Below the pieces are notes generated by a model. It saw nothing but the letters and a program-made list of their open reading frames with translations, did not search any database and was not told the origin of the DNA. A stretch of DNA of 64,000 bases from an uncultured Bryobacterales bacterium. Lineage in GTDB: Bacteria > Acidobacteriota > Terriglobia > Bryobacterales > UBA6623. How positions within the stretch are numbered: position 1 is the stretch's first letter; each line of letters begins with the position of its first letter. The stretch is taken from NCBI GenBank assembly GCA_951813065.1, contig CATOTH010000005.1, forward strand, positions 558,001 through 622,000, written 5' to 3'. Of the stretch, positions 1 through 64,000 are shown one piece after another. Position numbers and translations under genes: made by a program.

Positions 1-2247
1 GGGATAGTTGTAGTTCAGGAAGCAGTCATCCAGCAGGACCACCGCGCCCCGGATCCCGGCTCGTGCGGCCGGAACGCGCCGCCCAAACCACTCCCGGAAC
101 GTCTGGCGCGCGAACGGCGGCAACGAACGGCGGCGGTCGACATGCAGCAGCTGTTCGTTGAGCCACCTGACCGGCCCGAGAGCGCCGGCCCAGTTGACGA
201 CCGATGCGGCCTTGCTGCCCCAGCGGTAGAGTGTCTCGACCCGGCCAAAGGCCTTGGCGGCAAGCGGAACTCCGTGCCTGTCGTGGTAATGCGCCAGCCA
301 TTCGGACTTGATCTTGGCCATGTCGACGTTCGACGGGCACTCGGTCTTGCAGGCCTTGCAGGCCAGGCACAGGTCCAGCACGTCGTGCATGCGGTGCGAA
401 GTGAATTCGTCCGGCGGCAATGCGCCGGATAGCGCCGCCCGCAACGCGTTCGCCCGGCCTCGCGTGGAATGCTCCTCGTCAAGCGTCGCGTGGTACGAAG
501 GGCACATCGTTCCGGCCATCCGCTTGCGGCACACGCCGGCCCCGTTGCACATCTCGATCGAGCGGGCGAAGCCGCCCTCCGGCGCGAAATCGAGCTTGGT
601 CTGCACCGGCAGGGTGCGATAGCTCTCGCCCCAGCGCAGGTCCTCCGTGATCTCCGGCGCATTGACGACTTTGCCGGGGTTGAGGATGTTCTGCGGATCA
701 AGGGCCTTCTTCAACTCGAGGAACCCCTTGTAGATCTCCTCTCCGAACAGCCACTGGTTGTAGCGGCTGCGCGCGATGCCGTCGCCGTGTTCGCCCGACA
801 TCGAGCCGCCGTAGTTCATCACGATCCCGAAGACCTCGTCAGCGATGGCCGCCATCTTGCGAACTTCGGACGGTTCCTTGAGATTGATCATCGGCCTGAC
901 GTGCAGGCACCCGACGGAAGCGTGCCCGTAGTAGCCCCCGTGCGCATCATGCTTGTCGAGGATGTCGCGGAAGTCCTTGAGAAACCGCCCCATCGCCTCG
1001 ATGGGGACGGCGGGGTCCTCGACGAAAGCGATAGGCTTGTGATCTCCCTTTACGGACATCAGGATGCCCAGGGCCTCTTTCCGAACAGCCCAGATCTCCG
1101 CCTGCCTGGCGGGGTCCGTGACCGGCACGTAGCCGTACCCCGTCCGGGTGGACTCGAGCAGCCGGCCTAGCCGTTCAAGCTTCGAGGCAACCTCGGCCTG
1201 GCTCTCCCCGTAGTACTCGACGACCATCACCGCCTGGGCACTGGGCTCGACCCAGCCGAGCTTTTCCGCGAACGAGGGGTTCGCGCGCGCGCTGCCGAGA
1301 ATGAACTCGTCAATGAGCTCGGCGGCGGAGGGGCCGGTGGCCACGATCTGCTCCGCCGACTCGACAGCGTCGAACACCGACCGGAAGTGCACGACGAGAA
1401 TGCCCTTGGCTGGCGGCGAGCGAACGATGCGCAGCTTAGCTTCCGTGACGACCGCCAGCGTGCCTTCGCAGCCGACGATGACGCGGCTCAGGTTCAACGG
1501 ACCCGGTTCACTCGAGTAGCCCGCGCCGAAACGGTCGCCGTTCACCACCAATTCGTCGAGGTTGTAGCCGCTCACGCGGCGCAAGATCTTGGGAAACCTG
1601 TCGAGGATGGCCTCGCGATGAGCCGCTCCGATCCGCGGAAGTTCGCGGTACAGCGACCCAACGAAGCCACCACCGGCGCTCAGAGCCTCCAGTTCGCCAT
1701 CGCCGACCGGCCGCAGCCAAGCCTCGGAACCGTCCGCGAAGACACAGCGCAGTTCGAGAACATGGTCAATCGTTTTGCCGTAGACGATCGAATGGGACCC
1801 GGCCGAGTTGTTGCCGATCATGCCCCCGACAGTTCCACGGCTGGCCGACGATGTGTTCGGACCGAACTGGTAGCCGAGTGGCCGCAAGTGCCTGCCCAGT
1901 TGGTCCTGCACGACGCCAGGCTGGACGCGGACCCATTCCTCCTCGAGGTTGGTCTCGAGGATGCCGTTCATGTACTTCGCGAAATCGACATGCACCGCAT
2001 GGCCGACGGTTTGCCCCGACAGGCTCGTGGCTCCGCCTCTCGGAAGCACCGGCACCTGGTGCCGGGAGCAGACCTGCAACAGCGATCGGACATCGCCGTG
2101 GTGGCGCGGGATCACGGCTCCGATCGGCTCGATCTGCCACACCGAGGCATCGGTCGAATAGAGCACCCGCGAGTAACGGTCAAACCGGACTTCACCCTCG
2201 ATTTCCGTTGCGATCCGGCGGGCGAGGTCGGCGGGATAGGGGGACAT
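1..2247 (-). CDS. FAD-linked oxidase with 4Fe-4S C-terminal domain (partial, 3' end outside window)
   Basis: At least 749 codons run off the left edge without a stop. The ATG at 2247 opens a GlcD-like FAD-binding domain: a PRGGATSLSGQ segment near residue 65 and the flavin-binding stretch GGMIGNNSAGSHS near residue 145. After an FAD-oxidase C domain comes a ferredoxin-like part with CNGAGVCRK and MCPSY, then CLACKACKTECPSN (CxxCxxCxxxC, complement of about 345-380). This is the YdiJ-type layout (FAD oxidase fused to Fe-S/CCG domains), known for oxidation of D-2-hydroxyacids at the membrane. The substrate cannot be told from sequence. It begins 61 nt after the aminotransferase stop on the same strand, so co-transcription is plausible. 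No ORF finder that requires a stop would list it. Confidence 0.88.
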   Translation of the reverse strand, partial: MSPYPADLARRIATEIEGEVRFDRYSRVLYSTDASVWQIEPIGAVIPRHHGDVRSLLQVCSRHQVPVLPRGGATSLSGQTVGHAVHVDFAKYMNGILETNLEEEWVRVQPGVVQDQLGRHLRPLGYQFGPNTSSASRGTVGGMIGNNSAGSHSIVYGKTIDHVLELRCVFADGSEAWLRPVGDGELEALSAGGGFVGSLYRELPRIGAAHREAILDRFPKILRRVSGYNLDELVVNGDRFGAGYSSEPGPLNLSRVIVGCEGTLAVVTEAKLRIVRSPPAKGILVVHFRSVFDAVESAEQIVATGPSAAELIDEFILGSARANPSFAEKLGWVEPSAQAVMVVEYYGESQAEVASKLERLGRLLESTRTGYGYVPVTDPARQAEIWAVRKEALGILMSVKGDHKPIAFVEDPAVPIEAMGRFLKDFRDILDKHDAHGGYYGHASVGCLHVRPMINLKEPSEVRKMAAIADEVFGIVMNYGGSMSGEHGDGIARSRYNQWLFGEEIYKGFLELKKALDPQNILNPGKVVNAPEITEDLRWGESYRTLPVQTKLDFAPEGGFARSIEMCNGAGVCRKRMAGTMCPSYHATLDEEHSTRGRANALRAALSGALPPDEFTSHRMHDVLDLCLACKACKTECPSNVDMAKIKSEWLAHYHDRHGVPLAAKAFGRVETLYRWGSKAASVVNWAGALGPVRWLNEQLLHVDRRRSLPPFARQTFREWFGRRVPAARAGIRGAVVLLDDCFLNYNYP

Positions 2248-2308
2248 GAATCAACACCGAAACCGGTCGAACGCGGCCAAGGCGCCCAGATTCCCGCATG
2301 CCGTAGTC

Positions 2309-3526
2309 TCAGGGGAGCGATCGCCGGATTCGGCGGCTCAGGCGGGACAGTCCGATTTCTATATTTTCGTCTTTCACGTTGGAAAAAGAAAGTCGCAACG
2401 TGTTGGCGCCCCCGCCTTCGGCGAAGAACGGCGCTCCCGGAATGAACGCCACCTTGTCTTCCGCGAGGCTCGCGCGGAACACCTCGAGGGCGTCCACGCC
2501 CTCGGGCAGGCTAAGCCACTGGAACAGGCCGCCGCGCGCCGCGCGCCAGCGGGCGAACTCGCCGAAGTGCGATTCTAGCGACCGCTGCATCGCCTGGGCT
2601 TTCGCCGTGTAGAAGCTGCGCACCGATTCGCCCTGCTCCCGCATCCAGCCCCGTTCCAGGAACTCCAGGATGATTCGCTGGCTCACGGTGGAAGTGCACA
2701 GGTCGCCGGTCTCCTTGCAGTACTCGATCCGCTGCGTGACCTCCTCGGGTCCGTGGATCCAGGCCACGCGGAGCCCGGGGGCGAGAATCTTGGAGAACGT
2801 CGACATGTAGATCACGTGCCCGGTCTGGTCGAGGGCCTTGATCGGCCGCAACAGTCTCGGATCCATACCATCGAAATAGAGCTCGCCGTAAGCGTCGTCC
2901 TCGAAGATCAACAGCCCTTCGCGCGAGGCGAAATCGTACAGTTCCCGCCGGCGGTCCTGGGACCAAACCGAACCCGCAGGGTTTTGGAAGTTTGGAATCA
3001 CGTAAATCAACTTGCAAGGCCGCCCTTCCGTGCGACACGCGGCGACGCGCGAGGCAAGATGGTCCAGGTCCATGCCCTCCTGATCGCATTCGACCGCGCA
3101 CACGCGAGACCGGAAGTTCTCGAACGCGGCAGTCGCGCCGATATAACTCGGGGTCTCGACAAACACCGCATCCCCGGGATCCAGCAGCACGCGGGCGACG
3201 AAATCGAGGCCCTGCTGGGAACCGCTGACCAGCAACGATTCCTTCGAGGACACAGCGATCCCCTTGGTCACGCGGTCGCGTTCCCCAACGGCGTTGATCA
3301 GGCGAGGGTTGCCCTTGGTCACGGAATACTGAAACATCTGCCCGCCCTCGCGGGCGATCAGGTGCTCGAGGATCTGGCGGAACTTGGCATGCGGGAACAT
3401 CTGTGCGTTCGGCGAGCCGGCGGCGAACGAGATGATGTCGGGCTGGCCGACCAATCCCGTCAATTGGCGGATCAGAGATGAGCGCATGACGCGCGCGTCC
3501 CTCGAAAGCAGGGCCTCGAAATCCAT
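2309..3526 (-). CDS. PLP-dependent aminotransferase, class I/II
   Basis: This 405-residue fold-type I aminotransferase resembles LysN/2-aminoadipate transaminases and the catalytic half of MocR proteins, but has no HTH domain. Visible motifs are SGSQQGLDFVAR (cofactor phosphate region), PNFQNPAGSVWS (the Asn contacting PLP), FEDDAYGELYF (the Asp on the pyridine nitrogen) and STFSKILAPGLRVAW, whose Lys should form the Schiff base. Family knowledge says it moves an amino group between a 2-amino acid and a 2-oxoacid; the exact substrate is not evident. It lies upstream of the FAD-linked oxidase on the same strand, so the two may act on linked 2-oxo/2-hydroxy acids, which is inference. Confidence 0.9.
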   Translation of the reverse strand: MDFEALLSRDARVMRSSLIRQLTGLVGQPDIISFAAGSPNAQMFPHAKFRQILEHLIAREGGQMFQYSVTKGNPRLINAVGERDRVTKGIAVSSKESLLVSGSQQGLDFVARVLLDPGDAVFVETPSYIGATAAFENFRSRVCAVECDQEGMDLDHLASRVAACRTEGRPCKLIYVIPNFQNPAGSVWSQDRRRELYDFASREGLLIFEDDAYGELYFDGMDPRLLRPIKALDQTGHVIYMSTFSKILAPGLRVAWIHGPEEVTQRIEYCKETGDLCTSTVSQRIILEFLERGWMREQGESVRSFYTAKAQAMQRSLESHFGEFARWRAARGGLFQWLSLPEGVDALEVFRASLAEDKVAFIPGAPFFAEGGGANTLRLSFSNVKDENIEIGLSRLSRRIRRSLP

Positions 3527-3566
3527 GCCCGCAGGGTATCAGAGGGTTTCGCTCTGCGGCGGACGG

Positions 3567-4451
3567 TCAGCTCCGGGGATGGTGTGCGTCGTAGATGGCG
3601 CGCATCCGGGTTCGCAGGACATGGGTGTAGATCTGGGTCGTCGAGATGTCGGCATGGCCGAGCATGAGCTGCAAGCTTCGAAGATCCGCCCCGCGCTCGA
3701 GAAGGTGGGTCGCGAAGCTGTGGCGCAGCACGTGCGGTGTGATCGGCTTGCCGATTCCCGCCATCAGACCGTACCGTCCCAGGAGCTTCCAGAAACCCTG
3801 GCGCGTCATCGCCGAGCCACGCGCCGTAACAAAGAGGTATTTCGAATCCCTCCGCTTCAGGATCGAGCGCCGGAAGCCGGATGTGTAGGCCTCGATGGCA
3901 TCCAGCGCCGACCGTCCGACGGGCACCAAGCGTGTCTTCTGGCCCTTCCCGACCGTGCGAACCACGCCCATCTCGGCGTTCAACTCCGACAGCTGGACCG
4001 ACACAAGCTCCGAGACCCGCAAGCCCGTCGCGTAGAGCAGCTGCAGCATCGCGAGATCGCGGCTTCCGAGCGGCGTCTCTGGATCCGGCGCATCGAGCAA
4101 CTGGTCTACCTCGTGCAGCGTCAGGAACTTGGGCAGGGTCTTCGGCTGGCTCGGAGCGCGCAAGTCGGCAGTCGGGTCCTCCACGAGCCGGTCCTGGTTC
4201 TGAAGATAGCGATACAGGCCGCGCACGCTGCTGAGATACCGGGCCACCGAACGCGCACCCAAGCCGTCCCGAAACAGGGAATCGAGAAACGCCGCCAGGT
4301 CAGAGCCGCTGGCGCTCGCCAGATCCGTTTCGCGCTTCTTGAGGAACGCCGCCAGACGGGTCAAATCGCGACGGTACGCGGCGAGGGTGTTTCCGGAGAG
4401 CCCTTTCTCGGTGCTCGAGTATGCAAGGAACTCCCGCAACGAGGGATCCAT
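3567..4451 (-). CDS. xerD: site-specific tyrosine recombinase XerD-like
   Basis: A 294-residue protein if started at the ATG at 4451; the frame is open upstream to 4547 but that part does not look like XerD. The N-terminal SAM-like core-binding domain begins with a REFLAYSSTEKGLSGNT-type segment. The catalytic domain shows LYATGLRVSELV (first Arg), HVLRHSFATHLLERGADL (HxxR) and LGHADISTTQIYTH (last His and nucleophilic Tyr). Length and motifs match housekeeping XerC/XerD, which resolve chromosome dimers at dif. It sits among chromosomal genes with no element ends nearby, so a phage or island integrase is less likely. XerD rather than XerC is favoured by resemblance only. Confidence 0.88.
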   Translation of the reverse strand: MDPSLREFLAYSSTEKGLSGNTLAAYRRDLTRLAAFLKKRETDLASASGSDLAAFLDSLFRDGLGARSVARYLSSVRGLYRYLQNQDRLVEDPTADLRAPSQPKTLPKFLTLHEVDQLLDAPDPETPLGSRDLAMLQLLYATGLRVSELVSVQLSELNAEMGVVRTVGKGQKTRLVPVGRSALDAIEAYTSGFRRSILKRRDSKYLFVTARGSAMTRQGFWKLLGRYGLMAGIGKPITPHVLRHSFATHLLERGADLRSLQLMLGHADISTTQIYTHVLRTRMRAIYDAHHPRS

Positions 4452-4559
4452 GCGTTTCACAAGGCCATCATAATAAACGAGTTGCGAACACCCCACCCTT
4501 GACAGGTTCGAAGGGCGCATACTAGGATCGACGTATCCGCCAAACATTCCGGGGCTAGT

Positions 4560-5066
4560 TTGTCAAACTCGACCAGCAAGAAGGTTTGCGTGCGCCGGTT
4601 CGGCCACGAGCCGCTCGAAGGCTACGTCTCCCCGCAGCGGTTCCTGCAAACCGACGGCATCGAGGTCCTGGCGCGATCGGCCGAAGCCGTCTTCATTCCA
4701 TACGACCAGGTCCGGGCGGTCTACTTCGTGCGGCAGTTCGGGGAGAGCCCGGACCGCAACCAGCGCAAGGTGTTCGCATCCCGGCCGAAGCTGGGAGGCT
4801 TGTGGGTGCGAATGCGCTTCCTGGACGGGGAGGAACTGGAAGGCGTGATTCCAAACGACCTCCGCATCATGGGAGAGCACGGCGTCACGCTGACCCCGCC
4901 CGATTCGAAAGGGAACACTCAAAGGGTGTTTGTCCCGAGCCGGGCCCTCGACACGTTCGTCGTGATGGGGGTGATCGGAAAGCCCAGGCTGCGGACGCGC
5001 CAGCAACCCGTACTGGAACCCGCCGCCCAGCTCCCGCTCTTCTCGGAGCAGCCCGTCCAGGCCTGA
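4560..5066 (+). CDS. conserved hypothetical protein
   Basis: 168 residues from a TTG start. No catalytic motif is seen. The sequence is a compact beta-rich domain (RRFGHEPLEGYVSPQRFL, IPYDQVRAVYFVRQF, LGGLWVRMRFLDGEELEGVIPN, NTQRVFVPSRAL) followed by a basic, Pro-rich tail. It resembles a family of uncharacterised proteins that I associate with Acidobacteria. A TTGACA hexamer at 4499-4504 precedes it, but no convincing -10 follows at 17 nt. It is divergent from xerD. Confidence 0.7.
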   Translation: MSNSTSKKVCVRRFGHEPLEGYVSPQRFLQTDGIEVLARSAEAVFIPYDQVRAVYFVRQFGESPDRNQRKVFASRPKLGGLWVRMRFLDGEELEGVIPNDLRIMGEHGVTLTPPDSKGNTQRVFVPSRALDTFVVMGVIGKPRLRTRQQPVLEPAAQLPLFSEQPVQA

Positions 5067-5081
5067 GGGTTTCGGCACGGG

Positions 5082-5087
5082 TACAAT
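5082..5087 (+). promoter_or_regulatory. -10-like TACAAT for a leaderless start
   Basis: TACAAT ends 6 nt before the TTG start at 5094, so a transcript starting the usual distance downstream would begin at or next to the start codon. No Shine-Dalgarno sequence could fit in between. Confidence 0.5.
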
Positions 5088-5093
5088 CTTCGC

Positions 5094-5630
5094 TTGGCAT
5101 CGGACGCACCCACGTTGGACGTCGGCTGCGGGCTGAACAAGCGGTCCGGGGCGATCGGCGTCGACCGAAACCCTCGGACCGCGGCGGACGTTCTGGCGGA
5201 TATCGACCGGGGCGGACTGCCGTTCCGCGACAGCTCGGTGGCGACCGTCTTCCTGGTCCACGTCATCGAGCATCTCGGCGACGTGATCGAGACGGTCGAG
5301 GAAGCGCATCGCGTGCTTCGTCCGGGTGGCCGCCTAGTGATCGAAACACCGCATTACTCGGACGCCAGCTCCTTCACCGACCCCACGCACCGCTGGCACC
5401 TGAATTCGTTCTCTTTCCGTTACTTCACGGAGGCCGGCGGCTTCGATTACTATTCCCGCTGCCGCTTCCGGCAGGTGCGCCTGCAGGTCAAGCTGCTGCG
5501 GCTCTGGAAGCTGCTCGGCTTCGAGTTCGCGGTCAACCGCTCCCGCGCCTTCCGCCGGTTCTGGGAGTTCTACCTGTGCTTCCTCATCCGCGGGAAAGCG
5601 CTCGTCTTCGAGCTCGAAGCCGTCAAGTAG
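5094..5630 (+). CDS. class I SAM-dependent methyltransferase
   Basis: 178 residues. The N-terminus carries a short SAM-binding motif I (TLDVGCGLNKRSGAIGVD, residues about 7-24), then LPFRDSSVATVFLVHVIEHL (motif II/III region) and HRVLRPGGRLVIETPHY (motif IV/V), typical of Methyltransf_11 enzymes acting on small molecules or lipids. The protein is shorter than most relatives. The SAM loop begins almost at the N-terminus, as seen in envelope-polysaccharide-associated methyltransferases. The acceptor is unknown. It is transcribed with the next two genes; spacings are 21 and 12 nt. Confidence 0.8.
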   Translation: MASDAPTLDVGCGLNKRSGAIGVDRNPRTAADVLADIDRGGLPFRDSSVATVFLVHVIEHLGDVIETVEEAHRVLRPGGRLVIETPHYSDASSFTDPTHRWHLNSFSFRYFTEAGGFDYYSRCRFRQVRLQVKLLRLWKLLGFEFAVNRSRAFRRFWEFYLCFLIRGKALVFELEAVK

Positions 5631-5651
5631 CGCTATGGTATCCTCCGGTCA

Positions 5652-6170
5652 ATGGACTTGGTCGAGGTGTACCAAGCGCTCGGCCAAGAGCGCTCGAACC
5701 GCTTGATCCGGACTGTCTCGATTGGTGCGTTGAAGACCTTCGGTGTGTATGAGGCAGTCAAGGTCCGATCCAGGCTCCAGCGATTGAACCGGCAGAAGTT
5801 GCGCATGGCGGCGCCCAAGCTTTGGAAGCGGATCTCGGAGGGTGATGCGGGCTTGGCGCGAGAGATGGCACAGGCCGTGCTGGTCTCGAACATCCCTTTG
5901 ATCGTCGAGGTTCTCGAGCAGCTCGGGATCGAGCATGACGGGAACGGATTCTTCGACAAGGACGGCGACTATTCGGACCGGCTTGCCGAGGGGTGGCAGG
6001 GCGAGGTCTTCGCGAAGTGCCGGGAAAAGTACGACGAAGATGTCGTGCTGCTCTACATCAACCATCTTGGCTGGGAAAGCGGTACGGCGGAGGAGCCGTT
6101 CCTGGGCCAGGCCGGGGCGGACCAACCGTCGGCGCCTTCCGCGGCACCGGCAACCGACCGAAGGGACTAA
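5652..6170 (+). CDS. hypothetical protein
   Basis: 172 residues, not recognised. The first 90 residues are Lys/Arg-rich and helical (RLQRLNRQKLRMAAPKLWKRI); the middle has an acidic segment (FFDKDGDYSDRLAEGW); the end is an Ala/Pro/Ser-rich tail. No signal peptide or membrane helix is evident. It sits between a methyltransferase and a phosphofructokinase on the same strand with short gaps, so it is probably co-transcribed. The codon usage and the clean stop 12 nt before the next start support a real gene. Confidence 0.65.
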   Translation: MDLVEVYQALGQERSNRLIRTVSIGALKTFGVYEAVKVRSRLQRLNRQKLRMAAPKLWKRISEGDAGLAREMAQAVLVSNIPLIVEVLEQLGIEHDGNGFFDKDGDYSDRLAEGWQGEVFAKCREKYDEDVVLLYINHLGWESGTAEEPFLGQAGADQPSAPSAAPATDRRD

Positions 6171-6182
6171 GCTGGCGTTGCC

Positions 6183-7358
6183 ATGACTGCCAAACGAATC
6201 GGGATTCTGACAGGCGGCGGCGACGTGCCGGGCCTGAACTCCGTCATCAAGGCTGTTGTCCAGCGGAGCGAGCAAAGCGGTATCGAGGTTGTCGGCATTC
6301 GTCGCGGCTGGAAGGGGCTGACACACATCAATCCGGTCGGCGGTTCCGACCCGAAGTACATGCTGCCGCTCAACCGGCTCAACACGAGACGGGTGGACCG
6401 CAGCGGCGGAACGTTCCTACACTCGACCCGGACCAAGCCGTCGCGGATCAACACTTCCGAGATTCCCAGGTGGCTCAGACGCAAGGTCGGGTCGCTGCGG
6501 GAGCCCGAGCCGGGCTTTGTCGATCTCACGCCCATCGTGCTGGACAATCTGAAGAAGCTGGACATCGATCACCTGATCGCGATCGGCGGAGACGACACCC
6601 TCAGCTACGCCCGCCGGCTGCACGACGAGGGCTTCCCGGTCGTCTGCGTCCCGAAGACAATGGACAACGACGTGCCAAACACGGAGTATTGCATCGGCTT
6701 CTCGACCGCGATCTCGCGCGCCGTCGAGAATATCAGCCGCCAGCGGACAACCGTCGGATCCCACGAGCGGGTCGGCATCTTCCGGGTGTTCGGCCGTGAC
6801 GCCGGCTTCACGTCGCTCTTCACGGGCTACGTCACGGGGATTCGCTGCTGCATTCCCGAGTACGTGGTCGATCTCGAGCGCCTGCTGACCCTGATCAAGC
6901 AGGAGAAGCGCGACAACCCGAGCAACTACGCCATGATCGTGTTGTCGGAGGGTGCCAGGTGGGAAGGGTATGAGGTCCAGGAATACGGCGCGCCCGACGC
7001 CTACGGGCATCGCAAGAAGATGAGCGTGGGCGAGGCGTTGAGCCAGGAAGTGATCAACCGCCTTGGGGAGGAGACGGTCGTCAGTGACCTGACCTACGAC
7101 CTGCGCGGCGGGCCGCCGGACTTCACTGACCGGCTTGCCGCGATCACCTTTGCATCGATCGCTGTGGAATGCATTGCGGACGGAGGGTCCGGCCGCATGG
7201 TTGCCGTGCAGAACGGGTGTTACGTGGATACGGAAATCCCGGGGAGAGACAGGAAGACCCGCGTCGTGGACGTCGATTCGATGTATGACACGGACAACTA
7301 TCTGCCCATGTACGGCCACAAGGCCGGCGCGCCGATCTTTCTGAACCAGCTCGGATAG
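6183..7358 (+). CDS. 6-phosphofructokinase, PPi-dependent type
   Basis: 391 residues. It phosphorylates fructose 6-phosphate, using either ATP or pyrophosphate. The signature residues favour pyrophosphate: the nucleotide-binding loop reads IGGDDTLS, where ATP enzymes have GGDGS, and the catalytic loop reads PKTMDNDV, where ATP enzymes have Gly in place of the Lys. Other family motifs are GGGDVPGLNSVIKA at the N-terminus, RVFGRDAGFTS and VLSEGARW. The ATG is at 6183, only 12 nt after the previous stop. The enzyme would give a reversible glycolytic step. The cofactor is a prediction from the two signature positions. Confidence 0.9.
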   Translation: MTAKRIGILTGGGDVPGLNSVIKAVVQRSEQSGIEVVGIRRGWKGLTHINPVGGSDPKYMLPLNRLNTRRVDRSGGTFLHSTRTKPSRINTSEIPRWLRRKVGSLREPEPGFVDLTPIVLDNLKKLDIDHLIAIGGDDTLSYARRLHDEGFPVVCVPKTMDNDVPNTEYCIGFSTAISRAVENISRQRTTVGSHERVGIFRVFGRDAGFTSLFTGYVTGIRCCIPEYVVDLERLLTLIKQEKRDNPSNYAMIVLSEGARWEGYEVQEYGAPDAYGHRKKMSVGEALSQEVINRLGEETVVSDLTYDLRGGPPDFTDRLAAITFASIAVECIADGGSGRMVAVQNGCYVDTEIPGRDRKTRVVDVDSMYDTDNYLPMYGHKAGAPIFLNQLG

Positions 7359-7444
7359 CGGCGCAGCCGCACCTCAGCGCTCGTACGCCTCCATGGCTCG
7401 AGCGCCGACCGGGATCGTGACGATCGCGTGCCCAGGCGCTGGAT

Positions 7445-7801
7445 TCAGGCCCACTTCAAGGCGCGTTGGCGGAAGAGCCAGACGTAGCCGACGATCAGGA
7501 TCGCCAGGAACACCAGCATCTCGATCAGCCCGAACAGTTTCAGGGCGTCATACTGGATCGCCCAAGGCAGCAGGAAGATCGTCTCGACGTCGAAGATCAC
7601 GAACAGGATGGCTACCAGGTAAAAGCGGATGGAATACCGACCGCGGGTGTCGTCTTCTGGCTCGATGCCGCATTCGTACGGTTCCAGCTTCGTCTTGGCC
7701 GGGGCGCTGGGCCGCACCAGCTTGGCGACCAGCAGAGAGATCACGGGAAACGCCGCGGCAGCCACGACGAAGATCAGGATTGGGATATACCCGCGCGGCA
7801 T
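7445..7801 (-). CDS. nuoA: NADH-quinone oxidoreductase subunit A
   Basis: 118 residues with three hydrophobic helices, at the N-terminus and around residues 60-80 and 90-110. The loop KLEPYECGIEPEDDTRGRYSIRFYLVAILFVIFDVE is split here by normal NuoA landmarks: the YECG Cys loop and IFDVE. This is the membrane-arm subunit of complex I. No other nuo gene is adjacent: the downstream neighbour is a convergent phosphofructokinase and the upstream one is an unrelated secreted protein. A TATAAT lies 8 nt before the ATG. Confidence 0.93.
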   Translation of the reverse strand: MPRGYIPILIFVVAAAAFPVISLLVAKLVRPSAPAKTKLEPYECGIEPEDDTRGRYSIRFYLVAILFVIFDVETIFLLPWAIQYDALKLFGLIEMLVFLAILIVGYVWLFRQRALKWA

Positions 7802-7809
7802 GAAGCCCG

Positions 7810-7815
7810 ATTATA
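7810..7815 (-). promoter_or_regulatory. -10-like TATAAT before nuoA
   Basis: On the minus strand TATAAT lies 8 nt upstream of the nuoA ATG. No SD is possible in the gap, so the mRNA is likely leaderless or nearly so. Confidence 0.5.
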
Positions 7816-7856
7816 CAACGCGGACAGCGGGCTCCGGGGACGCGAGCGGTGAGCCG

Positions 7857-8666
7857 CTAGTACTCGTCCCCTGACCACTCCGCCTCGTCGATTCGATCAC
7901 TCGGCGGGCCGATGTGAACGTGCGGCCCGGTCGATTGCCCCGGTATCGCTGTGCGGAAGGCGATATAGGGGATACCGAAGCCTTCCAGCAGGTACGTGAG
8001 GAACTGGCCCTCGTCGGAATCCGGATGGACGGCAACATCGATTCTGCCGGTGTGGTCCAGTCCCATGGAGCGATGCATCGGTGTGCTCCCCAAGGCGCTG
8101 ACCGGCGGTTCGCTCCCGAATGCAGCCTGGTACATCTCACCGATATCGTTGAGCAGTTCCTGCTCGAAATCGTCGAATCCGTAGAACCGGTACGGAGCGT
8201 CGTAGTCCGCCTCGAGCTCCTCCCGGTAGGTCTGGGACGCCGTCATCCGAATCATCTGTCGAATCAGGTCGGCCCGGGTGCTCGCCAGTTCAGACTGCCG
8301 CTGGGCCACGCTGAGACCGTCCTTGGCCACCTGCAGGCGCTTGGCCGGAACCGCTCCCGCCTTGAACTGGACCATGACACGGTCGAGGCGTTCCTGGGCG
8401 ATCTTCTCCAACCCCGCCGCCGCGTCGAGCATGATCTTGAGTTCGCTCGGCTCGAGATCCTCGCTCATCAGAGTCCGCCGCAGGGTCTCTCGGTAGCGGC
8501 GCTCCAGGCTCTCGTTCTCGGCTTCAACCAGGGCCGTGCGCGGCAAGGCGCCGGCCCGCACCAAGTCGCGCACCCGCTGTAGCTCCGGGTCTGCCTGGGC
8601 AACCAGCGCGGGAGCGGCCGCCAACGCTAGCAGCAGCAATACGGCCGTCCTGGTTGGAGCCAGCAT
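7857..8666 (-). CDS. secreted protein with peptidase M15-like C-terminus
   Basis: 269 residues from the ATG at 8666; upstream in-frame codons are open but not protein-like. A signal peptide (TRTAVLLLLALAAAPALVAQA) is followed by long amphipathic helices, including RLDRVMVQFKAGAVPAKRLQ, which resembles TolC-type coils. The C-terminal 90 residues carry MHRSMGLDHTGRIDVAVH and GPHVHIG. The H...D...HxH spacing resembles the zinc site of M15 D,D-peptidases such as VanX. A cell-wall role in the periplasm is inference. No exact family is recognised. The start is preceded at 8 nt by TAGAAT. Confidence 0.72.
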   Translation of the reverse strand: MLAPTRTAVLLLLALAAAPALVAQADPELQRVRDLVRAGALPRTALVEAENESLERRYRETLRRTLMSEDLEPSELKIMLDAAAGLEKIAQERLDRVMVQFKAGAVPAKRLQVAKDGLSVAQRQSELASTRADLIRQMIRMTASQTYREELEADYDAPYRFYGFDDFEQELLNDIGEMYQAAFGSEPPVSALGSTPMHRSMGLDHTGRIDVAVHPDSDEGQFLTYLLEGFGIPYIAFRTAIPGQSTGPHVHIGPPSDRIDEAEWSGDEY

Positions 8667-8674
8667 ACGGGTCC

Positions 8675-8680
8675 ATTCTA
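8675..8680 (-). promoter_or_regulatory. -10-like TAGAAT before the M15-like gene
   Basis: TAGAAT on the minus strand ends 8 nt before the ATG at 8666, the same geometry as at nuoA. This supports choosing the ATG at 8666 rather than the upstream open codons. Confidence 0.45.
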
Positions 8681-8815
8681 CCCGCCAATCCCGGGAGCAT
8701 CCAGTGCGGAGGAATCGGCGGGAGCGCAAATTTCGCCGCCCCGGCCGCGACCCACGCCGTGCGATACGAATAGAATGGTATTGGACAGCGCGGCCCACAC
8801 GGTCGCCAAGCCCGT

Positions 8816-9184
8816 ATGGAAGACTGGGGAATCGCCGTACAAGCCGCGATCGACCGCAAGGCCATGGAGCCGACAGTGCTCGACATCGGCAAGGTCAACA
8901 CGTTTACAGAACAGTTCGTCATCTGCCACGGAAACAACTCGCGACAGGTCCAGGCAATCGCCGACGCCGTCCAGTCTGACCTCAGGGCCGAGGGCAGGCG
9001 GCCGCTGCATGTGGAAGGCTACAGTCAGGCCGAATGGATCTTGCTCGACTACGGCGATTTCGTCTTCCACGTATTCTCCCGGGACAAGCGCCACTATTAC
9101 GATCTGGAGCGTCTGTGGAGGACCGCTCCGAAGCTCCCTCTGCCGGTATCGTCCCCGCAGCTGCCAGAGCAAGTACAGGTCTAG
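8816..9184 (+). CDS. rsfS: ribosomal silencing factor RsfS
   Basis: 122 residues, the normal size for RsfS/Iojap proteins, which bind uL14 on the 50S subunit and block subunit joining in poor nutrient conditions. Family landmarks are VLDIGKVNTFTEQFVICHGN, NSRQVQAIADAV, the EGYSQAEWILLDYGDFVFHVF core and the YYDLERLW end. It is divergently transcribed from the M15-like gene, with 149 nt between the starts. nadD, its usual neighbour, is not present in this window. Confidence 0.93.
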   Translation: MEDWGIAVQAAIDRKAMEPTVLDIGKVNTFTEQFVICHGNNSRQVQAIADAVQSDLRAEGRRPLHVEGYSQAEWILLDYGDFVFHVFSRDKRHYYDLERLWRTAPKLPLPVSSPQLPEQVQV

Positions 9185-9218
9185 GACCTGGAGTAGGACA
9201 CCGGCGGCATACCGGAGT

Positions 9219-10073
9219 CTAGGGCCCAGGAAGCCGGGCTCGAAGGCTCTGGGCCCGCTCGAAGTGCTTTTCGGCAGCATCCTTGGACAGCGCTTTCCGG
9301 AGGGATTCCATCTCCCGGATGAACGCTTCGATCGCCTTGTCGATGGCACCCTGGTTCGTGCGCAGGATGTCGGCCCAGACCTCATGCGGGCTGGCTGCCA
9401 ATCTGGTCATGTCCCGGAGGCCGTCACCGGCGATCTCCAGATCGCCGGGCTCCGCCAAGTGGTCGCTGATCGCGGCGGCCAGCGCCGTGGACACCAGCTG
9501 CGGCATGTGGGAAGTCCACCCCACGATCCGATCGTGGTCGGCGGCCCGCATCACCTTGCGGTGGCACCCCATCGCATCCAGCAAGGCGCCGAATTCCGTG
9601 GCGACAGGCGAGTCCGGCAGATCGTCGCCCGTCGGGACCAGCGCATAGGTCGCTCCGTCGAACAAGTCGGCCTGCGCGAACTCGACGCCGCGGCCTTCCC
9701 TGCCCGCCATCGGGTGGCCGCCGATGAAATCGGGGCCGCTGGAAAACAATTCGCGGGCGCGCTCTACGATCGCTACCTTCGTGCTGCCGGCATCGGTGAC
9801 AAGAGCGCGGTCCGGCACCAGCTGTCGCACGCGCTCCAGTTCCCCCACGATGCGGAGCACTGGCTGCGCCATGTAGACCAAGTCGGACCGCGGCAGCGCC
9901 GCATCCAACGCACACGCCTCATCAATGACCCCACGGTCCAGCGCCCGCGACGAGGTCGACGGCGAACTCACGCCGAGGATTGTCCCGCGGTAGCCGACCC
10001 TTCGCAGAGCCAGCGAGAACGAACCGCCGATCAAGCCGACGCCGACTATGGATACCGTCTTGATCGCGCCCAC
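9219..10073 (-). CDS. tyrA: prephenate dehydrogenase
   Basis: 284 residues. The N-terminal Rossmann motif is VSIVGVGLIGGSFS, and the prephenate-site segment DFIGGHPMAGREGRG has the conserved His. It converts prephenate to 4-hydroxyphenylpyruvate with NAD(P)+ in tyrosine synthesis. It follows the chorismate mutase gene by 4 nt, so the two consecutive enzymes of the route are encoded side by side behind trpA. There is no ACT domain at the C-terminus, so feedback control would have to act elsewhere. Confidence 0.92.
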   Translation of the reverse strand: MGAIKTVSIVGVGLIGGSFSLALRRVGYRGTILGVSSPSTSSRALDRGVIDEACALDAALPRSDLVYMAQPVLRIVGELERVRQLVPDRALVTDAGSTKVAIVERARELFSSGPDFIGGHPMAGREGRGVEFAQADLFDGATYALVPTGDDLPDSPVATEFGALLDAMGCHRKVMRAADHDRIVGWTSHMPQLVSTALAAAISDHLAEPGDLEIAGDGLRDMTRLAASPHEVWADILRTNQGAIDKAIEAFIREMESLRKALSKDAAEKHFERAQSLRARLPGP

Positions 10074-10077
10074 TGGC

Positions 10078-10347
10078 CTAGCCGTCCCGCTGGCGCTGCA
10101 TCGCCCGCATCTCCCGGATCACGGCATCGTAGACGCGCTCCAACGCATCGTTGGATAGGGGACCTTGGTTCGAGGTGCGGATGTTGTTCAGCACCTTTTC
10201 CTCGCGGTTCGGCTCGCGCACCGGGACGCCGCGCTCCCGCTTCACGGGAGCCAGGCCGAGCACAATCCTTGCACGTGCGTTCAGAAGCGCTACAAGGTCG
10301 CGGTCCAGGGAATCGATCTGCTCCCGCCAGTCGTTGAGATCTTTCAT
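10078..10347 (-). CDS. chorismate mutase, AroQ type
   Basis: 89 residues, the size of a free-standing AroQ domain. The first helix has WREQIDSLDRDLVALLNARARI, shown here only as its key REQID and LLNARA elements, with the conserved Arg. A central ERGVPVREPNREEKVL holds the second Arg/Glu set. The ATG at 10347 overlaps the trpA stop by one base (TGATG), implying translational coupling. It rearranges chorismate to prephenate, which the next gene (tyrA) uses. Confidence 0.9.
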   Translation of the reverse strand: MKDLNDWREQIDSLDRDLVALLNARARIVLGLAPVKRERGVPVREPNREEKVLNNIRTSNQGPLSNDALERVYDAVIREMRAMQRQRDG

Positions 10348-11222
10348 CACCGGCCCACCTGCGCGTCGCGATCCGGATGCGGAACGGCCAGCCCGGATTT
10401 TAACTCGGCGGCCAGCGCTTCGAGCCGGCCTTCGAGACCGCCGTCGCTCGCGTGCTGCTCGACCAGACGCATGAACGCGCTTCCCACGACCGCCGCTTCG
10501 GCATAGGGCGCGACCGATTCCATGTGCTCTCGCTTCGACAGGCCGAAACCCACCGCCAGCGGCAGTGCAGTTGCAGCACGCGTTCTCTCGATTAGCGGGA
10601 TCGCGTCGGAAGAAATGCGGTTTCTGACTCCCGTCACGCCCGCCCGCGACACAAGATACACGAAGCCGGTGCAATGGTCAGCGATTTGGCCAATGCGAGC
10701 AGCCCGCGTCGTCTGCGTCAGAAGGAAAATGCAGTCGAGGCCCCTGGCGCGCATTTCGCGGACATAGCGCTCGGCTTCCTCGATGCCCAAATCTATCAGC
10801 AGCGCTCCATCGACTCCGGCCCGCGCGGCATCGTCGGCGAATCGCTCGAAGCCATAACGCAGAATCGGGTTCAAGTAGCTGAACACAACGATCGGCACGT
10901 CCGAGCGCTCGCGCAGATCACGCACCAATTGCAGGACGGTCCGCACGCTCGTGCCCGCCTTCAGGGCCCTGTCGCTAGCCCTCTGGATCACGGGACCATC
11001 CGCAATGGGATCGGAAAACGGCACACCCAACTCCACGATATCCGCCCCGCCTCGTTCGAGCGCCCGAATCAGACCAACCGTTCGGCTGGGACATGGGTCA
11101 CCGGCCGTCAGATAGGCGATCAATCCCCGGACACGTTCGGATCGCAGCCGAGCGAATGTGCGGGCGATGCGGCCGGATGCATTGCTAACTGTCGCGGGAG
11201 GAATGTATTCCGCAGCGCTCAC
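10347..11222 (-). CDS. trpA: tryptophan synthase alpha subunit
   Basis: 291 residues with the GTG at 11222 as start. The frame is open to 11513, but those residues do not match the family and overlap the divergent gene's promoter. Motifs are GLIAYLTAGDP, IVELGVPFSDPIADGP (catalytic Glu and Asp), LLTQTT, and VGFGLSK near the end. It cleaves indole-3-glycerol phosphate to indole and glyceraldehyde 3-phosphate. A TACAAT is 11 nt upstream of the GTG. No trpB is next to it; it is followed by chorismate mutase and tyrA in one transcription unit. Confidence 0.9.
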   Translation of the reverse strand: MSAAEYIPPATVSNASGRIARTFARLRSERVRGLIAYLTAGDPCPSRTVGLIRALERGGADIVELGVPFSDPIADGPVIQRASDRALKAGTSVRTVLQLVRDLRERSDVPIVVFSYLNPILRYGFERFADDAARAGVDGALLIDLGIEEAERYVREMRARGLDCIFLLTQTTRAARIGQIADHCTGFVYLVSRAGVTGVRNRISSDAIPLIERTRAATALPLAVGFGLSKREHMESVAPYAEAAVVGSAFMRLVEQHASDGGLEGRLEALAAELKSGLAVPHPDRDAQVGR

Positions 11223-11367
11223 GGCGAAGCCCCATTGTACAAAGCAACGGCGACACGCCTGCCTGTGCATCGCGGCCCGGATCAACCAGCGGCAATCGGC
11301 CGATTCGGAGCCGGGACCCAGCTCGGATACTGTATGCTCTTGAGTTACCGCAGAGGCGGGCAGGGTT

Positions 11368-12459
11368 ATGAAAGTTGACCGATTCGAGATATCGAGATAC
11401 TCGATCCCGCTATTGCATCCCCTGAGCGACGCCACGCACGGCGTCATACGCGACTTCGCGCTGGTCACGGTGCTCGTTCGCACGCGGGACGGATTGGAGG
11501 GTGTCGGGTACACCTATACAGTGGGCTCGACAGGCGGCGGGGCGATCGCCTCGCTAATCGCTGAAGACCTGGCGCCGATCGTAGTCGGTCAAGATCCGCG
11601 CGCCGTTTCCTCGCTGTCGCAGTCCATGTGGCGAGCCACGCACTACGTGGGCCGTGGCGGACCCGCGAGCTTCGCGATCTCAGCCGTGGACATCGCTCTG
11701 TGGGACATCAAGGCCAAGGCCGTGGGCGAACCACTGTGGAGGCTGCTCGGAGGCCGCGACCCGAAGGTCCCCGCCTACGCCAGCGGAATCGATTTGAATT
11801 CGTCGATCCCCGAACTGGAACAGAGCGCCAGAATCCATCGGGAACGCGGATTCCGGGCGATCAAGATGAAGGTCGGCAAGCCGCGACTGGTCGAAGACAT
11901 CCTGCGGGTCGAGGCGATTCGCGAATTGCTTGGCCCGGACGCCCCGCTGATGGTTGACGCAAACATGAAATGGGGCGTACATGAGGCCTTGCGGGCGTCG
12001 CGAGCGCTCGCTGAGTACGATGTGTACTGGCTGGAGGAACCGATCGCCCCTGGTGACACGGAAGGCTACGTCCGTATCCAACGCGAGGGCCCCGTGCCGA
12101 TTGCCGCCGGGGAGAACCTTCGCACGGTCGGAGAGTTCGAGAAGATGATCTCGGTGGGCGCGGTGGCGTTTCCCGAGCCCGACGCAACCAATTGCGGAGG
12201 TGTGACGGCATGGACAAAGGTGTCGAACCTCGCCGAGGCACGCAATCTGCCGGTGACATCCCACGGTGCGCAGGACCTCCATGTCAGCCTGCTGGCCGCA
12301 GCGCCCAACCCGTCATACCTCGAAATCCATGGATTCGAATTGGGGCCCTACCTCGAACACAGTCTGCCGATCGCAGGGGGATACGCAACAGCATCGGAGC
12401 GTCCGGGGCACGGAATCGAATTCCGCTGGGGAGAACTCAGGCCGCACCTGGTGGAATGA
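11368..12459 (+). CDS. enolase-superfamily enzyme (mandelate racemase/muconate lactonizing type)
   Basis: 363 residues. The capping domain is followed by the barrel with catalytic residues in superfamily order: KMKVGK (KxK), MVDANMKW and WLEEPI and AAGENL (three metal ligands), then TSHGAQDLH (His). The Lys plus His arrangement fits the mandelate racemase subgroup, which abstracts a proton alpha to a carboxylate, often as a sugar-acid dehydratase. The substrate is unknown. It is divergent from trpA. The stop overlaps the next start (ATGA), so the two products are probably made together. Confidence 0.88.
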   Translation: MKVDRFEISRYSIPLLHPLSDATHGVIRDFALVTVLVRTRDGLEGVGYTYTVGSTGGGAIASLIAEDLAPIVVGQDPRAVSSLSQSMWRATHYVGRGGPASFAISAVDIALWDIKAKAVGEPLWRLLGGRDPKVPAYASGIDLNSSIPELEQSARIHRERGFRAIKMKVGKPRLVEDILRVEAIRELLGPDAPLMVDANMKWGVHEALRASRALAEYDVYWLEEPIAPGDTEGYVRIQREGPVPIAAGENLRTVGEFEKMISVGAVAFPEPDATNCGGVTAWTKVSNLAEARNLPVTSHGAQDLHVSLLAAAPNPSYLEIHGFELGPYLEHSLPIAGGYATASERPGHGIEFRWGELRPHLVE

Positions 12460-13877
12460 CACCGCCGACCGCCCACGGGCGCGGCGCCTCAACCCCTCGC
12501 CAGGCGCCTGTCCAGACCGCCCGCCCTCTTCGCGTCCCGCGCCGGGCGGCGGGCGCTTGCTGCGTGGTGGCGCTCCTCCTCGGGTTGTCCGTCGTCCCGG
12601 GCGTGGCCGCGCAGTCCGCGACGGTCATTCGGAACGCCCAGGTCGTCGACGGGACCGGACGCCCGCCGATGCCTGCTGCCGATATCGTGATCCAGGGCAG
12701 TCGCATCGTAGCGCTGTCCGCGACCGGTTCAGGCCAAGCCCCGCCGGATGCGCGCGTGCTCGATGCCTCCGGCAAGACGGTCATTCCGGGGATCATCAAC
12801 CTCCGGGGACTGGCTGGACTCGTCCGCAGCCCAGAGCGCACGGCGGCGCCTTTCAGTCGGACCGAGATCGCTAGACAACTGCGCATCTACGCGTCATACG
12901 GGGTGACGACCACGACCACCCTCGGTCCGCCGGCAGCGGACCTGACGGATTTCCGCTCGACCGTCGAGGCCGGCTCCACTCCCCCTGTGGCCAGGACACT
13001 GACGCCGCTTCGCATCCTGACATCACCCAATAGCGGAACCCACGAGAACCCTCTGGTCCAACGGCTCTTCCAATCCGTTGGCAGCCCGGGCGAGGCGCGC
13101 AGGGCAGTCGATCTTCTTGCCCGCGAGGGAGCGGACTACATCGAGTTCCGGGAAGGCCGACGCGGGCCAGCCGAAAGCCGGGACCCGCTGGTACCGCAAG
13201 CCATCATCAGCCAGGCCAAGCAGCACGAGCTTCGGATCGTGGTGCATGCCCGCGACCTGCAATCCGCGGCAGCGTTTGTCCGTGACGGAGCGAATGTGGT
13301 GGCGTCAAGCGTGAGCGACAAGCCCGTACCCGACAAGTTCATCGAGGACCTGCTCGTCCATGGCGTGGTGTACGCCCCGGCCTTGTCCACCGATTCCATT
13401 CGCTTCGAGTTCGGAGACCGTCCGGCGTGGCTCGACGACCGCTACTTGCGGCGCTCCCTCCAGCCAGGCATCACCGGATTGCTCAGGGGGCCCGTGAGCG
13501 TCCGGCAGGCCCTGGACCCGGACCGGGCGCTGAAGATGCTCCGGTTCAACACGGCCCGCCGCAATCTGCGCAGGCTCGCCGGCGCCGGCGTGCGCATTGG
13601 CCTCGCGAGCGGTTCCGGTTTTCCGGGTACTTTCGAAGGCTTCTCGGAGTACCGCGAAGCGGTGCTGATGAACCGTGCCGGGATGTCGGCAGCAGACGTG
13701 ATCCGGGCATTCTCGCAGGGCAGTGCGACGGCGCTGGGGATCAGCGACGAGCGCGGCACGTTGCGACCGGGCCAAACGGCGGACTTGGTGATCCTCAACG
13801 CGAATCCCCTGGACAACATCCACAACCTGCGCGAACTGCACGCGGTCTTCGTCCGCGGTCGCCTCGCGAGCCTGTGA
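12456..13877 (+). CDS. secreted amidohydrolase-like protein with degenerate metal site
   Basis: 473 residues. The ATG overlaps the preceding stop as ATGA. A long N-terminus ends in a hydrophobic signal segment (VVALLLGLSVVPGVAAQ). The composite beta-sandwich plus TIM barrel of the imidazolonepropionase-like amidohydrolases follows (IRNAQVVDGTGRPP; LRPGQTADLVILNANPLDN at the end). The HxH metal motif expected after VIPG is NLR here (VIPGIINLRGL). The late Asp ligand, normally in GTD, is replaced in IGLASGSGFPG. One His remains in VVHARD. The catalytic zinc site is therefore probably lost. It could be a binding protein or an inactive paralogue partnered with the upstream enzyme. Confidence 0.82.
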   Translation: MTPPTAHGRGASTPRQAPVQTARPLRVPRRAAGACCVVALLLGLSVVPGVAAQSATVIRNAQVVDGTGRPPMPAADIVIQGSRIVALSATGSGQAPPDARVLDASGKTVIPGIINLRGLAGLVRSPERTAAPFSRTEIARQLRIYASYGVTTTTTLGPPAADLTDFRSTVEAGSTPPVARTLTPLRILTSPNSGTHENPLVQRLFQSVGSPGEARRAVDLLAREGADYIEFREGRRGPAESRDPLVPQAIISQAKQHELRIVVHARDLQSAAAFVRDGANVVASSVSDKPVPDKFIEDLLVHGVVYAPALSTDSIRFEFGDRPAWLDDRYLRRSLQPGITGLLRGPVSVRQALDPDRALKMLRFNTARRNLRRLAGAGVRIGLASGSGFPGTFEGFSEYREAVLMNRAGMSAADVIRAFSQGSATALGISDERGTLRPGQTADLVILNANPLDNIHNLRELHAVFVRGRLASL

Positions 13878-14136
13878 CGAGAAAGGCAGGTCTTCGTTCC
13901 CGGCGATCAACCTAGCCCGGGAACTGGACTCGACCGAGCCGGCGGAAGGGCACGAGACCCGCGTCGCGACCAGTGCTTGCAGCCGGCGTCTCCTGTAGCC
14001 CGGTTTCTCTCAAGCGCTATCGGAATTGACATCCGACGTATCGATGAGGGGTCGTGCAATGCACCCTTCCAGGCCAGTGCCCCAAGGCTGACCAATGCGA
14101 GCAGATCCGAACAGTTCACCTGCTTTCCCGAATGCA

Positions 14137-14595
14137 TCATCTCTGCAACCAGACCGTGATCGCCGCCCCGTCTTCACCGACGACGAACATGCAGTCTTTG
14201 AACTTGGGCATCCGGAGTTTGCTAAACGGGCCGCTATACGCGTAGGGCTCTTTGGGCATCCTGATGAAGTTCTTGTCGAATTTGAAATTGGCGTTGCGAT
14301 CGTGGTAGACGAAAGCGCCGTATTCGCCGGGTTCAAGTTCGACTTCGGTCACTAGCGGACCTTCGTCCGCGCGTGCGTTGATGTCGACGGACTGCGACCC
14401 GGCGAAGTTGTCGGGATCACCGTCCAGCCAGTTACTCGCATCGTAAACGACAACGTGCACCTTCCCCTTGTTTTCCGTGATGTTCTCGACGGTGACGGTG
14501 AGATCTGCGGCGAACGCGGCGGTGCTAAGCACGGAAAGGCACGCGGTGGCGACTTTGGGGAATCTCCGGCCCCAGTGAGATGCACATCGCTTCAT
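14137..14595 (-). CDS. secreted DUF2141-domain protein
   Basis: 152 residues from the ATG at 14595; a TTG one codon earlier is the alternative. A GAGGGGG Shine-Dalgarno-like sequence lies upstream. The signal peptide ends ...LSTAAFA. The mature part is the DUF2141 beta-sandwich: LTVTVENITENKGKVHVVVYD at its start (key GKVHV), EPGEYGAFVYHDRNANFKFDKNF reduced here to YGAFVYHD and NANFKFD, and a Pro-rich AYSGPF segment. The family is periplasmic or secreted, of unknown function. Confidence 0.88.
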   Translation of the reverse strand: MKRCASHWGRRFPKVATACLSVLSTAAFAADLTVTVENITENKGKVHVVVYDASNWLDGDPDNFAGSQSVDINARADEGPLVTEVELEPGEYGAFVYHDRNANFKFDKNFIRMPKEPYAYSGPFSKLRMPKFKDCMFVVGEDGAAITVWLQR

Positions 14596-14834
14596 CAAAC
14601 TTGCCCCCTCAAGTCAGCGGACAGACTATCACACGGGGATGTTCGAGCCAGCCAAGGGAGGAGCGATAGGATTACTGACCGGCCCCGCTGACGCAGGGCG
14701 GCAGGCGCATGGTCCGCAGCAGGAGTCCAAGCCTGGCTCGGGCGAGCTAACGGCTCCGCTAGCTGCCTATGAGAGGCGCGTTCCTGGAACCGGTGCCCGA
14801 CCGACCCTCGCGGATCGGTATAGTTGCGTGTGTC

Positions 14835-16814
14835 ATGGAACGATCAGCAGTACACCAATTGAGCAGGCTCGCGATTGGCTGCACACGAGGATTGCGGGCG
14901 AACCGTCTGGTCGCAGCCATCCTCCCCCTCCTGCTCGCCTCCCCATCCACGGCCCAATCGAGCGCTTCGCAGATCCGAGCGCTGCTTGAAGCGGAGTTGA
15001 TCTCGAAGGAGGTCGTCAAGTACCAGCTGAGCCGCTACCTGATGGACCGCGTGCCTGAACCGCCCCGACCACAGAGTGCGCAGGAGTGGACGCGCGAGGC
15101 GCCCCGGATCCGTGAGCGGATCCGGGCGACCATTCTCCGCGGCTGGCCCCGCGAGTGGGTGGAACGGCCACTCGCCGCGGAGGACCGCGGACTTGTCCCT
15201 GGCACCGGCGAGGGATACAGGGTCCGCAAGCTGCGGCTCGAAGTTGTTCCGGGCCTGCACGTGGCGGCGCTCTTGTACGAACCCGAGGGAGTGCAGACGC
15301 CCGCGCCGGCGGTGCTCAACGTCAACGGCCACATCTACGGCAAGGGCAAGGAAATCGAGTACAAGCAGAAGCGTTGCATCCACCAGGCCAAGCAGGGCAT
15401 CTACGCCCTCAACCTGGACTGGCTCTACTTCGGCGAACTCACGCACCCGGAGAACCAGCACTGGTTTGGAGCCCACCTGGACCTGACGGGCGCCAACGGG
15501 ATCGGCCTCTTCTACCTGGCAATGAGGAAGGGGCTAGACTACCTGTACGAGCACCCCTCGGTCGATCGCGACCGAATCGGCATGACCGGGCTGTCGGGAG
15601 GCGGCTGGCAAACGGTCCTGCTGAGCGCTTTGGACGAGCGGGTCCGCGCGGCCGTGCCCGTTGCGGGCCACTCCTCTCTCGTGTCCCGCCTGGAGGACTT
15701 CGGGCCGGGCGATGTCGGCGACTGGGAGCAAAAGGGAACGGATCTCCTGTCGGAATTCGAGTACACCCATCTCACGGCCTTGATCGCGCCCAGGCCACTG
15801 CTGCAAATCCACAATGCCGAGGACATCTTCCGATCGCATCGGGTCAAACCGGGCACCTTCGACGCGCTCGAGTCCGTCTGGGACGTGTACGGAGCGAGCG
15901 AGGACTTCCAGTTCCACGAGAATTTCGACCCGGCCGACCACAACTACCAGCTGGACAACCGGATGCAGGCCTACCGCTTCTTCGCGCAGCGCTTCGGGCT
16001 GCTCCAACCGGAGCGCGAGTTCGCGACCGGCTCCGAACTGAGAACTGCAGCCGAACTCGAGGTCGGCCTGCCCGGCGATAACCTCACAATCCTGCAGATC
16101 GCCAGGAAGCTCGCATCGCGAATCCAGAGGGCGCCGATCCCTGTCGCTCCCCCGGAGCGCCGCACATGGGCACGCGAGCAGCGCCAAATCCTGCGCGAGA
16201 CTCTACGGTTTGCGCCTGTTGGGGTCGAGCGGGCCTGGTTCCTAGCGGGCACGAGGATGAAGGGACTCGACTCACGCGCGTATCGGTTCGATTTCGAGAA
16301 CGGACTGAGCGCGAGCGGAGTGCTGTTCCACGCGATCACCGGAAGTTCCGATCCGAGGCCCGCCACGATCGTCCTGCACGATGAAGGCCGGGCCGCGGCG
16401 GCCGAGACTGTTTCGGAACGCATAAACCGCGGGGAACGGGTCCTGGCCGCGGACCTGATCTTCACCGGCGAGGCGACTCTGCCGGGCGACCGGCCGGAAC
16501 GCAACATCCAGGTGCTCGCCGCGATCGGAGAGCGCCCGCTGGGCGTCGAGGTCGCGCAACTGCTCGCCCTCGCGGAATGGATGGGGCCGGGACCGAAGCT
16601 GGAGACGCACGGCATTCGGAGCCAGGTCGCGGCCCTGGCGGCCGCAGCCCTGGCTCCCGGCGCTTTCTCCGAGGTCGTCACCCACGAGGGCGTCGGCTCG
16701 CTCGTGCACCTTCTGGAAGAGCCGGTGAGCCATCCGGACGCACCGGACTTGTTCTGCTTCGGCCTGCTGCGCGACTTTGACATCGACCGTTTGCACGCCC
16801 TGGCTGGAAACTAG
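14835..16814 (+). CDS. secreted alpha/beta hydrolase (acetyl esterase/prolyl oligopeptidase-like)
   Basis: 659 residues from the ATG at 14835. The signal peptide (LVAAILPLLLASPSTAQS) is followed by a helical cap and an alpha/beta-hydrolase core with GMTGLSGGGWQT as the nucleophile elbow (Ser in GLSGG), an oxyanion strand VLNVNGHIYGKG and a late HNAED/DHNYQ region that could give Asp and His. A second hydrolase-like region (residues about 470-650; PATIVLHDEGRAAA) lacks an obvious nucleophile. The layout resembles secreted carbohydrate esterase-type proteins. Its stop codon TAG lies in the CTAG at the left end of the insertion sequence, but the reading frame appears intact. TATAGT lies 10 nt before the start. 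Confidence 0.8.
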   Translation: MERSAVHQLSRLAIGCTRGLRANRLVAAILPLLLASPSTAQSSASQIRALLEAELISKEVVKYQLSRYLMDRVPEPPRPQSAQEWTREAPRIRERIRATILRGWPREWVERPLAAEDRGLVPGTGEGYRVRKLRLEVVPGLHVAALLYEPEGVQTPAPAVLNVNGHIYGKGKEIEYKQKRCIHQAKQGIYALNLDWLYFGELTHPENQHWFGAHLDLTGANGIGLFYLAMRKGLDYLYEHPSVDRDRIGMTGLSGGGWQTVLLSALDERVRAAVPVAGHSSLVSRLEDFGPGDVGDWEQKGTDLLSEFEYTHLTALIAPRPLLQIHNAEDIFRSHRVKPGTFDALESVWDVYGASEDFQFHENFDPADHNYQLDNRMQAYRFFAQRFGLLQPEREFATGSELRTAAELEVGLPGDNLTILQIARKLASRIQRAPIPVAPPERRTWAREQRQILRETLRFAPVGVERAWFLAGTRMKGLDSRAYRFDFENGLSASGVLFHAITGSSDPRPATIVLHDEGRAAAAETVSERINRGERVLAADLIFTGEATLPGDRPERNIQVLAAIGERPLGVEVAQLLALAEWMGPGPKLETHGIRSQVAALAAAALAPGAFSEVVTHEGVGSLVHLLEEPVSHPDAPDLFCFGLLRDFDIDRLHALAGN

Positions 16815-16827
16815 CCTCGATTCCCAA
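16811..16827 (+). repeat. left inverted repeat of the IS
   Basis: CTAGCCTCGATTCCCAA, the exact reverse complement of 19046-19062. Confidence 0.93.
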
Positions 16828-17267
16828 CTGAAGTTGTTCATGTGAGAGATTAGCGGGTTTTCCGGCGTGAAGCCCATGGGCGATAAGTGCTTTCTCAGGA
16901 TCATTGACATTTATTTATAGCAGTTTTCCATCAATAACCACATTCGTACAACAAGAACCAGGAAAACGTCTACCGGAACAGGTGGCCTTCCAGGCATGGC
17001 TGCATTCACCGCGTTTCCCACATGGCATTCTCTACCGAGACCGCCAAGAGAGATTTCCACTGGCACGAGGTAAGCTCTTGTATTGATGCCAGTTATGCGG
17101 AGGGTCCGGCAGGCAGATGGGCTCTGCCGCCCCTGCGCGGATGGGCAGCTGCGGGCTCGCCAAGGCCTCTCCGCAGGCCTTGTGGGCAGGCCCGGTTCGC
17201 TGCCCCAGCGCCCCTTGACGGCTAGTCGCTGATTGCATAGTAACTAGTGTGGCGTATTCATGCTAAC
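16828..17267 (+). other. noncoding left arm of the IS
   Basis: About 440 nt without a convincing gene. The first 120 nt are distinctly AT-richer than the rest (stretches such as TTGACATTTATTTATAGC at about 16903), and the later part is GC-rich with a self-complementary stretch around 17110-17190 (GGCAGATGGGCTCTGCC). Small open frames here show no family resemblance. It may hold the transposase promoter or an RNA regulator, or be a remnant of a second gene. Confidence 0.5.
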
Positions 17268-19016
17268 ATGCATAAATACATGCAAGACCCCGCCCAGCGC
17301 TTCAGCACCCCCGAAAACAGCACCCACCGCCGTTACGAAGCCTTGCGCGCACTCTTCGTCGACCACGCCTCGCTCGAGGAGGCCGCCAGCCGCTTCGGCT
17401 ACGCAGCCGGCACCTTGCGCAACCTGCGCGCCGCGTTCCTGCACCAGCCCCACCAGCCGTTCTTCCTCCCCGACCGCCGCGGCAAGCGCAAGCCGCTTCC
17501 CGGCCCGGACCGCGACGAGCGCATTCTCGCGCTGCGCAACGAGCGCAATCTCTCGGCCGCCGAGATCGCCGCGCACCTCACCACGCAGGAGGCCCTGCCG
17601 GTCAGCGCCACCACCGTCGCGCGCGTGCTCAAGCGCGCTGGCCTGCCCAAGCTGTGGCGGCGCACAGCGGCGCAGCGCACCGCCGGACCCGCTCCCGTGC
17701 TCGCCCCCGTCGCCGACCACCGCGCCCTGGACCTAGCCCCCCGCCGCTTGCGCACCGAGTTCGGCGGCCTGTTCCTGTTTGCCGCCGACCTCGCCAGGAT
17801 CGGGCTCGACGACATGCTCCGCCAGCACGGCCTGCCGGGCAGCGCGATGATCCCTCCCGGCTGTGCCTTCCGCTCCCTGCTGGCCCTCAAGCTGTGGGGC
17901 ATCGGCCGGCCCTCGCGGGTCATGCCCGAAACCCTGGACCAGGGCCTCGCCCTCTTCGCCGGCCTCAATGCCGTCCCCAAGCGCGCCACCCTCACCGAAT
18001 ACTCCTGCCGCGTCGACCCGCGCCACTGCCCCGCCTTGATGGACGCCTGGCACCACGCCACCCGCAGCCTGGGCCCCGACCTCGGCGGCGGACGCTCCTT
18101 CGATCTCGATTTCCACACCATCCCCTTCCACGGCGAGGACGCCCTGCTGGAGCGCCACTACGTCTCCAAGCGCAGCCGCCGCCAGCGCGGCATCCTCGCT
18201 TTCCTCGCCCGCGACGCCGACGCCCGCCTGTTCGCCTGGGCCAACGCCAGCCTCCGCAAGGACGGCCAGAACGACGAGATCCTGCGCTTCGCCCAGGCCT
18301 GGCGCGAGCGCACCGGCGAGCTGCCCGCCGAACTCGTCTTCGACAGCCGTCTCACCACCTATGCCAACCTCGCCCGGCTGCACCAGCTGGGCATCGCCTT
18401 CCTGACGCTCCGCCGGCGCACCCCCAAGATGGTCGCCGAACTGCTCTCCGCACCCGCCGCGGACTGGCGCAAGGTCACCCTCTCCAACGTCGGCCGCATC
18501 TATCGCACCCCACGGATCCTCGAACGCCAGGTGCGCCTCAAGCACTACCCCGGCGACATCCGCCAGATCGCCATCACCGATCTCGGCCACGAGAAGCCGA
18601 CCCTGCTGCTCACCAACCAGATGCGCGCGCCGGCCGCCCGCCTGATCGACCGCTACGCGCGCCGCATGGTCATCGAAAACACCATCGCCGACGCCATCGA
18701 CTTCTTCCACATGGACGCGCTGTCGGCCGCCGTGCCCCTGAAGATCGATCTCGACGTCCAGCTCACGCTGATGGCCAGCTCCCTCTACCGCCTGCTCGCC
18801 AAGCGCGTCGGCAACGGCTTCGAGATCGCCAAGGCCAGCACCATCTTCCGCAAGCTCGTGCGCTCCAGCGCCACCATCGACATCACCCCCACCGAGATCG
18901 TCGTCAGCCTCGGGCGCCGGGCCAACAACCCGCTGCTGCTGGCTGCCGACTACGCCGCAACCCGGGAACCCATCCCCTGGCTCGACAACCGCTCCCTCAA
19001 ACTTCGCTTCTTCTGA
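17268..19016 (+). CDS. DDE transposase, IS4/IS1634-like
   Basis: 582 residues from the ATG at 17268; a GTG at 17247 is the alternative. The N-terminal 150 residues hold helix-turn-helix-like repeats (LEEAASRFGYAAGTLRNL; LSAAEIAAHL...VSATTVARVLKRAGLP). The catalytic part shows FDLDFHTIPF (first Asp), ELVFDSRLTTY (second Asp) and RRMVIENTIADAIDFF (the Glu in the IS4-type Y/R-x-E block). It should cut and paste the element bounded by the 17-bp repeats. The frame is intact from start to stop, and both repeats are perfect, so the element may be recently active. Confidence 0.88.
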   Translation: MHKYMQDPAQRFSTPENSTHRRYEALRALFVDHASLEEAASRFGYAAGTLRNLRAAFLHQPHQPFFLPDRRGKRKPLPGPDRDERILALRNERNLSAAEIAAHLTTQEALPVSATTVARVLKRAGLPKLWRRTAAQRTAGPAPVLAPVADHRALDLAPRRLRTEFGGLFLFAADLARIGLDDMLRQHGLPGSAMIPPGCAFRSLLALKLWGIGRPSRVMPETLDQGLALFAGLNAVPKRATLTEYSCRVDPRHCPALMDAWHHATRSLGPDLGGGRSFDLDFHTIPFHGEDALLERHYVSKRSRRQRGILAFLARDADARLFAWANASLRKDGQNDEILRFAQAWRERTGELPAELVFDSRLTTYANLARLHQLGIAFLTLRRRTPKMVAELLSAPAADWRKVTLSNVGRIYRTPRILERQVRLKHYPGDIRQIAITDLGHEKPTLLLTNQMRAPAARLIDRYARRMVIENTIADAIDFFHMDALSAAVPLKIDLDVQLTLMASSLYRLLAKRVGNGFEIAKASTIFRKLVRSSATIDITPTEIVVSLGRRANNPLLLAADYAATREPIPWLDNRSLKLRFF

Positions 19017-19045
19017 CAGTCAATTGGTCACATTCTTGCTGCCCG

Positions 19046-19062
19046 TTGGGAATCGAGGCTAG
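19046..19062 (-). repeat. right inverted repeat of the IS
   Basis: TTGGGAATCGAGGCTAG, the exact inverse of the left repeat. It lies 29 nt after the transposase stop. Confidence 0.93.
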
Positions 19063-19129
19063 CGCAGGGAGTTCACGGGCCGGACCGATCGGGCATCTCG
19101 GCGGGGCCGGCCAGGACAGTCTCGCGGGT

Positions 19130-21712
19130 TTACCGATCGGCGGCGGCCGCGCCTACCCAGAACGGGCTCGACCATGCCATCGCTCCGTCGACCTGGCGGA
19201 TCCGGACATAGTAGTAGTCGCCGGACCTGGTGTCGTCCCGATCGGTATAGGTGAAGTCCTGATCAATCGCAGCGCCGCTCGGTACGAGTTGAACGGACAA
19301 CGCGTCCGTGTGCTCGAGTACCCGGAACTCCCGCCTGTCGACGTTCCCGCCCAAATCCCCGAGACGGAACTCATGCCGGGAAGCAGGCAGCCTCTGGGGC
19401 GTCCGCTCGTAGCCGCCAGACCCCAGGCGTTCGCGGGTATCGGCCAGATCGACGACCACCCGGCTATCCGCGCCTGCGCCCCGCAACCGCAGCAGGAATG
19501 CCGAGCCACGACCCCGGGTGTGCATGCCGAACCGCAGCGTTCCGCCTTCGAGACGCGCACTGTAGCTGGCCGGGTTGCGAAACCAGGGCTCGTCGAAGCC
19601 AATGATCTCGGCGCCTTCCACACTGATCTCGCCTGTCCAAGGGCGGTCGCCGCGAGGCACATGCCGCGGACCGATCACCTCGGTCGAAGACTCGAAGCTC
19701 ACTTGTACCACGGCATCGGCTGCGACCTCGGTCTGCAGGTAGCGCCTGGTGTAGACCACCGATCCGTTCTTGACAACGTCAATCGCATCGATCGGGGCGG
19801 TGCCGTTGACGCTGCAATGAATCGTCCTGGCGGGAGAGTGGTCCTGCTGCGTGCCGACGCCAGCTCCGTTCAACGTGACGTCAAGCGCGATGCGCTCCCC
19901 GGTCGTCGCGTAAGTCGCCCGCCTGCGCAGCGCGTCGAAAATCGCATCGGGAGTGTTCTCGCTCGCCAGGGCCGCGGCCAGGCCGCCCAGCTGGCGGTTC
20001 GTCATGCCGCTATACCCCGGATGCCCAGTGTGGTTGTCCGAGGCGCCGATGAATCCGACGCGATAGCCGTTCTGGAGGTACTTGTTTCCGAACCAGTCGA
20101 ATGTCCCGTGTCCCGACTGGATCTCGACCAGCCTCTCCAGGTCCGGATCGCTGTTCGTCCAGTCGCCCGGCTGGTGCGCGTGCGGCACGACCAGCACGTC
20201 GTCCGGATCGTTGCCTTTCCGCAGGCCGGCATACAACTCGTCAAGCAACGGCGCTTCCTGGTTCGGGACTCGCAGCCGTCCCGGGGTATCCCGGAAGAAG
20301 ACATTGTGGTGACCGCCATAGCGTAGACGGGAGGTCCACTCGAATCCCAGGATGGTCGTGAACTTGCCGGGAACGCGGTACTTTTCCACCATGTCCTGCA
20401 GCGTCATCCATTCAAAGTCGTCCATCCAGATGTCGTGTTCTGAAAGACTCAGGAAATCCAGCCGGGCGACGTCGCGGCCAAATCGGAAATACCCGTCCGG
20501 AGATCCCTGCCCCTCGGCAAAGCCGGTATGGCCATGCGTCTCTCCCCAGTAGATCCTGCGGGACGGATCCCGCACGACCCGGACAGGGTTGCTCGAGCCT
20601 TGCAATGCGCTGTCCGCGGACCGCACCCGGAACCGGTAGACGCCCGGCGAGTCGATCCGAAGTCCGTCAACCTCGTGCATCGCGGCGCTGCCGGCGGGGA
20701 TTCGCCGGAGCATCTCGCCGTTCAACAGGACCTCGAGCGCGGGAGTCTCGCCCGAGGCCAGGTTCTTGAAGCGGTCTTCCGAGCGGACGGCCAGCACGAA
20801 TTCCTCCCCGGGCTCGACCACGGTGGGAGCAATCGCGTTGATGAATTGGATCTCGTCCTCGCCGACCACCTCGAAGGACGGCCACCGGGGCGTGAGCAAC
20901 CATCCCTTCCCTTCCAAGTCGAGAAATGTCTTGAAGACGACGCGGTCGTTCGAGAAGTTCTGGAGCTTGAGGCCGGGACCTCCGCCAGTCCGGTCGCCGA
21001 ACGTGACCGTCACCGTGTCGCCCTCCCGTAGCGGGGCGCCGGAAAGGCGGAACGCGACCACGTCACGGGTCTCGAACGATGCCCAGACACCCCACGGAGT
21101 TGCGGGTCTGAACCGCGCCGCCGGATTCGAACTGCGCACCGTGACAAAGCCGTGCCCGTCAGGGCTGTTGGCCTGAAGGCGTCCGGGCCGCGACCTTCCG
21201 ATCACGATGCCTCCACCCGGCTCCATCGGCATTCCGCCAACCGTGTACGTCTCGCTGATCGTGACCATCTCGCCGGCCCTGAACGGCCCCCTCGAAGAGA
21301 TCTCCAGCGTCCCCAGCGCCCCCGGGCTCTCGTCCTTGATCTGGAACTCCCGCGTGGACTGCGCAATGAAAGCGGAGATCCGGTCAATCGGGAGTTGGGC
21401 CCCTCCGTCAGGTATTCGACGCAGGCCGCGATTGGCGTTCGCGGCCAGTTGCGGAAAGCCGCCGGGCACGGGCCCGCCCGTAAGGGAATAGGCATTGGCC
21501 CATCCCCACAAGGTCGCGAGGCGGGCGGCGAGCACCTCCGGATCCGAGGAACTGCGGTGCGCTTCGACCTTGAGCGCCTCGACCCGTTCTCGAAGTCCGG
21601 AAGACAGGTAATCGTCGCTTGGGTCCTGTGCGATTGAGGTTCCTATGATCCAAACCGCCGCGAACGCCAACACGACGCCGCAGGCCGTGAGCCTCACCGT
21701 CCGATCCGCCAT
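19130..21712 (-). CDS. secreted DUF3604-domain protein
   Basis: 860 residues. An N-terminal signal/anchor (VVLAFAAVWIIGTSIAQ) precedes about 380 residues of beta-sandwich. The DUF3604 domain follows: RIYWGETHGHTGFAEG, then FLSLSEHDIWMDD, FEWTSRL, VVPHAHQPGDW and GFIGASDNHTGHPG. The His/Asp pattern resembles the PHP-type metal site, which suggests a metal-dependent phosphoesterase or hydrolase outside the cytoplasm. The actual activity of this family is not established. It stands alone between the IS and the ribosomal operon. A TATGGT lies 7 nt before the ATG. Confidence 0.87.
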   Translation of the reverse strand: MADRTVRLTACGVVLAFAAVWIIGTSIAQDPSDDYLSSGLRERVEALKVEAHRSSSDPEVLAARLATLWGWANAYSLTGGPVPGGFPQLAANANRGLRRIPDGGAQLPIDRISAFIAQSTREFQIKDESPGALGTLEISSRGPFRAGEMVTISETYTVGGMPMEPGGGIVIGRSRPGRLQANSPDGHGFVTVRSSNPAARFRPATPWGVWASFETRDVVAFRLSGAPLREGDTVTVTFGDRTGGGPGLKLQNFSNDRVVFKTFLDLEGKGWLLTPRWPSFEVVGEDEIQFINAIAPTVVEPGEEFVLAVRSEDRFKNLASGETPALEVLLNGEMLRRIPAGSAAMHEVDGLRIDSPGVYRFRVRSADSALQGSSNPVRVVRDPSRRIYWGETHGHTGFAEGQGSPDGYFRFGRDVARLDFLSLSEHDIWMDDFEWMTLQDMVEKYRVPGKFTTILGFEWTSRLRYGGHHNVFFRDTPGRLRVPNQEAPLLDELYAGLRKGNDPDDVLVVPHAHQPGDWTNSDPDLERLVEIQSGHGTFDWFGNKYLQNGYRVGFIGASDNHTGHPGYSGMTNRQLGGLAAALASENTPDAIFDALRRRATYATTGERIALDVTLNGAGVGTQQDHSPARTIHCSVNGTAPIDAIDVVKNGSVVYTRRYLQTEVAADAVVQVSFESSTEVIGPRHVPRGDRPWTGEISVEGAEIIGFDEPWFRNPASYSARLEGGTLRFGMHTRGRGSAFLLRLRGAGADSRVVVDLADTRERLGSGGYERTPQRLPASRHEFRLGDLGGNVDRREFRVLEHTDALSVQLVPSGAAIDQDFTYTDRDDTRSGDYYYVRIRQVDGAMAWSSPFWVGAAAADR

Positions 21713-21719
21713 CTACCGA

Positions 21720-21725
21720 ACCATA
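21720..21725 (-). promoter_or_regulatory. -10-like TATGGT before the DUF3604 gene
   Basis: On the minus strand TATGGT is separated from the ATG at 21712 by 7 nt, the same leaderless geometry as at nuoA and the sugar isomerase gene. Confidence 0.4.
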
Positions 21726-21879
21726 GTAAGCATAGTTGAAATGGCACTGAACTGTGAAGCGGAGCGCGTCATCCGGCCAGTCGGATTCCGTCCGCTACGC
21801 GACCCGCGAGGAGCGCGGGACGGAGGGAGGGGGCCGATTCGGAGTGTGCGGCCTGTCTCGAAGGCTTCGAACCGCGACG

Positions 21880-22233
21880 CTAGCGGCGCGCCCGCTCCTT
21901 GAGGCGGGCGGCCTTGCCCCTGAGCTTTCGCAAGTAGTAGAGCTTGGCGCGACGCACCCGGTTGCGCTTGACGACATCGATCTTCTCGATGATCGGCGCG
22001 TGCAATGGAAAGATGCGCTCGACGCCCTGTCCGAAGCTCACCTTGCGGACGGTGATCGTCTCGCGGATGCCCGTATTGTTGCGAGCCAGCAGGATTCCCT
22101 CGAAGATCTGGATGCGCTCTTTCTCGCCTTCCTTGATCTTGACGTGAACCTTGATCTGGTCGCCCGGCTCAAGCTGGGTCACGGACGGCTTGCGGTGCGC
22201 CTGTTCCACTTTCTCGATAATCGCGTTCTGCAT
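21880..22233 (-). CDS. rplS: 50S ribosomal protein L19
   Basis: 117 residues, the usual bL19 size. Landmarks are the [21 protein letters not shown] region (key FEGI and ETITVRK), [10 protein letters not shown] and [20 protein letters not shown] (key RRAKLYYLR). bL19 sits at the 30S/50S interface. It is last in the ffh-rpsP-khpA-rimM-trmD-rplS operon, 48 nt after trmD, the conserved bacterial order. The basic tail ARLKERARR ends the protein normally. Confidence 0.97.
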
Positions 22234-22281
22234 GATCCAATCTCCAGTATCCGACGGCTAGCCGCCGCGGTAAGACAAGCC

Positions 22282-23055
22282 TCAGTTCTCCGTCGCGCCC
22301 GGCGTCGCGTCCGCCCCGGCCATCGGCGTCGAGAGCCTTAACAGGTCAGGTCGGTTCGCGCGCGTCTTTTCGAGCGCGGCATCGCGCCGCCAGCGCGCGA
22401 CCGCTTCGTGGTGTCCGCTGAGCAACACCTCGGGCACGTCCCAGCTTCGCCCGCCCAGGCGCGCCGGCGCGTAGCGCGCCGGCCGTGTGTATTGCGGGTA
22501 GTCGAGGATGCCCACACCTCCGCTGTCGAGGGGCTCGAACGACTCGCGCCTCGTAGACGCCGCGTTGCCGACGGCGCCGGGACAGAGCCGCGCCACGCTG
22601 TCCACGATCACTCCCGCCGCCCACTCGCCACCGCTCAGCACGTAGCTGCCAATCGAGATCTCCTCGTCCGCCAGGTGCTGCGCCACTCTCTCGTCCACCC
22701 CCTCGTACCGACCGCAAACGAGCACGACGTCGTCCTGCCGAGCCGCGAGCCGCCGAGCGGCGACCTGATCGAACAGGCGCCCCTGCGCCGACAGCAGGAC
22801 CGTCCACGCGCTACCGCCAGGGCACCGCGACCCGATTTCGGCCACCGCCGCGTCTATGGGTTCGATCTTCATCACCATTCCCTCTTCGCCTCCGAACGGC
22901 CTGTCGTCTACCGTGCGATGCGTGTCCGATGTCCACTTGCGCAAGTCGTGAATCTCGATATCCACCAATCCGGCCTTCCGAGCCCGCGACAGAATGCCGC
23001 AAGCGAGGGGGCCCTGGAAGAATTCCGGGAAGATCGTGACGATGTGGAACTTCAC
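22282..23055 (-). CDS. trmD: tRNA (guanine-N1)-methyltransferase
   Basis: 257 residues. It methylates G37 next to the anticodon with SAM, preventing +1 frameshifting. SPOUT-fold landmarks are FHIVTIFPEFF at the start, DDRPFGGEEGMVMKIEP (key FGGEEGM), VCGRYEGVDERV and SIGSYVLSGGE in the trefoil knot. The C-terminal domain follows. It starts 1 nt after the rimM stop, so the two are likely translated together. Confidence 0.97.
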   Translation of the reverse strand: MKFHIVTIFPEFFQGPLACGILSRARKAGLVDIEIHDLRKWTSDTHRTVDDRPFGGEEGMVMKIEPIDAAVAEIGSRCPGGSAWTVLLSAQGRLFDQVAARRLAARQDDVVLVCGRYEGVDERVAQHLADEEISIGSYVLSGGEWAAGVIVDSVARLCPGAVGNAASTRRESFEPLDSGGVGILDYPQYTRPARYAPARLGGRSWDVPEVLLSGHHEAVARWRRDAALEKTRANRPDLLRLSTPMAGADATPGATEN

Positions 23056-23056
23056 G

Positions 23057-23593
23057 TCAGGCCTTCAGGTCTTCCATGCCCGCAGGCAGGCTAACCGCGA
23101 TGCGCCTGGACTCGATGTCGACTTCCCTGCAGATTTCCTTGGCGAACGGCACTAGCAGTTCCTTTCCGTCACTGTCCTCGACCGAAAACAGCAGCACGCC
23201 CCCGGGCGGCTCGTACACATCGACCACGGTCCCGAGTTCGCGGCAGCTGTCTTGATCTACCATCCGGCAGCCTATCAGGTCGTCTGCGTAGTACTCGCCT
23301 TGCGGCAGGGGCTCCAGCGCATCCTTTCGCACCCTGAGTTCGGCGAACCGCAGGCGCTCGGCATCGGAAATCGTGTCGAAGCCCTCGAACTTGAGTACCA
23401 GACGACCCTTGTGCTCCCACGCGCGGTCGATCCTGAGTTCAAGCGCAGTGCGGTCCGGAAGCACCGCCTGAACCTCGCCGCCCTGGGTGAAATAGCGCAG
23501 CCCGTCAGACAGATTCTCCGCCGCGACTTCTCCCTTGTTGCCGCGCGGCCGGGTGATTCGGGCAAGTGTTACGTGTTCGGCATCCTCCTTCAT
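23057..23593 (-). CDS. rimM: ribosome maturation factor RimM
   Basis: 178 residues with the two usual beta-barrel domains: N-terminal RITRPRGNKGEVAAE (RimM) and C-terminal PRC barrel from YYADDLIGCRMVD onward. It binds uS19 during 30S head assembly. It sits between the KH-domain gene and trmD in the conserved operon order. Confidence 0.95.
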   Translation of the reverse strand: MKEDAEHVTLARITRPRGNKGEVAAENLSDGLRYFTQGGEVQAVLPDRTALELRIDRAWEHKGRLVLKFEGFDTISDAERLRFAELRVRKDALEPLPQGEYYADDLIGCRMVDQDSCRELGTVVDVYEPPGGVLLFSVEDSDGKELLVPFAKEICREVDIESRRIAVSLPAGMEDLKA

Positions 23594-23623
23594 CGTCCAG
23601 AGAACAAGGGCGAGGCTACAACC

Positions 23624-23881
23624 TCACTGATCCTCCAAAATCTCAAGCGTGTAACGGCGGTTATGCTTCATGCTCACCGCCCCGAGAAGGGTTCGGATGG
23701 ATTTGGCGGTGCGGCCTTTTCGGCCAATCACCTTCCCGAGGTCGGACGGGTGCACCGACAGCTCCACCACGCAGCTCTGGCTGCCATTGACGGCCTGAAC
23801 CGAGACTTCGCCCGGTTCATCGACTAGAGACTTGGCGATGAGCTCGATCATTTCGACGACTGATTCCGTGTCCTGGTCCAT
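23624..23881 (-). CDS. khpA: KH-domain RNA-binding protein KhpA
   Basis: 85 residues, a single KH domain with the GxxG loop in KVIGRKGRTAKSIRTLL. Size and place between rpsP and rimM match KhpA (YlqC), a small RNA-binding protein that in other bacteria pairs with KhpB/EloR to influence cell division and length. No KhpB is in this window. Confidence 0.93.
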   Translation of the reverse strand: MDQDTESVVEMIELIAKSLVDEPGEVSVQAVNGSQSCVVELSVHPSDLGKVIGRKGRTAKSIRTLLGAVSMKHNRRYTLEILEDQ

Positions 23882-23935
23882 CCCTCGACCCCCCTGGCAC
23901 CCGTCCTCAACGTGGAGCGGGTGAAATCTCCTCAG

Positions 23936-24739
23936 CTATTCGGGCTTCGCCTCCGCGGGCTGCGACCCGCTGTCGGTACCCTCGGCGATCGGCTCGCCGG
24001 GCTTGTCGGCCTCGGGCTCCGGCACCGCCGCAGGTTCGGCTTCGGCAGCCGCCGCGGGTTCGGGCGCAGCTTCGGACTCGCCCTCGGCAGCAGCTTCCGG
24101 CTCCAGCGCAGCTTCGGGCGCGGCTTCGGCAGCAGCTTCCGGCTCCGGCGCAGTGGCAGAGTCCGCTTCGCCAACAGCCACGGGTTCCGCGCTAGCCGCC
24201 TCCGGGCTCTCGGGAGACAGTTCCCCCGCTGCCTGCGCCACGGCAATCTCGGAGGCACCGGCAACCGCGAATGGCTCCTCCTCCACGGCGGCCTCCTCGG
24301 ACGAGCCGGCAGCCCCTTCGAGTTCTAGCAGGGCTTCGACCACATCGGAGTCCTCGTCCACCTCCTCGCCTGGCGCGACCGGGACCGGGGCTCCGGGAGC
24401 GCTGGCCTCTGGAGCGGCCGCTTCCTCGACCACCTCCTCCGGCGCCTCGACCACCGCCGCTGGTTCAGGGGCCGGCGCGCCGTTCTTGGCCTCGTCCGCG
24501 ACGCGCTCGTCGAAGTGCCTGACCAAGCGCTTCACCGTGTCCGACAGCTGGGCCCCGACGCTTACCCAGTAGTCGATCCTGTCGCGCTTCAGCACGACCT
24601 CGATCGGATCCGGGCGGGGGTTGTAGTGCCCCACGATCTCAATATTCCGACTGTCCCGCGCACGGCGACTGTCGATCACCACCACCCGGTAGCTGGGTCT
24701 CTTCTTGGCCCCAGTCCGGGACAGGCGTATTGCAACCAT
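23936..24739 (-). CDS. rpsP: 30S ribosomal protein S16 with a long low-complexity C-terminal extension
   Basis: 267 residues, where bS16 is usually 80-95. The ATG at 24739 follows a GGAGG Shine-Dalgarno; a start at 24757 would add six residues encoded by that site. Residues 1-85 are normal S16 (AIRLSRTGAKKRPSYRVVV; YNPRP; GAQLSDTV). From about residue 95 to the end the protein is almost only Ala, Glu, Pro, Ser and Val, in short AAEAEPEA-like repeats, strongly acidic and probably disordered. The last residues are SGSQPAEAKPE. The extension is in frame and ends cleanly 54 nt before khpA. Confidence 0.93.
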   Translation of the reverse strand: MVAIRLSRTGAKKRPSYRVVVIDSRRARDSRNIEIVGHYNPRPDPIEVVLKRDRIDYWVSVGAQLSDTVKRLVRHFDERVADEAKNGAPAPEPAAVVEAPEEVVEEAAAPEASAPGAPVPVAPGEEVDEDSDVVEALLELEGAAGSSEEAAVEEEPFAVAGASEIAVAQAAGELSPESPEAASAEPVAVGEADSATAPEPEAAAEAAPEAALEPEAAAEGESEAAPEPAAAAEAEPAAVPEPEADKPGEPIAEGTDSGSQPAEAKPE

Positions 24740-24768
24740 TGCTTCCTCCGAAATCAATCCTCAAGGCA

Positions 24769-26190
24769 CTAGCGGCCGAGCAACCGGCCAAGATCCATCC
24801 CGCCGGGCCCCATCGGACTCGGACCCATTTCACGGGACCGGCCCCGCCGGCGCTTGCCTTTTCTGTTCTTCTTCCTGGTTCGCGAGCCGACTCCGGTCGG
24901 AGCCAGTCCCCGCATCATGTCGCGCGCTTGGCGGTACTGCTTCAGCAGCTGGTTCACCTGCTGCACCGTGGTTCCGCTGCCGTTCGCGATGCGCCGGCGG
25001 CGGCTTCCGTTCAGGATGTCGGCGTTGGCCCGCTCCTGGGCGGTCATCGAATTGATGATCGCCTCGGTCCGCGAGAGCCCCTTCGGGTCGATCTCCGCCT
25101 GCTGCAGGTCCTTGAACGGCCCCGCGCTGGGAAGCATGTCCACGATCGACTGCAGCGAGCCCATCTTCTTGACTTGGCCCAGCTGCTTGCGGAAATCCTC
25201 CAACGAGAACTGATTGGCGAGCATGCGCTGCTGGATCTCGCGAGCCTGCTTCTCGTCCACATCCGCTTCGACCTTCTCGATCAGCGACAGCATGTCTCCC
25301 ATGCCAAGCAGGCGCGAAACGATGCGGTCGGGGTGGAACACCTCGAACGCAGTCGGCTTTTCCCCGACGCCGACGAACTTGATCGGGCATCCAGTCACCT
25401 GCCGGATCGACAGAGCGGCGCCGCCCCGGGCGTCACCATCCATCTTGGTCAGGACGACACCCGTCACCCCAAGCCGGTCATGGAACTCGGTCGCCGACTT
25501 GACTGCGTCCTGGCCGGTCATGGCATCCGCCACGAACAGGATCTCGGCCGGCTCGAGAGTTGTCTTCAGCTCCCCCAACTCGTCCATCAGCGCGGCGTCC
25601 AGATGCAGGCGGCCTGCCGTGTCCACCAGCACGATGTCGCGTCCGGTTTGCTTCGCCTCGCGCCTGGCGCCTCGGGCGAGCTGCAGCGGCGTCGTCTCAC
25701 CCTCGGTCCCCCGGTAGACCGGCTGCGCGATCTGGCCAGCCACCACCGCGAGCTGCTCCCGAGCTGCCGGTCGATGCACGTCGACAGAAACCAGCAGCGG
25801 CTTGCGTCCTTGCTTGGACAGCCACAGCGCCAGCTTGCCGGTCGAGGTCGTCTTGCCCGATCCCTGCAGCCCGACCATCAGGTAAACCGTTGGCGGGACC
25901 GACCCCCTGCGCACCTTTTCGTGGCTCGTTCCAAGGATCGCGACCAGCTCGTCCTTGACGATCTTGAGAACCTGCTCGGCTGGCGAGAGCGCCGTCAGCA
26001 CTTCCTGGCCGAGCGCCTTCTCCCGGATATTCTCGACAAGCTGCTTGACAACTCGGAAGTTGACATCCGCCTCCAGCAACGCCGAGCGGATCTCGCCCAA
26101 GCCATCCTGGATGTTCTGCTCCGACAGCGTGCCCTGCCCGCGTAAGTTCTTGAACGCGCGCTGCAGTTTCTCTGAGAGGTTGTCGAACAT
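24769..26190 (-). CDS. ffh: signal recognition particle protein (SRP54)
   Basis: 473 residues. N domain at residues 1-90; GTPase domain with GLQGSGKTTSTGKLA (G1), DTAGRLHLD (G3) and TKMDGDARGG (G4 region); Met-rich M domain from about residue 300 (QQRMLANQFSLEDFRKQL). It ends with Gly/Met/Pro-rich residues. It binds 4.5S RNA and signal sequences and delivers ribosomes to FtsY at the membrane. It is the first gene of the ribosome/SRP operon, 29 nt before rpsP. Confidence 0.97.
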   Translation of the reverse strand: MFDNLSEKLQRAFKNLRGQGTLSEQNIQDGLGEIRSALLEADVNFRVVKQLVENIREKALGQEVLTALSPAEQVLKIVKDELVAILGTSHEKVRRGSVPPTVYLMVGLQGSGKTTSTGKLALWLSKQGRKPLLVSVDVHRPAAREQLAVVAGQIAQPVYRGTEGETTPLQLARGARREAKQTGRDIVLVDTAGRLHLDAALMDELGELKTTLEPAEILFVADAMTGQDAVKSATEFHDRLGVTGVVLTKMDGDARGGAALSIRQVTGCPIKFVGVGEKPTAFEVFHPDRIVSRLLGMGDMLSLIEKVEADVDEKQAREIQQRMLANQFSLEDFRKQLGQVKKMGSLQSIVDMLPSAGPFKDLQQAEIDPKGLSRTEAIINSMTAQERANADILNGSRRRRIANGSGTTVQQVNQLLKQYRQARDMMRGLAPTGVGSRTRKKNRKGKRRRGRSREMGPSPMGPGGMDLGRLLGR

Positions 26191-26315
26191 CGGACTCGAG
26201 TGATGGGACCGCGGACGGGTTACCGGGAAGCCCGGGCGGCACCGCCGAGATGTTCAGGGAGCCGGGGGACGCTGCAAGGCGTACGTGAATGTCCCCCTAT
26301 GCGAACACTTGCCCT

Positions 26316-26344
26316 ATTGTACGCCTCGGCGGTGCGACGGTCAA
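26316..26344 (-). promoter_or_regulatory. sigma-70 promoter of the ffh-rplS operon
   Basis: On the minus strand TTGACC (26344-26339) and TACAAT (26321-26316) are separated by exactly 17 nt. Transcription should begin near 26309 and leave a leader of about 120 nt before ffh. No SRP-RNA-like motif or riboswitch was recognised in that leader. Confidence 0.72.
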
Positions 26345-26446
26345 TCGAATTCCGGGAGCCGCACGCGGGCCGGACCTGACGCGCCGAACTGCTACAATCT
26401 CAGGCGCAAGGGGTGCGTGCGCTCGCTTGCGAGAAAGGGACACACG

Positions 26447-26965
26447 ATGAGCCAACTCTCACGACGCGCGGTCCTGCTGACCGGTGCCGTCGCAGCGGCC
26501 GCCGGATCGGCGCGCGCGGCACTCGCCGTCGGCGACGCGGCCCCGGATTTCACTCTTCCGGGGACCAACGGCATGGACGCCAAGCTATCCTCTTTCCGCG
26601 GCAAGAAGAATGTCGTCCTGGCATTCTTCCCCAAGGCCTTCACCGGCGGTTGAACACGCGAGATGAAGGGATATCAGGCTGATATCTCAAGCTTCACCGG
26701 CAGCGATTCCGTGGTATTCGGGATCAGCACGGACCCGCTGGACACCAACATCAAGTTCGCGGAGTCGCTGAACCTCGAGTTCGCCCTGCTGAGCGACGAG
26801 GACGGTGCCGTCGCCGAGATGTACGACGTGCTAAACCTCGAACGCATGATGGCGGGGCGCGCGACGTTCGTCGTCAGCAAGGACGGCAAGATCGCGCATG
26901 TCGAAACTGGCGGCGCGGCGGTGGATCCCGCCGGCGCGGCCGGCGCTTGCAGCAAGCTCCAGTAG
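26447..26965 (+). CDS. Tat-exported selenocysteine peroxiredoxin (UGA at residue 69)
   Basis: Two same-frame segments (26447-26650 and 26654-26965) are separated only by the TGA at 26651-26653. Together they make one 172-residue AhpC/TSA peroxiredoxin. The TGA falls exactly where the peroxidatic Cys belongs: [18 protein letters not shown], giving PxxxTxxU for the PxxxTxxC consensus. The rest is uninterrupted family sequence ([45 protein letters not shown]). The N-terminus is a twin-arginine signal ([16 protein letters not shown]...). An SD-like GAGAAAGGGA precedes the ATG at 26447, and TACAAT lies further up at about 26394. A Ser, Cys or sequencing-error TGA is the alternative. The hairpin just downstream supports selenocysteine. 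Confidence 0.82.
26654..26690 (+). promoter_or_regulatory. candidate bacterial SECIS hairpin
   Basis: Directly after the TGA, GATATCA (26670-26676) can pair with TGATATC (26680-26686), closing a GGC loop. GAGAT (26660-26664) can alternatively pair with ATCTC (26684-26688). The loop starts 23 nt after the UGA and its first base is G, both in line with known bacterial SECIS elements, which must lie within the coding region just after the UGA. Confidence 0.6.
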
Positions 26966-27005
26966 CTCCGACGCCAAGGCCGATTGCGGGGCTTCCGGGC
27001 GGGCG

Positions 27006-28193
27006 TTACCACGCGCCTTCGAACAGCCCCGCGGCTCCCTGGCCGCCACCCACGCACATGGTCACGATACCGAGGGGCGCCTTGCGGCGCTTCATTTCGT
27101 TCGCCAGCGTCCCGACCAAGCGCGATCCGGTCATGCCGAACGGATGGCCCACGGCAATGGACCCGCCATTGACATTCAACCGCTCGTTCGGGATGCCCAG
27201 GCGGTCGCGGCAGTAGACGACCTGAACGGCAAACGCCTCGTTGAGTTCCCAGACGTCAATGTCGTCGACGCTCTTGCCCTGGTTCTTCAAGAGCTTCGGC
27301 ACCGCGAACACCGGCCCGATCCCCATTTCGTCAGGCTCGCAGCCGGCAGTCGCGAAGCCGCGGAAAACGAGCTTGTAGGGGACGCCGAGCTGCTCTGCGC
27401 GCTCCCGGGACATCAGCAGCGTAACCGACGCGCCGTCCGACAGCTGGGAGGAGTTTCCAGCGGTCACAGAGCCCTGGCCCGAGTCGGGATCGAAGTATGG
27501 CGGCAGACCCGCCAATCCTTCAAGGGTGGTGTCGGGGCGATTGCACTCGTCCCTTGTCAGCAGGTACTCCTCGCGGCCAACGACCGACTTGGTCTTCCTG
27601 TCCACCACGCCTCGCGTGACCGGCATCGGCGCGAGCTCCTCGTCGAAGAATCCGTCCTGCTGCCCCGTCGCGGTCCGCAGCTGGCTTTGCAGGGCGTACT
27701 CGTCCTGGCTCTCGCGGCTGACACCGTAACGCCTGGCCACGACCTCCGCCGTGACGCCCATCACCATGTAGACCCCCGGCTTCGACTCCTTCAGTCGCGG
27801 GTGCGGCGACTTGTCCGGGACCATCATCGTGATCGACTCCACCCCCCCTGCCAGCATTACGTCCTCGCCCTCGAGCAAGATTTGGTGGGCGGCCATTGCG
27901 ATTGACTGCAGGCCAGACGAGCAGAACCGGTTCACCGTGGTCCCGCCGACCGAGCTCGGCAGCCCCGCCAGCAGGGCCGAGATGCGCGCCACGTTGTGGC
28001 CGGACGCGCCGTGCGGCTGCCCGCAACCAAGGATCATGTCCCCGATCTCGTTCGGATCGATCTGGGGGTACTTCTGGAGCAGCGTGCGAGCACAGTGCGC
28101 GACTTGGTCGTCGGGCCGCGTCAGGTTCAGGGAACCACGGAAAGACTTGGCCAACGGAGTGCGGAGTGAATCGACGATTACGGCTTCGCGCAT
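27006..28193 (-). CDS. acetyl-CoA C-acyltransferase (thiolase)
   Basis: 395 residues from the ATG at 28193 (MREAVIVDSLRTP); an in-frame start at 28217 is possible. Motifs are NRFCSSGLQSIA (acylated Cys), WELNEAFAVQ, NVNGGSIAVGHPFGMTGSRL (key GGSIAVGHP, His) and MCVGGGQGAAGLF (second Cys). It degrades 3-oxoacyl-CoA or condenses acetyl-CoA units; the FadA/PcaF-type sequence favours the degradative role. No fadB-like partner is adjacent. It ends 41 nt from the convergent selenoprotein gene. Confidence 0.92.
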   Translation of the reverse strand: MREAVIVDSLRTPLAKSFRGSLNLTRPDDQVAHCARTLLQKYPQIDPNEIGDMILGCGQPHGASGHNVARISALLAGLPSSVGGTTVNRFCSSGLQSIAMAAHQILLEGEDVMLAGGVESITMMVPDKSPHPRLKESKPGVYMVMGVTAEVVARRYGVSRESQDEYALQSQLRTATGQQDGFFDEELAPMPVTRGVVDRKTKSVVGREEYLLTRDECNRPDTTLEGLAGLPPYFDPDSGQGSVTAGNSSQLSDGASVTLLMSRERAEQLGVPYKLVFRGFATAGCEPDEMGIGPVFAVPKLLKNQGKSVDDIDVWELNEAFAVQVVYCRDRLGIPNERLNVNGGSIAVGHPFGMTGSRLVGTLANEMKRRKAPLGIVTMCVGGGQGAAGLFEGAW

Positions 28194-28528
28194 ATCGGCA
28201 GTATTGTCTCGCATCACGCCGGCAGCCGTAAATCGGGATGGTCGGCTCGCTGGCCGATCCGGGAGCCAATATCACGCGAGGGGTGCGCATCACTGGCCGG
28301 CGCTCCACCGACGACTCGCAGGTCCGGAGCCGCACCCGCCGGCGGCGCGGCCGAGCCTGACTGGAGGCCGAGGTGTGGAATCGCCCGGCCTCCTGGACAG
28401 GCCGGGTACGTGCATCCCGGCGGGAGTCTCGAATACGTCGAGCGAATGCGCACTCCGATTGCAGATCCGGTGGGAGACGAATCTGTTCTGTATCATGACA
28501 ATGGTTTCTCCAGACGAGGTGGGCGCCA
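28194..28528. other. divergent intergenic region with a hairpin
   Basis: 335 nt between the thiolase and cytochrome genes, with no gene recognised. CCCGGCCT (28384-28391) and AGGCCGGG (28399-28406) form a perfect 8-bp stem with a 7-nt loop; no T-run follows, so it is not an obvious terminator. GACGAGG about 12 nt before 28529 can serve as ribosome binding site for the plus-strand gene. Confidence 0.5.
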
Positions 28529-29686
28529 ATGGTTCCGAATGTGAAGCGGTGGTTGGGTTCGGTCGGCATGGGAATGACCCTGTTCTCGGGGCTGCCCTGG
28601 ATCGTTGAGGGAGCCGAAGCATTCAAGTATCAGTACGAGTTTGGACCCATCAGGATCCCAAGTGCCCATCCCGATGAGCCGGTGCGCCATGAATTCTCGC
28701 TGGAGCTGGCGTCGCAATACACCGAGCAGGGAGCTGTTGCCTGGACCCGAGGCCAGCAGTGTGTCACGTGCCACACCAACGGCACCTACCTGGCGCTTCG
28801 CCCTTCCTTGTCCGGGCCCCTGGGCGAGCCCAGCCAGGAAGTTCGCGACCTATTCGTGAAGCTCCTACGGAACGGGATTAGGCAACTGGGAAGCAGCCGG
28901 GGCCTGGGCGACTCGCATTTGATCTACATCGCGCGCGGTCTGGCGGAATGGGATGCTCACGTCTCAGGAGAGTTGTCCGAAGATACCAGCCTCGCCTTGG
29001 AGCAGTTGTTCAAGAGACAGCTTCCCACCGGCGTATGGAAGCCCATTCTTGAGTCCTGGCCTCCCTTGGAATCAAGCGCATTCCAGGAGGCCACAGTCGC
29101 TGCGATGGCGGTGGGAGTCGCGCCGGGATGGCTCGCGGGCCTGACCGACCAGAGGTTGAAGGCCGGTGTGGAGCGGCTGAAGGACTACTTCCGCACGGTG
29201 GAACCGCCCCACGATTACGGGCGGGTGGTGCTCCTGTGGGCATCGGCCCAACTGCCCGGCTTGCTCGAGGAGAGCGGGAAAGCGGAAATTGTCGAGCTGA
29301 TCCGGCGAAAGCAGCAGGCTGATGGGGGTTGGTCCATCCGAACGTTTGCTCGGCCAGAGCAGTGGGGCGACGGCAGCCGGGCAGAAAAGCTCAGGAATGA
29401 GAACGATGCTTCCAATCACTCCAGTGATGGTCACCAGACCGGATTGGCTGTAATCGCACTCCGGGAAGCCGGAGTCAGTGCCCAGGATCCCGCAATCCGC
29501 CGGGCGGTCCACTGGATCCTTCGAAACCAGCGACAGTCCGGACGGTGGTGGACCCGTTCTCTGAACACAGACAAGTATCACTTCATCACCTACAGCGGCA
29601 CCCTTTACCCCTTGCTCGCCCTTCACCTAAGCGGCGCGTTGCCGGAAGTAATGGGGACAGAAGACCGCGCCCGAGACCTTCGTTAG
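28529..29686 (+). CDS. secreted cytochrome c/terpene-cyclase-repeat protein
   Basis: 385 residues. Signal peptide (VGMGMTLFSGLPWIVEGAEA), then one haem c motif CVTCH at about residue 83. From residue 200 there are alpha/alpha repeats of the prenyltransferase/squalene-cyclase type: QQADGGWSIRTF, GHQTGLAVIALREAG, AIRRAVHWILRNQRQSGRWW and YSGTLYPLLAL. No DxDD or DCTAE cyclase catalytic motif is seen, so the repeats probably act as a scaffold. A single covalent haem facing a toroid suggests a periplasmic electron-transfer or sensing role (inference). It is monocistronic as far as can be seen. Confidence 0.78.
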   Translation: MVPNVKRWLGSVGMGMTLFSGLPWIVEGAEAFKYQYEFGPIRIPSAHPDEPVRHEFSLELASQYTEQGAVAWTRGQQCVTCHTNGTYLALRPSLSGPLGEPSQEVRDLFVKLLRNGIRQLGSSRGLGDSHLIYIARGLAEWDAHVSGELSEDTSLALEQLFKRQLPTGVWKPILESWPPLESSAFQEATVAAMAVGVAPGWLAGLTDQRLKAGVERLKDYFRTVEPPHDYGRVVLLWASAQLPGLLEESGKAEIVELIRRKQQADGGWSIRTFARPEQWGDGSRAEKLRNENDASNHSSDGHQTGLAVIALREAGVSAQDPAIRRAVHWILRNQRQSGRWWTRSLNTDKYHFITYSGTLYPLLALHLSGALPEVMGTEDRARDLR

Positions 29687-29896
29687 AGCCCGGCCGGCAC
29701 GTGGGCGACGGCGTTGGACTCGCCCAGGCATATGGAGACGGAGCGGAGGGTTAGCATCGGCTTCAATCGGTCTCGGGCGTGGAATGCGGGACCAAGAAGT
29801 CGCAACCTTGCAAGGTGGAGAGGTAGTCTTGCTGGCCGCGCAATGCAGGTCGGATCCGATGGTTGGTACGGCCGCCACGATTAGCGAACGGCCCGA

Positions 29897-30808
29897 TCAG
29901 CATCCGAGCGAGAATCCACCCCTTTCAATGTCCGGGGCTGGCTGGCTCCCGGGTTCAACCAGCCACTCGAAAGGACTGGTAGTGCAGCGCGAGCCGCTCC
30001 CGATCTTGCCGGTCCGCAACTCGGTCAGGCGGATGAATGGCGCCCCCTTATGCCGGTTCAATGAGTCCAGGAGGGGGCCGTCTTCCTTGTCGAGCAGTCG
30101 ATCGGAGACGTGCAGACGGTACTCCGGGTCGATGCCAACTCGGTGCGAGTCGAATGCGGCGTGGTGGATCTTCGACAGCGGTAGGCCCTTCGGGATCACA
30201 GGCTGGCCAAGTTTCTCGCGAGTGTCGGGGACAATGTGCGCCGCATCGAGGAGCGATGACTGATGCAGCCGCCGCTTGACTGATTGCAGCGCATAGCGTC
30301 GTTCCAGTGAAGTCTCCGGAAACGCGCTAATCACCGCCTCCGGAATCGGTGCTTGATGGCTGACATCTTCCTGAACGGGAAGGCCAATGGCAAGGCTGGC
30401 CTTCAGCGCGTTGGCGTCCCATCCTGCAATGAAGGCTGGAAACATTGCTTGGTATCGGCCTGGGGCGATGCCGAGGAAACAGATCACGGAAGTGCGGTTC
30501 TCGAGGGCCTCGCGGAGCCAGCAATTGTCGGCCGCATCAGGGTTCGAGCCCATAAAGGCGTGGCCAACGCTGTCGTCGATCCCGTAGGTCTGGCGGTGAA
30601 CCTTACGCTGCGTCGTACAAGACCTTGCCACCTGGTTTTTGGAGTTGCGTGCCGCATGGAGCTTGAACAGGAAGAGCTCGCCTCGTTCGAGTGCTCAAAA
30701 CACCTTCGGGCGCGGCGACCAGATATTGACTTCGGTTAGGTCGGGACGTTGTCGAGGCATCTCAACCCAGTCGCCGTCAGTGACCGCTACTACAAGGTTC
30801 ACTCCCAT
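29897..30808 (-). pseudogene. decayed HNH endonuclease locus
   Basis: The ATG at 30808 opens MGVNLVVAVTDGDWVEMPRQ, the typical start of HNH proteins with an N-terminal SRA/ASCH-like domain. After 37 codons an in-frame TGA (30697-30695) interrupts PKVF*ALERGELFLFKLH; relatives have FRAL there, so a CGA to TGA change is likely. In the same frame the sequence then jumps to a second HNH family (GLREA-like, APGRYQAMFPAFI, LLDAAHIVPD, LSKIHHAAFD). The usual RAYRxxCxxC segment before LLDAAHI is missing, about 25 residues. The HNH histidines are still present. Nonsense mutation plus deletions indicate a dead gene, though the 244-codon remainder is open. Confidence 0.65.
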
Positions 30809-31039
30809 TGCCGTTGATCGGTGATTGCTACGTGATTGGCCGGCGAGACCAGATGGTCAGGACTAGGCGGACCCTCCCGGGGAACGGTACCGTACGCAAC
30901 GACTGGTTCGCGGGCATGCTCATTCGTCCCTGACGGGCTCTTCGGCATGCAGTGCCCCAGGCGTTGGCGCCCTCGGTCGTGACGACGACGATGTGGACTT
31001 TCGGCCGCGCCGACGGCAAGTACGGCCGCTAGCTGGCCG

Positions 31040-31045
31040 TATAAT
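31040..31045 (+). promoter_or_regulatory. -10-like TATAAT before the sugar isomerase gene
   Basis: A perfect TATAAT ends 7 nt before the ATG at 31053, which supports that start over the in-frame ATG at 30993 and predicts a leaderless mRNA. Confidence 0.55.
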
Positions 31046-31052
31046 CCGTAAC

Positions 31053-31934
31053 ATGCTTACCCGACGCGAACTCTTTCCGGCCGCGGCCCTGCTGCCAGCA
31101 GTGGCGAGCGGAGCGCCTCCAACGGCGGAAGGCAAGGCGCCGCGCCTGAAGACGGCACTCTGCGCGTATTCCTTTCGCAAGGCGCTTGGAGAGGGTTCCC
31201 TGAGCTATCTGGACCTGGTGGACATGGCCGTCGAGAACGACATCGAGGGCATCGATTCGACCGTGTACTGGTTCCCGCAAGAATCGCTGGACTCCTTCCT
31301 GGCGTCGTTCCGGCGCAAGGCGTACCTCGCGGCCGTGGAGCTGCCGAGCATCGCGATCCGGACCGATCTGTGCCGTCCGACCTCGCGCGAGCAGGAACGC
31401 GAGGCCGCGTGGCTGCAGCACTGGGTAGACGTATCCGACCGGCTCGGATCCAGCCACATCCGGGTCTTCGGCGGAAACGTCCCCGATGGCAGTGACGAGA
31501 ATGCCGCGGCGGGATGGGTGGCCGAGATCCTCAAGCGGGTGGCCGACTACGCGGCCGGGCGCGGCATCGTCCTGGGCCTGGAGAATCACGGGGGCATCAC
31601 CTCCCGTGCCGAGCGGATCATCGAGATCGTTGAGGCGGTCGACCATCCGAATGTAGGCATCAACCTCGACACAGGCAACTTTCGCAGCGAGCCCTACGAG
31701 CAAATTGAGATGTGCCTGCCCTACGCGGTGAATTCCCAGTTCAAGGTCCATATCCGGGACGAGCGCGGCAATCACGAGCCCTCCGATTGGGAACGCATCG
31801 TGCGGATGTTCGCCAAGGCCGGCTACCGCGGCTACATGGCGCTCGAGTACGAAGCAGCGGAAGATCCGTTTCAGGCGGTTCCGCGCCACCTGGCGAGGTT
31901 GCGCCAGCTGGCTCGTCGCTTCTCGGCGGCGTGA
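31053..31934 (+). CDS. exported sugar phosphate isomerase/epimerase-like TIM barrel protein
   Basis: 293 residues. The N-terminus looks like a twin-arginine signal (LTRRELFPAAALLPAVASGA). The AP-endonuclease-2/xylose-isomerase-like barrel follows, with metal-site segments GLENHGG, NLDTGNF, HIRDERG and ALEYEA in the usual order. The family isomerises or epimerises sugars or inositol derivatives; the substrate here is open. It is flanked by gene-poor stretches, so it appears monocistronic. Confidence 0.82.
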   Translation: MLTRRELFPAAALLPAVASGAPPTAEGKAPRLKTALCAYSFRKALGEGSLSYLDLVDMAVENDIEGIDSTVYWFPQESLDSFLASFRRKAYLAAVELPSIAIRTDLCRPTSREQEREAAWLQHWVDVSDRLGSSHIRVFGGNVPDGSDENAAAGWVAEILKRVADYAAGRGIVLGLENHGGITSRAERIIEIVEAVDHPNVGINLDTGNFRSEPYEQIEMCLPYAVNSQFKVHIRDERGNHEPSDWERIVRMFAKAGYRGYMALEYEAAEDPFQAVPRHLARLRQLARRFSAA

Positions 31935-32239
31935 AGCTTCACTAGGGGCAGGGCCCGGGAGGCGCCGCCCCCGAGGGGGAGCGAACTGTGCGGCCGGGAG
32001 CCGTTGCGGAATCGTCCACTTTGAGCGGAGCGTCTGGGGAATGACGTTTTAACATTGCCAATAGCGCGGTATTGCGGATTTCCCGCGGTCAAATTCCGGT
32101 ATCAGGCTTGACCGTTTGCGGTGAACGCTCTAGAATCGAACTTGGAAATACCGTCGAAAGGCGCAACTGTCTGAGAAATTCGGGCAAAACCGGGGGATCC
32201 ACGTATGTTTCCGCGGGGCGCTGGCGACAAGGGAGACCT
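31935..32239. other. intergenic region holding the GWxTD-cluster promoter
   Basis: 305 nt. Apart from the promoter at 32108-32136 and the AAGGGAGA ribosome binding site before 32240, nothing is recognised. A short GC-rich CCCCCGAGGGGG stretch near 31971 is not followed by a T-run. Confidence 0.5.
32108..32136 (+). promoter_or_regulatory. sigma-70 promoter of the GWxTD cluster
   Basis: TTGACC (32108-32113) and TAGAAT (32131-32136) are 17 nt apart. The predicted start near 32143 leaves a leader of about 97 nt with a ribosome binding site, unlike the leaderless genes nearby. Confidence 0.68.
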
Positions 32240-33889
32240 ATGCGTAGCCGACTCGGGATCTGGATCGCGGCGCTCGCCGTAGGGGGCTTGGCGGGACCAC
32301 TCCTCGCGCAAATCGCGGAGGAGCCGGCCAAGCTCACCGCCAAGCAGGAGAGACGGCGTATCGAAAAGCTGCGGAAAGAGCTTCGAGGGCCGTTCAAGCG
32401 ATGGCTTGACGAGGATGTCCGCTACATCATCACGGGCGACGAGCGCAAGGTGTTCGTCCAACTCTCCACGGACGAGGAGCGCGAGAACTTCATCGAGTCG
32501 TTTTGGATGCGCCGTGACCCCACGCCGGACTCGATGGAAAACGAGTACAAGGAAGAGCACTACCGGCGCATCGCCTATGCCAACGAGCGATTCGCTTCCG
32601 GGATTCCCGGCTGGAAGACCGACCGCGGCCGTATCTATATCGCCTACGGGCCACCGGACGAGAACGAGTCGCACCCCTCGGGCGGCCAGTACCAGCGGCC
32701 GTACGAGGAAGGCGGAGGGTTCACCTCGACCTACCCGTTCGAGATCTGGCGGTACCGCTGGATCGAGGGCATCGGAAGCGACATTTTGCTGGAGTTCGTC
32801 GATCCTACAATGACCGGCGAGTACCGGCTCACCATGGACCCCTCGGAGAAAGACGCGCTGCTGCACGTACCCGGCGCGGGCCTGACCCTGTCCGAGCAAA
32901 TGGGACTGACCGACAAGGCTGACCGCTTCCGCCGGACTGACGGCACCCGCATGGGGACACCGCTCGGCGGGGCGCAATCGATTCGCTACAACCAGTTCGA
33001 GCGACTGCAACTGTACGCCAACATCTTCAAGCCGCCCGCGGTTAAGTTCAAGGACCTCGAGGCCATCGTCAACTCCACGATCGACTACGACACGCTGCCC
33101 TACGAAGTCGACATCCATTACGTCCGCGTGACCAACAGCTCGGTGCTGTCCGGCATCACGGTGCTGCTGCGCAACGAGGACCTGATGTTCAAGGAGGAGG
33201 ACGGACTGCACAAGGCCGTCGCCAATATCTTCGGGCGCATCACCACCCTGACGCGGCGCGTTCACGACACCTTCGAGGAAACCGTCAGCGTCAAGACCAC
33301 GGCCGAGCGCCTGCACCAGGACGCGGACCGCGCGTCGGTCTTCAACAAGTCCGTGCCGCTGGCGCCGGGAATGTATCGGCTGGAACTGGTCGTCAAGGAC
33401 TTGGTCGGAGAGACGATGGGCACGTACCGGACGGCAATGCGCGTTCCCGAATTCGACGACGAGGCGCTCGCCGCCAGTTCGTTGATCCTGGCCGACAAGA
33501 TCGAGCGCGTGCCGATCCGCTCGCTCGGCACGGGCCAGTTCGTGATCGGCAGTTCCAAGGTCCGGCCCAGGATCAACTACGCATTCAAACAGGATGAGCG
33601 GATGGGCATCTACATGCAGGTCTACAACCTCGGACAGAACGCGGAAACGAGCCGTCCGATCGGCAACGTGACCTATCAGATCGCCAGCCTCGACAATCCG
33701 AGCGAATTGCTGCTGGACTTCTCCGAGGACGTCAACACGATCCGCGGCGCTTCCGCGCGGCAGGTCGTGATCGAGAAGCTTCTCCCGCTGCGAAGCCTGG
33801 AACCTGGCGAGTACCGTCTCAGCGTGATGGTCGAGGACAACGTGAAAAACGAATCCCTTTCGCCATCGGCAACGTTTAAGGTTTTGTAG
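32240..33889 (+). CDS. secreted GWxTD-domain protein
   Basis: 549 residues from the ATG at 32240, chosen for the AAGGGAGA site and the signal peptide (SRLGIWIAALAVGGLAGPLLAQ). The domain shows RWLDEDVRYIITGDER, FIESFWMRRDPTP (key FWMRRDPTP), the RGRIYIAYGPPDE loop and YPFEIWRYRW. The C-terminal half is beta-rich. GWxTD proteins are common in Acidobacteria; their role is unknown and probably extracytoplasmic. It is followed within 20 nt by the beta-barrel gene on the same transcript. Confidence 0.85.
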   Translation: MRSRLGIWIAALAVGGLAGPLLAQIAEEPAKLTAKQERRRIEKLRKELRGPFKRWLDEDVRYIITGDERKVFVQLSTDEERENFIESFWMRRDPTPDSMENEYKEEHYRRIAYANERFASGIPGWKTDRGRIYIAYGPPDENESHPSGGQYQRPYEEGGGFTSTYPFEIWRYRWIEGIGSDILLEFVDPTMTGEYRLTMDPSEKDALLHVPGAGLTLSEQMGLTDKADRFRRTDGTRMGTPLGGAQSIRYNQFERLQLYANIFKPPAVKFKDLEAIVNSTIDYDTLPYEVDIHYVRVTNSSVLSGITVLLRNEDLMFKEEDGLHKAVANIFGRITTLTRRVHDTFEETVSVKTTAERLHQDADRASVFNKSVPLAPGMYRLELVVKDLVGETMGTYRTAMRVPEFDDEALAASSLILADKIERVPIRSLGTGQFVIGSSKVRPRINYAFKQDERMGIYMQVYNLGQNAETSRPIGNVTYQIASLDNPSELLLDFSEDVNTIRGASARQVVIEKLLPLRSLEPGEYRLSVMVEDNVKNESLSPSATFKVL

Positions 33890-33908
33890 AGGCAATCCCA
33901 CGTTGAAC

Positions 33909-35705
33909 ATGCAGCGGTTACGACCAGAGACGGTTCGCCGGGCCGCATGGCTCGGGCTGGCTGCCTGTCTCGTCGCAACGCCCGTCGCGGCCCAGGTCGG
34001 CGGTAGCATCGCTGGACTGGTGCGGGACGAGGCGGGGATCGCCCAAATGGGTGCGGCCGTGGACCTGCTGACGTCGGACGGCCGGGTCGCCTCGACGGTA
34101 AAGAGCGACTACCGCGGCTGGTTCCAGTTCACCGACCTCTTCCCGGGCACCTACTCGATCGAGGTCCAGCAGGCGAATTTCTCAAGGGCCCGCAAGACGG
34201 ACCTCAGCGTCGAGCCCGGCAAGCGTACTTTCCTCGATGTCTGCATGCGCGGGCTGTTCGCCAGCTTGCAGCTGTCCTATGGCAGCCAAGTGCGGGACAT
34301 GACCGAGCGCTGGCAATGGGTGCTGCGGGCCAAGCACTCCCGCCGTAACGTTCTGCGACTGGTGCCGGGAGCCCGCGACGAGCACGAGGAGTTCCTGCGG
34401 AAGCTGGGCGGAACGTTCGAAGACACGCACGCGTACGCCGAGATCAGCGCCGGCCAAGGCCAACGCTCGAATGGCCTGAACTCCCAGCAGGACCTGGGCA
34501 CGGCCTTCGCCGTGGCTACCTCGATCTTCGGCGATCACGACCTGACGGTCAGCGGCAACCGGGCCGTGGGCAATCGGGAGATGTTTGGAGGGGGCTCGAC
34601 CGCTTTCCGCACCACCTACGCGAAAGATATCGGCGTCGCCAAGCCCGAAGTGGCCCTGACGGTGCGCCAGCTGCAATCGTCGGCGGCCGCGGCGAACGGC
34701 TTCCTCGGCGCCCAGAGCGACGGGCAGGGGGTGCCCCGCCTGGAAACACTCACGCTGGAATTCGGCGACTCCGTTGAGCTCACCGACGCCTTGCGCCTGG
34801 AATACGGCCTCCTGTTCGAGTCGGTCAAGTTCGTGCAGCGCCTGCAGTTCGCTAGCCCCTACGCCAAGGCGGTCTACGAACTGGCACCCGGCCGGGAGCT
34901 GGCGTTCAGCTACGCCTCCGGAGTCCCGCCCGAGGCCGCCACCCGGACGGGCCAGGAAGCCGCCCTGCGCGGCCATGTCAGGCAGCTTGGAATGTTCCCC
35001 CGGGTCGCGTTGGCGAGCGGCATGCCTACAGTGCAACGGTCTGAGCATGTCGAGGCTGCCTACCGCCAGCGATTTGGCCAGAACATGGTCGAAGCTGCGG
35101 TCTACCGCGATTCGATCCGCGATGCCGCCGTAGCGGCCTCCGTCCCTGACGGCGTCTACACCAATGGAGATATCGTTCCCGAGTTGTACTCGGCAACCGC
35201 CACGCTCAACGGCGGGAACTACCGAACTCCGGGCTTGCGCGTATCCTATGCCCGCAAGATCCGCGATCGACTCCAAACGGCGCTGGGCTACGGCTACGCC
35301 GGTGTCCTGGCCCCTTCCCGTCACCACCTCGAGACAGGCTTGGCAGACGAGTTGCGCGGTGTGCTTGAATCGCAACGCGCGCACCTGCTGCTCGCGTCAG
35401 TTTCGGCGGAACTCCCCGGGGCGGGAACGGTGATGACCGGCTCCTACCAATGGTCAAGCCGCCAGTCCGTGCTGCCGGCCGATCCTTTCAACGACTTCGC
35501 GTCGCGCTCCGCGCCAGGTCTCAACCTCGTCGTGCGCCAGCCTCTCCCGATCGGGGACGGCATGCCGGGACAGATCGAAGTGAGCGCCGACCTTCGCAAC
35601 CTTCTCAAGACCGGTTACGTCCCGCTGCACTTCGCGGACGGTCGGATCCTCAACCTGCTGCAGTCGATTCGCAGCTATTCGGGGGCCTTGAGCTACATCT
35701 TCTGA
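33909..35705 (+). CDS. outer-membrane beta-barrel protein with carboxypeptidase-regulatory domain
   Basis: 598 residues from the ATG at 33909; a TTG two codons earlier is the alternative. The signal peptide ends ATPVAAQ. Residues about 25-105 form a CarboxypepD-regulatory/transthyretin-like fold (GSIAGLVRDEAG, YRGWFQFTDLFPGTYSIEV reduced to its WFQF and PGTYS elements). The rest alternates polar and aromatic residues as in a beta-barrel and ends in Phe (YIF), the outer-membrane sorting signal. No TonB box is obvious. It is the middle gene of the GWxTD trio. A receptor or export-pore role is inference. Confidence 0.8.
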   Translation: MQRLRPETVRRAAWLGLAACLVATPVAAQVGGSIAGLVRDEAGIAQMGAAVDLLTSDGRVASTVKSDYRGWFQFTDLFPGTYSIEVQQANFSRARKTDLSVEPGKRTFLDVCMRGLFASLQLSYGSQVRDMTERWQWVLRAKHSRRNVLRLVPGARDEHEEFLRKLGGTFEDTHAYAEISAGQGQRSNGLNSQQDLGTAFAVATSIFGDHDLTVSGNRAVGNREMFGGGSTAFRTTYAKDIGVAKPEVALTVRQLQSSAAAANGFLGAQSDGQGVPRLETLTLEFGDSVELTDALRLEYGLLFESVKFVQRLQFASPYAKAVYELAPGRELAFSYASGVPPEAATRTGQEAALRGHVRQLGMFPRVALASGMPTVQRSEHVEAAYRQRFGQNMVEAAVYRDSIRDAAVAASVPDGVYTNGDIVPELYSATATLNGGNYRTPGLRVSYARKIRDRLQTALGYGYAGVLAPSRHHLETGLADELRGVLESQRAHLLLASVSAELPGAGTVMTGSYQWSSRQSVLPADPFNDFASRSAPGLNLVVRQPLPIGDGMPGQIEVSADLRNLLKTGYVPLHFADGRILNLLQSIRSYSGALSYIF

Positions 35706-35710
35706 GCACA

Positions 35711-36124
35711 GTGACTGGATTGAGAAGCTGGGACGGACGGACACCGCTGACGAGGCGGTCGGCTCTGGGCGCGCTGGTGGCGGCCGCGTCCGGCGCGACC
35801 GTGCTGCAAGCCGCCCGGGAGTGGACGGAGTTGCGCATTATCGTCGAGGACGAAATGGGCCGCCCGGTTCCGCGCGCAAGCGTGATCGTGCGTGAGCTCG
35901 TGGGCAAGAAACTGAAGCCGAAGAAGAAGGTGTCTCTCGAACTCAAGACCAGCGAGGAGGGTAGCACGCCAGTGCCCCCGCTGCCTCGCGGACAGATCCT
36001 GATCCAAGTGATCAGCAAAGGGTTTCGGACTCATGGCGAGCAAATCGCCCTGACCGAAGCCGAACAGACCAAGACTATCGTTCTGAAGGCCCCTTCCGAT
36101 CAAGTCTCGGTTCACAAGAAATAG
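35711..36124 (+). CDS. small exported transthyretin-like domain protein
   Basis: 137 residues from the GTG at 35711, 5 nt after the barrel gene's stop. It has a twin-arginine-like signal (LTRRSALGALVAAASGATV). The mature part is a beta-sandwich like a Cna-B/transthyretin repeat: LRIIVEDEMGRPVPRASVIVRE as the first strand pair (key VEDEMGRPVP), then PPLPRGQILIQVISKGFRTHGEQIAL (key PRGQI, GFRTHG). It probably works in the envelope with the two upstream products. No family name can be given with confidence. Confidence 0.7.
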   Translation: MTGLRSWDGRTPLTRRSALGALVAAASGATVLQAAREWTELRIIVEDEMGRPVPRASVIVRELVGKKLKPKKKVSLELKTSEEGSTPVPPLPRGQILIQVISKGFRTHGEQIALTEAEQTKTIVLKAPSDQVSVHKK

Positions 36125-36160
36125 GCTGGGCCGGGAACGCCCCGGCCGCTCGAGTAAACC

Positions 36161-36754
36161 ATGCGATTGTTTGTTGCACTTGATTTGAACACCAAAGTCA
36201 TCGCGAATTTGACGGAACTGGTGCGCAGCCTCGCGCCGATGGCCCCCGTCCGCTGGGTCCATCCGCGAAACATGCACGTCACGCTGAAGTACATCGGCCA
36301 GTGGGACGTGGAGCGCATCGACAAGGTCATCGACGCGCTCAGCCAGGTCCGCATCACCACCAAGGTGAAGGTGCCGTTGGCTGGCCTCGGCTTCTTCCCG
36401 CACGCCCGCAGCCCGCGGGTGTTCTGGGCGATCGCCGAGAACACTCCGCCCTTGCGCCAACTGGCCAGCAACGTGGATTACAGCCTCTCGACGCTCGGTA
36501 TCGCGCCCGAGGTGCGCCCCTATGTCCCGCACATCACGCTGGGACGGCTACGGGAATGCGACCTGACAGAAATGCACGAAGCGGTCGAAGAGTTGCCGAG
36601 CCGTGACTTCGGCACCATCGAGCCGGAGTATTTTACGCTTTACGGCAGCCAACTGACGGAAAACGGCCCGATCCACCGCAAGATCGAAGAGTTTCCGTTC
36701 CTGATGCCAATCGCTGGCGAAGCCGAGCATCGCATGGCCACGATGCGCTACTAG
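36161..36754 (+). CDS. thpR: RNA 2',3'-cyclic phosphodiesterase
   Basis: 197 residues of the 2H phosphoesterase (LigT) fold. The two signature motifs are HVTLKYIG (His at about residue 39) and HITLGRLR near residue 127. It opens 2',3'-cyclic phosphates at RNA ends. The usual partner in the window is none; it is followed 2 nt later by the adenylyltransferase gene, so they are likely co-transcribed with mfd. Confidence 0.92.
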
Positions 36755-36756
36755 GC

Positions 36757-37254
36757 TTGAGACGGGCGGGCAGCGCAGTGGGCGTTGTGGTTTCGAGGAA
36801 CGACCTGGCCGCCCTCCGAGCCGGCTGGAAGGCTCACGGCGAGCGGGTGGTCTTCACCAACGGCTGTTTCGACTTGCTGCACCCCGGTCATGTCCGCCTC
36901 CTCGAACGGGCGCGCGGGCATGGCGAGCGCCTGATCGTGGCGGTCAACTCGGACGACAGCGTGCGGGGGCTGAAGGGCCCGACCCGCCCCGTGCTGCCGG
37001 AAAGCGAACGCGCGTCCACGCTGGCCGCGCTGGCCAGCGTGGACGCGGTCACGGTCTTCGGCGAGGAAACGCCGCACGTGCTGCTCGCGACGCTGCTCCC
37101 CGACGTGCTTGTCAAGGGGGCCGACTGGGCGCACTGGATCGCGGGCCGCGAAATTGTCGAAGAGGCCGGGGGTGAAGTGCTCGCCATCCCCGTGGAGACA
37201 GGGTATTCGACAACTGACGTGGTTGCGAACATCCTGCGGATGCATTCCGATTGA
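36757..37254 (+). CDS. HldE/RfaE2-type nucleotidyltransferase
   Basis: 165 residues from a TTG at 36757; GTG at 36778 is possible. The cytidylyltransferase fold shows [16 protein letters not shown] (HxGH), [15 protein letters not shown] (key NSDDSV) and [10 protein letters not shown] at the end. This matches the C-terminal, adenylyltransferase half of HldE, which makes ADP-heptose for lipopolysaccharide core. Here it is a free-standing gene without the kinase half. It overlaps the mfd start by 4 nt. Confidence 0.88.
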
Positions 37255-40200
37255 CGCCCCTCGGACTGCGCGACCGCTTCGAGGACCTGGGTCGCCACAA
37301 GTCCTTTCTCGCGCTCCTGGCGGTGCTGCGCCAGCGCAAGCCCGTCCTGCAGCAACTGTCCGGTCTTGCATCGGCCGCCCGGGCCGCTTACTTGCTGCTT
37401 CTGCAGCGCAAGACCGGCCGCCCCGTGCTGGTGCTCACTGGCAGCCAGGCAGCCGCGGAGACGCTCCACGAGACCCTGCAGGCATGGTTCGAGATGGCGG
37501 GCGGTTCGGAAACCGACCCCGCCCCGTGCCTGCTACCGGCCCACGACGTGACTCCATTCGACGGCTTGTCCCCACACCCGGATATCTGCGAGAGCCGGGC
37601 GATCGCCCTCTGGCGCATGGCAGAGCGGCAGGTCTCCATCGTCGTCGCCCCGGTGGCGGCGGCGCTGCAGCGAGTCGCCGCGCCTGATCGCTATCGCGAG
37701 CTAGCCTGGCCGATCGAGGCGGGAGACCGGATCGACCTCGAGGAACTCGCGGCCAGCCTCGGAACGCTCGGATATAGGCGTCGTGAGCCTGTCGAGATGG
37801 TGGGGCAGTTCGCAGTGCGCGGCGGGATCCTGGACGTGTTCGCGCCGGAAACGCGGAACCCGTTCCGCCTGGAATTCCTCGGAGATCAGGTGGAGTCGAT
37901 CCGGGAATTCAATCCTGGGACGCAGCAGTCGGTCCAGCGACGCGACTCGCTCACGGTGCTGCCGATGCACGAGTACCCGGCAGGCGGGTCCGGCGAGGGC
38001 GTCCTGCCTGCCGGATGGGAGTTCAGCGCCGTCGGGAAGGAATGGCGCTCCGGAACCCTGCTCGACCTGCTGCCGGACGCGACCGTCTTGTGGATCGAGC
38101 CGACCGAGGCCAGCCAGGAAGCTGCCAAGCTGCGTGAGCGGCTCGAGGACGCCTGCGAGCGCGGCGGCGGCGACCCCCGCGAGCACTACCTGGACCTGGA
38201 CCGCTGGACGCGCGAGACCCGCTCCCGGCAACAGGTGTCGTTCAACGAGCTGGGACTGGCTGTTGAGCACCTCGGTGCGCCGGACTCATCGTGGCACATC
38301 CCGTCGCAACGCGCGGTGCGGTTCCAGGGCCGGGTCGCTCACTGCGTGCAAGAGATCAAGGCGCAAATCGGCGCAGGCATGCGCGTCCTGGTCGCAGCCA
38401 AGTCAGTCGGCGATCTCGAGCGGCTGGCAGAGATGTTTCGCGAATACGAGGTGCCCTTCCAGGTCGTGCTGCGCGAGAGACCGCGCGGATTGAGTCGCTA
38501 CCTCGAAGAGAAAGCGTACATGGCCGGCCCGGTTGCCTCGGCAATCCTGGTGCAAGCCGCGATCAGCGAGGGTTGTGCCCTGCCCGATTCCCGCCTCGCC
38601 GTGTACGGGACGCAGGATATCTTCTCCAGCTCCGACCTGGTTCCCAAGCCGAAGAAACGCCAGGCCACCGCCGCGACTTTCCTCTCCGACCTGGAGGACT
38701 TGCGAAAGGGAGACTTCGTTGTGCACGCGCAACACGGCGTGGGCCGCTACCTCGGCACCCGTGAAGTCGAGACCGCCGGACGCAGCGACGAGTTCATGGT
38801 GCTCGAATACGCCGAAGCCGCAAAGCTCTACGTTCCGCTGGCGCGCCTGGACCTCGTCCACAAGTATCACGGCGCCGGGGGACCGCAGCCATCGCTGGAC
38901 CGGATGGGGGGGCAGACATGGGAGCGGACGAAGAGGAAAGTCAAGGCGCGGCTGCTGGACATGGCCGACGACCTGCTCAAGCTCTACGCCCAGCGCCAGC
39001 TCGGTCGCGACTTCGCGTATTCGCCCGACAGCAATTGGCAGCGCGAATTCGAGGACTCGTTCGCCTACGCGCCGACAGAGGACCAGATCAGTGCCGCTAG
39101 AGAGATCAAGCGTGACATGGAGTCTACGCGCATCATGGACCGGCTGGTGTGCGGGGATGTCGGTTTCGGAAAGACCGAAGTCGCCATGCGAGCCGCTTTC
39201 AAGGCGTTGGGAGACGACAAGCAGGTCGCCGTTCTCGTGCCCACTACCGTCCTGGCATACCAGCACCTGGAAACGTTCCGGCAGCGGTTCGAGGCATTTC
39301 CGGTCGAGATCGAGATGCTGTCGCGGTTCCGCACCCCCAAACAGCAACGCGAGATCGCGGAGCGGCTGCGAAACGGCCAGGTGGATATCGTGATCGGCAC
39401 TCACCGGCTGCTGTCGAAGGACATCGAGTTTCGCGATCTGGGACTGCTCATCATCGACGAGGAGCAGAGATTCGGGGTGCGCCACAAAGAGCGCCTCAAG
39501 CAAGTCCGCAAGACCGTTGACGTGCTGTCCCTGACGGCGACGCCGATCCCCAGGACGCTCTACATGTCACTGATGGGCCTGCGCGACGTCTCGGTGATCA
39601 AGACACCACCGCAGGACCGGCTGGCGGTGCAGACAATCGTGACCGCGTACGATGACCACCTGGCGCAGTCCGCGATCCGGCGCGAGGTGTCGAGGGGTGG
39701 GCAGGTGTACTTCCTCCACAACCGGGTCGAGTCGATCGACGCGGTCGCGGGAAGGCTCGCCGCGACGATGCCCAACGTCCGCTTCCGCGTGGGACACGGC
39801 CAAATGGCCGAGCGGCAACTGGAGGACGTCATGCTCGGCTTCATGCAGCACAAGTTCGACGTCCTGGTGGCAACGACGATCATCGAGAACGGGCTCGACA
39901 TCCCCTTGGCGAACACGATGATCATCGATCGCGCGGACCTCTACGGGCTGGCGGAACTCTACCAGCTCCGCGGACGCGTCGGCCGCTCCAACCGCCGCGC
40001 CTACGCCTACCTGATGGTGCCGCCCGATCGCGAGCTGACCGATGTCGCTCGGCGGCGGCTGGGCGCACTGAGGGAGTTCAGCGAACTCGGTTCCGGTTTC
40101 AAGATGGCCGCCCTGGACCTGGAACTCCGCGGTGCCGGCAACTTGCTTGGTGGGGAGCAAAGCGGCCAGATCGCGGCGGTCGGATTTGAGACTTATACGC

Positions 40201-40688
40201 AACTGATGGAAGAAACCGTGCGCAAGCTGCAGGGCGAGGACGTCGAGGAAGCCGTCCGCTCGCAGATCACGCTGCGGGTCGATTTCCACGTGCCTCAGGA
40301 ATACGTTCCGGACGAGACACAGAGACTGCAGCTATACAAGCGCCTTGCCGCGGTCCGGAACGAGAAGGAGCGCGACGAGGCCGCGACCGATCTCAAGGAC
40401 CGCTACGGCCCGGTGCCGGCCGCTGTCAACAACCTCTTGCAGCACTCGGTGTTGAAGCACAGGGCCCAATCGATGCGGATCCCTCTGCTGGAACGCCGGT
40501 CCAACAGGCTCAAGCTGAGACTCCGCGCCGACTCGCGGATCGACCCGCAGAAGCTGATGGGGTTCGTCGCCGGGACCAACGGAGCTGTCTTCAGGCCGGA
40601 CGGCACGTTCGAATGGGAGGGCTTCGCCTTCCACGGATCGTCCCTGTTCAACGAGATCCACCGTCTGCTGGACCGTCTCGCGGCCTGA
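37251..40688 (+). CDS. mfd: transcription-repair coupling factor
   Basis: 1,145 residues, close to the usual 1,150. UvrB-like N-terminal domains 1-2 (residues about 30-340); the RNAP-interaction domain from about 480 ([15 protein letters not shown]); RecG-like helicase with [16 protein letters not shown] (Walker A) and [16 protein letters not shown] (DEEQ); helicase C with [20 protein letters not shown] domain at the end. It displaces stalled RNA polymerase and recruits UvrA. TTG start at 37251 overlaps the previous stop. It is the last chromosome-type gene before the plasmid-like segment. Confidence 0.96.
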
Positions 40689-40782
40689 AGCAAGTTCCTG
40701 CCCCGCCCGCGGCAAACCCTCTGTACAATCGAAACAGACTATATGTAGCGGCGATCCACGAAGTGCAGCGGAGCGTGTTGCC

Positions 40783-40803
40783 AGGCAGCCAAGGAGGCTG
40801 CCT
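40783..40803 (+). promoter_or_regulatory. hairpin enclosing the repA Shine-Dalgarno
   Basis: AGGCAGCC (40783-40790) and GGCTGCCT (40796-40803) form a perfect 8-bp stem with loop AAGGA. The strong SD AAGGAGG (40791-40797) lies in the loop and right arm, and the TTG start at 40803 abuts the stem. Folding would hide the ribosome binding site, as expected for copy-control of a replication initiator. Confidence 0.62.
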
Positions 40804-41948
40804 TGCAGTTCCCCCCCGAGCTAGAGCGTCACCCCACCCGCAAGCGGGCCCAGCTCGCCTACCTTCAGGGGATCGAGGCGCTCTCGCGCCACCCCGAGGC
40901 GCGTGACGCCCACATCCACTGGCTGCGCCGCCAGACGCCCGTCGCGATGAACGACGACGGGTGGATCCTGCTCGTCTATCCGACCGAGACCGAAGCCCGC
41001 CTGGCGGAGGCCAACGAGGCGATGGTGCGCCTCGGCCACAGGCTGCGCGCCATCGAGGCCGCCCAGGGGGTGGTCGCGCGGGCTGTCGGGGGAGCGAATG
41101 GCTCCGGCGGCAGCGCGAACGGCGGCAAGGCGAGGAAGAGGCCAGCGCGCCAAGAGAAACGCCAGCCCTGGGAGCGACGGCCGGTCTACATGCCGGCCTT
41201 CCTGGTCCAGACCACGCTGCCGCATCGCGAGCCGAAGGACTCGCGGTTCTTGCGTGTCAACGGAGAGGGGAGGACGACGGTCTTCACCGACCGGGCTGTC
41301 GGCCTGCCGTTCGGCGTCTACCCCAGGCTGATCGTGATCGAGCTGGCCACTGCCGCAGTCCGCACGAAGAGCCGCACGTATGTCATCGGCCGCTCGATCA
41401 ACGAACTGTTGACCCGGATGGGGATCTCGAACAGCGGCGGCTCCCGCAGTCAGGCCACGCTCGCCCGCGACCAGCTCGACCGCCTCTGCTGGGCGAAGTT
41501 CGTCACAACTCATCTCTCGAAGTACGAGCCCACCGCGCTGGGCGTGGCGGATCGGTGGCTGGAGAAGACAAGCGACGGTCTGAAGGTCACGCTCACGGAG
41601 CGCTTCTTCGAACAGGCCACGAAGTCGGCCGTGCCCCTCGACCCCTTCATCCTCCGCAAGCTCAGGCGGTCCCCGCTCTCGATCGACATTTACGGGTGGA
41701 TCACCTACCGGATGTCGACGCTGGAGCGGCCGACAACGATCTCGTGGCCGAGCATCGAGAGGCAGTTCGGGTCGGAGTACAAGCACCCGCGGCAATTTCG
41801 ATGGATGTTCCGAGCTTGCCTCAAGCGGATTGAGGAAGCATGGCCCGGGGAACTTGGCGTAGAGGTCCAGGACAGGCGAGTCGTGTTGACTCCATCCCCG
41901 CCCTCCGTGGCATCACGCACGGAGCGCCACAACGCGAAGCACCACTGA
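40803..41948 (+). CDS. repA: plasmid replication initiator RepA (RepA_C type)
   Basis: 381 residues from TTG at 40803 with SD AAGGAGG 5 nt upstream. The first 130 residues are helical and end in a Gly/Ser/Lys-rich linker. Residues about 150-330 match the plasmid-encoded RepA family: AFLVQTTLPHREPK, RVNGEGRTTVFTDRAVGLPFGVYPRL (key GLPFGVYPR), TKSRTYVIGRSINELL and RMGISNSGG. The C-terminal winged-helix region holds IYGWITYRMSTLE. It should bind the iterons that begin at its stop codon and open the origin. No parA/parB genes are seen beside it. Confidence 0.85.
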   Translation: MQFPPELERHPTRKRAQLAYLQGIEALSRHPEARDAHIHWLRRQTPVAMNDDGWILLVYPTETEARLAEANEAMVRLGHRLRAIEAAQGVVARAVGGANGSGGSANGGKARKRPARQEKRQPWERRPVYMPAFLVQTTLPHREPKDSRFLRVNGEGRTTVFTDRAVGLPFGVYPRLIVIELATAAVRTKSRTYVIGRSINELLTRMGISNSGGSRSQATLARDQLDRLCWAKFVTTHLSKYEPTALGVADRWLEKTSDGLKVTLTERFFEQATKSAVPLDPFILRKLRRSPLSIDIYGWITYRMSTLERPTTISWPSIERQFGSEYKHPRQFRWMFRACLKRIEEAWPGELGVEVQDRRVVLTPSPPSVASRTERHNAKHH

Positions 41949-41958
41949 CGCTGACGAT

Positions 41959-42103
41959 TTGCGCTGGTTTACTGACGCTTTCTTGCGGAACCAGATTTGC
42001 GCTGGTTTACTGACGCTCCTGCGCTGGTTTACTGACGCGGCCTGCGCTGGTTTACTGACGCTCCTGCGCTGGTTTACTGACGCTCCTGCGCTGGTTTACT
42101 GAC
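41959..42103 (+). repeat. six iterons of a RepA-dependent origin
   Basis: The core GCGCTGGTTTACTGAC occurs without mismatch at 41961, 41999, 42021, 42044, 42066 and 42088. The last five are spaced 22-23 nt, i.e. two helical turns, and the first 38 nt away. A partial copy (ACTGACGCTGACG) overlaps the repA stop codon. Direct 22-nt iterons immediately downstream of repA are the standard layout of an iteron-regulated plasmid origin. Confidence 0.93.
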
Positions 42104-42452
42104 ACCGCTCATATATATCTCCTGTAGCTCCTATAGCACCTGTAGATTCCACCTGTAGGATGCGCGCGCGAATGCAGCCCTCGGGGTTCGCTCCTCTGGC
42201 TGGTTCCTCAGCGCCCTGGGGCATCGCGCCAAGCTGCTCCGGACCACAAGTCGCGGCGCCCTGCGCCGGGAGAGATCCCTCTCGGAAACGACCACCCGTG
42301 GCCGAACATCGTCGCCCTCGCCGGTCGCGGCGGAGGGACGGACGAGATCCTCCAGAGCCCGATGGGCCTGTTGCGGCGGGACGGCACGATCTCCCTGTAG
42401 CACCCCGGCTGTCCTTGCAGTGCCACGGTTCCGGCGCGACCATCGCCGTAGT
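42104..42452 (+). other. origin-proximal noncoding region (AT-rich block and CCTGTAG repeats)
   Basis: 349 nt. ATATATAT (42111-42118) in otherwise GC-rich DNA could be the unwinding element. CCTGTAG recurs at 42121, 42139 and 42152, with CCTATAG at 42130. After about 42170 no repeat or convincing gene is seen; an alternative in-frame ATG for the pilin gene lies at 42420. Confidence 0.6.
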
Positions 42453-42749
42453 ATGCCGAGACCTCGAATCGATCTTCGCGGGGCGCTCGTCCTGCGGCTC
42501 CCGCTGTTGCTGGCCGTCACCGCGGCATCCGCGTTCGCGGCGGCCAGCCCCTGGGAGGGCGCCATCGACAACCTCCAGGCCGCGTTCACCGGTCCCATCG
42601 GCCGCGGGCTCAGCCTGGTCGCGATCGTCGTCACCGGGCTGATGTTCGCGTTCGGCGAGCCCGGGGGCAAGAAGGCCCTGGCCGGAGTCCTGTTCGGCCT
42701 GTCGATGGCCATCGGGGCGACGGGCTGGCTGACCTGGCTGACGAGCTGA
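42453..42749 (+). CDS. trbC: conjugal transfer pilin TrbC/VirB2-like
   Basis: 98 residues from the ATG at 42453. A long signal region (LRLPLLLAVTAASAFAAA) and two hydrophobic segments (GLSLVAIVVTGLMFAFG; LAGVLFGLSMAIGATGWL) separated by GEPGGKKA are the VirB2/TrbC pilin pattern. It would form the transfer pilus after processing. Its stop overlaps the next start (TGATG), opening a block of coupled transfer genes. Confidence 0.78.
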   Translation: MPRPRIDLRGALVLRLPLLLAVTAASAFAAASPWEGAIDNLQAAFTGPIGRGLSLVAIVVTGLMFAFGEPGGKKALAGVLFGLSMAIGATGWLTWLTS

Positions 42750-43042
42750 TGCAGGAACCTCCGCGCAAGTGGGTCGCCTCGCAGGCCCTCAATCGGCCGC
42801 TCACGATCGCGGGTTGCGAGCGCACCTGGTTCATCCTCAACGGCATCCTGGCCTACGCCCTGTACACGGCGACCTACAGCCTCACGTTCGGCGCGGCGCT
42901 GGGGCTCGCGGGTTACGCCGTCGGCGTCGCCGCCTGCCGCGAGGATCCGGCGATGCTGCGGATTATCAAGGCCGCCCAGCGGTACAGGCCGCGGTACGAC
43001 CCCGGCAAGCCGGACGCAGGGCCTGGGGTACGCCTGGTCTGA
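42749..43042 (+). CDS. trbD: type IV secretion protein TrbD/VirB3-like
   Basis: 97 residues. A short polar N-terminus (KWVASQALNRPLTIAGCERT) and one or two membrane helices (FILNGILAYALYTATYSLTFGAALGLAGYAVGV, quoted here only by its ends FILNGIL and GYAVGV) match VirB3, which partners the VirB4 ATPase at the inner membrane. It is coupled at both ends by TGATG overlaps. Confidence 0.8.
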   Translation: MQEPPRKWVASQALNRPLTIAGCERTWFILNGILAYALYTATYSLTFGAALGLAGYAVGVAACREDPAMLRIIKAAQRYRPRYDPGKPDAGPGVRLV

Positions 43043-45474
43043 TGCCCGAATCCGCGGCAGCCGTGTTCCGGAGGGCCCGGGACGAGGCGGGATCGCTTGC
43101 CTCGGAGATCCCCTACTGGGGCTGGCTGCAGGACGGGCGGACCTGCCTGACCCGGCGCGGGGAGCTGGTCACCGTCGGGGGGCTGGTTCCGCGGCCCACC
43201 GCCGGGCTGTCGCACGAGCAGCTTTCAACCGTCGTCGAGCGCTGGGTGCGGCTGCTGGGTCAGCTGGACAGCCGCACCCGGCTGTCGCTGTTCGTGCTGC
43301 GCAGGCCCCTGCCCCCGGCCGAGGCCGGCGAGGCGGGGATCGCCGGCGAGTCGGCACGGGCGCGCGCCGCGCACCTCAGCCGGAGGCTCTCACGGCTCGA
43401 GATCAGTGTCGCGTGGGCGCGGGATCCCCGGCTCAGGGCGGCCCCTTCCGCCAACGGCACGCCGGCCTGGCTGGAGCGGGGCCGGGCCGTGCTGCAGCCG
43501 GATCGCCGGCCAGCCTGGATCCGCAGCCAGGTCGAGGAGGCCTGCGAGCAGTTGCGGCAGGACGTCGACGCGCACTGCCGGCTGATCGAGGACCTGACTC
43601 CGATCCGGATCCTCGAGCCCGATGAGGCCACCCGGATCCTGAACGAGCTGGTCAACCGGCCCGGCACGGAACCGCCGACCGCGAGGGGCTCGGGGCTGCA
43701 CTGGCGCCTGGCCCAGTCCGAGTTGGAGGCGGAGCGCCGGCAGTTGCGCATCGATGGCGAGGACGCGCTCGTGTACTCGCTGGTCGAGCCCCCGTCCGAG
43801 GCGGCTGCCGACCAGCTCCGCGAGCTGCTGCAGCTGCCGGCGACGATGACGGTGTCGTGGGAGTTCCGGCGCCTGCCCACGGACAAGGCGCGCAAGCGCA
43901 TCGACAGCGCCAGGAAGTTTTTCTTCGCCAAGCGCTTCAGCATGATGGCCCACGCCCGGGACGCGGACGGAACCTCGACCGCCATGCTCGACGAGGCCGC
44001 CGACACCGAGGCGGCGCGCCTGGGAACTGCGCAGGCCGAGCTCGAGGCGGACGGGATGCCATACGGCGACCTGGCCCTGGGGCTGACTTTGCACGGCCCG
44101 CTGGAGGAGATCGAGCGGCACGACGCCGCGGTGCGGCGCATCTTCGCCTCCTGCGACGCCAAGATCATCCGGGAGAGCTACGGCCAGCTGGCGGCGTACT
44201 TCGCGCGGCTGCCCGGGGCGGCGCGTGCCAACCAGCCGCGGCCCCTGCTGGTCTCCGCCGGCGTCGCCGCGGCCCTGGCCCCGCTGTGCGGGCCGACCCT
44301 CGGGTCCCCTCGCAGCGCCCACCTGGACGAGGAGTGCCTGTGCGTCCTGGAGACTCGCGAGGGGACACCCTACCACTACGACCTGTTCGCCGGCGGCGGG
44401 GGCGACATCGGGCACACCCTGATCCTCGGCCAGACCGGGAGCGGCAAGAGCTTCCTGCTGAACTTCCTGCTGGTGTCGGCGGTCAAGTACGGTCCGCGCG
44501 TGTTCATCCTCGACCTCGGCGGGTCCTACCGCCCGCTGACACAGCTGATGGGCGGGGACTACCTGCAGCTCTCGCCGGACCCGGAGGCCCCGACCCGCGT
44601 GCGGCCGTTCTCGCTGCCGCCGGGGGAGCGGACCTTCCAGTTCCTGGCCGGATGGGTCAGGCGGCTGCTGGAGCTCGGCGGCTACGAGACCACGGGCGGC
44701 GACACCAACGAGATCCGCAAGCTCGTCGAGGACCTGTACCGGTTCGACGTCGCCGAGCGGCGGCTGGGATCGCTGGCGGAATCGCTGCTGCAGCGCATGA
44801 AGCCGGCGATGTCGCGGTGGGTCGGCAACGGGACGTGGGGCGCGGTCTTCGACAACCCGCCCGCCGAGGGCGCCGAGGATGCCTGGGGGGAGTGGCAGGT
44901 CGTCGACCTGGCCAGCGCCGCCGAGCACGACGACCTGGTCGAGGCCGCGCTGGGCTACTACCTCGAGAAGATGCGGCACGAGATCGACGATCCCGCCGAC
45001 CTGGCCCGGGTGAAGATCGCCGTCGTGGACGAGGCCTGGAAGTTCCTCAAGGACCCGTCCGTGAGCGCCTATCTCGCGGAGGCCGCCAAGACCTGGCGCA
45101 AGAAGAACGCGGCCCTGCTGCTGGCGACCCAGTCGGGCGGGGACCTGGCCAGGGCCGAGACCGCCAGGGGCCTTCTGGAGGCGACGCCCACGCGGCTGTT
45201 CCTGGCCAACCCGGAGTTCCCGCTGGAACTGGCGGAGGCCTTCCAGCTGTCGCCCGCGGAGGTCGACCAGATCCGCGGGCTGGTGCCCAAGCACGAGATC
45301 TACCTGCGCCGGACGGGCGAGGCCGAGGTGCTGCGGCTGGAGGTCGACCAGCGCTCCTACTGGCTGTATACGAGCTCGGCAAGGGACGCCGCCAAGCGGG
45401 CGCGCGCGATCGCCGAGCACGGGCTGTCCGGGGCGCTCGACCGGCTCGCCAGGGGGGCGTACCGAACGCAATGA
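43042..45474 (+). CDS. trbE: type IV secretion ATPase TrbE/VirB4
   Basis: 810 residues from ATG 43042, which overlaps the trbD stop; the frame is open further upstream but overlaps trbD. Walker A LILGQTGSGKSFLLNF at about residue 463, Walker B VKIAVVDEAWKFL near 657 and the LLLATQSGGDL motif near 695 are as in VirB4. It powers pilus assembly and substrate passage. The N-terminal 400 residues are the poorly conserved membrane-associated part. Confidence 0.93.
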   Translation: MPESAAAVFRRARDEAGSLASEIPYWGWLQDGRTCLTRRGELVTVGGLVPRPTAGLSHEQLSTVVERWVRLLGQLDSRTRLSLFVLRRPLPPAEAGEAGIAGESARARAAHLSRRLSRLEISVAWARDPRLRAAPSANGTPAWLERGRAVLQPDRRPAWIRSQVEEACEQLRQDVDAHCRLIEDLTPIRILEPDEATRILNELVNRPGTEPPTARGSGLHWRLAQSELEAERRQLRIDGEDALVYSLVEPPSEAAADQLRELLQLPATMTVSWEFRRLPTDKARKRIDSARKFFFAKRFSMMAHARDADGTSTAMLDEAADTEAARLGTAQAELEADGMPYGDLALGLTLHGPLEEIERHDAAVRRIFASCDAKIIRESYGQLAAYFARLPGAARANQPRPLLVSAGVAAALAPLCGPTLGSPRSAHLDEECLCVLETREGTPYHYDLFAGGGGDIGHTLILGQTGSGKSFLLNFLLVSAVKYGPRVFILDLGGSYRPLTQLMGGDYLQLSPDPEAPTRVRPFSLPPGERTFQFLAGWVRRLLELGGYETTGGDTNEIRKLVEDLYRFDVAERRLGSLAESLLQRMKPAMSRWVGNGTWGAVFDNPPAEGAEDAWGEWQVVDLASAAEHDDLVEAALGYYLEKMRHEIDDPADLARVKIAVVDEAWKFLKDPSVSAYLAEAAKTWRKKNAALLLATQSGGDLARAETARGLLEATPTRLFLANPEFPLELAEAFQLSPAEVDQIRGLVPKHEIYLRRTGEAEVLRLEVDQRSYWLYTSSARDAAKRARAIAEHGLSGALDRLARGAYRTQ

Positions 45475-46301
45475 GGCATCCGAAGAGACATACCGTCTTC
45501 GCCGCAACGTGGACGCTGGCCGCGGTGGGAGCCGCTGCCGGCGGCGAGGCGCGCAGGGTCCGGCTGGACTCGCTCGACGAGATCGTAGAGATCCGGACCG
45601 CGGTGCGGCACACCACGGTGATCGCGCTGCCGGCGCACGAGTCGATCGTCGACTACGTGGCCGGGGACACCGAGTTCTGGCAGATCCAGGGGGGCGGCAA
45701 CCTCGCCTACCTCAAGCCCCAGGGGAAGGGCGAGCGCACCAACGTGGCGCTGATCACGCGGAACGGCAACATCTACTCATTCCTGTGCCGGGAGGGCGGC
45801 GGCGATCCGGACCTGGTGGTGCACATCGAGGTCGGCGAGCCTGCCGAGCCCGGGGACGGCACGATCGGCACGCCCGTCCACCAGCCGGTGTTCGTGCCGG
45901 CGAGCGAGGTCGCCGACTACCAGGCGGCCGCCCGGGCGGCCGCCGAGGAGGCCTCCAGGGCAAGGGCCGCGGCGGCCGAGACGGTCGAACAGCAGGTGGA
46001 GTCCTTCCGGTCCGCCTATCCGGGGGCCATGCAGTTCGAGTACCGGCTAGAGGCGAAGGCGCGGCGGGATCCCTTCTCCGTGGTGGCGATGTGGAACGAC
46101 GGCCGGCACACCTACCTGCGCAGCACGGCGCCGGAGTCGCCGGCGATCTACGAGTCGCGGGACGGCAAGCCGAGCCTGGTCGAGTACGAGCTCACCGAGG
46201 ACGGCCTGTACGTCGCCCAGCGGGTCCTCCGGAACGGCTGGCTGCAGATCGGCAAGCAGCGGGCGGAGTGGGTCTACCTGCCGGCCAGGGGGCAGCCGTG
46301 A
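45471..46301 (+). CDS. trbG: outer-membrane complex protein TrbG/VirB9
   Basis: 276 residues; the start overlaps the trbE stop (ATGA). Signal peptide at the N-terminus (FAATWTLAAVGAAAGGEA). The VirB9/CagX pattern includes IVEIRTAVRHTTVIALP, NLAYLKPQGKGERTNVALIT (key YLKP and TNVALIT) and, at the C-terminus, DGRHTYLR and KPSLVEYELTEDGLYVAQRVLRNGW (key YELTEDGLY). It lines the outer-membrane core with VirB10. Confidence 0.88.
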   Translation: MRHPKRHTVFAATWTLAAVGAAAGGEARRVRLDSLDEIVEIRTAVRHTTVIALPAHESIVDYVAGDTEFWQIQGGGNLAYLKPQGKGERTNVALITRNGNIYSFLCREGGGDPDLVVHIEVGEPAEPGDGTIGTPVHQPVFVPASEVADYQAAARAAAEEASRARAAAAETVEQQVESFRSAYPGAMQFEYRLEAKARRDPFSVVAMWNDGRHTYLRSTAPESPAIYESRDGKPSLVEYELTEDGLYVAQRVLRNGWLQIGKQRAEWVYLPARGQP

Positions 46302-47581
46302 GCAGCTGGATCCGCAGGCCGCGCAATCCTGTCGGCACGCTGCCGAAGGGCCTGATCAACAAGGTCGGCATCATCGGCGGCGCCGTGATCATGGCCCTGG
46401 TGATCCTCACTTCGCCATCGAGCGACGAGGAAGGCGAGGCCGCGGCGGCCGGGGAATCCGTTGCCGACGGGGAGACCGTGGAGCAGGCCGCGGGCGGGGA
46501 GGGGCTCGTGCGGTCGACCGCGGACGCGATCGAGAGACTCAGGACACAGGCCGCGCGGCTGCAGGCGGCGCGCGACCAGGAAGAGGCGGACCGGCTGCGG
46601 GAGGCCACGGCCGGCGGGACGATCCCGCTCCGGCCCCGCGCCGTTGCGCAGGGGCCGCTGCCGGGCCTCGCTCCGGGCAGCGCGGCCGAGCCGGAGACCC
46701 CCGAGCAGCAGCTCCGGGAGGAGTTGCGCCTGGCCGAGATCCGGCGGGCGCACGAGGCCCTGCGGTCGCCGGTCGTGGCCTTCTCCTCGCGGCCCACCGC
46801 CGGGCAGGACGGGGCCGTTTCCGACGGGGGGCCGGAACGACAGCCCGTTACGGATCCGGCTCCCCGGGACACGGACTCCCCGCCGGCCGCCTCCCCGGAA
46901 GAGCTGGCCGAACTGCGCGTGCTGGCCGGCTCGCAGGGCGTGCCCGAGCCGGCCGATGCCGCACCGGCCCCGGCCACGCAGCCGAAGGATCCGCCGGGCT
47001 GGGAACGCATCTTCGAAGGCCAGCTCCTCGAGGCCGTGCTGGCCACCCAGCTGCGCGGCGACTTCGCCGGTCCGGTGGTCGCCATCGTCTCCGCCCCCCT
47101 GTGGTCCCGCGACCGCCAGCGGATCCTGATCCCGCGCGGCACGCGCGCGCTCGGCCGGGCCGCGGCCGTGGGAGACTGGCAACAGGCCCGGCTCGCGGTC
47201 TCCTTCCACCGCCTGCTGTTCCCCGACGGGCGCTACATCCGCCTCGAGTTCGGGGCCCTGGACCAGGCCGGCGCGAGCGGCCTGCAGGACCGCGTCAACC
47301 GCCACTACCTCTCGACCATCGGCGCCGCCGGGGCCGTGGGCGTGATCTCCGGGCTGACCCTGCGGGGATCCCAGCCGTATGCCGGCGGCACCGACGGGGC
47401 GCGGGCCGGGGCCGGCATCGGCATGGGCCGCGCCGCCGAGACGATCCTCGAGCGGTACCTGAACCGGCTGCCGACAGTCACCATCCGCGCCGGACAGCGG
47501 CTGCGGATCATCTTCACGTCCGACGCGCTCGTGCCGCGGCCGGCGTTCCGATTGCATTCCGATTCCAGGAGGACACCATGA
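46298..47581 (+). CDS. trbI: core-complex protein TrbI/VirB10
   Basis: 427 residues from GTG 46298, overlapping the trbG stop by 4 nt. A single membrane helix (KVGIIGGAVIMALVILTS, residues about 21-38), then a long Pro/Glu/Ala-rich periplasmic linker, then the VirB10 barrel from about residue 230: EGQLLEAVLATQL, ILIPRGTRALGRAA, FHRLLFPDGRYI and QRLRIIFTSD at the end. It spans both membranes and relays ATPase energy to the outer-membrane channel. Confidence 0.92.
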   Translation: MSSWIRRPRNPVGTLPKGLINKVGIIGGAVIMALVILTSPSSDEEGEAAAAGESVADGETVEQAAGGEGLVRSTADAIERLRTQAARLQAARDQEEADRLREATAGGTIPLRPRAVAQGPLPGLAPGSAAEPETPEQQLREELRLAEIRRAHEALRSPVVAFSSRPTAGQDGAVSDGGPERQPVTDPAPRDTDSPPAASPEELAELRVLAGSQGVPEPADAAPAPATQPKDPPGWERIFEGQLLEAVLATQLRGDFAGPVVAIVSAPLWSRDRQRILIPRGTRALGRAAAVGDWQQARLAVSFHRLLFPDGRYIRLEFGALDQAGASGLQDRVNRHYLSTIGAAGAVGVISGLTLRGSQPYAGGTDGARAGAGIGMGRAAETILERYLNRLPTVTIRAGQRLRIIFTSDALVPRPAFRLHSDSRRTP

Positions 47582-48477
47582 CTCGATCCAGACCCAGACG
47601 GCGCCTGCTGGCGGCAGCGCTGGCAGCCCTGCTGCTGGCGGCCACCGCCACGGCGGGATTCCCCACCTTCGACGTGGCGGCCTTCGGCCAGCGCGTCCAG
47701 AAGGCGATCAACGACAATGCCCAGCTGGTGGGCATCACCTCGCTCGTGACCAACACCACGACCATGATCAGCACCCTGGACTCGCAGCTGGACCAGGCGT
47801 TCCAGTTCGCGGAGGGCCGCATCGGCGCCCTCTCGAACTGGGCCCAGATGTTTTCCGGGGCCGACGTGCTGGGGGCGCCGGCCCAGGTCCAGGGATGGAT
47901 CAACCGCGCCGGCCAGGTGCGGGACCGCGCGGCGCAGCTGGCCGCGGGCTCGCTGGGCGCGCTGCCGACCGAGGCGGATGTCCGCGGCGCCTGGGCGGCG
48001 GCTCCGGTGACAACCCCGATCGGCACGCCCGTCGTGCCTCCGCCCGCGGAGACGCGGGCCGACCTCGGGGCCAGGCTGGCACGGGAGCGGGCCGCGGTCT
48101 TCGCCCGCCTCGACGCGATCACCAGCGCGAGAGCCGCGGCGGCCGCGCGCCACGCACAGCTGGCCGGCGACATCCGCGGACGGCTGGAGGGCATCGCCGC
48201 CGACCCGGTTGTGTCGGCCACCGCGCTGCAGCAGAAGCAGGTCAGCGTGGCCGCGGCACACGGCGACCTGCTGGCCGCGCACCTGCAGGTGGAGGCCCAG
48301 CAGGAGGAACTGGCGGTCGCGGAGGCGAGCGTCAAGCGCGAGGCCGCCGCCGCGTACCAGGCGGCGAAACTGAACGGAATCCGGGCGGCCTTCGACGGCA
48401 CTGCCGCGATCATGGCGAGCTTCGACGACGCGGGGGCCGACGACGCGTTCAACCGGCCGCGGCTGCCGGTCTACTAG
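47578..48477 (+). CDS. trbJ: TrbJ/VirB5-like periplasmic transfer protein
   Basis: 299 residues; ATG overlaps the trbI stop (ATGA). Signal peptide RRRLLAAALAALLLAATATAG, then mostly long helices: the N-terminal VFDVAAF-like FPTFDVAAFGQRVQ segment and a C-terminal coiled coil rich in Ala, Glu and Gln. This is the TrbJ pattern, a minor pilus component that may also mediate entry exclusion. Assignment rests on order and overall character more than on motifs. Confidence 0.75.
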   Translation: MTRSRPRRRLLAAALAALLLAATATAGFPTFDVAAFGQRVQKAINDNAQLVGITSLVTNTTTMISTLDSQLDQAFQFAEGRIGALSNWAQMFSGADVLGAPAQVQGWINRAGQVRDRAAQLAAGSLGALPTEADVRGAWAAAPVTTPIGTPVVPPPAETRADLGARLARERAAVFARLDAITSARAAAAARHAQLAGDIRGRLEGIAADPVVSATALQQKQVSVAAAHGDLLAAHLQVEAQQEELAVAEASVKREAAAAYQAAKLNGIRAAFDGTAAIMASFDDAGADDAFNRPRLPVY

Positions 48478-48514
48478 CGGAGCGGCGAGCAGCTGAGCGA
48501 GGCGGAGCAGCAGC

Positions 48515-49510
48515 ATGCAGGTCGACCTGACACAGGCCCAGCAGATCCACTCGAACGATCCCGGGGCCATCAAGGCCATGCTGGACAGCCTGACCGAGGC
48601 CATGCTGGCCGACGTCGCGGGTCCCCTGCTGACCGCCGGCGAGAACATCTGGGAGGGCCTCGCGGCGGTCGTGATCGTCTGGACCGGCGTGCGGATCGCC
48701 CTGTCCGGAGGCGGATTCTCGGGCTGGGACATCGCCCGGCTGGTGACCGCGCTGATGGTGCCGCGGACGATCCTCTTTTACTACAGCACGCCGATGCCGC
48801 TCGGCGGGCAGACCTTGCCGCAGGCGATCGTGGGCATGGGGTCGTGGGTCGCCGACATGGTCACGCGCGACAGCTACTCGGCGACCTGGAGATGGCTGGG
48901 GGACTTCTGCACGCGGGCGCTCGCCGAAGCCTGGTCCGCGAGCACCGACTGGGGTGTGTTCTGGATCCTCAGCATCGGGGACATGGCCGGCAACCTGATC
49001 GCCGGCACCGTGCTGGCGGTGCTGGTGGTGTTCATGGCGATCGTGTCGCTGCTGCTGGTGGTGATCGGCTACGCCCAGGTCATCTGGGCCCAGTTCGCGA
49101 TCGCGATCGCGGTGGCGCTGGGGCCGATCTTCGTCCCGTTCCTGCTCTTCGAGCCGCTGGCGTTCCTGTTCTGGGGATGGCTGCGGACGCTGCTCACGTA
49201 CTCGCTGTACTCGGCGATCGCCGCCTGCGTCGTGCGGGTGTTCCTGGGCGCGGTGCGGGCGGCCAGCGACGGCATCTGGGAGTCGCTCACTCCCGACGTG
49301 GAGGCTCTCGGCGCGGGCCTGATGTGGATCGTCTCCTACCTCGTGCTCGCCCTGGCGGGGATCCTGGCGGCGTTCAAGATCCCCGAGCTGGCGTCCGCGC
49401 TCGTCTCCGGAAGCGTCAGCGGGGGCGGCATGCTGGGGGCGCTGGCTGCGGTGGCGACGGCCGGCAAGGCGGCCGTGATGGTCAAGGGCGGCGGGGCGCT
49501 GCGCAAGTGA
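48515..49510 (+). CDS. trbL: TrbL/VirB6 inner-membrane channel protein
   Basis: 331 residues with at least five hydrophobic helices, e.g. AAVVIVWTGVRIAL, GTVLAVLVVFMAIVSLLLVV and GLMWIVSYLVLALAGILAAF. The central loop WAQFAIAIAVALGPIFVPFLLFE carries the conserved ALGPIF/FEPLAFLFWGW block of TrbL/VirB6 proteins. It begins 37 nt after trbJ; a GGAGCAGC sequence precedes the ATG. It forms the inner-membrane passage for the DNA substrate. Confidence 0.88.
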   Translation: MQVDLTQAQQIHSNDPGAIKAMLDSLTEAMLADVAGPLLTAGENIWEGLAAVVIVWTGVRIALSGGGFSGWDIARLVTALMVPRTILFYYSTPMPLGGQTLPQAIVGMGSWVADMVTRDSYSATWRWLGDFCTRALAEAWSASTDWGVFWILSIGDMAGNLIAGTVLAVLVVFMAIVSLLLVVIGYAQVIWAQFAIAIAVALGPIFVPFLLFEPLAFLFWGWLRTLLTYSLYSAIAACVVRVFLGAVRAASDGIWESLTPDVEALGAGLMWIVSYLVLALAGILAAFKIPELASALVSGSVSGGGMLGALAAVATAGKAAVMVKGGGALRK

Positions 49511-49543
49511 CCCGGGTTAGCGGGCCGGCGGGCAGGTAAGCGA

Positions 49544-50569
49544 ATGGATCGCGGTTTCGACCCACGGGAGGGGGCGCAGGAAGCGCCGAGCCGTCGTGCC
49601 TCGACAGTGGTCCACGGTCGGAGGGTGCAGCTGCCGGAGAACCTTGACCGGTCCCCCAGTGCCTGGCGGCGGCTGGAGGACAAGGCGAGGCTGGAAGCGG
49701 AGGTTGCGGAGCGGGAGGAGCGGGAGAAAACCAGGCGGCCCGTCCGGAGGCGCCGGGTGGACGACCGGACCCGGACCGGCCACCGCAGGGACGTCGACCC
49801 GCGGCGCGAGCGCGTCAGCTTCGCCGCGCGCCAGGCGCGGACGCTGGAGGACCTCGGGATCTACCGCTGCGCGGCCGTGGCGGACATCGCCGACGAGCGC
49901 TTCGGGGGCCATCCCTACGCCGCCCGGCGGGGCATTGACCAGCTCAAGCGGCGCGGGCTGGTCGCGGAGTTCTCCGCACGGGGCCCCAAGGGAGGGGCCT
50001 TCAAGGTCGTGCATCTCACCCACGCCGGACGGCAAGAGGCAACGACCGGGCGGCGCGACACGCTGGATCCAGACCAGCGCTACTGGGGCGGCCGCGCCAA
50101 GGCGCGGGAGGCCTCCCACGAGGCCGGGGTCTACCGGGCCGGGCGGAAGGAATGCCGCCGGCTTGAGGGGGAAGGCGCAACCGTCACGCGGATCCGCTGC
50201 GACTCGGAACTCAAGTCGGCCGTCGCGAAAGCCGCGGAGAAGGCCCGGACCCGGTCCGGACGTGAGGCGGCCGAGCAGGTCAAGCGGGCCGCGGCGGCGG
50301 CGCTCGGAGTGCCGGTCGTCGACGGCAAGGTGACCTACCCGGACCTGCAGATCGAGTACCTCGACGCGGAGGACCGCGGTGGGCGGGTCAACGTCGAGGT
50401 CGCGACCGGGCACTACCGGGGAAAGGATATCTCCGCGAAGCTGGCGGCGGGATTCCGGATGCACGCCGCGGACGGCCGGGCGAAGCGCAAGATCGACCTG
50501 GCCCGACTGGAGGGCCACGGCGGAGGCGGCGGAGGCGGCCGCGGCGAAGGGGGGATGCTGGAGCTGTGA
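49544..50569 (+). CDS. replication-relaxation family-like protein (candidate mobilisation protein)
   Basis: 341 residues. A basic, Arg-rich N-terminus of 90 residues precedes a winged helix (TLEDLGIYRCAAVADIADERF; GIDQLKRRGLV; VVHLTHAGRQEA). A second domain has VYRAGRKECRRLEGEG and PDLQIEYLDAEDRGGRVNVEV (key PDLQIEY...NVEV), which resembles the Replic_Relax fold with a PD-(D/E)xK-like core. It ends in a Gly-rich tail. Position after trbL and before the coupling protein suggests DNA processing for transfer; this is inference. Start ATG at 49544. Confidence 0.6.
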   Translation: MDRGFDPREGAQEAPSRRASTVVHGRRVQLPENLDRSPSAWRRLEDKARLEAEVAEREEREKTRRPVRRRRVDDRTRTGHRRDVDPRRERVSFAARQARTLEDLGIYRCAAVADIADERFGGHPYAARRGIDQLKRRGLVAEFSARGPKGGAFKVVHLTHAGRQEATTGRRDTLDPDQRYWGGRAKAREASHEAGVYRAGRKECRRLEGEGATVTRIRCDSELKSAVAKAAEKARTRSGREAAEQVKRAAAAALGVPVVDGKVTYPDLQIEYLDAEDRGGRVNVEVATGHYRGKDISAKLAAGFRMHAADGRAKRKIDLARLEGHGGGGGGGRGEGGMLEL

Positions 50570-51528
50570 TCGCACACCTGCGGGGCCGCGAGAAGGGCAT
50601 CCAGGAACTCGGTTTCAAGCCCGAGGATGCCGAGTGGATCGCCCTGGTCGCGCTGCACAGCGGCGTGTTCCTGCGGTCCCAGTACGGGCGGTTCCACGGT
50701 GAGAACGGAAAGGCTGTCCGCAAGCGCTCCGAGCGCCTCGCGGGCGACCTGCTCCGGCGGGACCTCGCCGTGGAATCCGATGTGCCCGGTTTGGGCCGGG
50801 TCTGCCGACTGAAGTCCAGGACGGTCTATCGTGCTCTCGGCGCCGAGCACATCCGCCATCGCAGGGATGCAGCCCAGGCCACGGTGCTCCGGCGGCTGCT
50901 GTCCCTGGACTTTGTCCTCGGTGATCTCGAGTCGCCCTGGCTGCCCACCGAGCCCGAAAAAGTGGCGGCATTCGAGGCCGTGGGGGTTCCGCGGCGGGTG
51001 CTCCCGAAACGGATCTATGGGTCGAAAAAAAAGGGGCGGACAGAGCGGCCATTCGGCTGGAAAATGCCGGTCGCGTTCGGTGGTGCGCTAGCGCGGTTTG
51101 TCTTCGTTGACATCGGCGGCGAGACGCATGACGAACTGCTCTCCTGGGGTGCGGAGCACGCCCACCTGTGGTCCGTGCTTGGAGCACGTGGCATACCCGT
51201 CGAGGCCGCGGCGGTTTGTATGTCTGATCATCGATTGCGGGAATCCAAGCGCATTCTGACCAGGTGGACAGAGGGCGGGATCACAGTACCCGGGGTGGAC
51301 ATGAATGATGCCCAACTGGACGAGTTGAAGCGGGCCGAAGGGGCGTTGGCTTCGCTCGACGAGCCGGCGATGTTGCAGTGGGGTGGGTTGAACGGCACGA
51401 TCAAGCGAGTCGCGGAGTTGCAGAGACGGAGGGATGCCGCAAGTCAGGAGGGCGCGCAGCGGATTCGTCTGGACGCGGTTCAGACGCACTCACTGCGATT
51501 GGGGTGGGCGGGGGCTGCCGAGTGCTAG
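50566..51528 (+). CDS. unrecognised protein with N-terminal winged-helix-like region
   Basis: 320 residues from GTG 50566, overlapping the previous stop by 4 nt (GTGA). N-terminal 120 residues look like a winged helix (DAEWIALVALHSGVFLRSQY; RSERLAGDLLRRDLAVE; VYRALGAEHIRHRR). Then RRLLSLDFVLGDLESPWLPTEPEKVAAFEAVGV (quoted by its ends LLSLDFVL and TEPEKVAAF), a KKKGRTERPFGWKMPVAF stretch and FVFVDIGGETHDELLSW. The last 100 residues are charged helices. The architecture parallels the preceding protein; the pair may act together at the origin of transfer. No family name is certain. Confidence 0.6.
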   Translation: MIAHLRGREKGIQELGFKPEDAEWIALVALHSGVFLRSQYGRFHGENGKAVRKRSERLAGDLLRRDLAVESDVPGLGRVCRLKSRTVYRALGAEHIRHRRDAAQATVLRRLLSLDFVLGDLESPWLPTEPEKVAAFEAVGVPRRVLPKRIYGSKKKGRTERPFGWKMPVAFGGALARFVFVDIGGETHDELLSWGAEHAHLWSVLGARGIPVEAAAVCMSDHRLRESKRILTRWTEGGITVPGVDMNDAQLDELKRAEGALASLDEPAMLQWGGLNGTIKRVAELQRRRDAASQEGAQRIRLDAVQTHSLRLGWAGAAEC

Positions 51529-51817
51529 CCGTGGTAGTCCAGAGTGTCGCGGGCCCATCAAGGGGTGGCGACAGATATCGCAGAGACCTTGCGACATCTG
51601 TGATTTCTGTAACGGCTTTTGAACCGCGGACTTCCATGAGGGCCAACGCCGTCTCGTGGCAGTCGACCGGGTTGGATCGTGGTAGGAGCGACCCCCCCTT
51701 TCGGGCCCTGTGGACTACCACGGGATCGTCGCTCTGCGACATGATCCCGCGTCCGGGGGTCGCTCCTACGAATTCATCCCTGCGGGAAGGCGGCCGCTGT
51801 GCCCCGGGGGCGTCGCG
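51529..51817. other. hairpin-rich intergenic block before traG (candidate oriT)
   Basis: 289 nt without a gene. Hairpin 1: ACAGAT(51571-51576) with ATCTGT(51596-51601) around TCGCA/TGCGA. Hairpin 2: GTAGGAGCGACCCCC (51682-51696) with its exact inverse at 51755-51769, enclosing a third stem CGGGATC (51721-51727)/GATCCCG (51743-51749) with inner GTCGC/GCGAC. The GTAGGAGCGACC arms look like the REP sequences of pseudomonads. Location between possible mobilisation genes and the coupling protein suits an origin of transfer, but no nic consensus is recognised. Confidence 0.55.
51682..51769. repeat. REP-like nested palindrome
   Basis: Perfect 15-bp outer arms with a 58-nt interior that itself folds into a 12-bp interrupted stem. 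The whole block could form a cruciform or a strong RNA structure in the traG leader. Confidence 0.75.
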
Positions 51818-53848
51818 ATGACGCCGCGGCTGCTGGCGTGGGTGGCCTTCGGCACGGTGGCCGCGCTGGCGCGGTGGCGCTTCTGGCCGTGGCCAGCAGC
51901 CGGCGAGGCGCCGGCGCTGGACCTGGTCGCGGTCTACGATCCGGCGCTGTACTGGGCGTTCTGGCTGTGGGCGTATGCCTGGCCGGTGGCGGCCGTCGGT
52001 GTCGTCGGCTCCCTTGCCCTGTCGGCCTGGGATGTGTGGGGCCCGCGGGGCGCGCCAGCCGTCGTCCGCGGGAAGCTGCCATCGTGGCCGCTGAGCGGGA
52101 ACGAGCCCGAGCCCGCAGTCGTGGTCGGGGAGCAGCACCACCCGGTGAGTCCGGTCGAGGTCGAGCGGCCGACGTGGCTGACCGTGCCGGCTGCCGGGCT
52201 GTTCACCGGGACGGCCATATTCGGGGCCACCGGCAGCGGCAAGACAGCCGCCTGCATGCGGCCGTTCGTGGCTCAGCTTTTCAGCTGGCAGGCGGCCGAT
52301 CCGGAGAAGCGGGCGGGCGGATTGGTGCTGGAGGTCAAGGGCGACTTCTGCCGGCAGGTCCGCGAGGTCCTCAAGGCCTGCGACCGGGAGGATGACTATG
52401 TCGAACTCGGCGTCGGCGGGCGGTGGCAATGGAACCCTCTCGACGCCCCCGAGGTCGATTCGTATTCGCTGGCCTACCAGCTCAGCTCGCTGCTGAACCA
52501 GCTGTTCGGCCGGGGCAAGGAGCCCTTCTGGCAGCAGGCGTCGACCAACCTGCTGCGCAACCTGGTCGAGCTGCATCGCATCCACGGCAGCGGCTGGGTG
52601 ACGCTGCGGGACCTGTACCGGTGCGCGATCGACCGCGGGCTGCTGCAGGCCCGCCTGGTGCAGGCGCGCGCCGAGGTGCGCGAGGAGCCGGCCATGCGGG
52701 TCACGGTCCGGGCGGAGGACCTCACTGTGAATGCCGTGGCCTTGGACCGCTTCGGGCCCTGGGCCCGTGAGGGCGACCGGCTGTCCGCGCCCATGACGCG
52801 CGAACTGCTCGACGCCCTCGAGGAGGCCGGCATCGACGGAACCCGCGAGCGGCCCTCCAGGCCGCCCGTCGCCCCGGATGCGGAGGGCCGACTGGAGGCG
52901 GCGGAGCGCTGGCTCGAGCATGACTGGCGGCAGCTCGAGACCAAGCTGAGGACGTCGATCGTCGAGGGCGTCTCGTCGTTCCTGGGGATCTTCGACCAGC
53001 CCGACGTCGCACGCGTGTTCTGCCCGGGGCCGCCGGCTGTCGCCGCAGGGCCGCAGGGCGGCACGACGTTCAGTGGGGAGTTGCCCTCGCTGCTGCGGCC
53101 CCTGCGGCGGCTGCGCGAACTGATCGAGAACGGCACCGTGCTGTGCCTCAACATGCCGACCGGGACGAGCCCCGCGCTGGCCCGGGCGGTGGGCGTGATG
53201 CTCAAGGGGGCCTGGCTGCAGGCGGCGCTGCGGCGGCCAGCCGACATGGCCGCCGAGCCGGAGCGCTACTTCCGGCCGGCGGTCTTCGTCTGCGACGAGT
53301 ACCAGTCGTTCGCGACGGTCGGGGAGGACGAGCCGGCCGGGGACGAGAAGGCCTTCCCCCTGACGCGGCAGTCGCGGGTGATCCCGATCGTGGCCACGCA
53401 GTCGGTCTCGTCGCTGAAGAGCGCGACGCGGGGGGATGCCTGGAAGACGCTGCTGCAGTCGTTCCGGACGCGGGTGTTCCTGACCTCGGCCGACGCCGAC
53501 ACCTCCAGGGCGGCGTCGGAGATGTGCGGGACGGTGGAGCGGCTCAAGGCCAGCTACAACTTCAGCGAGAACTCCTCGCAGGCGGGCGTCTCGTTGCTGA
53601 GCGGCAAGGCCGGGGGAGCGCGGGCGAGCGTGGGGGCCGGGCGGTCCTACCAGGCCCGCCGGGAGCCCCGGTTCCACCCGAACGACTTCGAGGCGCTGGG
53701 CACGTGCCAGGCGATCGTGATCCCGTTCGACGGCTACAACGCGATGCCGGCGCGGCGGGTGTATCTCAAGCCCTGGTTCCTGCCCCGGGACAAGCCGTAC
53801 TGGCAGGCGGTCCGGGAGGGCGAACTCGGCGGGACGGGAGGACTCTGA
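51818..53848 (+). CDS. traG: conjugative coupling protein TraG/VirD4
   Basis: 676 residues from the ATG at 51818; the longer frame to 51710 would translate the palindrome. N-terminal membrane helices (LLAWVAFGTVAALARW; WAYAWPVAAVGVVGSLAL). Walker A AIFGATGSGKTAACMRP near residue 130, Walker B AVFVCDEYQSFATVGE near 487, and IVATQSVSSLKSA near 525, as in VirD4-type ATPases. It docks the relaxosome to the secretion channel. Its stop overlaps a 19-codon ORF that in turn overlaps trbB. Confidence 0.9.
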   Translation: MTPRLLAWVAFGTVAALARWRFWPWPAAGEAPALDLVAVYDPALYWAFWLWAYAWPVAAVGVVGSLALSAWDVWGPRGAPAVVRGKLPSWPLSGNEPEPAVVVGEQHHPVSPVEVERPTWLTVPAAGLFTGTAIFGATGSGKTAACMRPFVAQLFSWQAADPEKRAGGLVLEVKGDFCRQVREVLKACDREDDYVELGVGGRWQWNPLDAPEVDSYSLAYQLSSLLNQLFGRGKEPFWQQASTNLLRNLVELHRIHGSGWVTLRDLYRCAIDRGLLQARLVQARAEVREEPAMRVTVRAEDLTVNAVALDRFGPWAREGDRLSAPMTRELLDALEEAGIDGTRERPSRPPVAPDAEGRLEAAERWLEHDWRQLETKLRTSIVEGVSSFLGIFDQPDVARVFCPGPPAVAAGPQGGTTFSGELPSLLRPLRRLRELIENGTVLCLNMPTGTSPALARAVGVMLKGAWLQAALRRPADMAAEPERYFRPAVFVCDEYQSFATVGEDEPAGDEKAFPLTRQSRVIPIVATQSVSSLKSATRGDAWKTLLQSFRTRVFLTSADADTSRAASEMCGTVERLKASYNFSENSSQAGVSLLSGKAGGARASVGAGRSYQARREPRFHPNDFEALGTCQAIVIPFDGYNAMPARRVYLKPWFLPRDKPYWQAVREGELGGTGGL

Positions 53849-53907
53849 TGCAGATGGTTGCAGTTCGATTCGACGACCACGGGACTGCCCACGGCGGGAG
53901 GCCCTGA
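53848..53907 (+). CDS. 19-residue coupling ORF between traG and trbB
   Basis: ATG at 53848 shares its A with the traG stop (TGATG), and the ORF's own TGA (53905-53907) shares its A with the trbB ATG (TGATG). The product, MQMVAVRFDDHGTAHGGRP, has no recognised domain. The double overlap suggests it serves to carry ribosomes from traG to trbB. Confidence 0.45.
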   Translation: MQMVAVRFDDHGTAHGGRP

Positions 53908-54863
53908 TGCCGGCGCTGGACCGGGTTTTGTCCCTGCTTCCCGAAGTCGTGCGCAAGGCCTTCGAGGACGAGACCGTCAGCGAGCTCATGATCAACGGGC
54001 CCGGCAGGTACTTCGTCGAGCGCGGCGGCGGGCAGCCCGTCGAGGTCGAGGCCCCGGATCTGACTGCGGAAGACGTCTACGCCGCCGCGATCCATATCGC
54101 GCGGCCGCTCGGCCTGGAAGCCGGCGAGAAGGTCCCGATCGTCGACGCCCGGCTGGACGACGGCTCGCGCGTCGCCATCGCGCTGCCGCCCGTCGTCCAG
54201 TACGCAGCCATCACCATCCGCCGGTTCGGGCGGCGGCAGTTCAGCGCCGAGGACCTGATCGAGCAGGGGTCGCTCCCGCGGTCCGTCTACGAGGAGGCGG
54301 TCGAGCACCTCCGGGGGCGGCGCAACGTCCTGATCGCCGGTGGGACCGGAAGCGGCAAGACGACGCTGCTGCAGGCCCTCGCCGGCGTGATCCCCGACGA
54401 CGAGCGGATCCTGGTGATCGAGGACACCACCGAGATCCAGCTGGAGGCGAAGAACCTGCTGCAGATGGAGGCTCGCGACCTGGCCGGGTCCGGCCTGTCC
54501 ATCCGGGACCTGGTGAAGGCCTCGCTGCGGCACCGGCCGGACCGGCTGATTCTGGGGGAGGTCCGCGGCCCTGAGGCCGCCGACCTCATCCAGGCGCTAA
54601 ACACCGGCCACGGGGGCTCGCTGTCCACGATCCATTCCAACGACGCCGAGAGCGCGCTGGTGCGGCTGGCGTCCTGCGCCCTGCAGGGCGGTGAGGGGAT
54701 CTCCTGGCCGGTGCTGTGCATGCAGGTCGCCCAGGCGATCGACTTCGTGATCCACGTCGAGCGCCGCGACGGGCGGCGGGCGGTGTCGTCCGCTGTGCGG
54801 GTCCTCCGCGCGCAGGGGGACGGCTGGGAAACGCGGCGCTTCTGGCCGCTGGCGGGGAGATAA
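53907..54863 (+). CDS. trbB: secretion ATPase TrbB/VirB11
   Basis: 318 residues. N-terminal domain with FEDETVSELMINGPGRYF; RecA-like domain with LIAGGTGSGKTTLLQALA (Walker A, residue about 150), the Asp box EDTTEIQLEAKN, RLILGEVRGPEAADLIQA (Walker B) and NTGHGGSLSTIHSN (His box). A hexameric cytoplasmic traffic ATPase. In RP4-type systems trbB starts the trb cluster; here it is placed after traG. A GATAAT overlaps its stop codon. Confidence 0.93.
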   Translation: MPALDRVLSLLPEVVRKAFEDETVSELMINGPGRYFVERGGGQPVEVEAPDLTAEDVYAAAIHIARPLGLEAGEKVPIVDARLDDGSRVAIALPPVVQYAAITIRRFGRRQFSAEDLIEQGSLPRSVYEEAVEHLRGRRNVLIAGGTGSGKTTLLQALAGVIPDDERILVIEDTTEIQLEAKNLLQMEARDLAGSGLSIRDLVKASLRHRPDRLILGEVRGPEAADLIQALNTGHGGSLSTIHSNDAESALVRLASCALQGGEGISWPVLCMQVAQAIDFVIHVERRDGRRAVSSAVRVLRAQGDGWETRRFWPLAGR

Positions 54864-54872
54864 TGAACGGCC

Positions 54873-55856
54873 ATGCCGGATGACTTGCGCGCGCTTGAGC
54901 AATTTGCGGACGTCGTCGCGGAGAAGATCGTCGACCACAAGCGAGCGGCGGAGCTGCGCAGGATCGTCGCCGACCACCAGGTCTGGCTCCAGACGGACGG
55001 GGAGGACGGCCGTAAGGCGGACCTGCGGGGCCTCAACCTCGAGCGGCTGAACCTGTCGAATCTCAACCTTCGGGGTGCGGACTTGCGCGGGGCGCGGATG
55101 GCTGGGGCGCGGGTCGACGGCGCTGGCCTGGAGCAGGCCGACCTGCGCGGGGCGAACCTGACTGCGGTGCGAGGGCGTGAGACGCGGCTCAAGGGGGCCA
55201 ACCTAGACGGATCGAGGCTGGTCGACGCGCGGCTCCGGGGGGCCGATCTGGAGAAGGCGACTCTCCGCGAGGCCGTGGCCCACGGAGCGCGCTTCACCGA
55301 CGCGCGCATGGGGCAGGCCGATCTTTCGAACGCGGACCTGGGTGCGGCCGACTTCAGCGGGGCGGATGCGCGCGAGGCGGCGTTCGACGGGGCGCGGATG
55401 TACGGTGTCCGGGCCGTCGGGGCCGACTTCTCCGAGGCGCTGTTCCAGGAGAGCGGTGGACAGAGGGTCGACCTGCGCAAGGCGGACCTGCGCAGTGTTG
55501 TGCTTGAGGAGGCCTCGATGCGCGGTGCCAACCTCGGCGAGGCGGATCTAACAAACGCCCGGCTGTCGCGCGCAAGCGCGGCGGGAACCAATCTGCACCA
55601 CGCCAACCTGGAGAACGCGGACATGCGCGAGATCCGGGCGCGGGGGGCGGTCCTGGCGGGCGCCGAGGCGCCGGAGCGGCGTGGGCCCGATCTGACCGGC
55701 GGGGACCTGCGCGAGTCCAACTTGGCCGGCAGTCGGCTGGGCGGCGCTCGGATGGAAGGGGTGAAGCTGGAGGGGGCCAGCCGGGAGGGGGCGAAACTGC
55801 CGCCATCCGTGAAACTTCCGGAGAGAGACCGGACGCTACCGGGCCTGGAGCGCTAG
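54873..55856 (+). CDS. pentapeptide-repeat protein
   Basis: 327 residues. After a 50-residue helical N-terminus come about 45 imperfect A(D/N)Lxx pentapeptides (ADLRG, LNLER, ANLTA, ADLSN, ADFSG and so on), which fold as a square beta-helix. Such proteins can mimic DNA (Qnr/McbG protect gyrase), but many have no known role; no loops typical of Qnr are evident. GATAAT (54859-54864) ends 8 nt before the ATG. Its stop overlaps the convergent gene's stop by 4 nt. Confidence 0.85.
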   Translation: MPDDLRALEQFADVVAEKIVDHKRAAELRRIVADHQVWLQTDGEDGRKADLRGLNLERLNLSNLNLRGADLRGARMAGARVDGAGLEQADLRGANLTAVRGRETRLKGANLDGSRLVDARLRGADLEKATLREAVAHGARFTDARMGQADLSNADLGAADFSGADAREAAFDGARMYGVRAVGADFSEALFQESGGQRVDLRKADLRSVVLEEASMRGANLGEADLTNARLSRASAAGTNLHHANLENADMREIRARGAVLAGAEAPERRGPDLTGGDLRESNLAGSRLGGARMEGVKLEGASREGAKLPPSVKLPERDRTLPGLER

Positions 55857-56269
55857 CGGGCCGACCGCGGGGGTCCCATCGCGCGGACCCTGGCCTCGGT
55901 CTCCTCGGCGCGGGCCCCGCGGCCGGCGATGCTCTCCCACTGGACCGTCTTCTGGCCGTTCACCCTGGTGCGGAGCTGCCTGTCGCGGCCAAGCAGGTTG
56001 CCCTCGGCATCGTAGACCTCGACCTCGGCGAGGCGCTTGCCCAGCGGGGCGTACCGGCCACCGTGAAGCATCGTTGTTGCCGTGCCGAGGGCAACGAGGT
56101 GGTCGCAGTGGAACTCGCCCGCGGCATCCTCCTGGCCGTCGACGAGGATCCGGTAGCGGACCAGCGGCTGGCTCTTGTCGGCGTCGAACTCCGGATCCAA
56201 CATGGCAGGGTTCCGGAGCAGGCCCGGGTAGGGGTGGGTGAGGTGCTCTTTCCGGTCTCGTCCGAACAT
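55853..56269 (-). CDS. hypothetical protein
   Basis: 138 residues from the ATG at 56269 (MFGRDRKEHLTHPYPGLL); an in-frame ATG at 56374 is less likely because that part is Arg/Pro-rich and not protein-like. The body is probably beta-rich (LVRYRILVDGQEDAAGEFHCDHLVALG; AEVEVYDAEGNLLGRDRQ), with no signal peptide or known motif. The only gene on the minus strand between trbB and the protease. Function unknown. Confidence 0.55.
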   Translation of the reverse strand: MFGRDRKEHLTHPYPGLLRNPAMLDPEFDADKSQPLVRYRILVDGQEDAAGEFHCDHLVALGTATTMLHGGRYAPLGKRLAEVEVYDAEGNLLGRDRQLRTRVNGQKTVQWESIAGRGARAEETEARVRAMGPPRSAR

Positions 56270-56400
56270 CGCGTCTCCAGTGACCGTTCGGACGTTCCCC
56301 AGGGGATCTGGGTTACGTCTGCGGGGTGTGAAGGCGGGGCAAGGCCCGCGACACGGCCCTTTTGGGGGTGCCACGGTGCGGCCGGGCTTCCGCGACGCCG

Positions 56401-56422
56401 TTATACTGCACTCGTGACGCTG
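56401..56422 (+). repeat. 22-bp repeat, copy A (inverted relative to 62825-62846)
   Basis: Begins TTATACTGCACTCG and ends TGACGCTG. It matches the reverse complement of 62825-62846 with one mismatch (T/C at position 7). It includes a -10-like TATACT placed 6 nt before the GTG of a short ORF; on the minus strand it spells the codons of SVTSAV-stop. Confidence 0.8.
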
Positions 56423-56485
56423 TTCGAAGGTCCCCAGGCGGCCGAAACCGGCAGTGAGCCGCGCCCGTCATATCCACCATGCTGA
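56414..56485 (+). CDS. short leader ORF, 23 codons
   Basis: GTG at 56414 lies 6 nt after TATACT (56402-56407), predicting a leaderless message. It encodes MTLFEGPQAAETGSEPRP plus SYPPC, and its TGA (56483-56485) lies 7 nt into the next gene, so ribosomes could re-initiate at the ATG at 56479. No conserved domain. Confidence 0.4.
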   Translation: MTLFEGPQAAETGSEPRPSYPPC

Positions 56486-57111
56486 GATTGTTGCGCAGAG
56501 GCGCCGTCGTGGGTGTGCTCCTGATGGGGTACGGGGCCTACCGGTACCACTTCGTCCTGCCGCGGGGCGAGGACGGCAAGCCGATCGTGCCCGCGGTGGA
56601 GGCCTTCCCGGAGCGGCCGCGGTTCGAGTACGACCACGCGGAGGAGTTGCGCCGCCAGGCCGAGATCAACGCGGCTCGCCGGGCTTCCTCGGAAGCGCGT
56701 CTCGAGCGGCTGGCCGCGAAGGGCATGTCCGACGAGGACCTCGCGATCGAGCGCGAGGCGGTTGAGCGGAGCCTGGCGGAGACGGAGGCGGCGTGGCGCC
56801 AACTGCGAGCGAGAACCCATCGCGAGCGGTGGGGGGAGGCCGCCCCTGAGCCGGAGCCTGAGCCCGGTCCGGTCGAGAGCAAGCGGGCCAGCATCCAGCG
56901 GAACCGGGAGAAGCGCGCGGCCAGCTGGGGGCGCTGGCTGGCCTCGTTCGAGGGGGGCGACCCGGAACGGCTCGCCCAGGAGCGGGCCTGGATCGAGCGT
57001 CGCGAGGCTGAGGATCGTGTCCGCGAGGATCGCGAACTGGCCGAACTCGAGGCGACCATGCACCGTCGGGCCGGCGTTGCCGGTGACGGCGGCGAGGACG
57101 CGCGTGAGTGA
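56479..57111 (+). CDS. membrane-anchored coiled-coil protein
   Basis: 210 residues. A membrane helix at residues 8-23 (GAVVGVLLMGYGAYRY) is followed by an almost entirely charged helical region rich in Arg, Glu and Ala (residues 55-200) with a Pro/Glu stretch in the middle (PEPEPEPGP). It resembles tail-anchored or entry-exclusion-type helpers in general form only; no family is recognised. It overlaps the following zinc-ribbon gene by 8 nt (GTGAGTGA). Confidence 0.6.
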   Translation: MLRLLRRGAVVGVLLMGYGAYRYHFVLPRGEDGKPIVPAVEAFPERPRFEYDHAEELRRQAEINAARRASSEARLERLAAKGMSDEDLAIEREAVERSLAETEAAWRQLRARTHRERWGEAAPEPEPEPGPVESKRASIQRNREKRAASWGRWLASFEGGDPERLAQERAWIERREAEDRVREDRELAELEATMHRRAGVAGDGGEDARE

Positions 57112-57376
57112 CCGGCTGCTCTGCCGCGGGTGTGGCGTAGCCGTTCCTGTGCCCGAGGCCCGCTTTGTCGGCCAGGCCATCCTGTGCGCGGATTGCGAGA
57201 AGGTGTTAGCACCCTGCCCGATGGACGATTGCAGTGGACGGCTGATGGAAATCTCAGCGGGGCCGGCAGCCGGGGAATTTCAGTGTCAGGAGTGCAGTCG
57301 CGCCTATAACCCGAGCGAGATCCCGGGACCGAATGTCATCCAGTTCCCCGGTTCCGGTGTACGCTCCGCGCCATGA
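57104..57376 (+). CDS. small zinc-ribbon protein
   Basis: 90 residues from GTG 57104. Four Cys pairs: CRGC, CADC, CPMDDC and CQEC, which can make two zinc ribbons. The tail (PGPNVIQFPGSGVR) is flexible. Nucleic-acid or protein binding is likely; function unknown. It is coupled to the membrane-anchored gene upstream. Confidence 0.62.
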   Translation: MSDRLLCRGCGVAVPVPEARFVGQAILCADCEKVLAPCPMDDCSGRLMEISAGPAAGEFQCQECSRAYNPSEIPGPNVIQFPGSGVRSAP

Positions 57377-57426
57377 CGGCCCGGATCGTTCCCTCCGGTG
57401 CCCTCGGGCTGGCGCTCCGAGAATAG
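57373..57426 (+). CDS. 17-codon ORF, truncated duplicate of the 58993 gene start
   Basis: TACGCT (57360-57365) and ATG (57373) with 7 nt between. The product MTARIVPSGALGLALRE resembles the signal peptide of the 58993 gene (MTTRILPALAFGLALGPA) before stopping at TAG. At the DNA level 57356-57392 and 58976-59012 agree at 32 of 37 positions. It is probably a non-functional 5' duplicate. Confidence 0.5.
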   Translation: MTARIVPSGALGLALRE

Positions 57427-57735
57427 ACCCTGAGATTCCAGTTTCTGCCGCCGGAGCCGGTCTCAAGGGGGATCGCACAGCGTCCGATAGCCGCAATTGT
57501 CGGACACGGATGAGGGCGGTTCGCGGGAGGCCTCCCGTCGCCTTACCAGTGTGCGGAACTGGACCTCGCAGAAATCGCTGGCAATCAACTCCGTCAACCG
57601 TTCGGTGCCGGCCGTCAACGAACCGTCAACGAACCAGCCTACTCAACGGAAAAGCGGTAAATGTCGAATCGGCGATCACACGAGGATCCGATCCGGAGTC
57701 GTGCTGCCAGTTGCTGGCCAGTTGGAGAAGCAAGA
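57427..57735. other. intergenic region before the protease gene's 3' end
   Basis: About 309 nt with no supported gene. A tandem 11-nt repeat (GTCAACGAACC, twice at about 57616-57638) is the only feature noticed. Base composition becomes visibly less GC-rich than in the transfer genes. Confidence 0.5.
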
Positions 57736-58728
57736 CTAAGGCGAATCGTTCCAGTCGTCGAAATCATATACGCACATCAGCGCGATTCTGTCCTGCTCCC
57801 CGAGTCGCGTCGTAAGAGTGAAGAGGTCGCGTTGGGAGAGCAGGCTTTCTTCCGTGACAACCATGTACGGGGTGATGTCGGCGTGTCGGCTCACAAACGG
57901 CAATTGGGACACTGTGTTGGGATCCGCGTCTGTCTGGCCGTGTATCGCCGCGGACAGCGCTAGGGCCAGCGGAACTTCCCATGCCTCGCCAACACCCGGC
58001 ATGTAGTGGTAGCTCATGATGTTACCTGAAACCGGAACGTGTGCGAGGCCGATCGCGTGCCCTAGTTCGTGGAGGATAGTCACGAAGGTGGAGTTGACCA
58101 AGGTATAGACTCCGTGCTCGGCGTCAACGGGGAAGAGCAACTCGGTGAGAGCCAAGTTGTTTCCGTACAGGTCCTCGTGGGTCGTATTGATGTAGATGTC
58201 CGACTCCACCATCCGTTGATCCCTGTCCGTTCGCAAGTAGGCGAAGCTGTAAACCGCGTTGGAATCACCGCCACCCTTGAAATAGATCACGGACTGGCCG
58301 TCCCCAAGATTCGCCTTGTATTCCGGTTCGGGGTTGCTCCAGAACTGTTCGCTGAGGGTGTAGGTGCGCGGCTGGATCAACGTGTCAAGCTGGATGACGT
58401 CCGTCCGGGAAAAGCCCCTGAGCGCAGTGTTCCACAAGCTGACAGCGGATTCGATCAGCGGCCTGTAGTCGAAAGCGCCCTCGCCGAGATAGAGCCGCAA
58501 CGGCTTCTCCCATCCCGAATGTGAGTACTGGGAACAGAAGCCGCTATCTTGGACGCTGAATTTCCGCGGTTCCGGAACGCCGAAAGCCGCCGCGTCAAGC
58601 GGTGCGACTCTCCAGCCCCCGCACTTGCCTGGTTCCCTCAGGATGGGGACCTGCGCAGCCGCAGTGCTTCCGGCAAGGGCGAGGGCGGCCAAGGTCAGGA
58701 CGCTGGGCCACTGGGCGATGGTGCACAT
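57736..58728 (-). CDS. secreted matrixin-like zinc metalloprotease
   Basis: 330 residues. Signal peptide SVLTLAALALAGSTAAAQ. The metzincin motif TILHELGHAIGLAH (HExxHxxGxxH, residues about 215-227) is followed by the Met-turn NIMSYHY, as in M10 matrixins. Upstream, WNTALRGFSRTDVIQLD and SDIYINTT give the usual strand/zinc-loop region. No haemopexin domain is present. It should degrade proteins outside the cytoplasm. The gene is less GC-rich than its neighbours and faces against them, suggesting separately acquired cargo. Confidence 0.85.
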   Translation of the reverse strand: MCTIAQWPSVLTLAALALAGSTAAAQVPILREPGKCGGWRVAPLDAAAFGVPEPRKFSVQDSGFCSQYSHSGWEKPLRLYLGEGAFDYRPLIESAVSLWNTALRGFSRTDVIQLDTLIQPRTYTLSEQFWSNPEPEYKANLGDGQSVIYFKGGGDSNAVYSFAYLRTDRDQRMVESDIYINTTHEDLYGNNLALTELLFPVDAEHGVYTLVNSTFVTILHELGHAIGLAHVPVSGNIMSYHYMPGVGEAWEVPLALALSAAIHGQTDADPNTVSQLPFVSRHADITPYMVVTEESLLSQRDLFTLTTRLGEQDRIALMCVYDFDDWNDSP

Positions 58729-58979
58729 CGTGACCCGGACATGGTATCAGATTGCACGATTTTGCCAGAGATTCGCGAAGGCCCCCTGCAGTCTTCGGCG
58801 CCGTCCACTGTAGCGAGCTTTCGGACTGGAGAGCCGTACCTTGCCGTTGACCTAGAGCCGATGCTCGGCGAGAGGGGATATCGGATACGCGCCGCGAGTG
58901 CCGGTCTCAGACGTGTTCTGCCGTGCGGGCCGGGCGAAGTCCTCCAATCCGAGCGACCTCAAGTCTCTCGACCTTGGTG

Positions 58980-58985
58980 TACAAT
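58980..58985 (+). promoter_or_regulatory. -10-like TACAAT before the 58993 gene
   Basis: TACAAT ends 7 nt before the ATG at 58993. The surrounding 37 nt are duplicated at 57356-57392 with TACGCT at the same place. Confidence 0.5.
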
Positions 58986-58992
58986 CCGCGGC

Positions 58993-59478
58993 ATGACGAC
59001 CCGGATCCTTCCAGCACTTGCGTTCGGTCTCGCCCTGGGCCCGGCCAGTGCTTGGGCGCAAGCACCGGGTGACCAAGACTACGAGCCCGATTCGGACAGA
59101 GTCGAGGAGTACGAGCGGCTCGGCGAGGCGGCGGGCTCCGACTATGACCTCGGCGACGGGGCCTTCGAAGACGCCGCGGACCAGGCGGCGGCCAACGCGC
59201 CGGAGGCAACCCCTCCCAGCGTCGCCGAGGTCGAGCAGTTCCGCGCGGGGCTCGAGGCCCACTGGGGCGGAAACCTGCCCGCCCTGTGGGCGTACCTCAA
59301 CCGGATCGACCCGGCCGGCGGGAGCAATCCGGAACCGCCCGGGGAGGGCGAGGCGCCCTACTGGGAGCCCGACGACGACTACGACCAGGTCGGCAACCTG
59401 ATCGAGTCGGCCGAGGAGGAGCGCGAGTGGTGGCGCCAGAGGGTGGAGCAGAAGCTCGCCCAGATCGCCGGCCAGTAG
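58993..59478 (+). CDS. secreted acidic hypothetical protein
   Basis: 161 residues with a clear signal peptide (RILPALAFGLALGPASAWAQA). The mature protein is rich in Asp, Glu and Ala (DYEPDSDRVEEYERLG; YWEPDDDYDQVGNL) and ends in a helical EEEREWWRQRVEQKLAQI. No domain recognised. Possibly a periplasmic accessory of the transfer system, by location only. Confidence 0.65.
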   Translation: MTTRILPALAFGLALGPASAWAQAPGDQDYEPDSDRVEEYERLGEAAGSDYDLGDGAFEDAADQAAANAPEATPPSVAEVEQFRAGLEAHWGGNLPALWAYLNRIDPAGGSNPEPPGEGEAPYWEPDDDYDQVGNLIESAEEEREWWRQRVEQKLAQIAGQ

Positions 59479-59527
59479 CGGCACTGCGGGTCTGGACTCG
59501 CGGCCGCGTCCGTCGTACCCTCGCGGC

Positions 59528-60385
59528 TTGAGGCCGGGAGACTACATCCGATCGCTGTTCGGGGAGCGGGACCGCGTCTCGCTGGTCGCCATTCCGCGTG
59601 CCGCCGAGGGCGGGGACGTCGTGCAGAAGGTCTACTCGGCCGAGATCGCCGCGGCCGACCGCACGCAGGCCTGGCTGCGCCACCTGAACGCGAACCGGCA
59701 CGACCTGTTCCTTGGAGTGAATCCGATCCGGCCGGGAGCCTGGGGGCGGACGAAGAGAGCGATTGGCGACGTCATGCGGGTGTACCTCGACATCGACGAG
59801 GACGGCGAACGGGCGCTGGCGCGGATCCTGTCGGATTCGAGGGCGGGCGGGCTCCCGGCCCCGACGCACGTCGTGCGCTCCTCGCCGGGGCGGTTCCAGG
59901 TGCTGTGGAGCGTGCCGCGGGGCGCGCTCGACCACGACCGCGCCGAGGCCCTCACGAAGGGCCTCGCCATCCGCTACGGCGCCGACACCCAGGTCATCGA
60001 CGTGGCCCGGGTCCTGCGCATCCCGGGCTACCGCAACTGGAAGCGCGGGGGCGTGCCGTGCGCGCTGGTCGCCTCCACCGGCCGCGTCGCGCAGGTTGCC
60101 GAATTCCCGGCCGACCTGCCTGCGGCCGCTGCGGCGGCCTCGAAGCCAGCCGGGGCGCTGGCGCCGGGACCGTCCGCCGGGGGCGACAACTCGCCCAGCG
60201 GGCGGGACTGGGCCTGGGTGCGGGGCGAGTTGCGCGCGGCGCGCGATCCGGAGGCCCTGGTCGCCGCGCTGGCCGCCCGCAGGGATGACAAGCCGAAACC
60301 GCTGGCCTACGCTCGGAGGACGGTTGACCGGGCGGTCGAGTCGCTGCGGGCCGAGCGCGAAAGGCGCTCCTGGCGGTCCCGCTGA
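59528..60385 (+). CDS. RepB-like DNA primase
   Basis: 285 residues from TTG 59528, 6 nt after TACCCT. The archaeo-eukaryotic-primase-like core shows VYLDIDEDG (metal-binding DxD), VRSSPGRFQVLWSVP and DVARVLRIPGYRNWK, in the order of RepB-type primases of mobilisable plasmids. An Ala/Pro linker and a helical C-terminus follow. It would prime the incoming single strand or origin replication. The helicase partner is not adjacent. Confidence 0.78.
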   Translation: MRPGDYIRSLFGERDRVSLVAIPRAAEGGDVVQKVYSAEIAAADRTQAWLRHLNANRHDLFLGVNPIRPGAWGRTKRAIGDVMRVYLDIDEDGERALARILSDSRAGGLPAPTHVVRSSPGRFQVLWSVPRGALDHDRAEALTKGLAIRYGADTQVIDVARVLRIPGYRNWKRGGVPCALVASTGRVAQVAEFPADLPAAAAAASKPAGALAPGPSAGGDNSPSGRDWAWVRGELRAARDPEALVAALAARRDDKPKPLAYARRTVDRAVESLRAERERRSWRSR

Positions 60386-60412
60386 CGTCGCGCCTCCCGG
60401 GGAAGGAGAGCG

Positions 60413-60613
60413 ATGCAACACAGACAATCGAATCGCAGGCGGGGCCGGGGGGCTCCAGCGGTGCCGGGGCCTCCGGAGCCGGCGTTCGTCGAGCTGGATC
60501 CGGAGGAGGCCGCCGAGTACGGGGCGTTCCGCGACGACGTCGAGCTCGAGGACGTGCTCGAGGCCGGGGACCTGCCTGATGCCGGGGCCGGGAGGGCTGG
60601 CTATGGCGCATAG
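60413..60613 (+). CDS. small acidic hypothetical protein
   Basis: 66 residues. Basic start (RQSNRRRGRGA), then a strongly acidic middle (ELDPEEAAEYGAFRDDVELEDV in two halves ELDPEEAAEYG and DDVELEDV). A GGGGAAGGAGAG sequence directly upstream of ATG is a good ribosome binding site. The 3' end overlaps the next gene by 11 nt. Function unknown; acidic small proteins beside ArdC could be DNA mimics, which is speculation. Confidence 0.55.
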   Translation: MQHRQSNRRRGRGAPAVPGPPEPAFVELDPEEAAEYGAFRDDVELEDVLEAGDLPDAGAGRAGYGA

Positions 60614-61766
60614 GGCGAGACGGGGCGGCCGGGTCCGCTCGGCAGGGAGCACCGTCGACCGCCTGCGGCGGATCGACGAGTACTACCGGGAGGTCGCCGA
60701 CGGGCTGGTCGCGCAGATCGAGAAGGGCACCGCGCCCTGGACCCAGGCCTGGCAGCCGGGCGAGAAGGCCCTGCCGGCGAACGTGCAGACGGGCAAGGCC
60801 TACCGCGGGGGCAATTCGGTGTGGCTGCTGTCGGTCGCCGAGCGGCGGGGCTACACGGACGAGCGCTGGGGCACCTACAAGCAGGTCCGGGGACTGGACG
60901 GCCAGGTGCGCAAGGGCGAGAAGGGCACGCGCATCCTGTACTGGCACTTCGAGGACCGCCGCGTCGCCAGGGACGGCAGCGGCCGGACGGTCATGGACGA
61001 GCGGGGCAAGCCGGTGTACGAGTCGCGGTCCCTGCAGTCGCCGCGGGTGTACACCTACACCGTGTTCAACGCGGAGCAGTGCGACGGACTTCCGAAGCGC
61101 GAGGGGCGGGCCGCGGCCTCAACGTGGGAAGGCCACCGCGAGGCCGACCGGGTCCTGGAGCGCTCCGGGGCGCGCATCGAGCATTCCGGCGAGGACCGGG
61201 CGTTCTACGACATCCGCGGCGACCGCATCGTCCTGCCGTACAAGGAACGGTTCCCCGAGAGGGCCGGGTATTACCAGTCCGCGCTGCACGAGCTGGGCCA
61301 CTGGACCGGGCACGCCAGCCGGCTGAACCGCGCCACGCTGCAGGAAGGCATCGTCGAGGGGCCCTACTCGAAGCAGTACGCCCGCGAGGAGCTGCGGGCC
61401 GAGATCAGTTCGATGATGACCGGGGACCGGCTCAACCTGGGATACGACCCCGCGCGGAACGCGTCCTACGTGGGTCACTGGATCCAGGCGCTGCGGGACG
61501 ACTCGCGCGAGATCTACCGGGCGGCCAGGGATGCCCAGGGCATCAGCGACTACCTGCTGGAGCCCGCCCGCGAGCGCGAGACGGACCATGAGGCGGAAGA
61601 GCGGTCGGCCGCGCCGGCGAAGGCGCTCGAGCCGGCGGCGCGTCCGGAGCCGGCTCCGGAACTGCCGCCGCCCGCGATCCTGCCGCTGGGCGGCGCGGAT
61701 CCGGGAGACCAGTACCGGCTGTTCCAGCGACGGCGCGAGGACGAGCGTTCCGGGCCCTCGCGATAG
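60603..61766 (+). CDS. ArdC-like antirestriction protein (ssDNA-binding plus zincin)
   Basis: 387 residues from ATG 60603. N-terminal ArdC domain: DGLVAQIEKGTAPWTQAW, GKAYRGGNSVWLLS, WGTYKQVRGLDGQVRKGEKG (key WGTYKQ...GEKG) and YTVFNAEQCDGLP. C-terminal zincin-like peptidase: YYQSALHELGHWTGH (HExxH) and YAREELRAEISSMM. A Pro-rich tail ends the protein. ArdC proteins carried on conjugative plasmids protect entering single-stranded DNA from restriction. It fits an establishment role. Confidence 0.88.
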   Translation: MAHRARRGGRVRSAGSTVDRLRRIDEYYREVADGLVAQIEKGTAPWTQAWQPGEKALPANVQTGKAYRGGNSVWLLSVAERRGYTDERWGTYKQVRGLDGQVRKGEKGTRILYWHFEDRRVARDGSGRTVMDERGKPVYESRSLQSPRVYTYTVFNAEQCDGLPKREGRAAASTWEGHREADRVLERSGARIEHSGEDRAFYDIRGDRIVLPYKERFPERAGYYQSALHELGHWTGHASRLNRATLQEGIVEGPYSKQYAREELRAEISSMMTGDRLNLGYDPARNASYVGHWIQALRDDSREIYRAARDAQGISDYLLEPARERETDHEAEERSAAPAKALEPAARPEPAPELPPPAILPLGGADPGDQYRLFQRRREDERSGPSR

Positions 61767-61782
61767 GAGGGGTCGGGAAGCC

Positions 61783-61884
61783 ATGGGCGGGCTCGTGACG
61801 GACATGCAGCTGTGGGCGATCGGGGTGGCGTTTGCGCTGGGGCTCCTGGCGGGCCTGCGGCTTGCGGGGCGGAGCGGGGGATAG
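61783..61884 (+). CDS. 33-residue single-helix membrane peptide
   Basis: MGGLVTDMQLWAIGVAFALG is followed by LLAGLRLAGRSGG: one membrane helix with a short basic end. GATAGGAGGGG, about 10 nt upstream, is a strong Shine-Dalgarno. The stop is 2 nt before the next ATG, so it is in the same operon. Function unknown. Confidence 0.6.
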   Translation: MGGLVTDMQLWAIGVAFALGLLAGLRLAGRSGG

Positions 61885-61886
61885 CG

Positions 61887-62846
61887 ATGGCGGCCCGGAC
61901 CTCGATTGAGTGGAGCGACGCCACGTGGAACGTCATCACCGGCTGCAGCAGGGTCTCCCGGGGCTGCGGTGCGGTCGATGGCGGCGGCTGCTACGCCGAG
62001 CGCTGGGCGGCCACGCGGTTGCGGAACCACCCGTCCCGCGTGGGGCTGACCGACGAGCACGGCCGCTGGACCGGGGAGGTGCGCTTCAACAGCCAGTGGC
62101 TCGACCAGCCGCTGCGCTGGCAGCGGCCGCGGCGGATCTTCGTGTGCGCGCACGGCGACCTCTTCCACGAGTCCGTTCCGGATGCGTGGATCGACCAGGT
62201 CTTCGCGGCGATGGCGCTCTCCCCGCGCCACGTCTTCCAGGTCCTGACCAAGCGTGCGGCGAGGATGCGGTCCTACCTGCACCAGCGTGGCCGTTCGAGC
62301 GGGCCGATTGTCGATGCCATCTGCACCAAGTTCGGGCCGCCTGGAGCACGGGGCATGGCCGCGCCTCCGGTGCTCCCGCTGCCCAACGTCTGGCTCGGCA
62401 CGAGCGTCGAGGATCAGTGGACCGCCAATGAGCGGATCCCGGCCCTGCTGGAAGCGCCCGCGGCCGTCCGCTGGATCTCGGCCGAGCCGCTGCTTGGGCC
62501 TCTCGACCTGCAGGACCTGCGGCCCCACCCGGGCGAGGCGCAAGTCCGTTACGACGCGTTGCGCGGCATCCACTCCTACGGCTTGGACTGCTCGGGCTGC
62601 CGGCCCCGGCTCGACTGGGTCGTCGCCGGCGGCGAGTCCGGACCGCGTGCCCGGCCGATGGATCCGGACTGGGCGCGATCGCTGCGCGACCAGTGCCAGG
62701 TCGCAGGCGTGCCCTTCTTCTTCAAGCAGTGGGGCGGCGCGGCGGCCAAGGCCGGCGGCCGGGTCCTCGACGGCAGCACCTGGGACCAGCTGCCGGCCGG
62801 TCCCGGCGCATTGCGGCCCGGGGGCAGCGTCACGAGTGCGGTATAA
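61887..62846 (+). CDS. DUF5131 (phage Gp37/Gp68-type) protein
   Basis: 319 residues. The family start SIEWSDATWNVITGCSRVSRGC then reaches GGGCYAERWA: three Cys as in radical-SAM-like clusters, with an enlarged gap between the second and third. Further landmarks are RIFVCAHGDLFHE, VFQVLTKRAARM, LPNVWLGTSVEDQW, WISAEPLLGPLDL, VVAGGESGPRARPM and PFFFKQWGG. These proteins are frequent on phages and plasmids; their reaction is unproven. The last six codons (SVTSAV) coincide with repeat copy B. Confidence 0.88.
   Translation: MAARTSIEWSDATWNVITGCSRVSRGCGAVDGGGCYAERWAATRLRNHPSRVGLTDEHGRWTGEVRFNSQWLDQPLRWQRPRRIFVCAHGDLFHESVPDAWIDQVFAAMALSPRHVFQVLTKRAARMRSYLHQRGRSSGPIVDAICTKFGPPGARGMAAPPVLPLPNVWLGTSVEDQWTANERIPALLEAPAAVRWISAEPLLGPLDLQDLRPHPGEAQVRYDALRGIHSYGLDCSGCRPRLDWVVAGGESGPRARPMDPDWARSLRDQCQVAGVPFFFKQWGGAAAKAGGRVLDGSTWDQLPAGPGALRPGGSVTSAV
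62825..62846 (-). repeat. 22-bp repeat, copy B (inverted relative to 56401-56422)
   Basis: Reverse complement starts TTATACCGCACTCG and ends TGACGCTG, one mismatch from copy A. It covers the last codons and the stop of the DUF5131 gene. Confidence 0.8.
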
Positions 62847-62861
62847 GCCCCTTCCCCCGTC

Positions 62862-63488
62862 GTGGCAGTCGTAGCGATCTTTCCGGACCGTTCGTACAGC
62901 TGGCGCTGCGAGGATTGCGGCAGCGTGCACAAGGAGCAGCCTCACCGCGGGCCGCGCAAGCGGGTTTGCAAGCGCTGCCAGAACCTCCGCTATCTCGCGG
63001 GGCGGTCTCCCGCCCAGGTCGAGTTCGACCGCGGTGACGCGGCCCGACGCAGCCGGGAGTACCGGTCGCGGGGGCGGCGCACCCGCTGGGGGCGTGGTAG
63101 GTCAGTCGGCGGAGCCGCCCGGGCCCCATTCCGCGGCGCGGTCCCGCCGCAGGGCGGCGGCCAGGTCCCGGTCGTGCGCGGCCCCGTCCTCGCGCAGGCC
63201 GCGGTCGATATGCTCCACCTTCCGGCCGAGGTCTCCCAGGCCGGCCTTGCGGGCCGCCCAGTGGAGCAGGGCGAAGACGCTGGCCAGGGCCGTCAGCGTC
63301 GGGGCGGCGATCGCCCAGCCGTGGTCACTGAGAATCAGCCGCCAGTAGCCGGACAGGTAGTCCAGCCGGTCCAGCAGCAGGATGGCCGAGACGCCCGCGA
63401 TCACGAGCGTCAGCCCGGTGGCCACCTGCCAGGGAACCACGGCCCTACTCCCCCGAGGAGACCGCCCGGTCCGCGGCGTAGTAGGTGA
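62862..63488 (+). CDS. putative zinc-ribbon protein (C-terminal part doubtful)
   Basis: An open frame of 208 codons from GTG 62862. The first 80 residues look real: SWRCEDCGSVHKEQ and KRVCKRCQNLRYLA give a CxxC/CxxC zinc ribbon, then a basic segment. From about 63102 it runs antisense to a membrane protein gene, and the translation becomes Gly/Pro/Gln-rich shadow sequence. Either the real gene ends early through a frameshift or the overlap is genuine. No family is recognised. Confidence 0.35.
   Translation: MAVVAIFPDRSYSWRCEDCGSVHKEQPHRGPRKRVCKRCQNLRYLAGRSPAQVEFDRGDAARRSREYRSRGRRTRWGRGRSVGGAARAPFRGAVPPQGGGQVPVVRGPVLAQAAVDMLHLPAEVSQAGLAGRPVEQGEDAGQGRQRRGGDRPAVVTENQPPVAGQVVQPVQQQDGRDARDHERQPGGHLPGNHGPTPPRRPPGPRRSR
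63102..63440 (-). CDS. small membrane protein
   Basis: 112 residues. Two hydrophobic helices (ATGLTLVIAGVSAILLLD; WAIAAPTLTALASVFALLHW) and a charged amphipathic C-terminus (LGDLGRKVEHIDRGLRED). It starts 4 nt after the trbF stop on the same strand, so it belongs with the transfer genes. Possibly a small conjugation accessory protein; not recognised. Confidence 0.6.
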   Translation of the reverse strand: MVPWQVATGLTLVIAGVSAILLLDRLDYLSGYWRLILSDHGWAIAAPTLTALASVFALLHWAARKAGLGDLGRKVEHIDRGLREDGAAHDRDLAAALRRDRAAEWGPGGSAD

Positions 63489-64000
63489 TCGTCAGGCCGA
63501 TCGGGTTGGTCGTCAGTTCGTAGGGGTCCACGTCGCGGAAGACGAACTGCATGTTCGTCGTCCAGCGCTCCCGGCCGACCTCCCGCGCGTTCAGGCGGCG
63601 CACGACGTCGTAGTCGGCCACCGCCTCGTGGGGCTCCTCCGGACGCGCGAGCACGCGCAGCACGAGGTTCTCCACGGCGCGCTCCTCGCGGACCAGGCCT
63701 GCCGAGAACTCCGCAATCTCCTCCTGGTGGGCTTCCGCGGACGCGGCGGCCAGGGTGCGTTCCAGGAACGCCAGCGAGTGTGGCCAGCGCTCGGTGACCG
63801 TCGCGAAACGGCGCGAGTAGTGGTCGCTGACGAACTGCCGCAGGAAGTACTTCGTGGAGGGGTGCAGGGGGTCGTTCTGCCAGGTCAGCGCGTCATAGTC
63901 GAGTGCCTCGGCCCGGCCGACCTCGTCGACGCGCACGAACACCGGCTGCAGGGTCCGGCTGGCCGAGCGGCACCAGCCCGTCGACAGCGCCAGCAGCAGG
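63445..64000 (-). CDS. trbF: TrbF/VirB8 (partial, 5' end outside window)
   Basis: 185 codons are visible and the frame stays open to the right edge. After the end of a membrane-helix region (LLLALSTGW) comes the periplasmic VirB8 domain: PVFVRVDEVGRAEAL, TKYFLRQFVSDHYSRR, SLAFLERTLAAA, then RERWTTNMQFVFRDVDPYELTTNPIGLTITYY (key NMQFVFRD and NPIGLTITYY). VirB8 nucleates the inner-membrane assembly with VirB6 and VirB10. It lies about 14 kb from the other trb genes on the opposite strand, while in RP4-like clusters trbF sits between trbE and trbG. Confidence 0.85.
   Translation of the reverse strand, partial: LLLALSTGWCRSASRTLQPVFVRVDEVGRAEALDYDALTWQNDPLHPSTKYFLRQFVSDHYSRRFATVTERWPHSLAFLERTLAAASAEAHQEEIAEFSAGLVREERAVENLVLRVLARPEEPHEAVADYDVVRRLNAREVGRERWTTNMQFVFRDVDPYELTTNPIGLTITYYAADRAVSSGE

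Follow-up and report, generated by a model that had tools for sequence, protein, structure and literature searches.

Does a TGA codon that lies exactly where a peroxiredoxin should have its peroxidatic cysteine end the protein, or does it encode selenocysteine (Sec)? This question is raised by a locus in a window of 64,000 nucleotides (the whole stretch of DNA analysed here), in which positions 26447–26965 of the forward strand, translated with read-through, form a single frame of 172 codons with a TGA at 26651–26653 (residue 69) as its sole interruption. The earlier note had described one family-like frame split only by a TGA at the Cys of PxxxTxxC, and this description stands: the Pfam AhpC-TSA match runs across the TGA (residues 28–151, E 8.8e-35, 119.8 bits, cut-off 26), GC3 is 0.78 before the TGA and 0.84 after it, and the read-through protein ends in ACSKLQ followed by the stop. 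The gene is almost certainly that of a selenoprotein, the UGA at 26651 being read as Sec69, because the frame is intact, UGA and Cys codons interchange at the site, a SECIS hairpin covaries, the genome has the sel genes, and selection acts past the UGA. The features of the locus are as follows.

26433–26440, forward strand: possible ribosome-binding site GAAAGGGA, 6 nt 5′ of the ATG, as read from the sequence.
26447–26965, forward strand: complete gene for a predicted exported, AhpE-like selenoperoxiredoxin of 172 aa, with an ATG start, an internal UGA (predicted Sec69) and a TAG stop at 26963–26965.
26447–26518, forward strand: putative twin-arginine-type signal peptide (residues 1–24) with an AxA site, A22-R23-A24.
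26651–26653, forward strand: TGA codon for predicted Sec69, the peroxidatic position of P62xxxT66xxU69.
26669–26687, forward strand: SECIS hairpin, from folding and comparison, with an 8-bp stem (26669–26676/26680–26687) and the loop GGC (26677–26679).
26948–26950, forward strand: TGC for Cys168, candidate resolving cysteine and the only Cys 3′ of the Sec.

On the 5′ side and on the opposite strand lies what we take to be an ffh-rpsP-KH-rimM-trmD-rplS cluster, and on the 3′ side a convergent, presumed thiolase gene. The gene order around the peroxiredoxin gene is the same in the related genome G008, and in G014 the thiolase side is kept; the peroxiredoxin gene seems to form a unit by itself. 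A search of plasmids found no relative. In the place of rpsP, the product of the frame at 23936–24757 (reverse strand) is S16-like and carries a long C-terminal extension rich in Ala, Glu and Pro (273 aa in total).

As to the kind of protein, all 76 aligned members of the family match Pfam AhpC-TSA. In this alignment, Sec or Cys at residue 69 is conserved, Thr66 occurs in 73 members (Ser in the other three), Arg138 and Cys168 occur in all 76, and the peroxiredoxin Pro (P62 in the window protein) is kept in 59 and replaced in 17. The AlphaFold model (pLDDT 88.7) is confident save for the signal peptide. With Foldseek, its best PDB fold is AhpE of Mycobacterium tuberculosis (TM 0.81/0.91, 38% identity), with PrxQ/BCP also near, and AhpE entries are among the top phmmer matches. 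The mycobacterial protein (Rv2238c; PDB 1xvw, 4xih, 4x1u) thus provides the closest solved fold and shares the FFPxAFTG..C motif and the conserved Arg; it is a Cys-based, 1-Cys enzyme with no known signal peptide, whereas the window protein carries an export signal and combines the predicted Sec with an invariant Cys near its C-terminus. That second Cys is found at Sec+97 to +101 in all 115 acidobacterial family members; the outgroup proteins (L061, L063–L070) lack it, so the C-terminal Cys marks the acidobacterial branch.

Could such a selenoprotein be chiefly a thiol:disulfide oxidoreductase or a redox sensor, rather than a peroxidase? Weak matches of family members to the ResA and TlpA models, and the replaced Pro, would agree with this, but the family retains the active-site Thr (or Ser) and Arg of peroxiredoxins and lacks a UxxC motif, and the closest folds are AhpE and PrxQ/BCP. 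We therefore regard an oxidoreductase or sensor as improbable, and very probably the product has peroxidase activity.

The codon at the residue-69 site can be followed through many relatives, since matches occur in 80 of 100 related genomes at E 1e-25, and the family is present in 31 of 217 genomes of a wider sample of the phylum at E 1e-32. Among 115 acidobacterial homologues the codon is TGA in 103, TGC in 11, TGT in one and nothing else in any, so that relatives do have Cys or TGA at this position, the pattern that the earlier note had suggested looking for. A related species with an independent, single-contig assembly (G008, OX638379.1) has the same TGA. The family tree, the root and several forks of which are weak, requires eight changes between Sec and Cys, and Sec is the commonest state; this fits an ancestral Sec that would have been replaced repeatedly by Cys. 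Downstream of the TGA, dN/dS is about 0.21 against G008 and G014, i.e., there is purifying selection. These values were kept for L025 and L027 only; those for L026, L028 and L034 were dropped, as a one-codon deletion throws the ungapped comparison out of register.

Copies in a distant acidobacterial group (f48; L135–L144) are 58–65% identical to the window protein and are placed with its family by the tree, which suggests that they may have been acquired by horizontal transfer.

The second piece of evidence is the hairpin. A hairpin with a G-first loop 23 nt past the TGA had been claimed, and it is indeed there: it begins 15 nt past the TGA, with a distance of 23 nt from UGA to loop and an MFE of −11.7 kcal/mol. 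The bacterial SECIS model has a loop of 3–9 nt, a stem of 4–16 bp, a G within the first two loop positions, a spacing of 16–37 nt and an MFE of −7.5 or below (PMC13188914), and the window hairpin, which was to be checked against such a model, falls within every one of these bounds (loop 3, stem 8, GGC, 23 nt, −11.7 kcal/mol). Folded singly, the window sequence does not stand out significantly from chance (z of −1.4 with 50 nt and −0.8 with 58 nt), and these weak scores are not relied on for the SECIS claim. Across 92 distinct TGA genes, the first base of the loop is G in every one, and the upper stem (five pairs) is fully formed in 78, where synonymous shuffling expects 1.6 (maximum 8 in 500 shuffles); it is paired in only 1 of 12 Cys homologues. 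The covariation score is 0.229 versus 0.123 for shuffled alignments (0 of 500 as high), and slid registers give 0.104 or less. Compensating pairs include UAU..GAU versus UAC..GGU, and also UUC..GGA, the Tyr/Phe codon shifting together with the Asp/Gly codon. RNAalifold recovered just the four top pairs from the alignment because the lower stem pairs in either of two registers, one of which has a bulged base. An Rfam scan of the window gave nothing at gathering thresholds, so no library model was applied to the SECIS.

A standard gene caller cuts the frame into two ORFs (26285–26653 and 26663–26965), as the earlier note had expected. Such a split is what a pseudogene would show, if an ordinary peroxiredoxin with Cys had received the TGA by nonsense mutation or by faulty assembly. 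However, nine-tenths of the homologues have TGA at this codon, as does a further gene of the source genome, purifying selection continues past it, and the hairpin is conserved and covaries; the pseudogene reading is refuted by this conservation, and we give it next to no credence. It is equally hard to believe in two separate polypeptides, the first ending at the TGA and the second begun anew from the ATG at 26663. An in-frame ATG does lie three codons 3′ of the TGA, but its Met is not conserved (other members have F, L, I, V or A), neither half would be a complete thioredoxin fold, and a restart accounts neither for the SECIS nor for the Cys codons that replace the TGA in some relatives. That UGA encodes another amino acid genome-wide, or is suppressed non-specifically, has a negligible probability, as nothing found favours it and, against it, the nearby rimM, trmD and KH-protein genes terminate with TGA as an ordinary stop, the sel system is complete, the alternative codons at the site are exclusively Cys and the hairpin decays in the Cys copies.

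One Cys orthologue (TGC; L046, in G067) has kept its SECIS-like hairpin intact, its genome encodes SelB, and it is likely to be a recent change from Sec to Cys. Hairpins retained in this way are described for other former selenoprotein genes (PMC1794560).

Decoding of UGA as Sec is matched by the equipment of the source genome (G000), a 5.59-Mb assembly in 11 contigs that is 95.6% complete. Its closest named relatives are MAGs of Bryobacterales (Acidobacteriota), and the guess that this is an acidobacterial chromosome was thus correct. The search for selA, selB, selC and selD that had been proposed for the same genome yields all four: SelA (E 7.9e-123), SelB (a full-length match above the cut-off, E 6.4e-107), SelD (295.6 bits) and tRNA-Sec (selC; 72.3 bits, anticodon tca, i.e., UCA). 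In 100 genomes, SelB above the cut-off is found in 68 of 71 with a Sec copy versus 16 of 29 without (Fisher p 3e-6, uncorrected for relatedness). The three exceptions with a Sec copy are G020, where the SelB match is split over two contigs, G069 and G076; the last two perhaps reflect assembly gaps or a recent loss of the Sec system. The source genome also has a second copy of the selenoperoxiredoxin gene:

L005:1500-2010, equal to G000:C1:99533-100033, reverse strand: paralogue with 59% identity, its TGA at the equivalent residue, and without the RR motif.

Copies related to this paralogue occur in G004, G009 and G010. The source genome contains, in addition, two larger frames, deiodinase- or AhpC-like, that have an in-frame TGA in FFRSAxWUPxC (L008/L165, at G000:C6:320653-320967, and L164:207-1274, reverse strand), which are probably further selenoproteins.

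Where would the enzyme act? The N-terminus of the window protein has the twin-arginine motif SRRAVLL, an h-region and the AxA site, and TatC is present in the genome. By simple motif and hydropathy tests (no trained predictor), a hydrophobic N-terminal segment, i.e., an export signal, is found in 111 of 115 members; by a simple motif test, a Tat-like motif is found in 21 of 115, mainly within the genus of the source organism, and the remaining members look as if they carry general secretion signals. There is, in our judgement, a high probability that the window protein is exported, and the peroxiredoxin probably works outside the cytoplasm. The twin-arginine signal that had been pointed out is thus present, but calling export by this route unusual was an overstatement: E. 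coli formate dehydrogenase N (FdnG), an unrelated molybdoenzyme, is a Tat-exported selenoprotein, and the Tat-like motif occurs in just a minority of this family.

We infer from the sequence that Sec is incorporated in the cell, and the following mechanism is proposed. The UGA at 26651 would be decoded by Sec-tRNA(UCA), delivered by hairpin-bound SelB (hairpin 26669–26687), and the signal peptide would be cleaved near residue 24, giving the mature enzyme. Sec69, with Thr66 and Arg138 activating, would reduce a hydroperoxide and become a selenenic acid. Cys168 would then probably attack the selenenic acid of Sec69 to form a selenenylsulfide, which is the weakest step, and the selenenylsulfide would be reduced by an envelope protein, presumably thioredoxin-like or of DsbD type. 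Since the mycobacterial AhpE is a 1-Cys enzyme, it is conservation that argues for Cys168 as the resolving residue, and the chances that it has this role are about even. Rather more tentatively, and with somewhat less than even chances, the acidobacterial branch may be a distinct class of envelope selenoperoxidase, in which an AhpE-type enzyme has been made a two-residue Sec-Cys peroxidase by the invariant C-terminal Cys and which, in the window's genus, would be folded in the cytoplasm, exported by Tat and recycled outside by a thiol reductant.

The literature on Sec-containing TxxU peroxiredoxins (Prx, PF00578) goes back two decades (PMC1088965, PMC1794560, PMC2398784, PMC5029168, PMC13188914). 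The window protein shares with them the AhpC/TSA fold, the PxxxTxxU motif of the active site, a bacterial SECIS and the existence of Cys homologues. The published lists do not divide these proteins into subtypes; what sets the acidobacterial branch apart is its export signal and the invariant Cys at its C-terminal end. A Sec form of PrxU is described from Eubacterium acidaminophilum (reference 83 of PMC13188914). PrxU is likewise an AhpC/TSA peroxiredoxin, but of another subfamily: the window protein scores 48.5 bits with the PrxU model (NF040737), below its cut-off of 270, and does not score above the cut-off with any NCBIfam equivalog. We know of no export signal in PrxU. As Sec TxxU peroxiredoxins are known, and as FdnG is another selenoenzyme using Tat, the window gene is classed with the known kind of Sec-peroxiredoxin, with export and the C-terminal Cys as two uncommon features. 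Acidobacteriota have already been listed with selenoproteins (PMC1794560, PMC12013277); in the main texts of the literature no description of the exported acidobacterial branch was found, and the family may already be listed in supplementary tables of selenoproteomes.

The locus adds a well-supported selenoprotein family across Acidobacteriota, one that is not named by curated NCBIfam models and is split by standard callers, and it suggests that these bacteria use selenium to defend themselves against peroxides outside the cytoplasm. The replacements of Sec by Cys, one of them with a leftover SECIS, form a natural series that provides material on why Sec is kept or lost. Outside the Acidobacteriota, a peroxiredoxin in a Gemmatimonadota MAG from acid mine drainage (L070) has a TGA within the motif RTGGU and a good hairpin of another kind (8-nt loop, −14.1 kcal/mol); there is no Cys after its Sec, and it is maybe a one-residue selenoperoxiredoxin.

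Follow-up and report, generated by a model that had tools for sequence, protein, structure and literature searches.

A chromosome-to-element junction downstream from mfd

We were interested in what lies behind an abrupt change of gene content in the genome of an uncultured Bryobacterales bacterium. The DNA analyzed (hereafter, the window) is a stretch of 64,000 nt, C5:558001–622000, in a 5.59-Mb genome assembled into 11 contigs (G000). Within it, mfd (37251–40688, + strand; Pfam TRCF, UvrB_inter, CarD_TRCF_RID, and helicase domains) forms the chromosomal left flank and ends at 40688, and a replication initiator gene starts at 40803; the switch from chromosomal to element DNA is thus present where the first-pass annotation had flagged it. 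That annotation had offered two readings, an integrated conjugative plasmid or a chimeric contig, and had reported no tRNA, integrase, or recognized attachment site. The comparison of composition that it proposed gave a rise in G+C content from ∼0.65 to 0.70–0.73 past 42 kb of the window. It was right about the tRNA, as none is found at the junction. The 3′ end of a tmRNA was considered as an integration target and rejected: a permuted tmRNA called by ARAGORN across the junction (40176–40759) is false, since Rfam has no hit in that interval and the genuine ssrA is located at C6:347235.

The same-genus neighbor genomes are Bryobacterales metagenome genomes, from bacteria that we take to be sponge symbionts. 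Their mfd orthologs are 76%–62% identical to that of G000, and in most of them lepA comes next. Seven (G002, G004, G006, G007, G008, G009, and G010) run from mfd directly into lepA, which provides the empty site that had been suggested as a check; a different gene follows mfd in G001, G003, and G005. A TACAATC or TACAATT motif is conserved upstream of lepA in the relatives.

The lepA gene of G000 was found on another contig (C10:346323–347687, − strand), with a tyrosine integrase gene upstream (C10:347774–348733; PF00589, E = 4e-13) that points out of the element. The 18.3 kb upstream of lepA, up to the contig end, is element DNA. This second junction, in which the integrase borders lepA, had also been named as something to look for, and it supplies the integrase that had been reported missing, at the far end of the element and outside the window. 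A gap of 6 bp separates the integrase stop codon from CTGTACAATCGAA, a 13-bp direct repeat with one copy at 40721–40733 (attL), corresponding to the TACAATC upstream of lepA in relatives, and a second at C10:347752–347764 (attR), adjoining lepA. The two element end regions have no other stretch of 9 bp or more in common, and the left copy of the repeat lies inside the very interval in which no attachment site had been recognized. We assigned the two ends as attL and attR because mfd and lepA are neighbors in the relatives and the 13-bp repeat is found at both edges. The 7-bp crossover (spacer), CAATCGA at 40726–40732, is found at each end at a set distance from conserved arm motifs, and the left element arm, AACAGACTATATGTAG (40733–40748), repeats the integrase-side arm, CATGATGTGGCCTGTA, in partly inverted form.

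The junction is a real insertion and not an assembly artifact, and the assembly can be trusted across it. We consider it very probable that the mfd-side junction is the exact left end (attL) of a conjugative element inserted by its own integrase.

Contig C5 terminates at 626330, 4.3 kb past the window and 27.6 kb into the element; this part and the 18.3 kb on C10 make up the recovered element. The contig end cuts a SpeE-like gene whose full-length homologs have 479–498 codons. We tried the start of C10 as the continuation of this open reading frame and rejected it; the remainder of the gene is absent from C10, and at least ∼0.7 kb of the element middle is therefore missing. With the middle unassembled, the two parts are joined by inference, and we treat them as one element because VirB9 on C10 completes the C5 transfer set and the element in G008 is broadly collinear with C5 plus C10. 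The G008 genome is a single contig (C1, 6.19 Mb) that was opened inside a homologous element; VirB4 is absent from the contig ends, and this chromosome contig is therefore probably gapped there. RepA is found at the start of G008, and replacement of the chromosomal origin by the RepA replicon was considered and rejected, as dnaA is normal in seven out of seven genomes tested. A plain six-frame tblastx comparison was uninformative owing to high G+C.

Gene content of the element

The initiator, iterons, and transfer genes that had been read from 40803 onward all held up. The initiator gene, repA (40803–41948, + strand; RepA_C, PF04796), has a TTG start behind AAGGAGG and is followed by six iterons, TGCGCTGGTTTACTGACG (41960–42107), mostly 22–23 bp apart with one spacing of 38 bp. 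Comparable iteron arrays follow repA in seven other elements. Homologs of repA were present in 19 of the 61 genomes searched; RepA relatives occur on many plasmids and are only distant (<40%).

Next on the + strand are genes for a TrbC/VirB2 pilin (42420–42749; Pfam TrbC), a VirB4/TrbE ATPase (42769–45474) with an 80% identical homolog beside repA in G003, TrbI/VirB10 (45509–47581), TrbL/VirB6 (48515–49510; Pfam), a VirD4/TraG coupling protein (51710–53848; Pfam TrwB_AAD_bind and TraG-D_C), and a VirB11/TrbB ATPase (53907–54863). VirB8/TrbF (63445–64000, − strand; Pfam VirB8) continues past the window end (L003:2445–3167). The C10 part carries the integrase, a serine resolvase, a pentapeptide-repeat protein, ParA, two transposases, and, near the contig end, VirB9/CagX. 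The element therefore has VirB2, B4, B6, B8, B9, B10, and B11 of a type IV secretion system together with the coupling protein VirD4. The "full transfer system" of the first-pass annotation is nearly that, although the window end cuts through VirB8, VirB9 is encoded on C10, and neither Pfam nor NCBIfam recognized a relaxase among the element ORFs scanned, which come from the assembled parts with the middle missing. ParB was likewise not recognized in the assembled element.

Two conserved proteins encoded upstream of the coupling protein gene are candidates for the processing of transfer DNA. The first (49544–50569, + strand), between TrbL and VirD4, has a 63% identical homolog in the same gene order in G008 and no Pfam or NCBIfam match. 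The second (50566–51528, + strand) has a 51% identical homolog, also in the same gene order in G008, and no family match; a single-sequence structure model of this relaxase candidate was uninformative (pLDDT of 34).

Further genes on the + strand encode a pentapeptide-repeat protein (54873–55856; 49% identical to a homolog in the G008 element), an ArdC-like antirestriction protein (59763–61766; ArdcN and MPTase-PolyVal domains), and a DUF5131 protein (61812–62846). We also observed a Matrixin-like metalloprotease gene (57736–58728; weak Pfam match) on the − strand, against the transfer genes. One transposase within the C10 part (L083:17834–19747) combines a DruA-type domain at its N terminus with DDE transposase domains in one fusion protein. 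Adjoining VirB9 is cargo that looks by eye like a chaperone-usher (Csu-type) pilus cluster (L084:273–4406 on C10), in which the sole Pfam match is CarboxypepD_reg, in one frame.

The element shows several hallmarks of an integrative and conjugative element (ICE), having a recombinase at its edge, attL and attR as direct repeats, and an empty site in relatives. It is, with high confidence, an ICE that combines its own RepA/iteron replicon and ParA with a VirB/Trb-type transfer system, putatively capable of self-transfer.

A hairpin immediately before repA, AGGCAGCC-AAGGA-GGCTGCCT (40783–40803, + strand), contains the repA Shine–Dalgarno sequence in its loop and 3′ arm. A stem–loop is found at the equivalent place in nearly all of 12 elements and is kept with changes in both arms in diverged relatives; two-sided changes were seen in three out of seven pairs, with a negligible covariation term. 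Going by the sequence, the hairpin may add translational control of repA.

A family of elements with matched crossovers

We sought RepA and integrase homologs in 61 genomes and obtained ten pairs of left and right ends (the repA end and the integrase end) from six genomes of the bacterial family. In the paired elements, one end carries an inward-facing repA and the opposite end an outward-facing integrase gene. Most carry a terminal motif of about GGTAGCACATGATGTGG at the integrase end and an inverted version, about ACTACAT, at the repA end. The reconstructed attP is a palindrome around the 7-bp crossover, with 9–14 of 16 arm positions paired (nine in the G000 element and 10–14 in the nine others), and the target flanks of the crossover are weakly palindromic. 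Related elements in five other genomes share the layout and are found at other loci with other crossover sequences; as read from these insertions, the element belongs to a family that lands at a different site each time.

Across the ten pairs, the crossover is equal at the two ends at 69 of 70 positions; between elements, agreement is 30%, which is the chance level. The single exception is a 1-bp mismatch between the ends of one element, G006b. Since pairs were first matched by eye and pairing by longest common substring is not discriminating for the shortest repeats, we ran a fixed-offset test, in which crossovers were taken at set distances from the two end motifs. The five own pairs agreed at 34 of 35 positions, and 51 non-partner combinations agreed at a mean of 2.0 out of seven (maximum of four). 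In genomes with two copies, the partner was itself chosen by the crossover, which amounts to one binary choice per genome. The two copies in G006 have integrase regions that are 97.2% identical and crossovers that agree at four of seven positions, and those in G003 have integrase regions that are 94.6% identical and crossovers that agree at three of seven. Near-identical copies thus match in their crossovers at chance level, so the crossover changes far faster than the element. The ordinary part of this system is the ICE; the less ordinary part is its element-specific, matched 7-bp crossover.

When the flanks are re-joined with a single copy of the crossover, a 576-codon sulfatase-like ORF is restored in frame in G003, as is a 171-codon DinB-like ORF in G015 (both names come from reading the sequence and not from a family search). 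In G008, the flanks share the crossover, but one gene is not clearly rebuilt.

The matched ends bear on how targets are chosen. A Tn916-like process would use a donor-derived coupling sequence with no need for a match in the target, and later mismatch repair would make the ends equal. The diverse targets, variable crossover, outward integrase, and inward transfer genes are compatible with this, as is the mismatched G006b. Coupling sequences in Tn916 are donor-derived and may mismatch the target (PMC12084037), whereas here the two ends are identical at 69 of 70 positions in ten elements; we regard such a process as unlikely.

Another reading, also improbable in our judgment, is that the G000 element is a decayed, immobile remnant that retains its ends and some transfer genes. 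The unrecognized relaxase and the two transposase genes in the C10 part speak for it. Against this, the element has intact ends, and the reading frames for the integrase, resolvase, RepA, VirB4, VirD4, VirB11, and ParA are all open. Moreover, paralogs are found at different sites in relatives, so the element family has been mobile.

A full replicon (RepA, iterons, and ParA) would also be expected of a replicating plasmid that had entered the chromosome by homologous or illegitimate recombination, with no dedicated integrase taking part. This origin is very unlikely given the integrase gene 6 bp from the crossover, the integrase and repA at the ends of ten elements, and a 7-bp crossover set between palindromic arms. 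Finally, that a chromosomal contig was wrongly joined to a separate plasmid after mfd might be suspected from the metagenome assembly, the sharp G+C change, and a contig that stops 27.6 kb into the element, but this is excluded for practical purposes, since an independent contig links the other element end to lepA, the neighbor of mfd in relatives, with the same 13 bp, and two other family members interrupt genes that flank joining restores in frame. Integration was therefore the correct one of the two readings first proposed.

Comparison with known systems and a proposed mechanism

In architecture the element is closest to Tn4371-family ICEs, and in its relaxed-target behavior it is closest to Tn916. 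Tn4371-family ICEs (PMC2789088) likewise have a tyrosine recombinase at one end, repA and parA, VirD4/TraG with trb genes, short direct repeats at the ends, and several target sites; of their gene set, repA, parA, VirD4, and the VirB/Trb genes are present here and parB was not recognized. An 8-bp attB, TTTTTCAT or a close variant, is common to Tn4371 elements (PMC2789088), whereas here the crossover has 7 bp and is different in every element (CAATCGA in G000, with the nine others all different), and repA occupies the extreme end of the element, away from the integrase. A search of 72,556 plasmids at E = 1e-10 gave no match to the integrase, which suggests that it is far from intTn4371. Among curated and solved proteins, the closest to the integrase are mostly XerC/XerD/XerA-type recombinases, all with low scores.

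The Tn916 family (PMC12084037, PMC11658703, PMC4321634) shares with our elements the use of many targets, a short variable crossover around which palindromic sequence is preferred, and recombination genes at one end with transfer genes at the other, the circle connecting both. It differs in its coupling sequence, which is 6 bp long and can mismatch the target, and in its preference for AT-rich sites, in contrast to the 7 bp, equal at the two ends, in GC-rich hosts seen here; RepA with iterons stands in place of the rolling-circle functions of Tn916. The strand-biased SE elements of Vibrio (PMC9345347) have tyrosine recombinases, imperfect inverted C/C′ end motifs, and a short variable spacer in common with our family. 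Unlike the element described here, which has a single integrase, a serine resolvase, and a transfer system, they have a 6-bp spacer and two unusual recombinases, are non-conjugative, and circularize with strand bias.

For an ICE inserted by its own integrase, we propose the following course of events. The XerC/D-like integrase would excise a circle in which attP is located ∼60 bp upstream of repA. This attP would pair with a chromosomal site in which an identical 7-bp sequence is set between loosely similar palindromic flanks, and strand exchange would occur at the edges of those 7 bp. Identical crossovers at the two ends would be expected if the integrase needs a matching target 7-mer or if mismatches are repaired later. 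We favor matching with occasional tolerance; a mismatch tolerated now and then would let the crossover drift from insertion to insertion, and the single mismatch in G006b is what such an event would leave. In the integrated state, lepA would keep its TACAAT because insertion duplicated it.

Transcription of the resolvase–integrase genes in the circle would run on across attP to reach repA and the transfer genes, which have the same orientation; no terminator-like site was found on the reading strand around attL or the integrase end. Tn916 couples the expression of its transfer genes to excision (PMC11658703). Judging from gene orientation, excision would similarly switch on the replication and transfer genes here, since the resolvase–integrase genes of the circle would be directly upstream of repA and the transfer run. 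We tentatively suggest that this integrase family might select its targets mainly by identity of the 7-bp crossover with weak palindromic flanks, that a drifting crossover might redirect the next insertion, and that attP, placed between the integrase and repA, might let excision turn on replication and transfer.

Conjugative elements of Bryobacterales appear to be little described, and a narrow literature search on mobile elements of Bryobacterales (Acidobacteriota) returned nothing on point. Exact ends are now given for an element family that several genomes from a single bacterial family carry. Its ten natural insertions, with the crossover readable at both ends, offer a case that separates matched from unmatched crossover models for relaxed-target tyrosine recombinases.

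Several further loci were noted. G000 encodes a second integrase of the same family (C9:261849–262817; 57% identical), which has a right end of its own with the crossover CGATAGG. No repA-type left end was found for this copy, which may be a remnant or may belong to an element whose left end is of another type. One element copy in G006 (C167) is apparently inserted inside the VirB4 gene of another transfer system, an element within an element. Elsewhere in G000, a second TrbC/VirB2-like gene (C5:149690–149832; 77% DNA match) apparently belongs to another type IV secretion locus.

Follow-up and report, generated by a model that had tools for sequence, protein, structure and literature searches.

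How might a trb-type transfer system begin DNA transfer when no classical relaxase accompanies it? This question is raised by the 64,000-nucleotide stretch of an uncultured Bryobacterales genome analysed here (the window), and conjugation systems with no recognisable relaxase, many of which came to light in genome surveys, have puzzled the field ever since, at least in the account of PMC3158045. A preliminary description of this DNA had reported that all other transfer parts were in place, and this holds. Pfam and NCBIfam models recognised the trbC/virB2 pilin (42420–42749, + strand, PF04956), trbD/virB3 (42749–43042, +, PF05101), the trbE/virB4 ATPase (43042–45474, +, start as set by the gene caller), trbI/virB10 (46298–47581, +, PF03743), a traG-type coupling protein (51818–53848, +; frame open from 51710, with the ATG at 51818 following the hairpin described below), the trbB/virB11 ATPase (53907–54863, +) and trbF/virB8 (63445–64000, −, PF04335; the gene extends from 63445 past the window end). 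The trbG-like (45471–46301, +), trbJ-like (47578–48477, +) and trbL-like (48515–49510, +) genes were assigned by position and conservation in relatives, the former two having no Pfam match and the last no family match. The two overlapping genes placed between trbL and traG, here P0001 and P0002, were confirmed at their coordinates, with ends overlapping by 4 bp. The element also carries repA, iterons, a primase gene, ssb and ArdC; its iterons, which follow repA, were weighed as a possible origin of transfer (oriT) but judged to be replication iterons. Genes of relatives were taken from a codon-usage gene caller, clustering of stop-to-stop ORFs having been dropped because of shadow ORFs.

The earlier impression that a classical relaxase is missing was borne out at the scale of the genome. 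Five informative Pfam models (PF03432, PF08751, PF03389, PF07514 and PF13814) gave no match in the whole assembly (G000; 5.59 Mb, 11 contigs, 95.6% complete), and for the last of these the positive control came from larger searches of the phylum, where PF13814 matched 9 of 119 genomes in one and 22 of 396 in the other. The MOBV model PF01076 was silent in all 11 genomes searched, control genomes being equally silent, and PF02486 (Rep_trans, MOBT) had no match among the element proteins scanned with Pfam. The preliminary description had pointed to the DNA past position 64,000 as a place where a relaxase might lie. The contig ends 4,330 bases beyond the window. No relaxase was seen in that remainder, where an HU gene, ssb and a second ardC are accompanied by unidentified ORFs.

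P0001 (49544–50569, +; 341 aa), the proposed nickase, has no match in Pfam, NCBIfam or any named PHROG. Because its conservation starts near residue 79, translation may in truth begin further downstream; the start chosen by a simple gene caller is at about 49625. The structural model (mean pLDDT 83.1, pTM 0.68) comprises a winged helix (about residues 93–168) and then strands and helices in PD-(D/E)xK order. Among its relatives, which reach down to about 25% identity (alignment A4, 26 rows, L111 and L112 omitted), E222, P266, D267 and E285 are kept in 26 of 26 and K299 in 25 of 26, and H192, Y197, Y291, G303 and F304 are invariant (26/26). The second acid of the ExE/ExD pair is missing, position 287 being acidic in 0 of 26. 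Foldseek and VIA-align searches with the model listed winged helices and no nuclease, which is no counter-evidence because winged helices fill the structure-match list. An hmmsearch of A4, and of the wider P0002 alignment A5, against PDB sequences returned winged-helix rows and noise.

P0002 (50566–51528, +; 320 aa), the proposed oriT-specificity and coupling partner, is equally without match in Pfam, NCBIfam or any named PHROG. It was modelled as a winged helix (residues 9–82) followed by a restriction-endonuclease-like core; this nuclease-like domain is degenerate and bears the conserved motif LPTEPEK. Residues 91–314 of the model superimpose on SdaI (Z 7.0, rmsd 4.4, 128 aligned), and weak Foldseek rows named R.BspD6I, Can2 and cap-snatching nucleases. 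Structure prediction, proposed beforehand as a check on the pair, thus gave a winged helix and a nuclease-like core in both proteins. Residue conservation, the companion check, separates them: P0001 retains the PD-(D/E)xK pattern (E222, P266-D267, E285, K299), whereas P0002 lacks the first two acids. In alignment A1 (45 rows including P0002, from 55 ORF matches, truncated and duplicate rows omitted), D at 165 and E at 180 each occur in 0 of 45; D115, E129, E131 and K132 are invariant (45/45). D165 appears in merely 8 of 23 rows of A5, a chosen subset.

The preliminary description had likened one of the two proteins to the Replic_Relax family. At the level of single sequences this did not hold, since PF13814 matches neither P0001 nor P0002, one of 15 P0001 relatives matching weakly (E 0.022; alignment A2, 15 rows including P0001, from 16 first matches, truncated L016 and duplicate L013 omitted) and none of the 45 P0002 relatives among the 25 families listed. 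Profile–profile comparison, in contrast, extends the likeness to both proteins, weakly so for their C-terminal domains. Initial comparisons with six Replic_Relax sequences aligned the winged helix only, and were followed by comparisons with 15 Replic_Relax/TraX sequences and with trimmed domains. The full P0001 profile reached a probability of 92.8% and a score of 57.8 (column shuffles ≤14.9, n = 58), a score that we temper because the winged-helix fold is common to many unrelated proteins; the winged helix gives most of it (N-terminal part alone, 50.3). Full-length P0002 scored 43.8 (shuffles ≤16.4, n = 58). For the C-terminal domains alone, P0001 scored a weak 19.5–20.7 (shuffles ≤13.6, n = 60) and P0002 a higher 27.6–28.4 (shuffles ≤15.7, n = 60); these maxima come from the first shuffle run, and the full-length control was repeated (n = 58). 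As MOBC reference we used a TraX-type protein encoded by pTEF1, which PLSDB types as MOBC, and took the protein's D152, E170 and E172 (positions in the pTEF1 protein) to be the catalytic acids. D267 and E285 of P0001 align in register with the PD and E of this protein, that is D152 and E170, so that P0001 has the first two acids in 26 of 26 and the third in 0 of 26; P0002 (A1) has the third alone, position 182 being D or E in 45 of 45.

The two genes travel together. P0001 occurs in 11 of 149 genomes of the phylum, P0002 is present in all 11, and both are found in 9 of 9 loci spanning trbC to trbB. Their adjacency, evident in the window, is not constant in relatives: 11 of 14 P0001 matches adjoin P0002, in many relatives P0001 lies after trbB-ardC or before trbC, and 22 of 54 P0002 loci have no P0001 in view. 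In nearly all trb-type loci traG follows P0002, and an integrase is in view in many relatives. A tblastn search of both proteins against 72,556 plasmids returned nothing. The suggestion of an unusual DNA-processing pair is partly supported, by the absence of any canonical relaxase match, the nuclease-like cores of the models and the 11/11 co-occurrence, although only P0001 keeps the catalytic pattern.

A conserved cis site downstream of P0002, missed in the preliminary description, is the strongest evidence for such a pair. This candidate oriT (51529–51777, +) consists of short repeats and a large hairpin between P0002 and traG. The hairpin, GAGCGACC...GGTCGCTC, is found directly 3′ of P0002, with an outer inverted repeat formed by GTAGGAGCGACCCCC (51682–51696, +) and GGGGGTCGCTCCTAC (51755–51769, +). 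Two repeat motifs were read from the sequence itself. The element-specific motif A has an inverted copy (51545–51550, −; GCGACA on that strand) 23 nt before a direct copy (51568–51573, +), a second direct copy 23 nt past the latter (51591–51596, +) and a further copy at the inner hairpin within the outer repeat (51736–51741, +). Motif B, CGTGGTAGTCCA (51530–51541, +), has a related copy at 51655–51664 and an inverted copy within the hairpin (51711–51722, −). Element-specific short repeats recur at the hairpin apex. Alignment A6 holds 29 of the 38 distinct hairpins; its outer stem shows compensatory changes in 5 of 11 pairs, with 1 of 319 cells broken, and the single-strand DNA fold of the site has a z of −6.1. 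The RNAalifold consensus comprises the outer stem alone because the inner stems vary too much in position. Within an element, the hairpin interior matches the upstream repeats (0 of 20000 label permutations as good), and this match is confined to the upstream side (0 of 5000 permutations as good, versus 4065 of 5000 for the other side).

Of 55 P0002 genes, 48 are followed by the hairpin (background 1/153), as are 11 of 13 very distant ones (background 3/272); another tally, 41 of 53, includes L049, probably a chance hit, and L008, in the wrong register. Islands with P0002 and no traG retain the site, and integrase islands with no P0002 close by hold many copies, as would be expected if satellites used it as an oriT. 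Counts of the site against a backward-pattern control in P0002-bearing genomes were 27 versus 4 (G050), 21 versus 1 (G397), 17 versus 2 (G402), 14 versus 0 (G398) and 14 versus 1 (G401); the genome containing the window has just one site (pattern 4, control 3). Copies outside P0002 loci are often close to integrases, and the 48 hairpin sites classed as "other" are a mixed group, some of which adjoin P0002, having been refetched as another locus or lying farther from the gene (for example L057, L204, L207, L220, L041, L046 and L051). Conserved repeats with a hairpin accordingly stand beside transfer genes and also in islands without them, an oriT-like arrangement. Restriction-type genes were seen near some site-bearing islands. 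A single viral contig matched the pattern; it has no related gene and was left unused.

RP4/Tn4371-type systems combine trb mating-pair genes and a TraG coupling protein with a MOBP relaxase; trb and TraG are common to both, and P0001 and P0002 sit where the MOBP relaxase would be. R.BspD6I is a PD-(D/E)xK pair that acts as a nickase, and by analogy P0001 and P0002 may form a nicking heterodimer; Foldseek paired P0002 weakly with the R.BspD6I small subunit (E 0.11), perhaps by chance. MOBC relaxases (pAD1 TraX, CloDF13 MobC; PF13814) have a winged helix and then a PD-(D/E)xK-like domain, colinear with the P0001 and P0002 models, and further likenesses are the aligned PD and E of P0001 and a gene near a VirD4-type coupling protein. 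The window proteins differ in falling below PF13814 detection, in being two rather than one, in accompanying a trb-type T4SS and, for P0001, in a replaced third acid with E222 and K299 conserved. The GAGCGACC hairpin was absent from 23 acidobacterial Replic_Relax loci, the first 50 kb of pTEF1, and CloDF13. CloDF13 was set aside as a source of MobC, its gene table having no usable MobC and its "Mobilization protein A" giving a weak match to a coupling-type ATPase. In pAD1, as PMC12857230 describes it, the five direct repeats bound by TraX lie at a distance from nic, an arrangement resembling the direct repeats set apart from the presumed nic region here. PMC11389934 describes iMOB and iOriT islands, ICE-dependent integrase islands with a mobilisation protein and oriT or with oriT alone; the putative mobilisation of satellites here would be analogous, with cognate proteins and a site of no recognised type.

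We consider it somewhat probable that P0001, P0002 and the hairpin site constitute the relaxosome module of a trb-type element otherwise called MOBless. The genes, their co-occurrence, the residue conservation and the conserved structured site with its distribution come directly from the computation, and from them we infer nicking, binding, strand transfer, mobilisation and a division of labour. P0002, and perhaps P0001, would bind motifs A and B through the winged helices, and P0001, a PD-(D/E)xK protein distantly related to MOBC/Replic_Relax, would nick a single strand at, or close to, the near-invariant GAGCGACC core of the hairpin. P0002, its first two catalytic acids lost, would supply specificity, possibly within a nickase heterodimer with P0001, and pass the strand to TraG. 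Mobilisation in trans may extend to integrase islands that share the site, whether or not they encode a P0002 themselves.

The roles might be reversed: P0002 would then do the nicking as relaxase, with P0001 as an auxiliary nuclease or a further DNA-binding factor. P0002 is the site's constant companion, has the higher-scoring C-terminal domain against Replic_Relax and keeps its invariant D115, E129, E131 and K132 with an acid at 182; moreover, islands with an integrase, P0002 and the site, P0001 not in view, resemble relaxase-bearing mobilisable islands, and the streptococcal MobC islands described in PMC5357655 likewise have their own VirD4 coupling protein. We nevertheless regard this reading as unlikely, as the acids at 165 and 180, absent throughout A1 and with D165 infrequent in A5, have their counterparts in every P0001 relative. 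The pair and hairpin could instead serve replication, regulation or maintenance, with a canonical relaxase, in trans or past the contig end, starting transfer. In favour of this, the element has repA, iterons, primase and ssb, the contig stops about 4.3 kb beyond the window, and several relatives' genomes have PF03432-type relaxases in separate integrase islands, some with NikA-like partners. Such a relaxase lies beside P0002 in L026 and L040, and one 71-kb contig (G108) carries trb, P0001, P0002, the hairpin site and a PF03432-type relaxase together. Against this, neither the window's genome nor G139 matches any of the five Pfam models, and G116, G054 and G107 have nothing above cut-off for PF03432, PF08751, PF03389 and PF07514. 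In the single-contig chromosome G396 the PF03432 matches (2.67 and 4.52 Mb) are apart from the element at the contig ends, and reading through the trbC–trbB span of the G061 element showed no further relaxase candidate, making this, on balance, a decidedly improbable explanation.

That the T4SS is a protein exporter or degenerate, with the pair a passenger, is highly improbable: MOBless T4SSs are common and many are protein exporters, according to PMC3158045, but here the coupling protein, VirB4 and VirB11 are intact, an integrase accompanies many relatives, and the primase, SSB and ArdC genes and a structured DNA site common to integrase islands speak against protein export. The site itself could be a replication signal or a traG operator. 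A hairpin acting as structured RNA or as operator for traG rather than as oriT, which would be compatible with P0001 and P0002 as a relaxase pair, would explain its position just upstream of traG in trb elements, and stem covariation equally suits RNA; yet the hairpin is also kept after P0002 genes that no traG follows and on integrase islands where P0002 is not in view, its internal repeat motif recurs outside the stem and Rfam gave no match (sole row MIR2084, E 0.77), leaving this, too, quite unlikely.

Returning to the relaxosome module, a broader reading is more tentative and, in our judgement, falls somewhat short of an even chance. P0001 and P0002 may represent a hitherto unrecognised relaxase class, distributed across Acidobacteriota, Gemmatimonadota and further bacteria represented mostly by metagenome assemblies. 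Its active PD-(D/E)xK member, P0001, would form a built-in strand-specific nickase with the catalytically dead P0002. The site would then define a new family of oriT, marked by its near-invariant GAGCGACC core and by a repeat code specific to each element, and the class would mobilise a large set of satellites that carry the site alone or the site and P0002. No description of the P0001/P0002 pair was seen among the papers listed by literature searches. Were this interpretation correct, one group of trb systems currently classed as MOBless would acquire a candidate relaxase, a transfer origin and a DNA signature that can be searched for, and this signature would also flag islands otherwise unseen as mobile.

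Two open reading frames overlapping by 4 bases, P0001 (49544-50569, + strand, 341 aa) and P0002 (50566-51528, + strand, 320 aa), are present between trbL and traG as the preliminary description had claimed, and trbC, trbD, trbE, trbI, trbB and a TraG-type coupling protein surround them in the window. A VirB8/TrbF gene, on the strand opposite to the other transfer genes, runs off the end of the window (G000:C5:558001-622000), past which the contig goes on for 4,330 bases. Genes for RepA, a primase and SSB, with two more for ArdC proteins, round off this plasmid-like element. PF03432, PF08751, PF03389, PF07514 and PF13814 (Replic_Relax, a family of MOBC relaxases) gave zero matches in the whole assembly, so the claimed lack of a classical relaxase is borne out for these families; PF01076 was silent here and in its controls alike. 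Directly 3' of repA, repeats of ~22 nt (TGCGCTGGTTTACTGACGCTCC) with a ACTGACGC core occurring six times (41944-42108) are probable replication iterons, followed by 9-nt repeats of CACCTGTAG type (42112-42158). The transfer region also holds a pentapeptide-repeat protein (54873-55853) that recurs in the element of locus L003. A putative small membrane protein (63102-63440, 112 aa, cluster c12) has no Pfam match; its relatives adjoin trbF or P0001 in several elements, and in genome G061 a protein of similar appearance stands before P0001. An asterisk-marked ARAGORN tmRNA call (40176-40759, - strand) overlaps the end of an mfd-like gene and is likely false.

The predicted structures of both proteins show a PD-(D/E)xK-like order of elements, in agreement with the nuclease-like cores sought earlier. 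In the P0001 model (15 sequences; mean pLDDT 83.1), a winged helix is followed by helices and strands ordered as in that core, and the P0002 model (pLDDT 88.7) has a winged helix and then a similar order. Compared as full-length profiles with 15 Replic_Relax/TraX proteins, P0001 scored 57.8 (column-shuffle maximum 14.9) and P0002 43.8 (maximum 16.4), the winged helix carrying much of both scores; the C-domains alone scored 19.5 and 27.6 against Replic_Relax, with maxima of 13.6 and 15.7, respectively, in 60 shuffles each. All 26 P0001 relatives share E222, P266, D267 and E285, and 25 of them K299; position 287, where a second acid stands in MOBC proteins, is never acidic. D267 and E285 align to the PD and E of Replic_Relax, corresponding to D152 and E170 of the TraX-type protein from plasmid pTEF1, residues whose TraX counterparts Francia et al. 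in 2013 are said to have found catalytic.

We lean towards P0001 as the nickase, with P0002 as its specificity and coupling partner. The main rival reading makes P0002 the nickase. The weak PDB matches of P0002 include several nucleases of the PD-(D/E)xK family, and SdaI, listed among the winged-helix rows, matches residues 91-314. In 45 of 45 P0002 relatives aligned to Replic_Relax the catalytic D and E positions are occupied by other residues, the third acid being kept; conservation of PD-(D/E)xK-type residues, proposed earlier as a check on both proteins, holds for P0001 but not for P0002.

The original observation stands and is extended to a relaxase-like pair with a cognate candidate oriT (51529-51777) between P0002 and traG. 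The gap contains a perfect 15-nt inverted repeat (51682-51696 and 51755-51769), found at the same place in L002; in L003 the arms at the corresponding place are changed but still paired. Across the outer stem, both-side changes occur in 5 of 11 pairs, and only 1 of 319 cells is broken. Single-strand DNA folding of the window hairpin gives z-scores of -6.1 and -5.3 for the two strands; Rfam returned no match for it. Taking the window together with the 54 loci, 48 of 55 P0002 genes have the core [AT]GCGACC...GGTCGC[AT] ≤800 nt downstream, against 1/153 in random stretches of the same loci. Downstream sequence is too short to judge in three, and four with full sequence fail this pattern: L032, L049, L019 (altered arm) and L031 (a copy with a shorter spacer). 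A GCGACC/GGTCGC hairpin also lies within 650 nt of 11 of 13 divergent P0002 genes from the phylum search (background 3/272), most of which are about 17-25% identical to the window protein (L107 and L109, 36-40%).

Motif A (GCGACA) is inverted at 51545, direct at 51568 and 51591 with a spacing of 23 nt, and present again in the inner hairpin at 51736. Its counterparts elsewhere are GTGTACC (L012), GCCGGACA (L024) and TGCGCAC (L009, L040). In 17 diverse elements, none of 20,000 label permutations reached the observed 7-mer sharing between the hairpin interior and the upstream region of the same element, and at 27 P0002-adjacent sites the excess was confined to the upstream side (permutations as good, 0/5000 vs 4065/5000 on the other side). 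A second motif, B, appears to follow a similar pattern. TraX, as reviewed in PMC12857230, has an N-terminal winged HTH and a restriction-enzyme-like site supported by mutagenesis, and its binding sites are five direct repeats set apart from nic.

The scan of species genomes gave 54 P0002 loci, all labelled metagenome-assembled, mainly Gemmatimonadota and Acidobacteriota besides a few Proteobacteria and a single Chloroflexota, though binning errors could have affected these labels. Of 149 genomes drawn from the window's phylum, 11 encode a relative of P0001 and 15 a relative of P0002; P0002 is present in all 11 with P0001, and 11 of 14 P0001 matches directly adjoin it. Genes of the trb type lie just upstream of P0002 in 31 of the 54 loci, traG following in 29 (L002 ends too early, L007 is without traG), and P0001 is found in 9/9 loci showing trbC and trbB (L012 and L013 near-identical); L028 begins within P0002, yet has trbB. 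P0001 stands beside P0002 in the window and in the majority of the distant elements, and otherwise after trbB-ardC or before trbC. The other 22 loci show neither trb gene nor P0001 in view, absences that are weak given flanks of unequal length and several short contigs; 15 have an integrase-cluster gene and six have traG next. In genome G107 an island of P0001, P0002 and an integrase gene shows no trb gene, on a contig starting at the pair.

Against a relaxase role for the pair, several relative genomes encode PF03432-type relaxases (about 500-760 aa) in separate islands. Many of these genes adjoin an integrase gene and one for a 112-aa protein, which is NikA-like in L183, the single case scanned. 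Such islands (L183, L173, L177, L180 and others; 500-600 aa) number several per genome, often with both the neighbour and an integrase. On the single-contig chromosome G396 these relaxases lie at 2.67 and 4.52 Mb, with the P0002 element across the contig ends. Genome G108, however, has one on the same 71-kb contig as trb genes and P0001/P0002, and L026 and L040 have one in the same locus as P0002. Such genes may serve mobilisation separately; alternatively, P0002 may work with more than one relaxase.

The hairpin is kept 3' of P0002 also where no traG comes next. Relative to a backward control, in which the pattern is reversed, copies are in excess in six P0002 genomes (G050 27/4, G397 21/1, G402 17/2, G398 14/0, G401 14/1, G024 6/2) and not above it in seven other carriers (the window's own genome G000 4/3, G108 1/3, G061 0/3, G125 2/5, G399 1/1, G400 1/5, G396 3/5); genomes without known P0002 are near the control. 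Among 20 neighbourhoods of extra copies, 10 contain a gene matched by the integrase queries and two contain P0002. Islands of the iMOB and iOriT kinds, described for other conjugation systems (PMC11389934), show this pattern. Near P0002-only islands lie restriction-type genes (L040 4763-7285, L036 7768-9531), of BsuBI/PstI type and of the DUF2357-PDDEXK_7 kind, which suggests that the satellite islands may carry defence genes.
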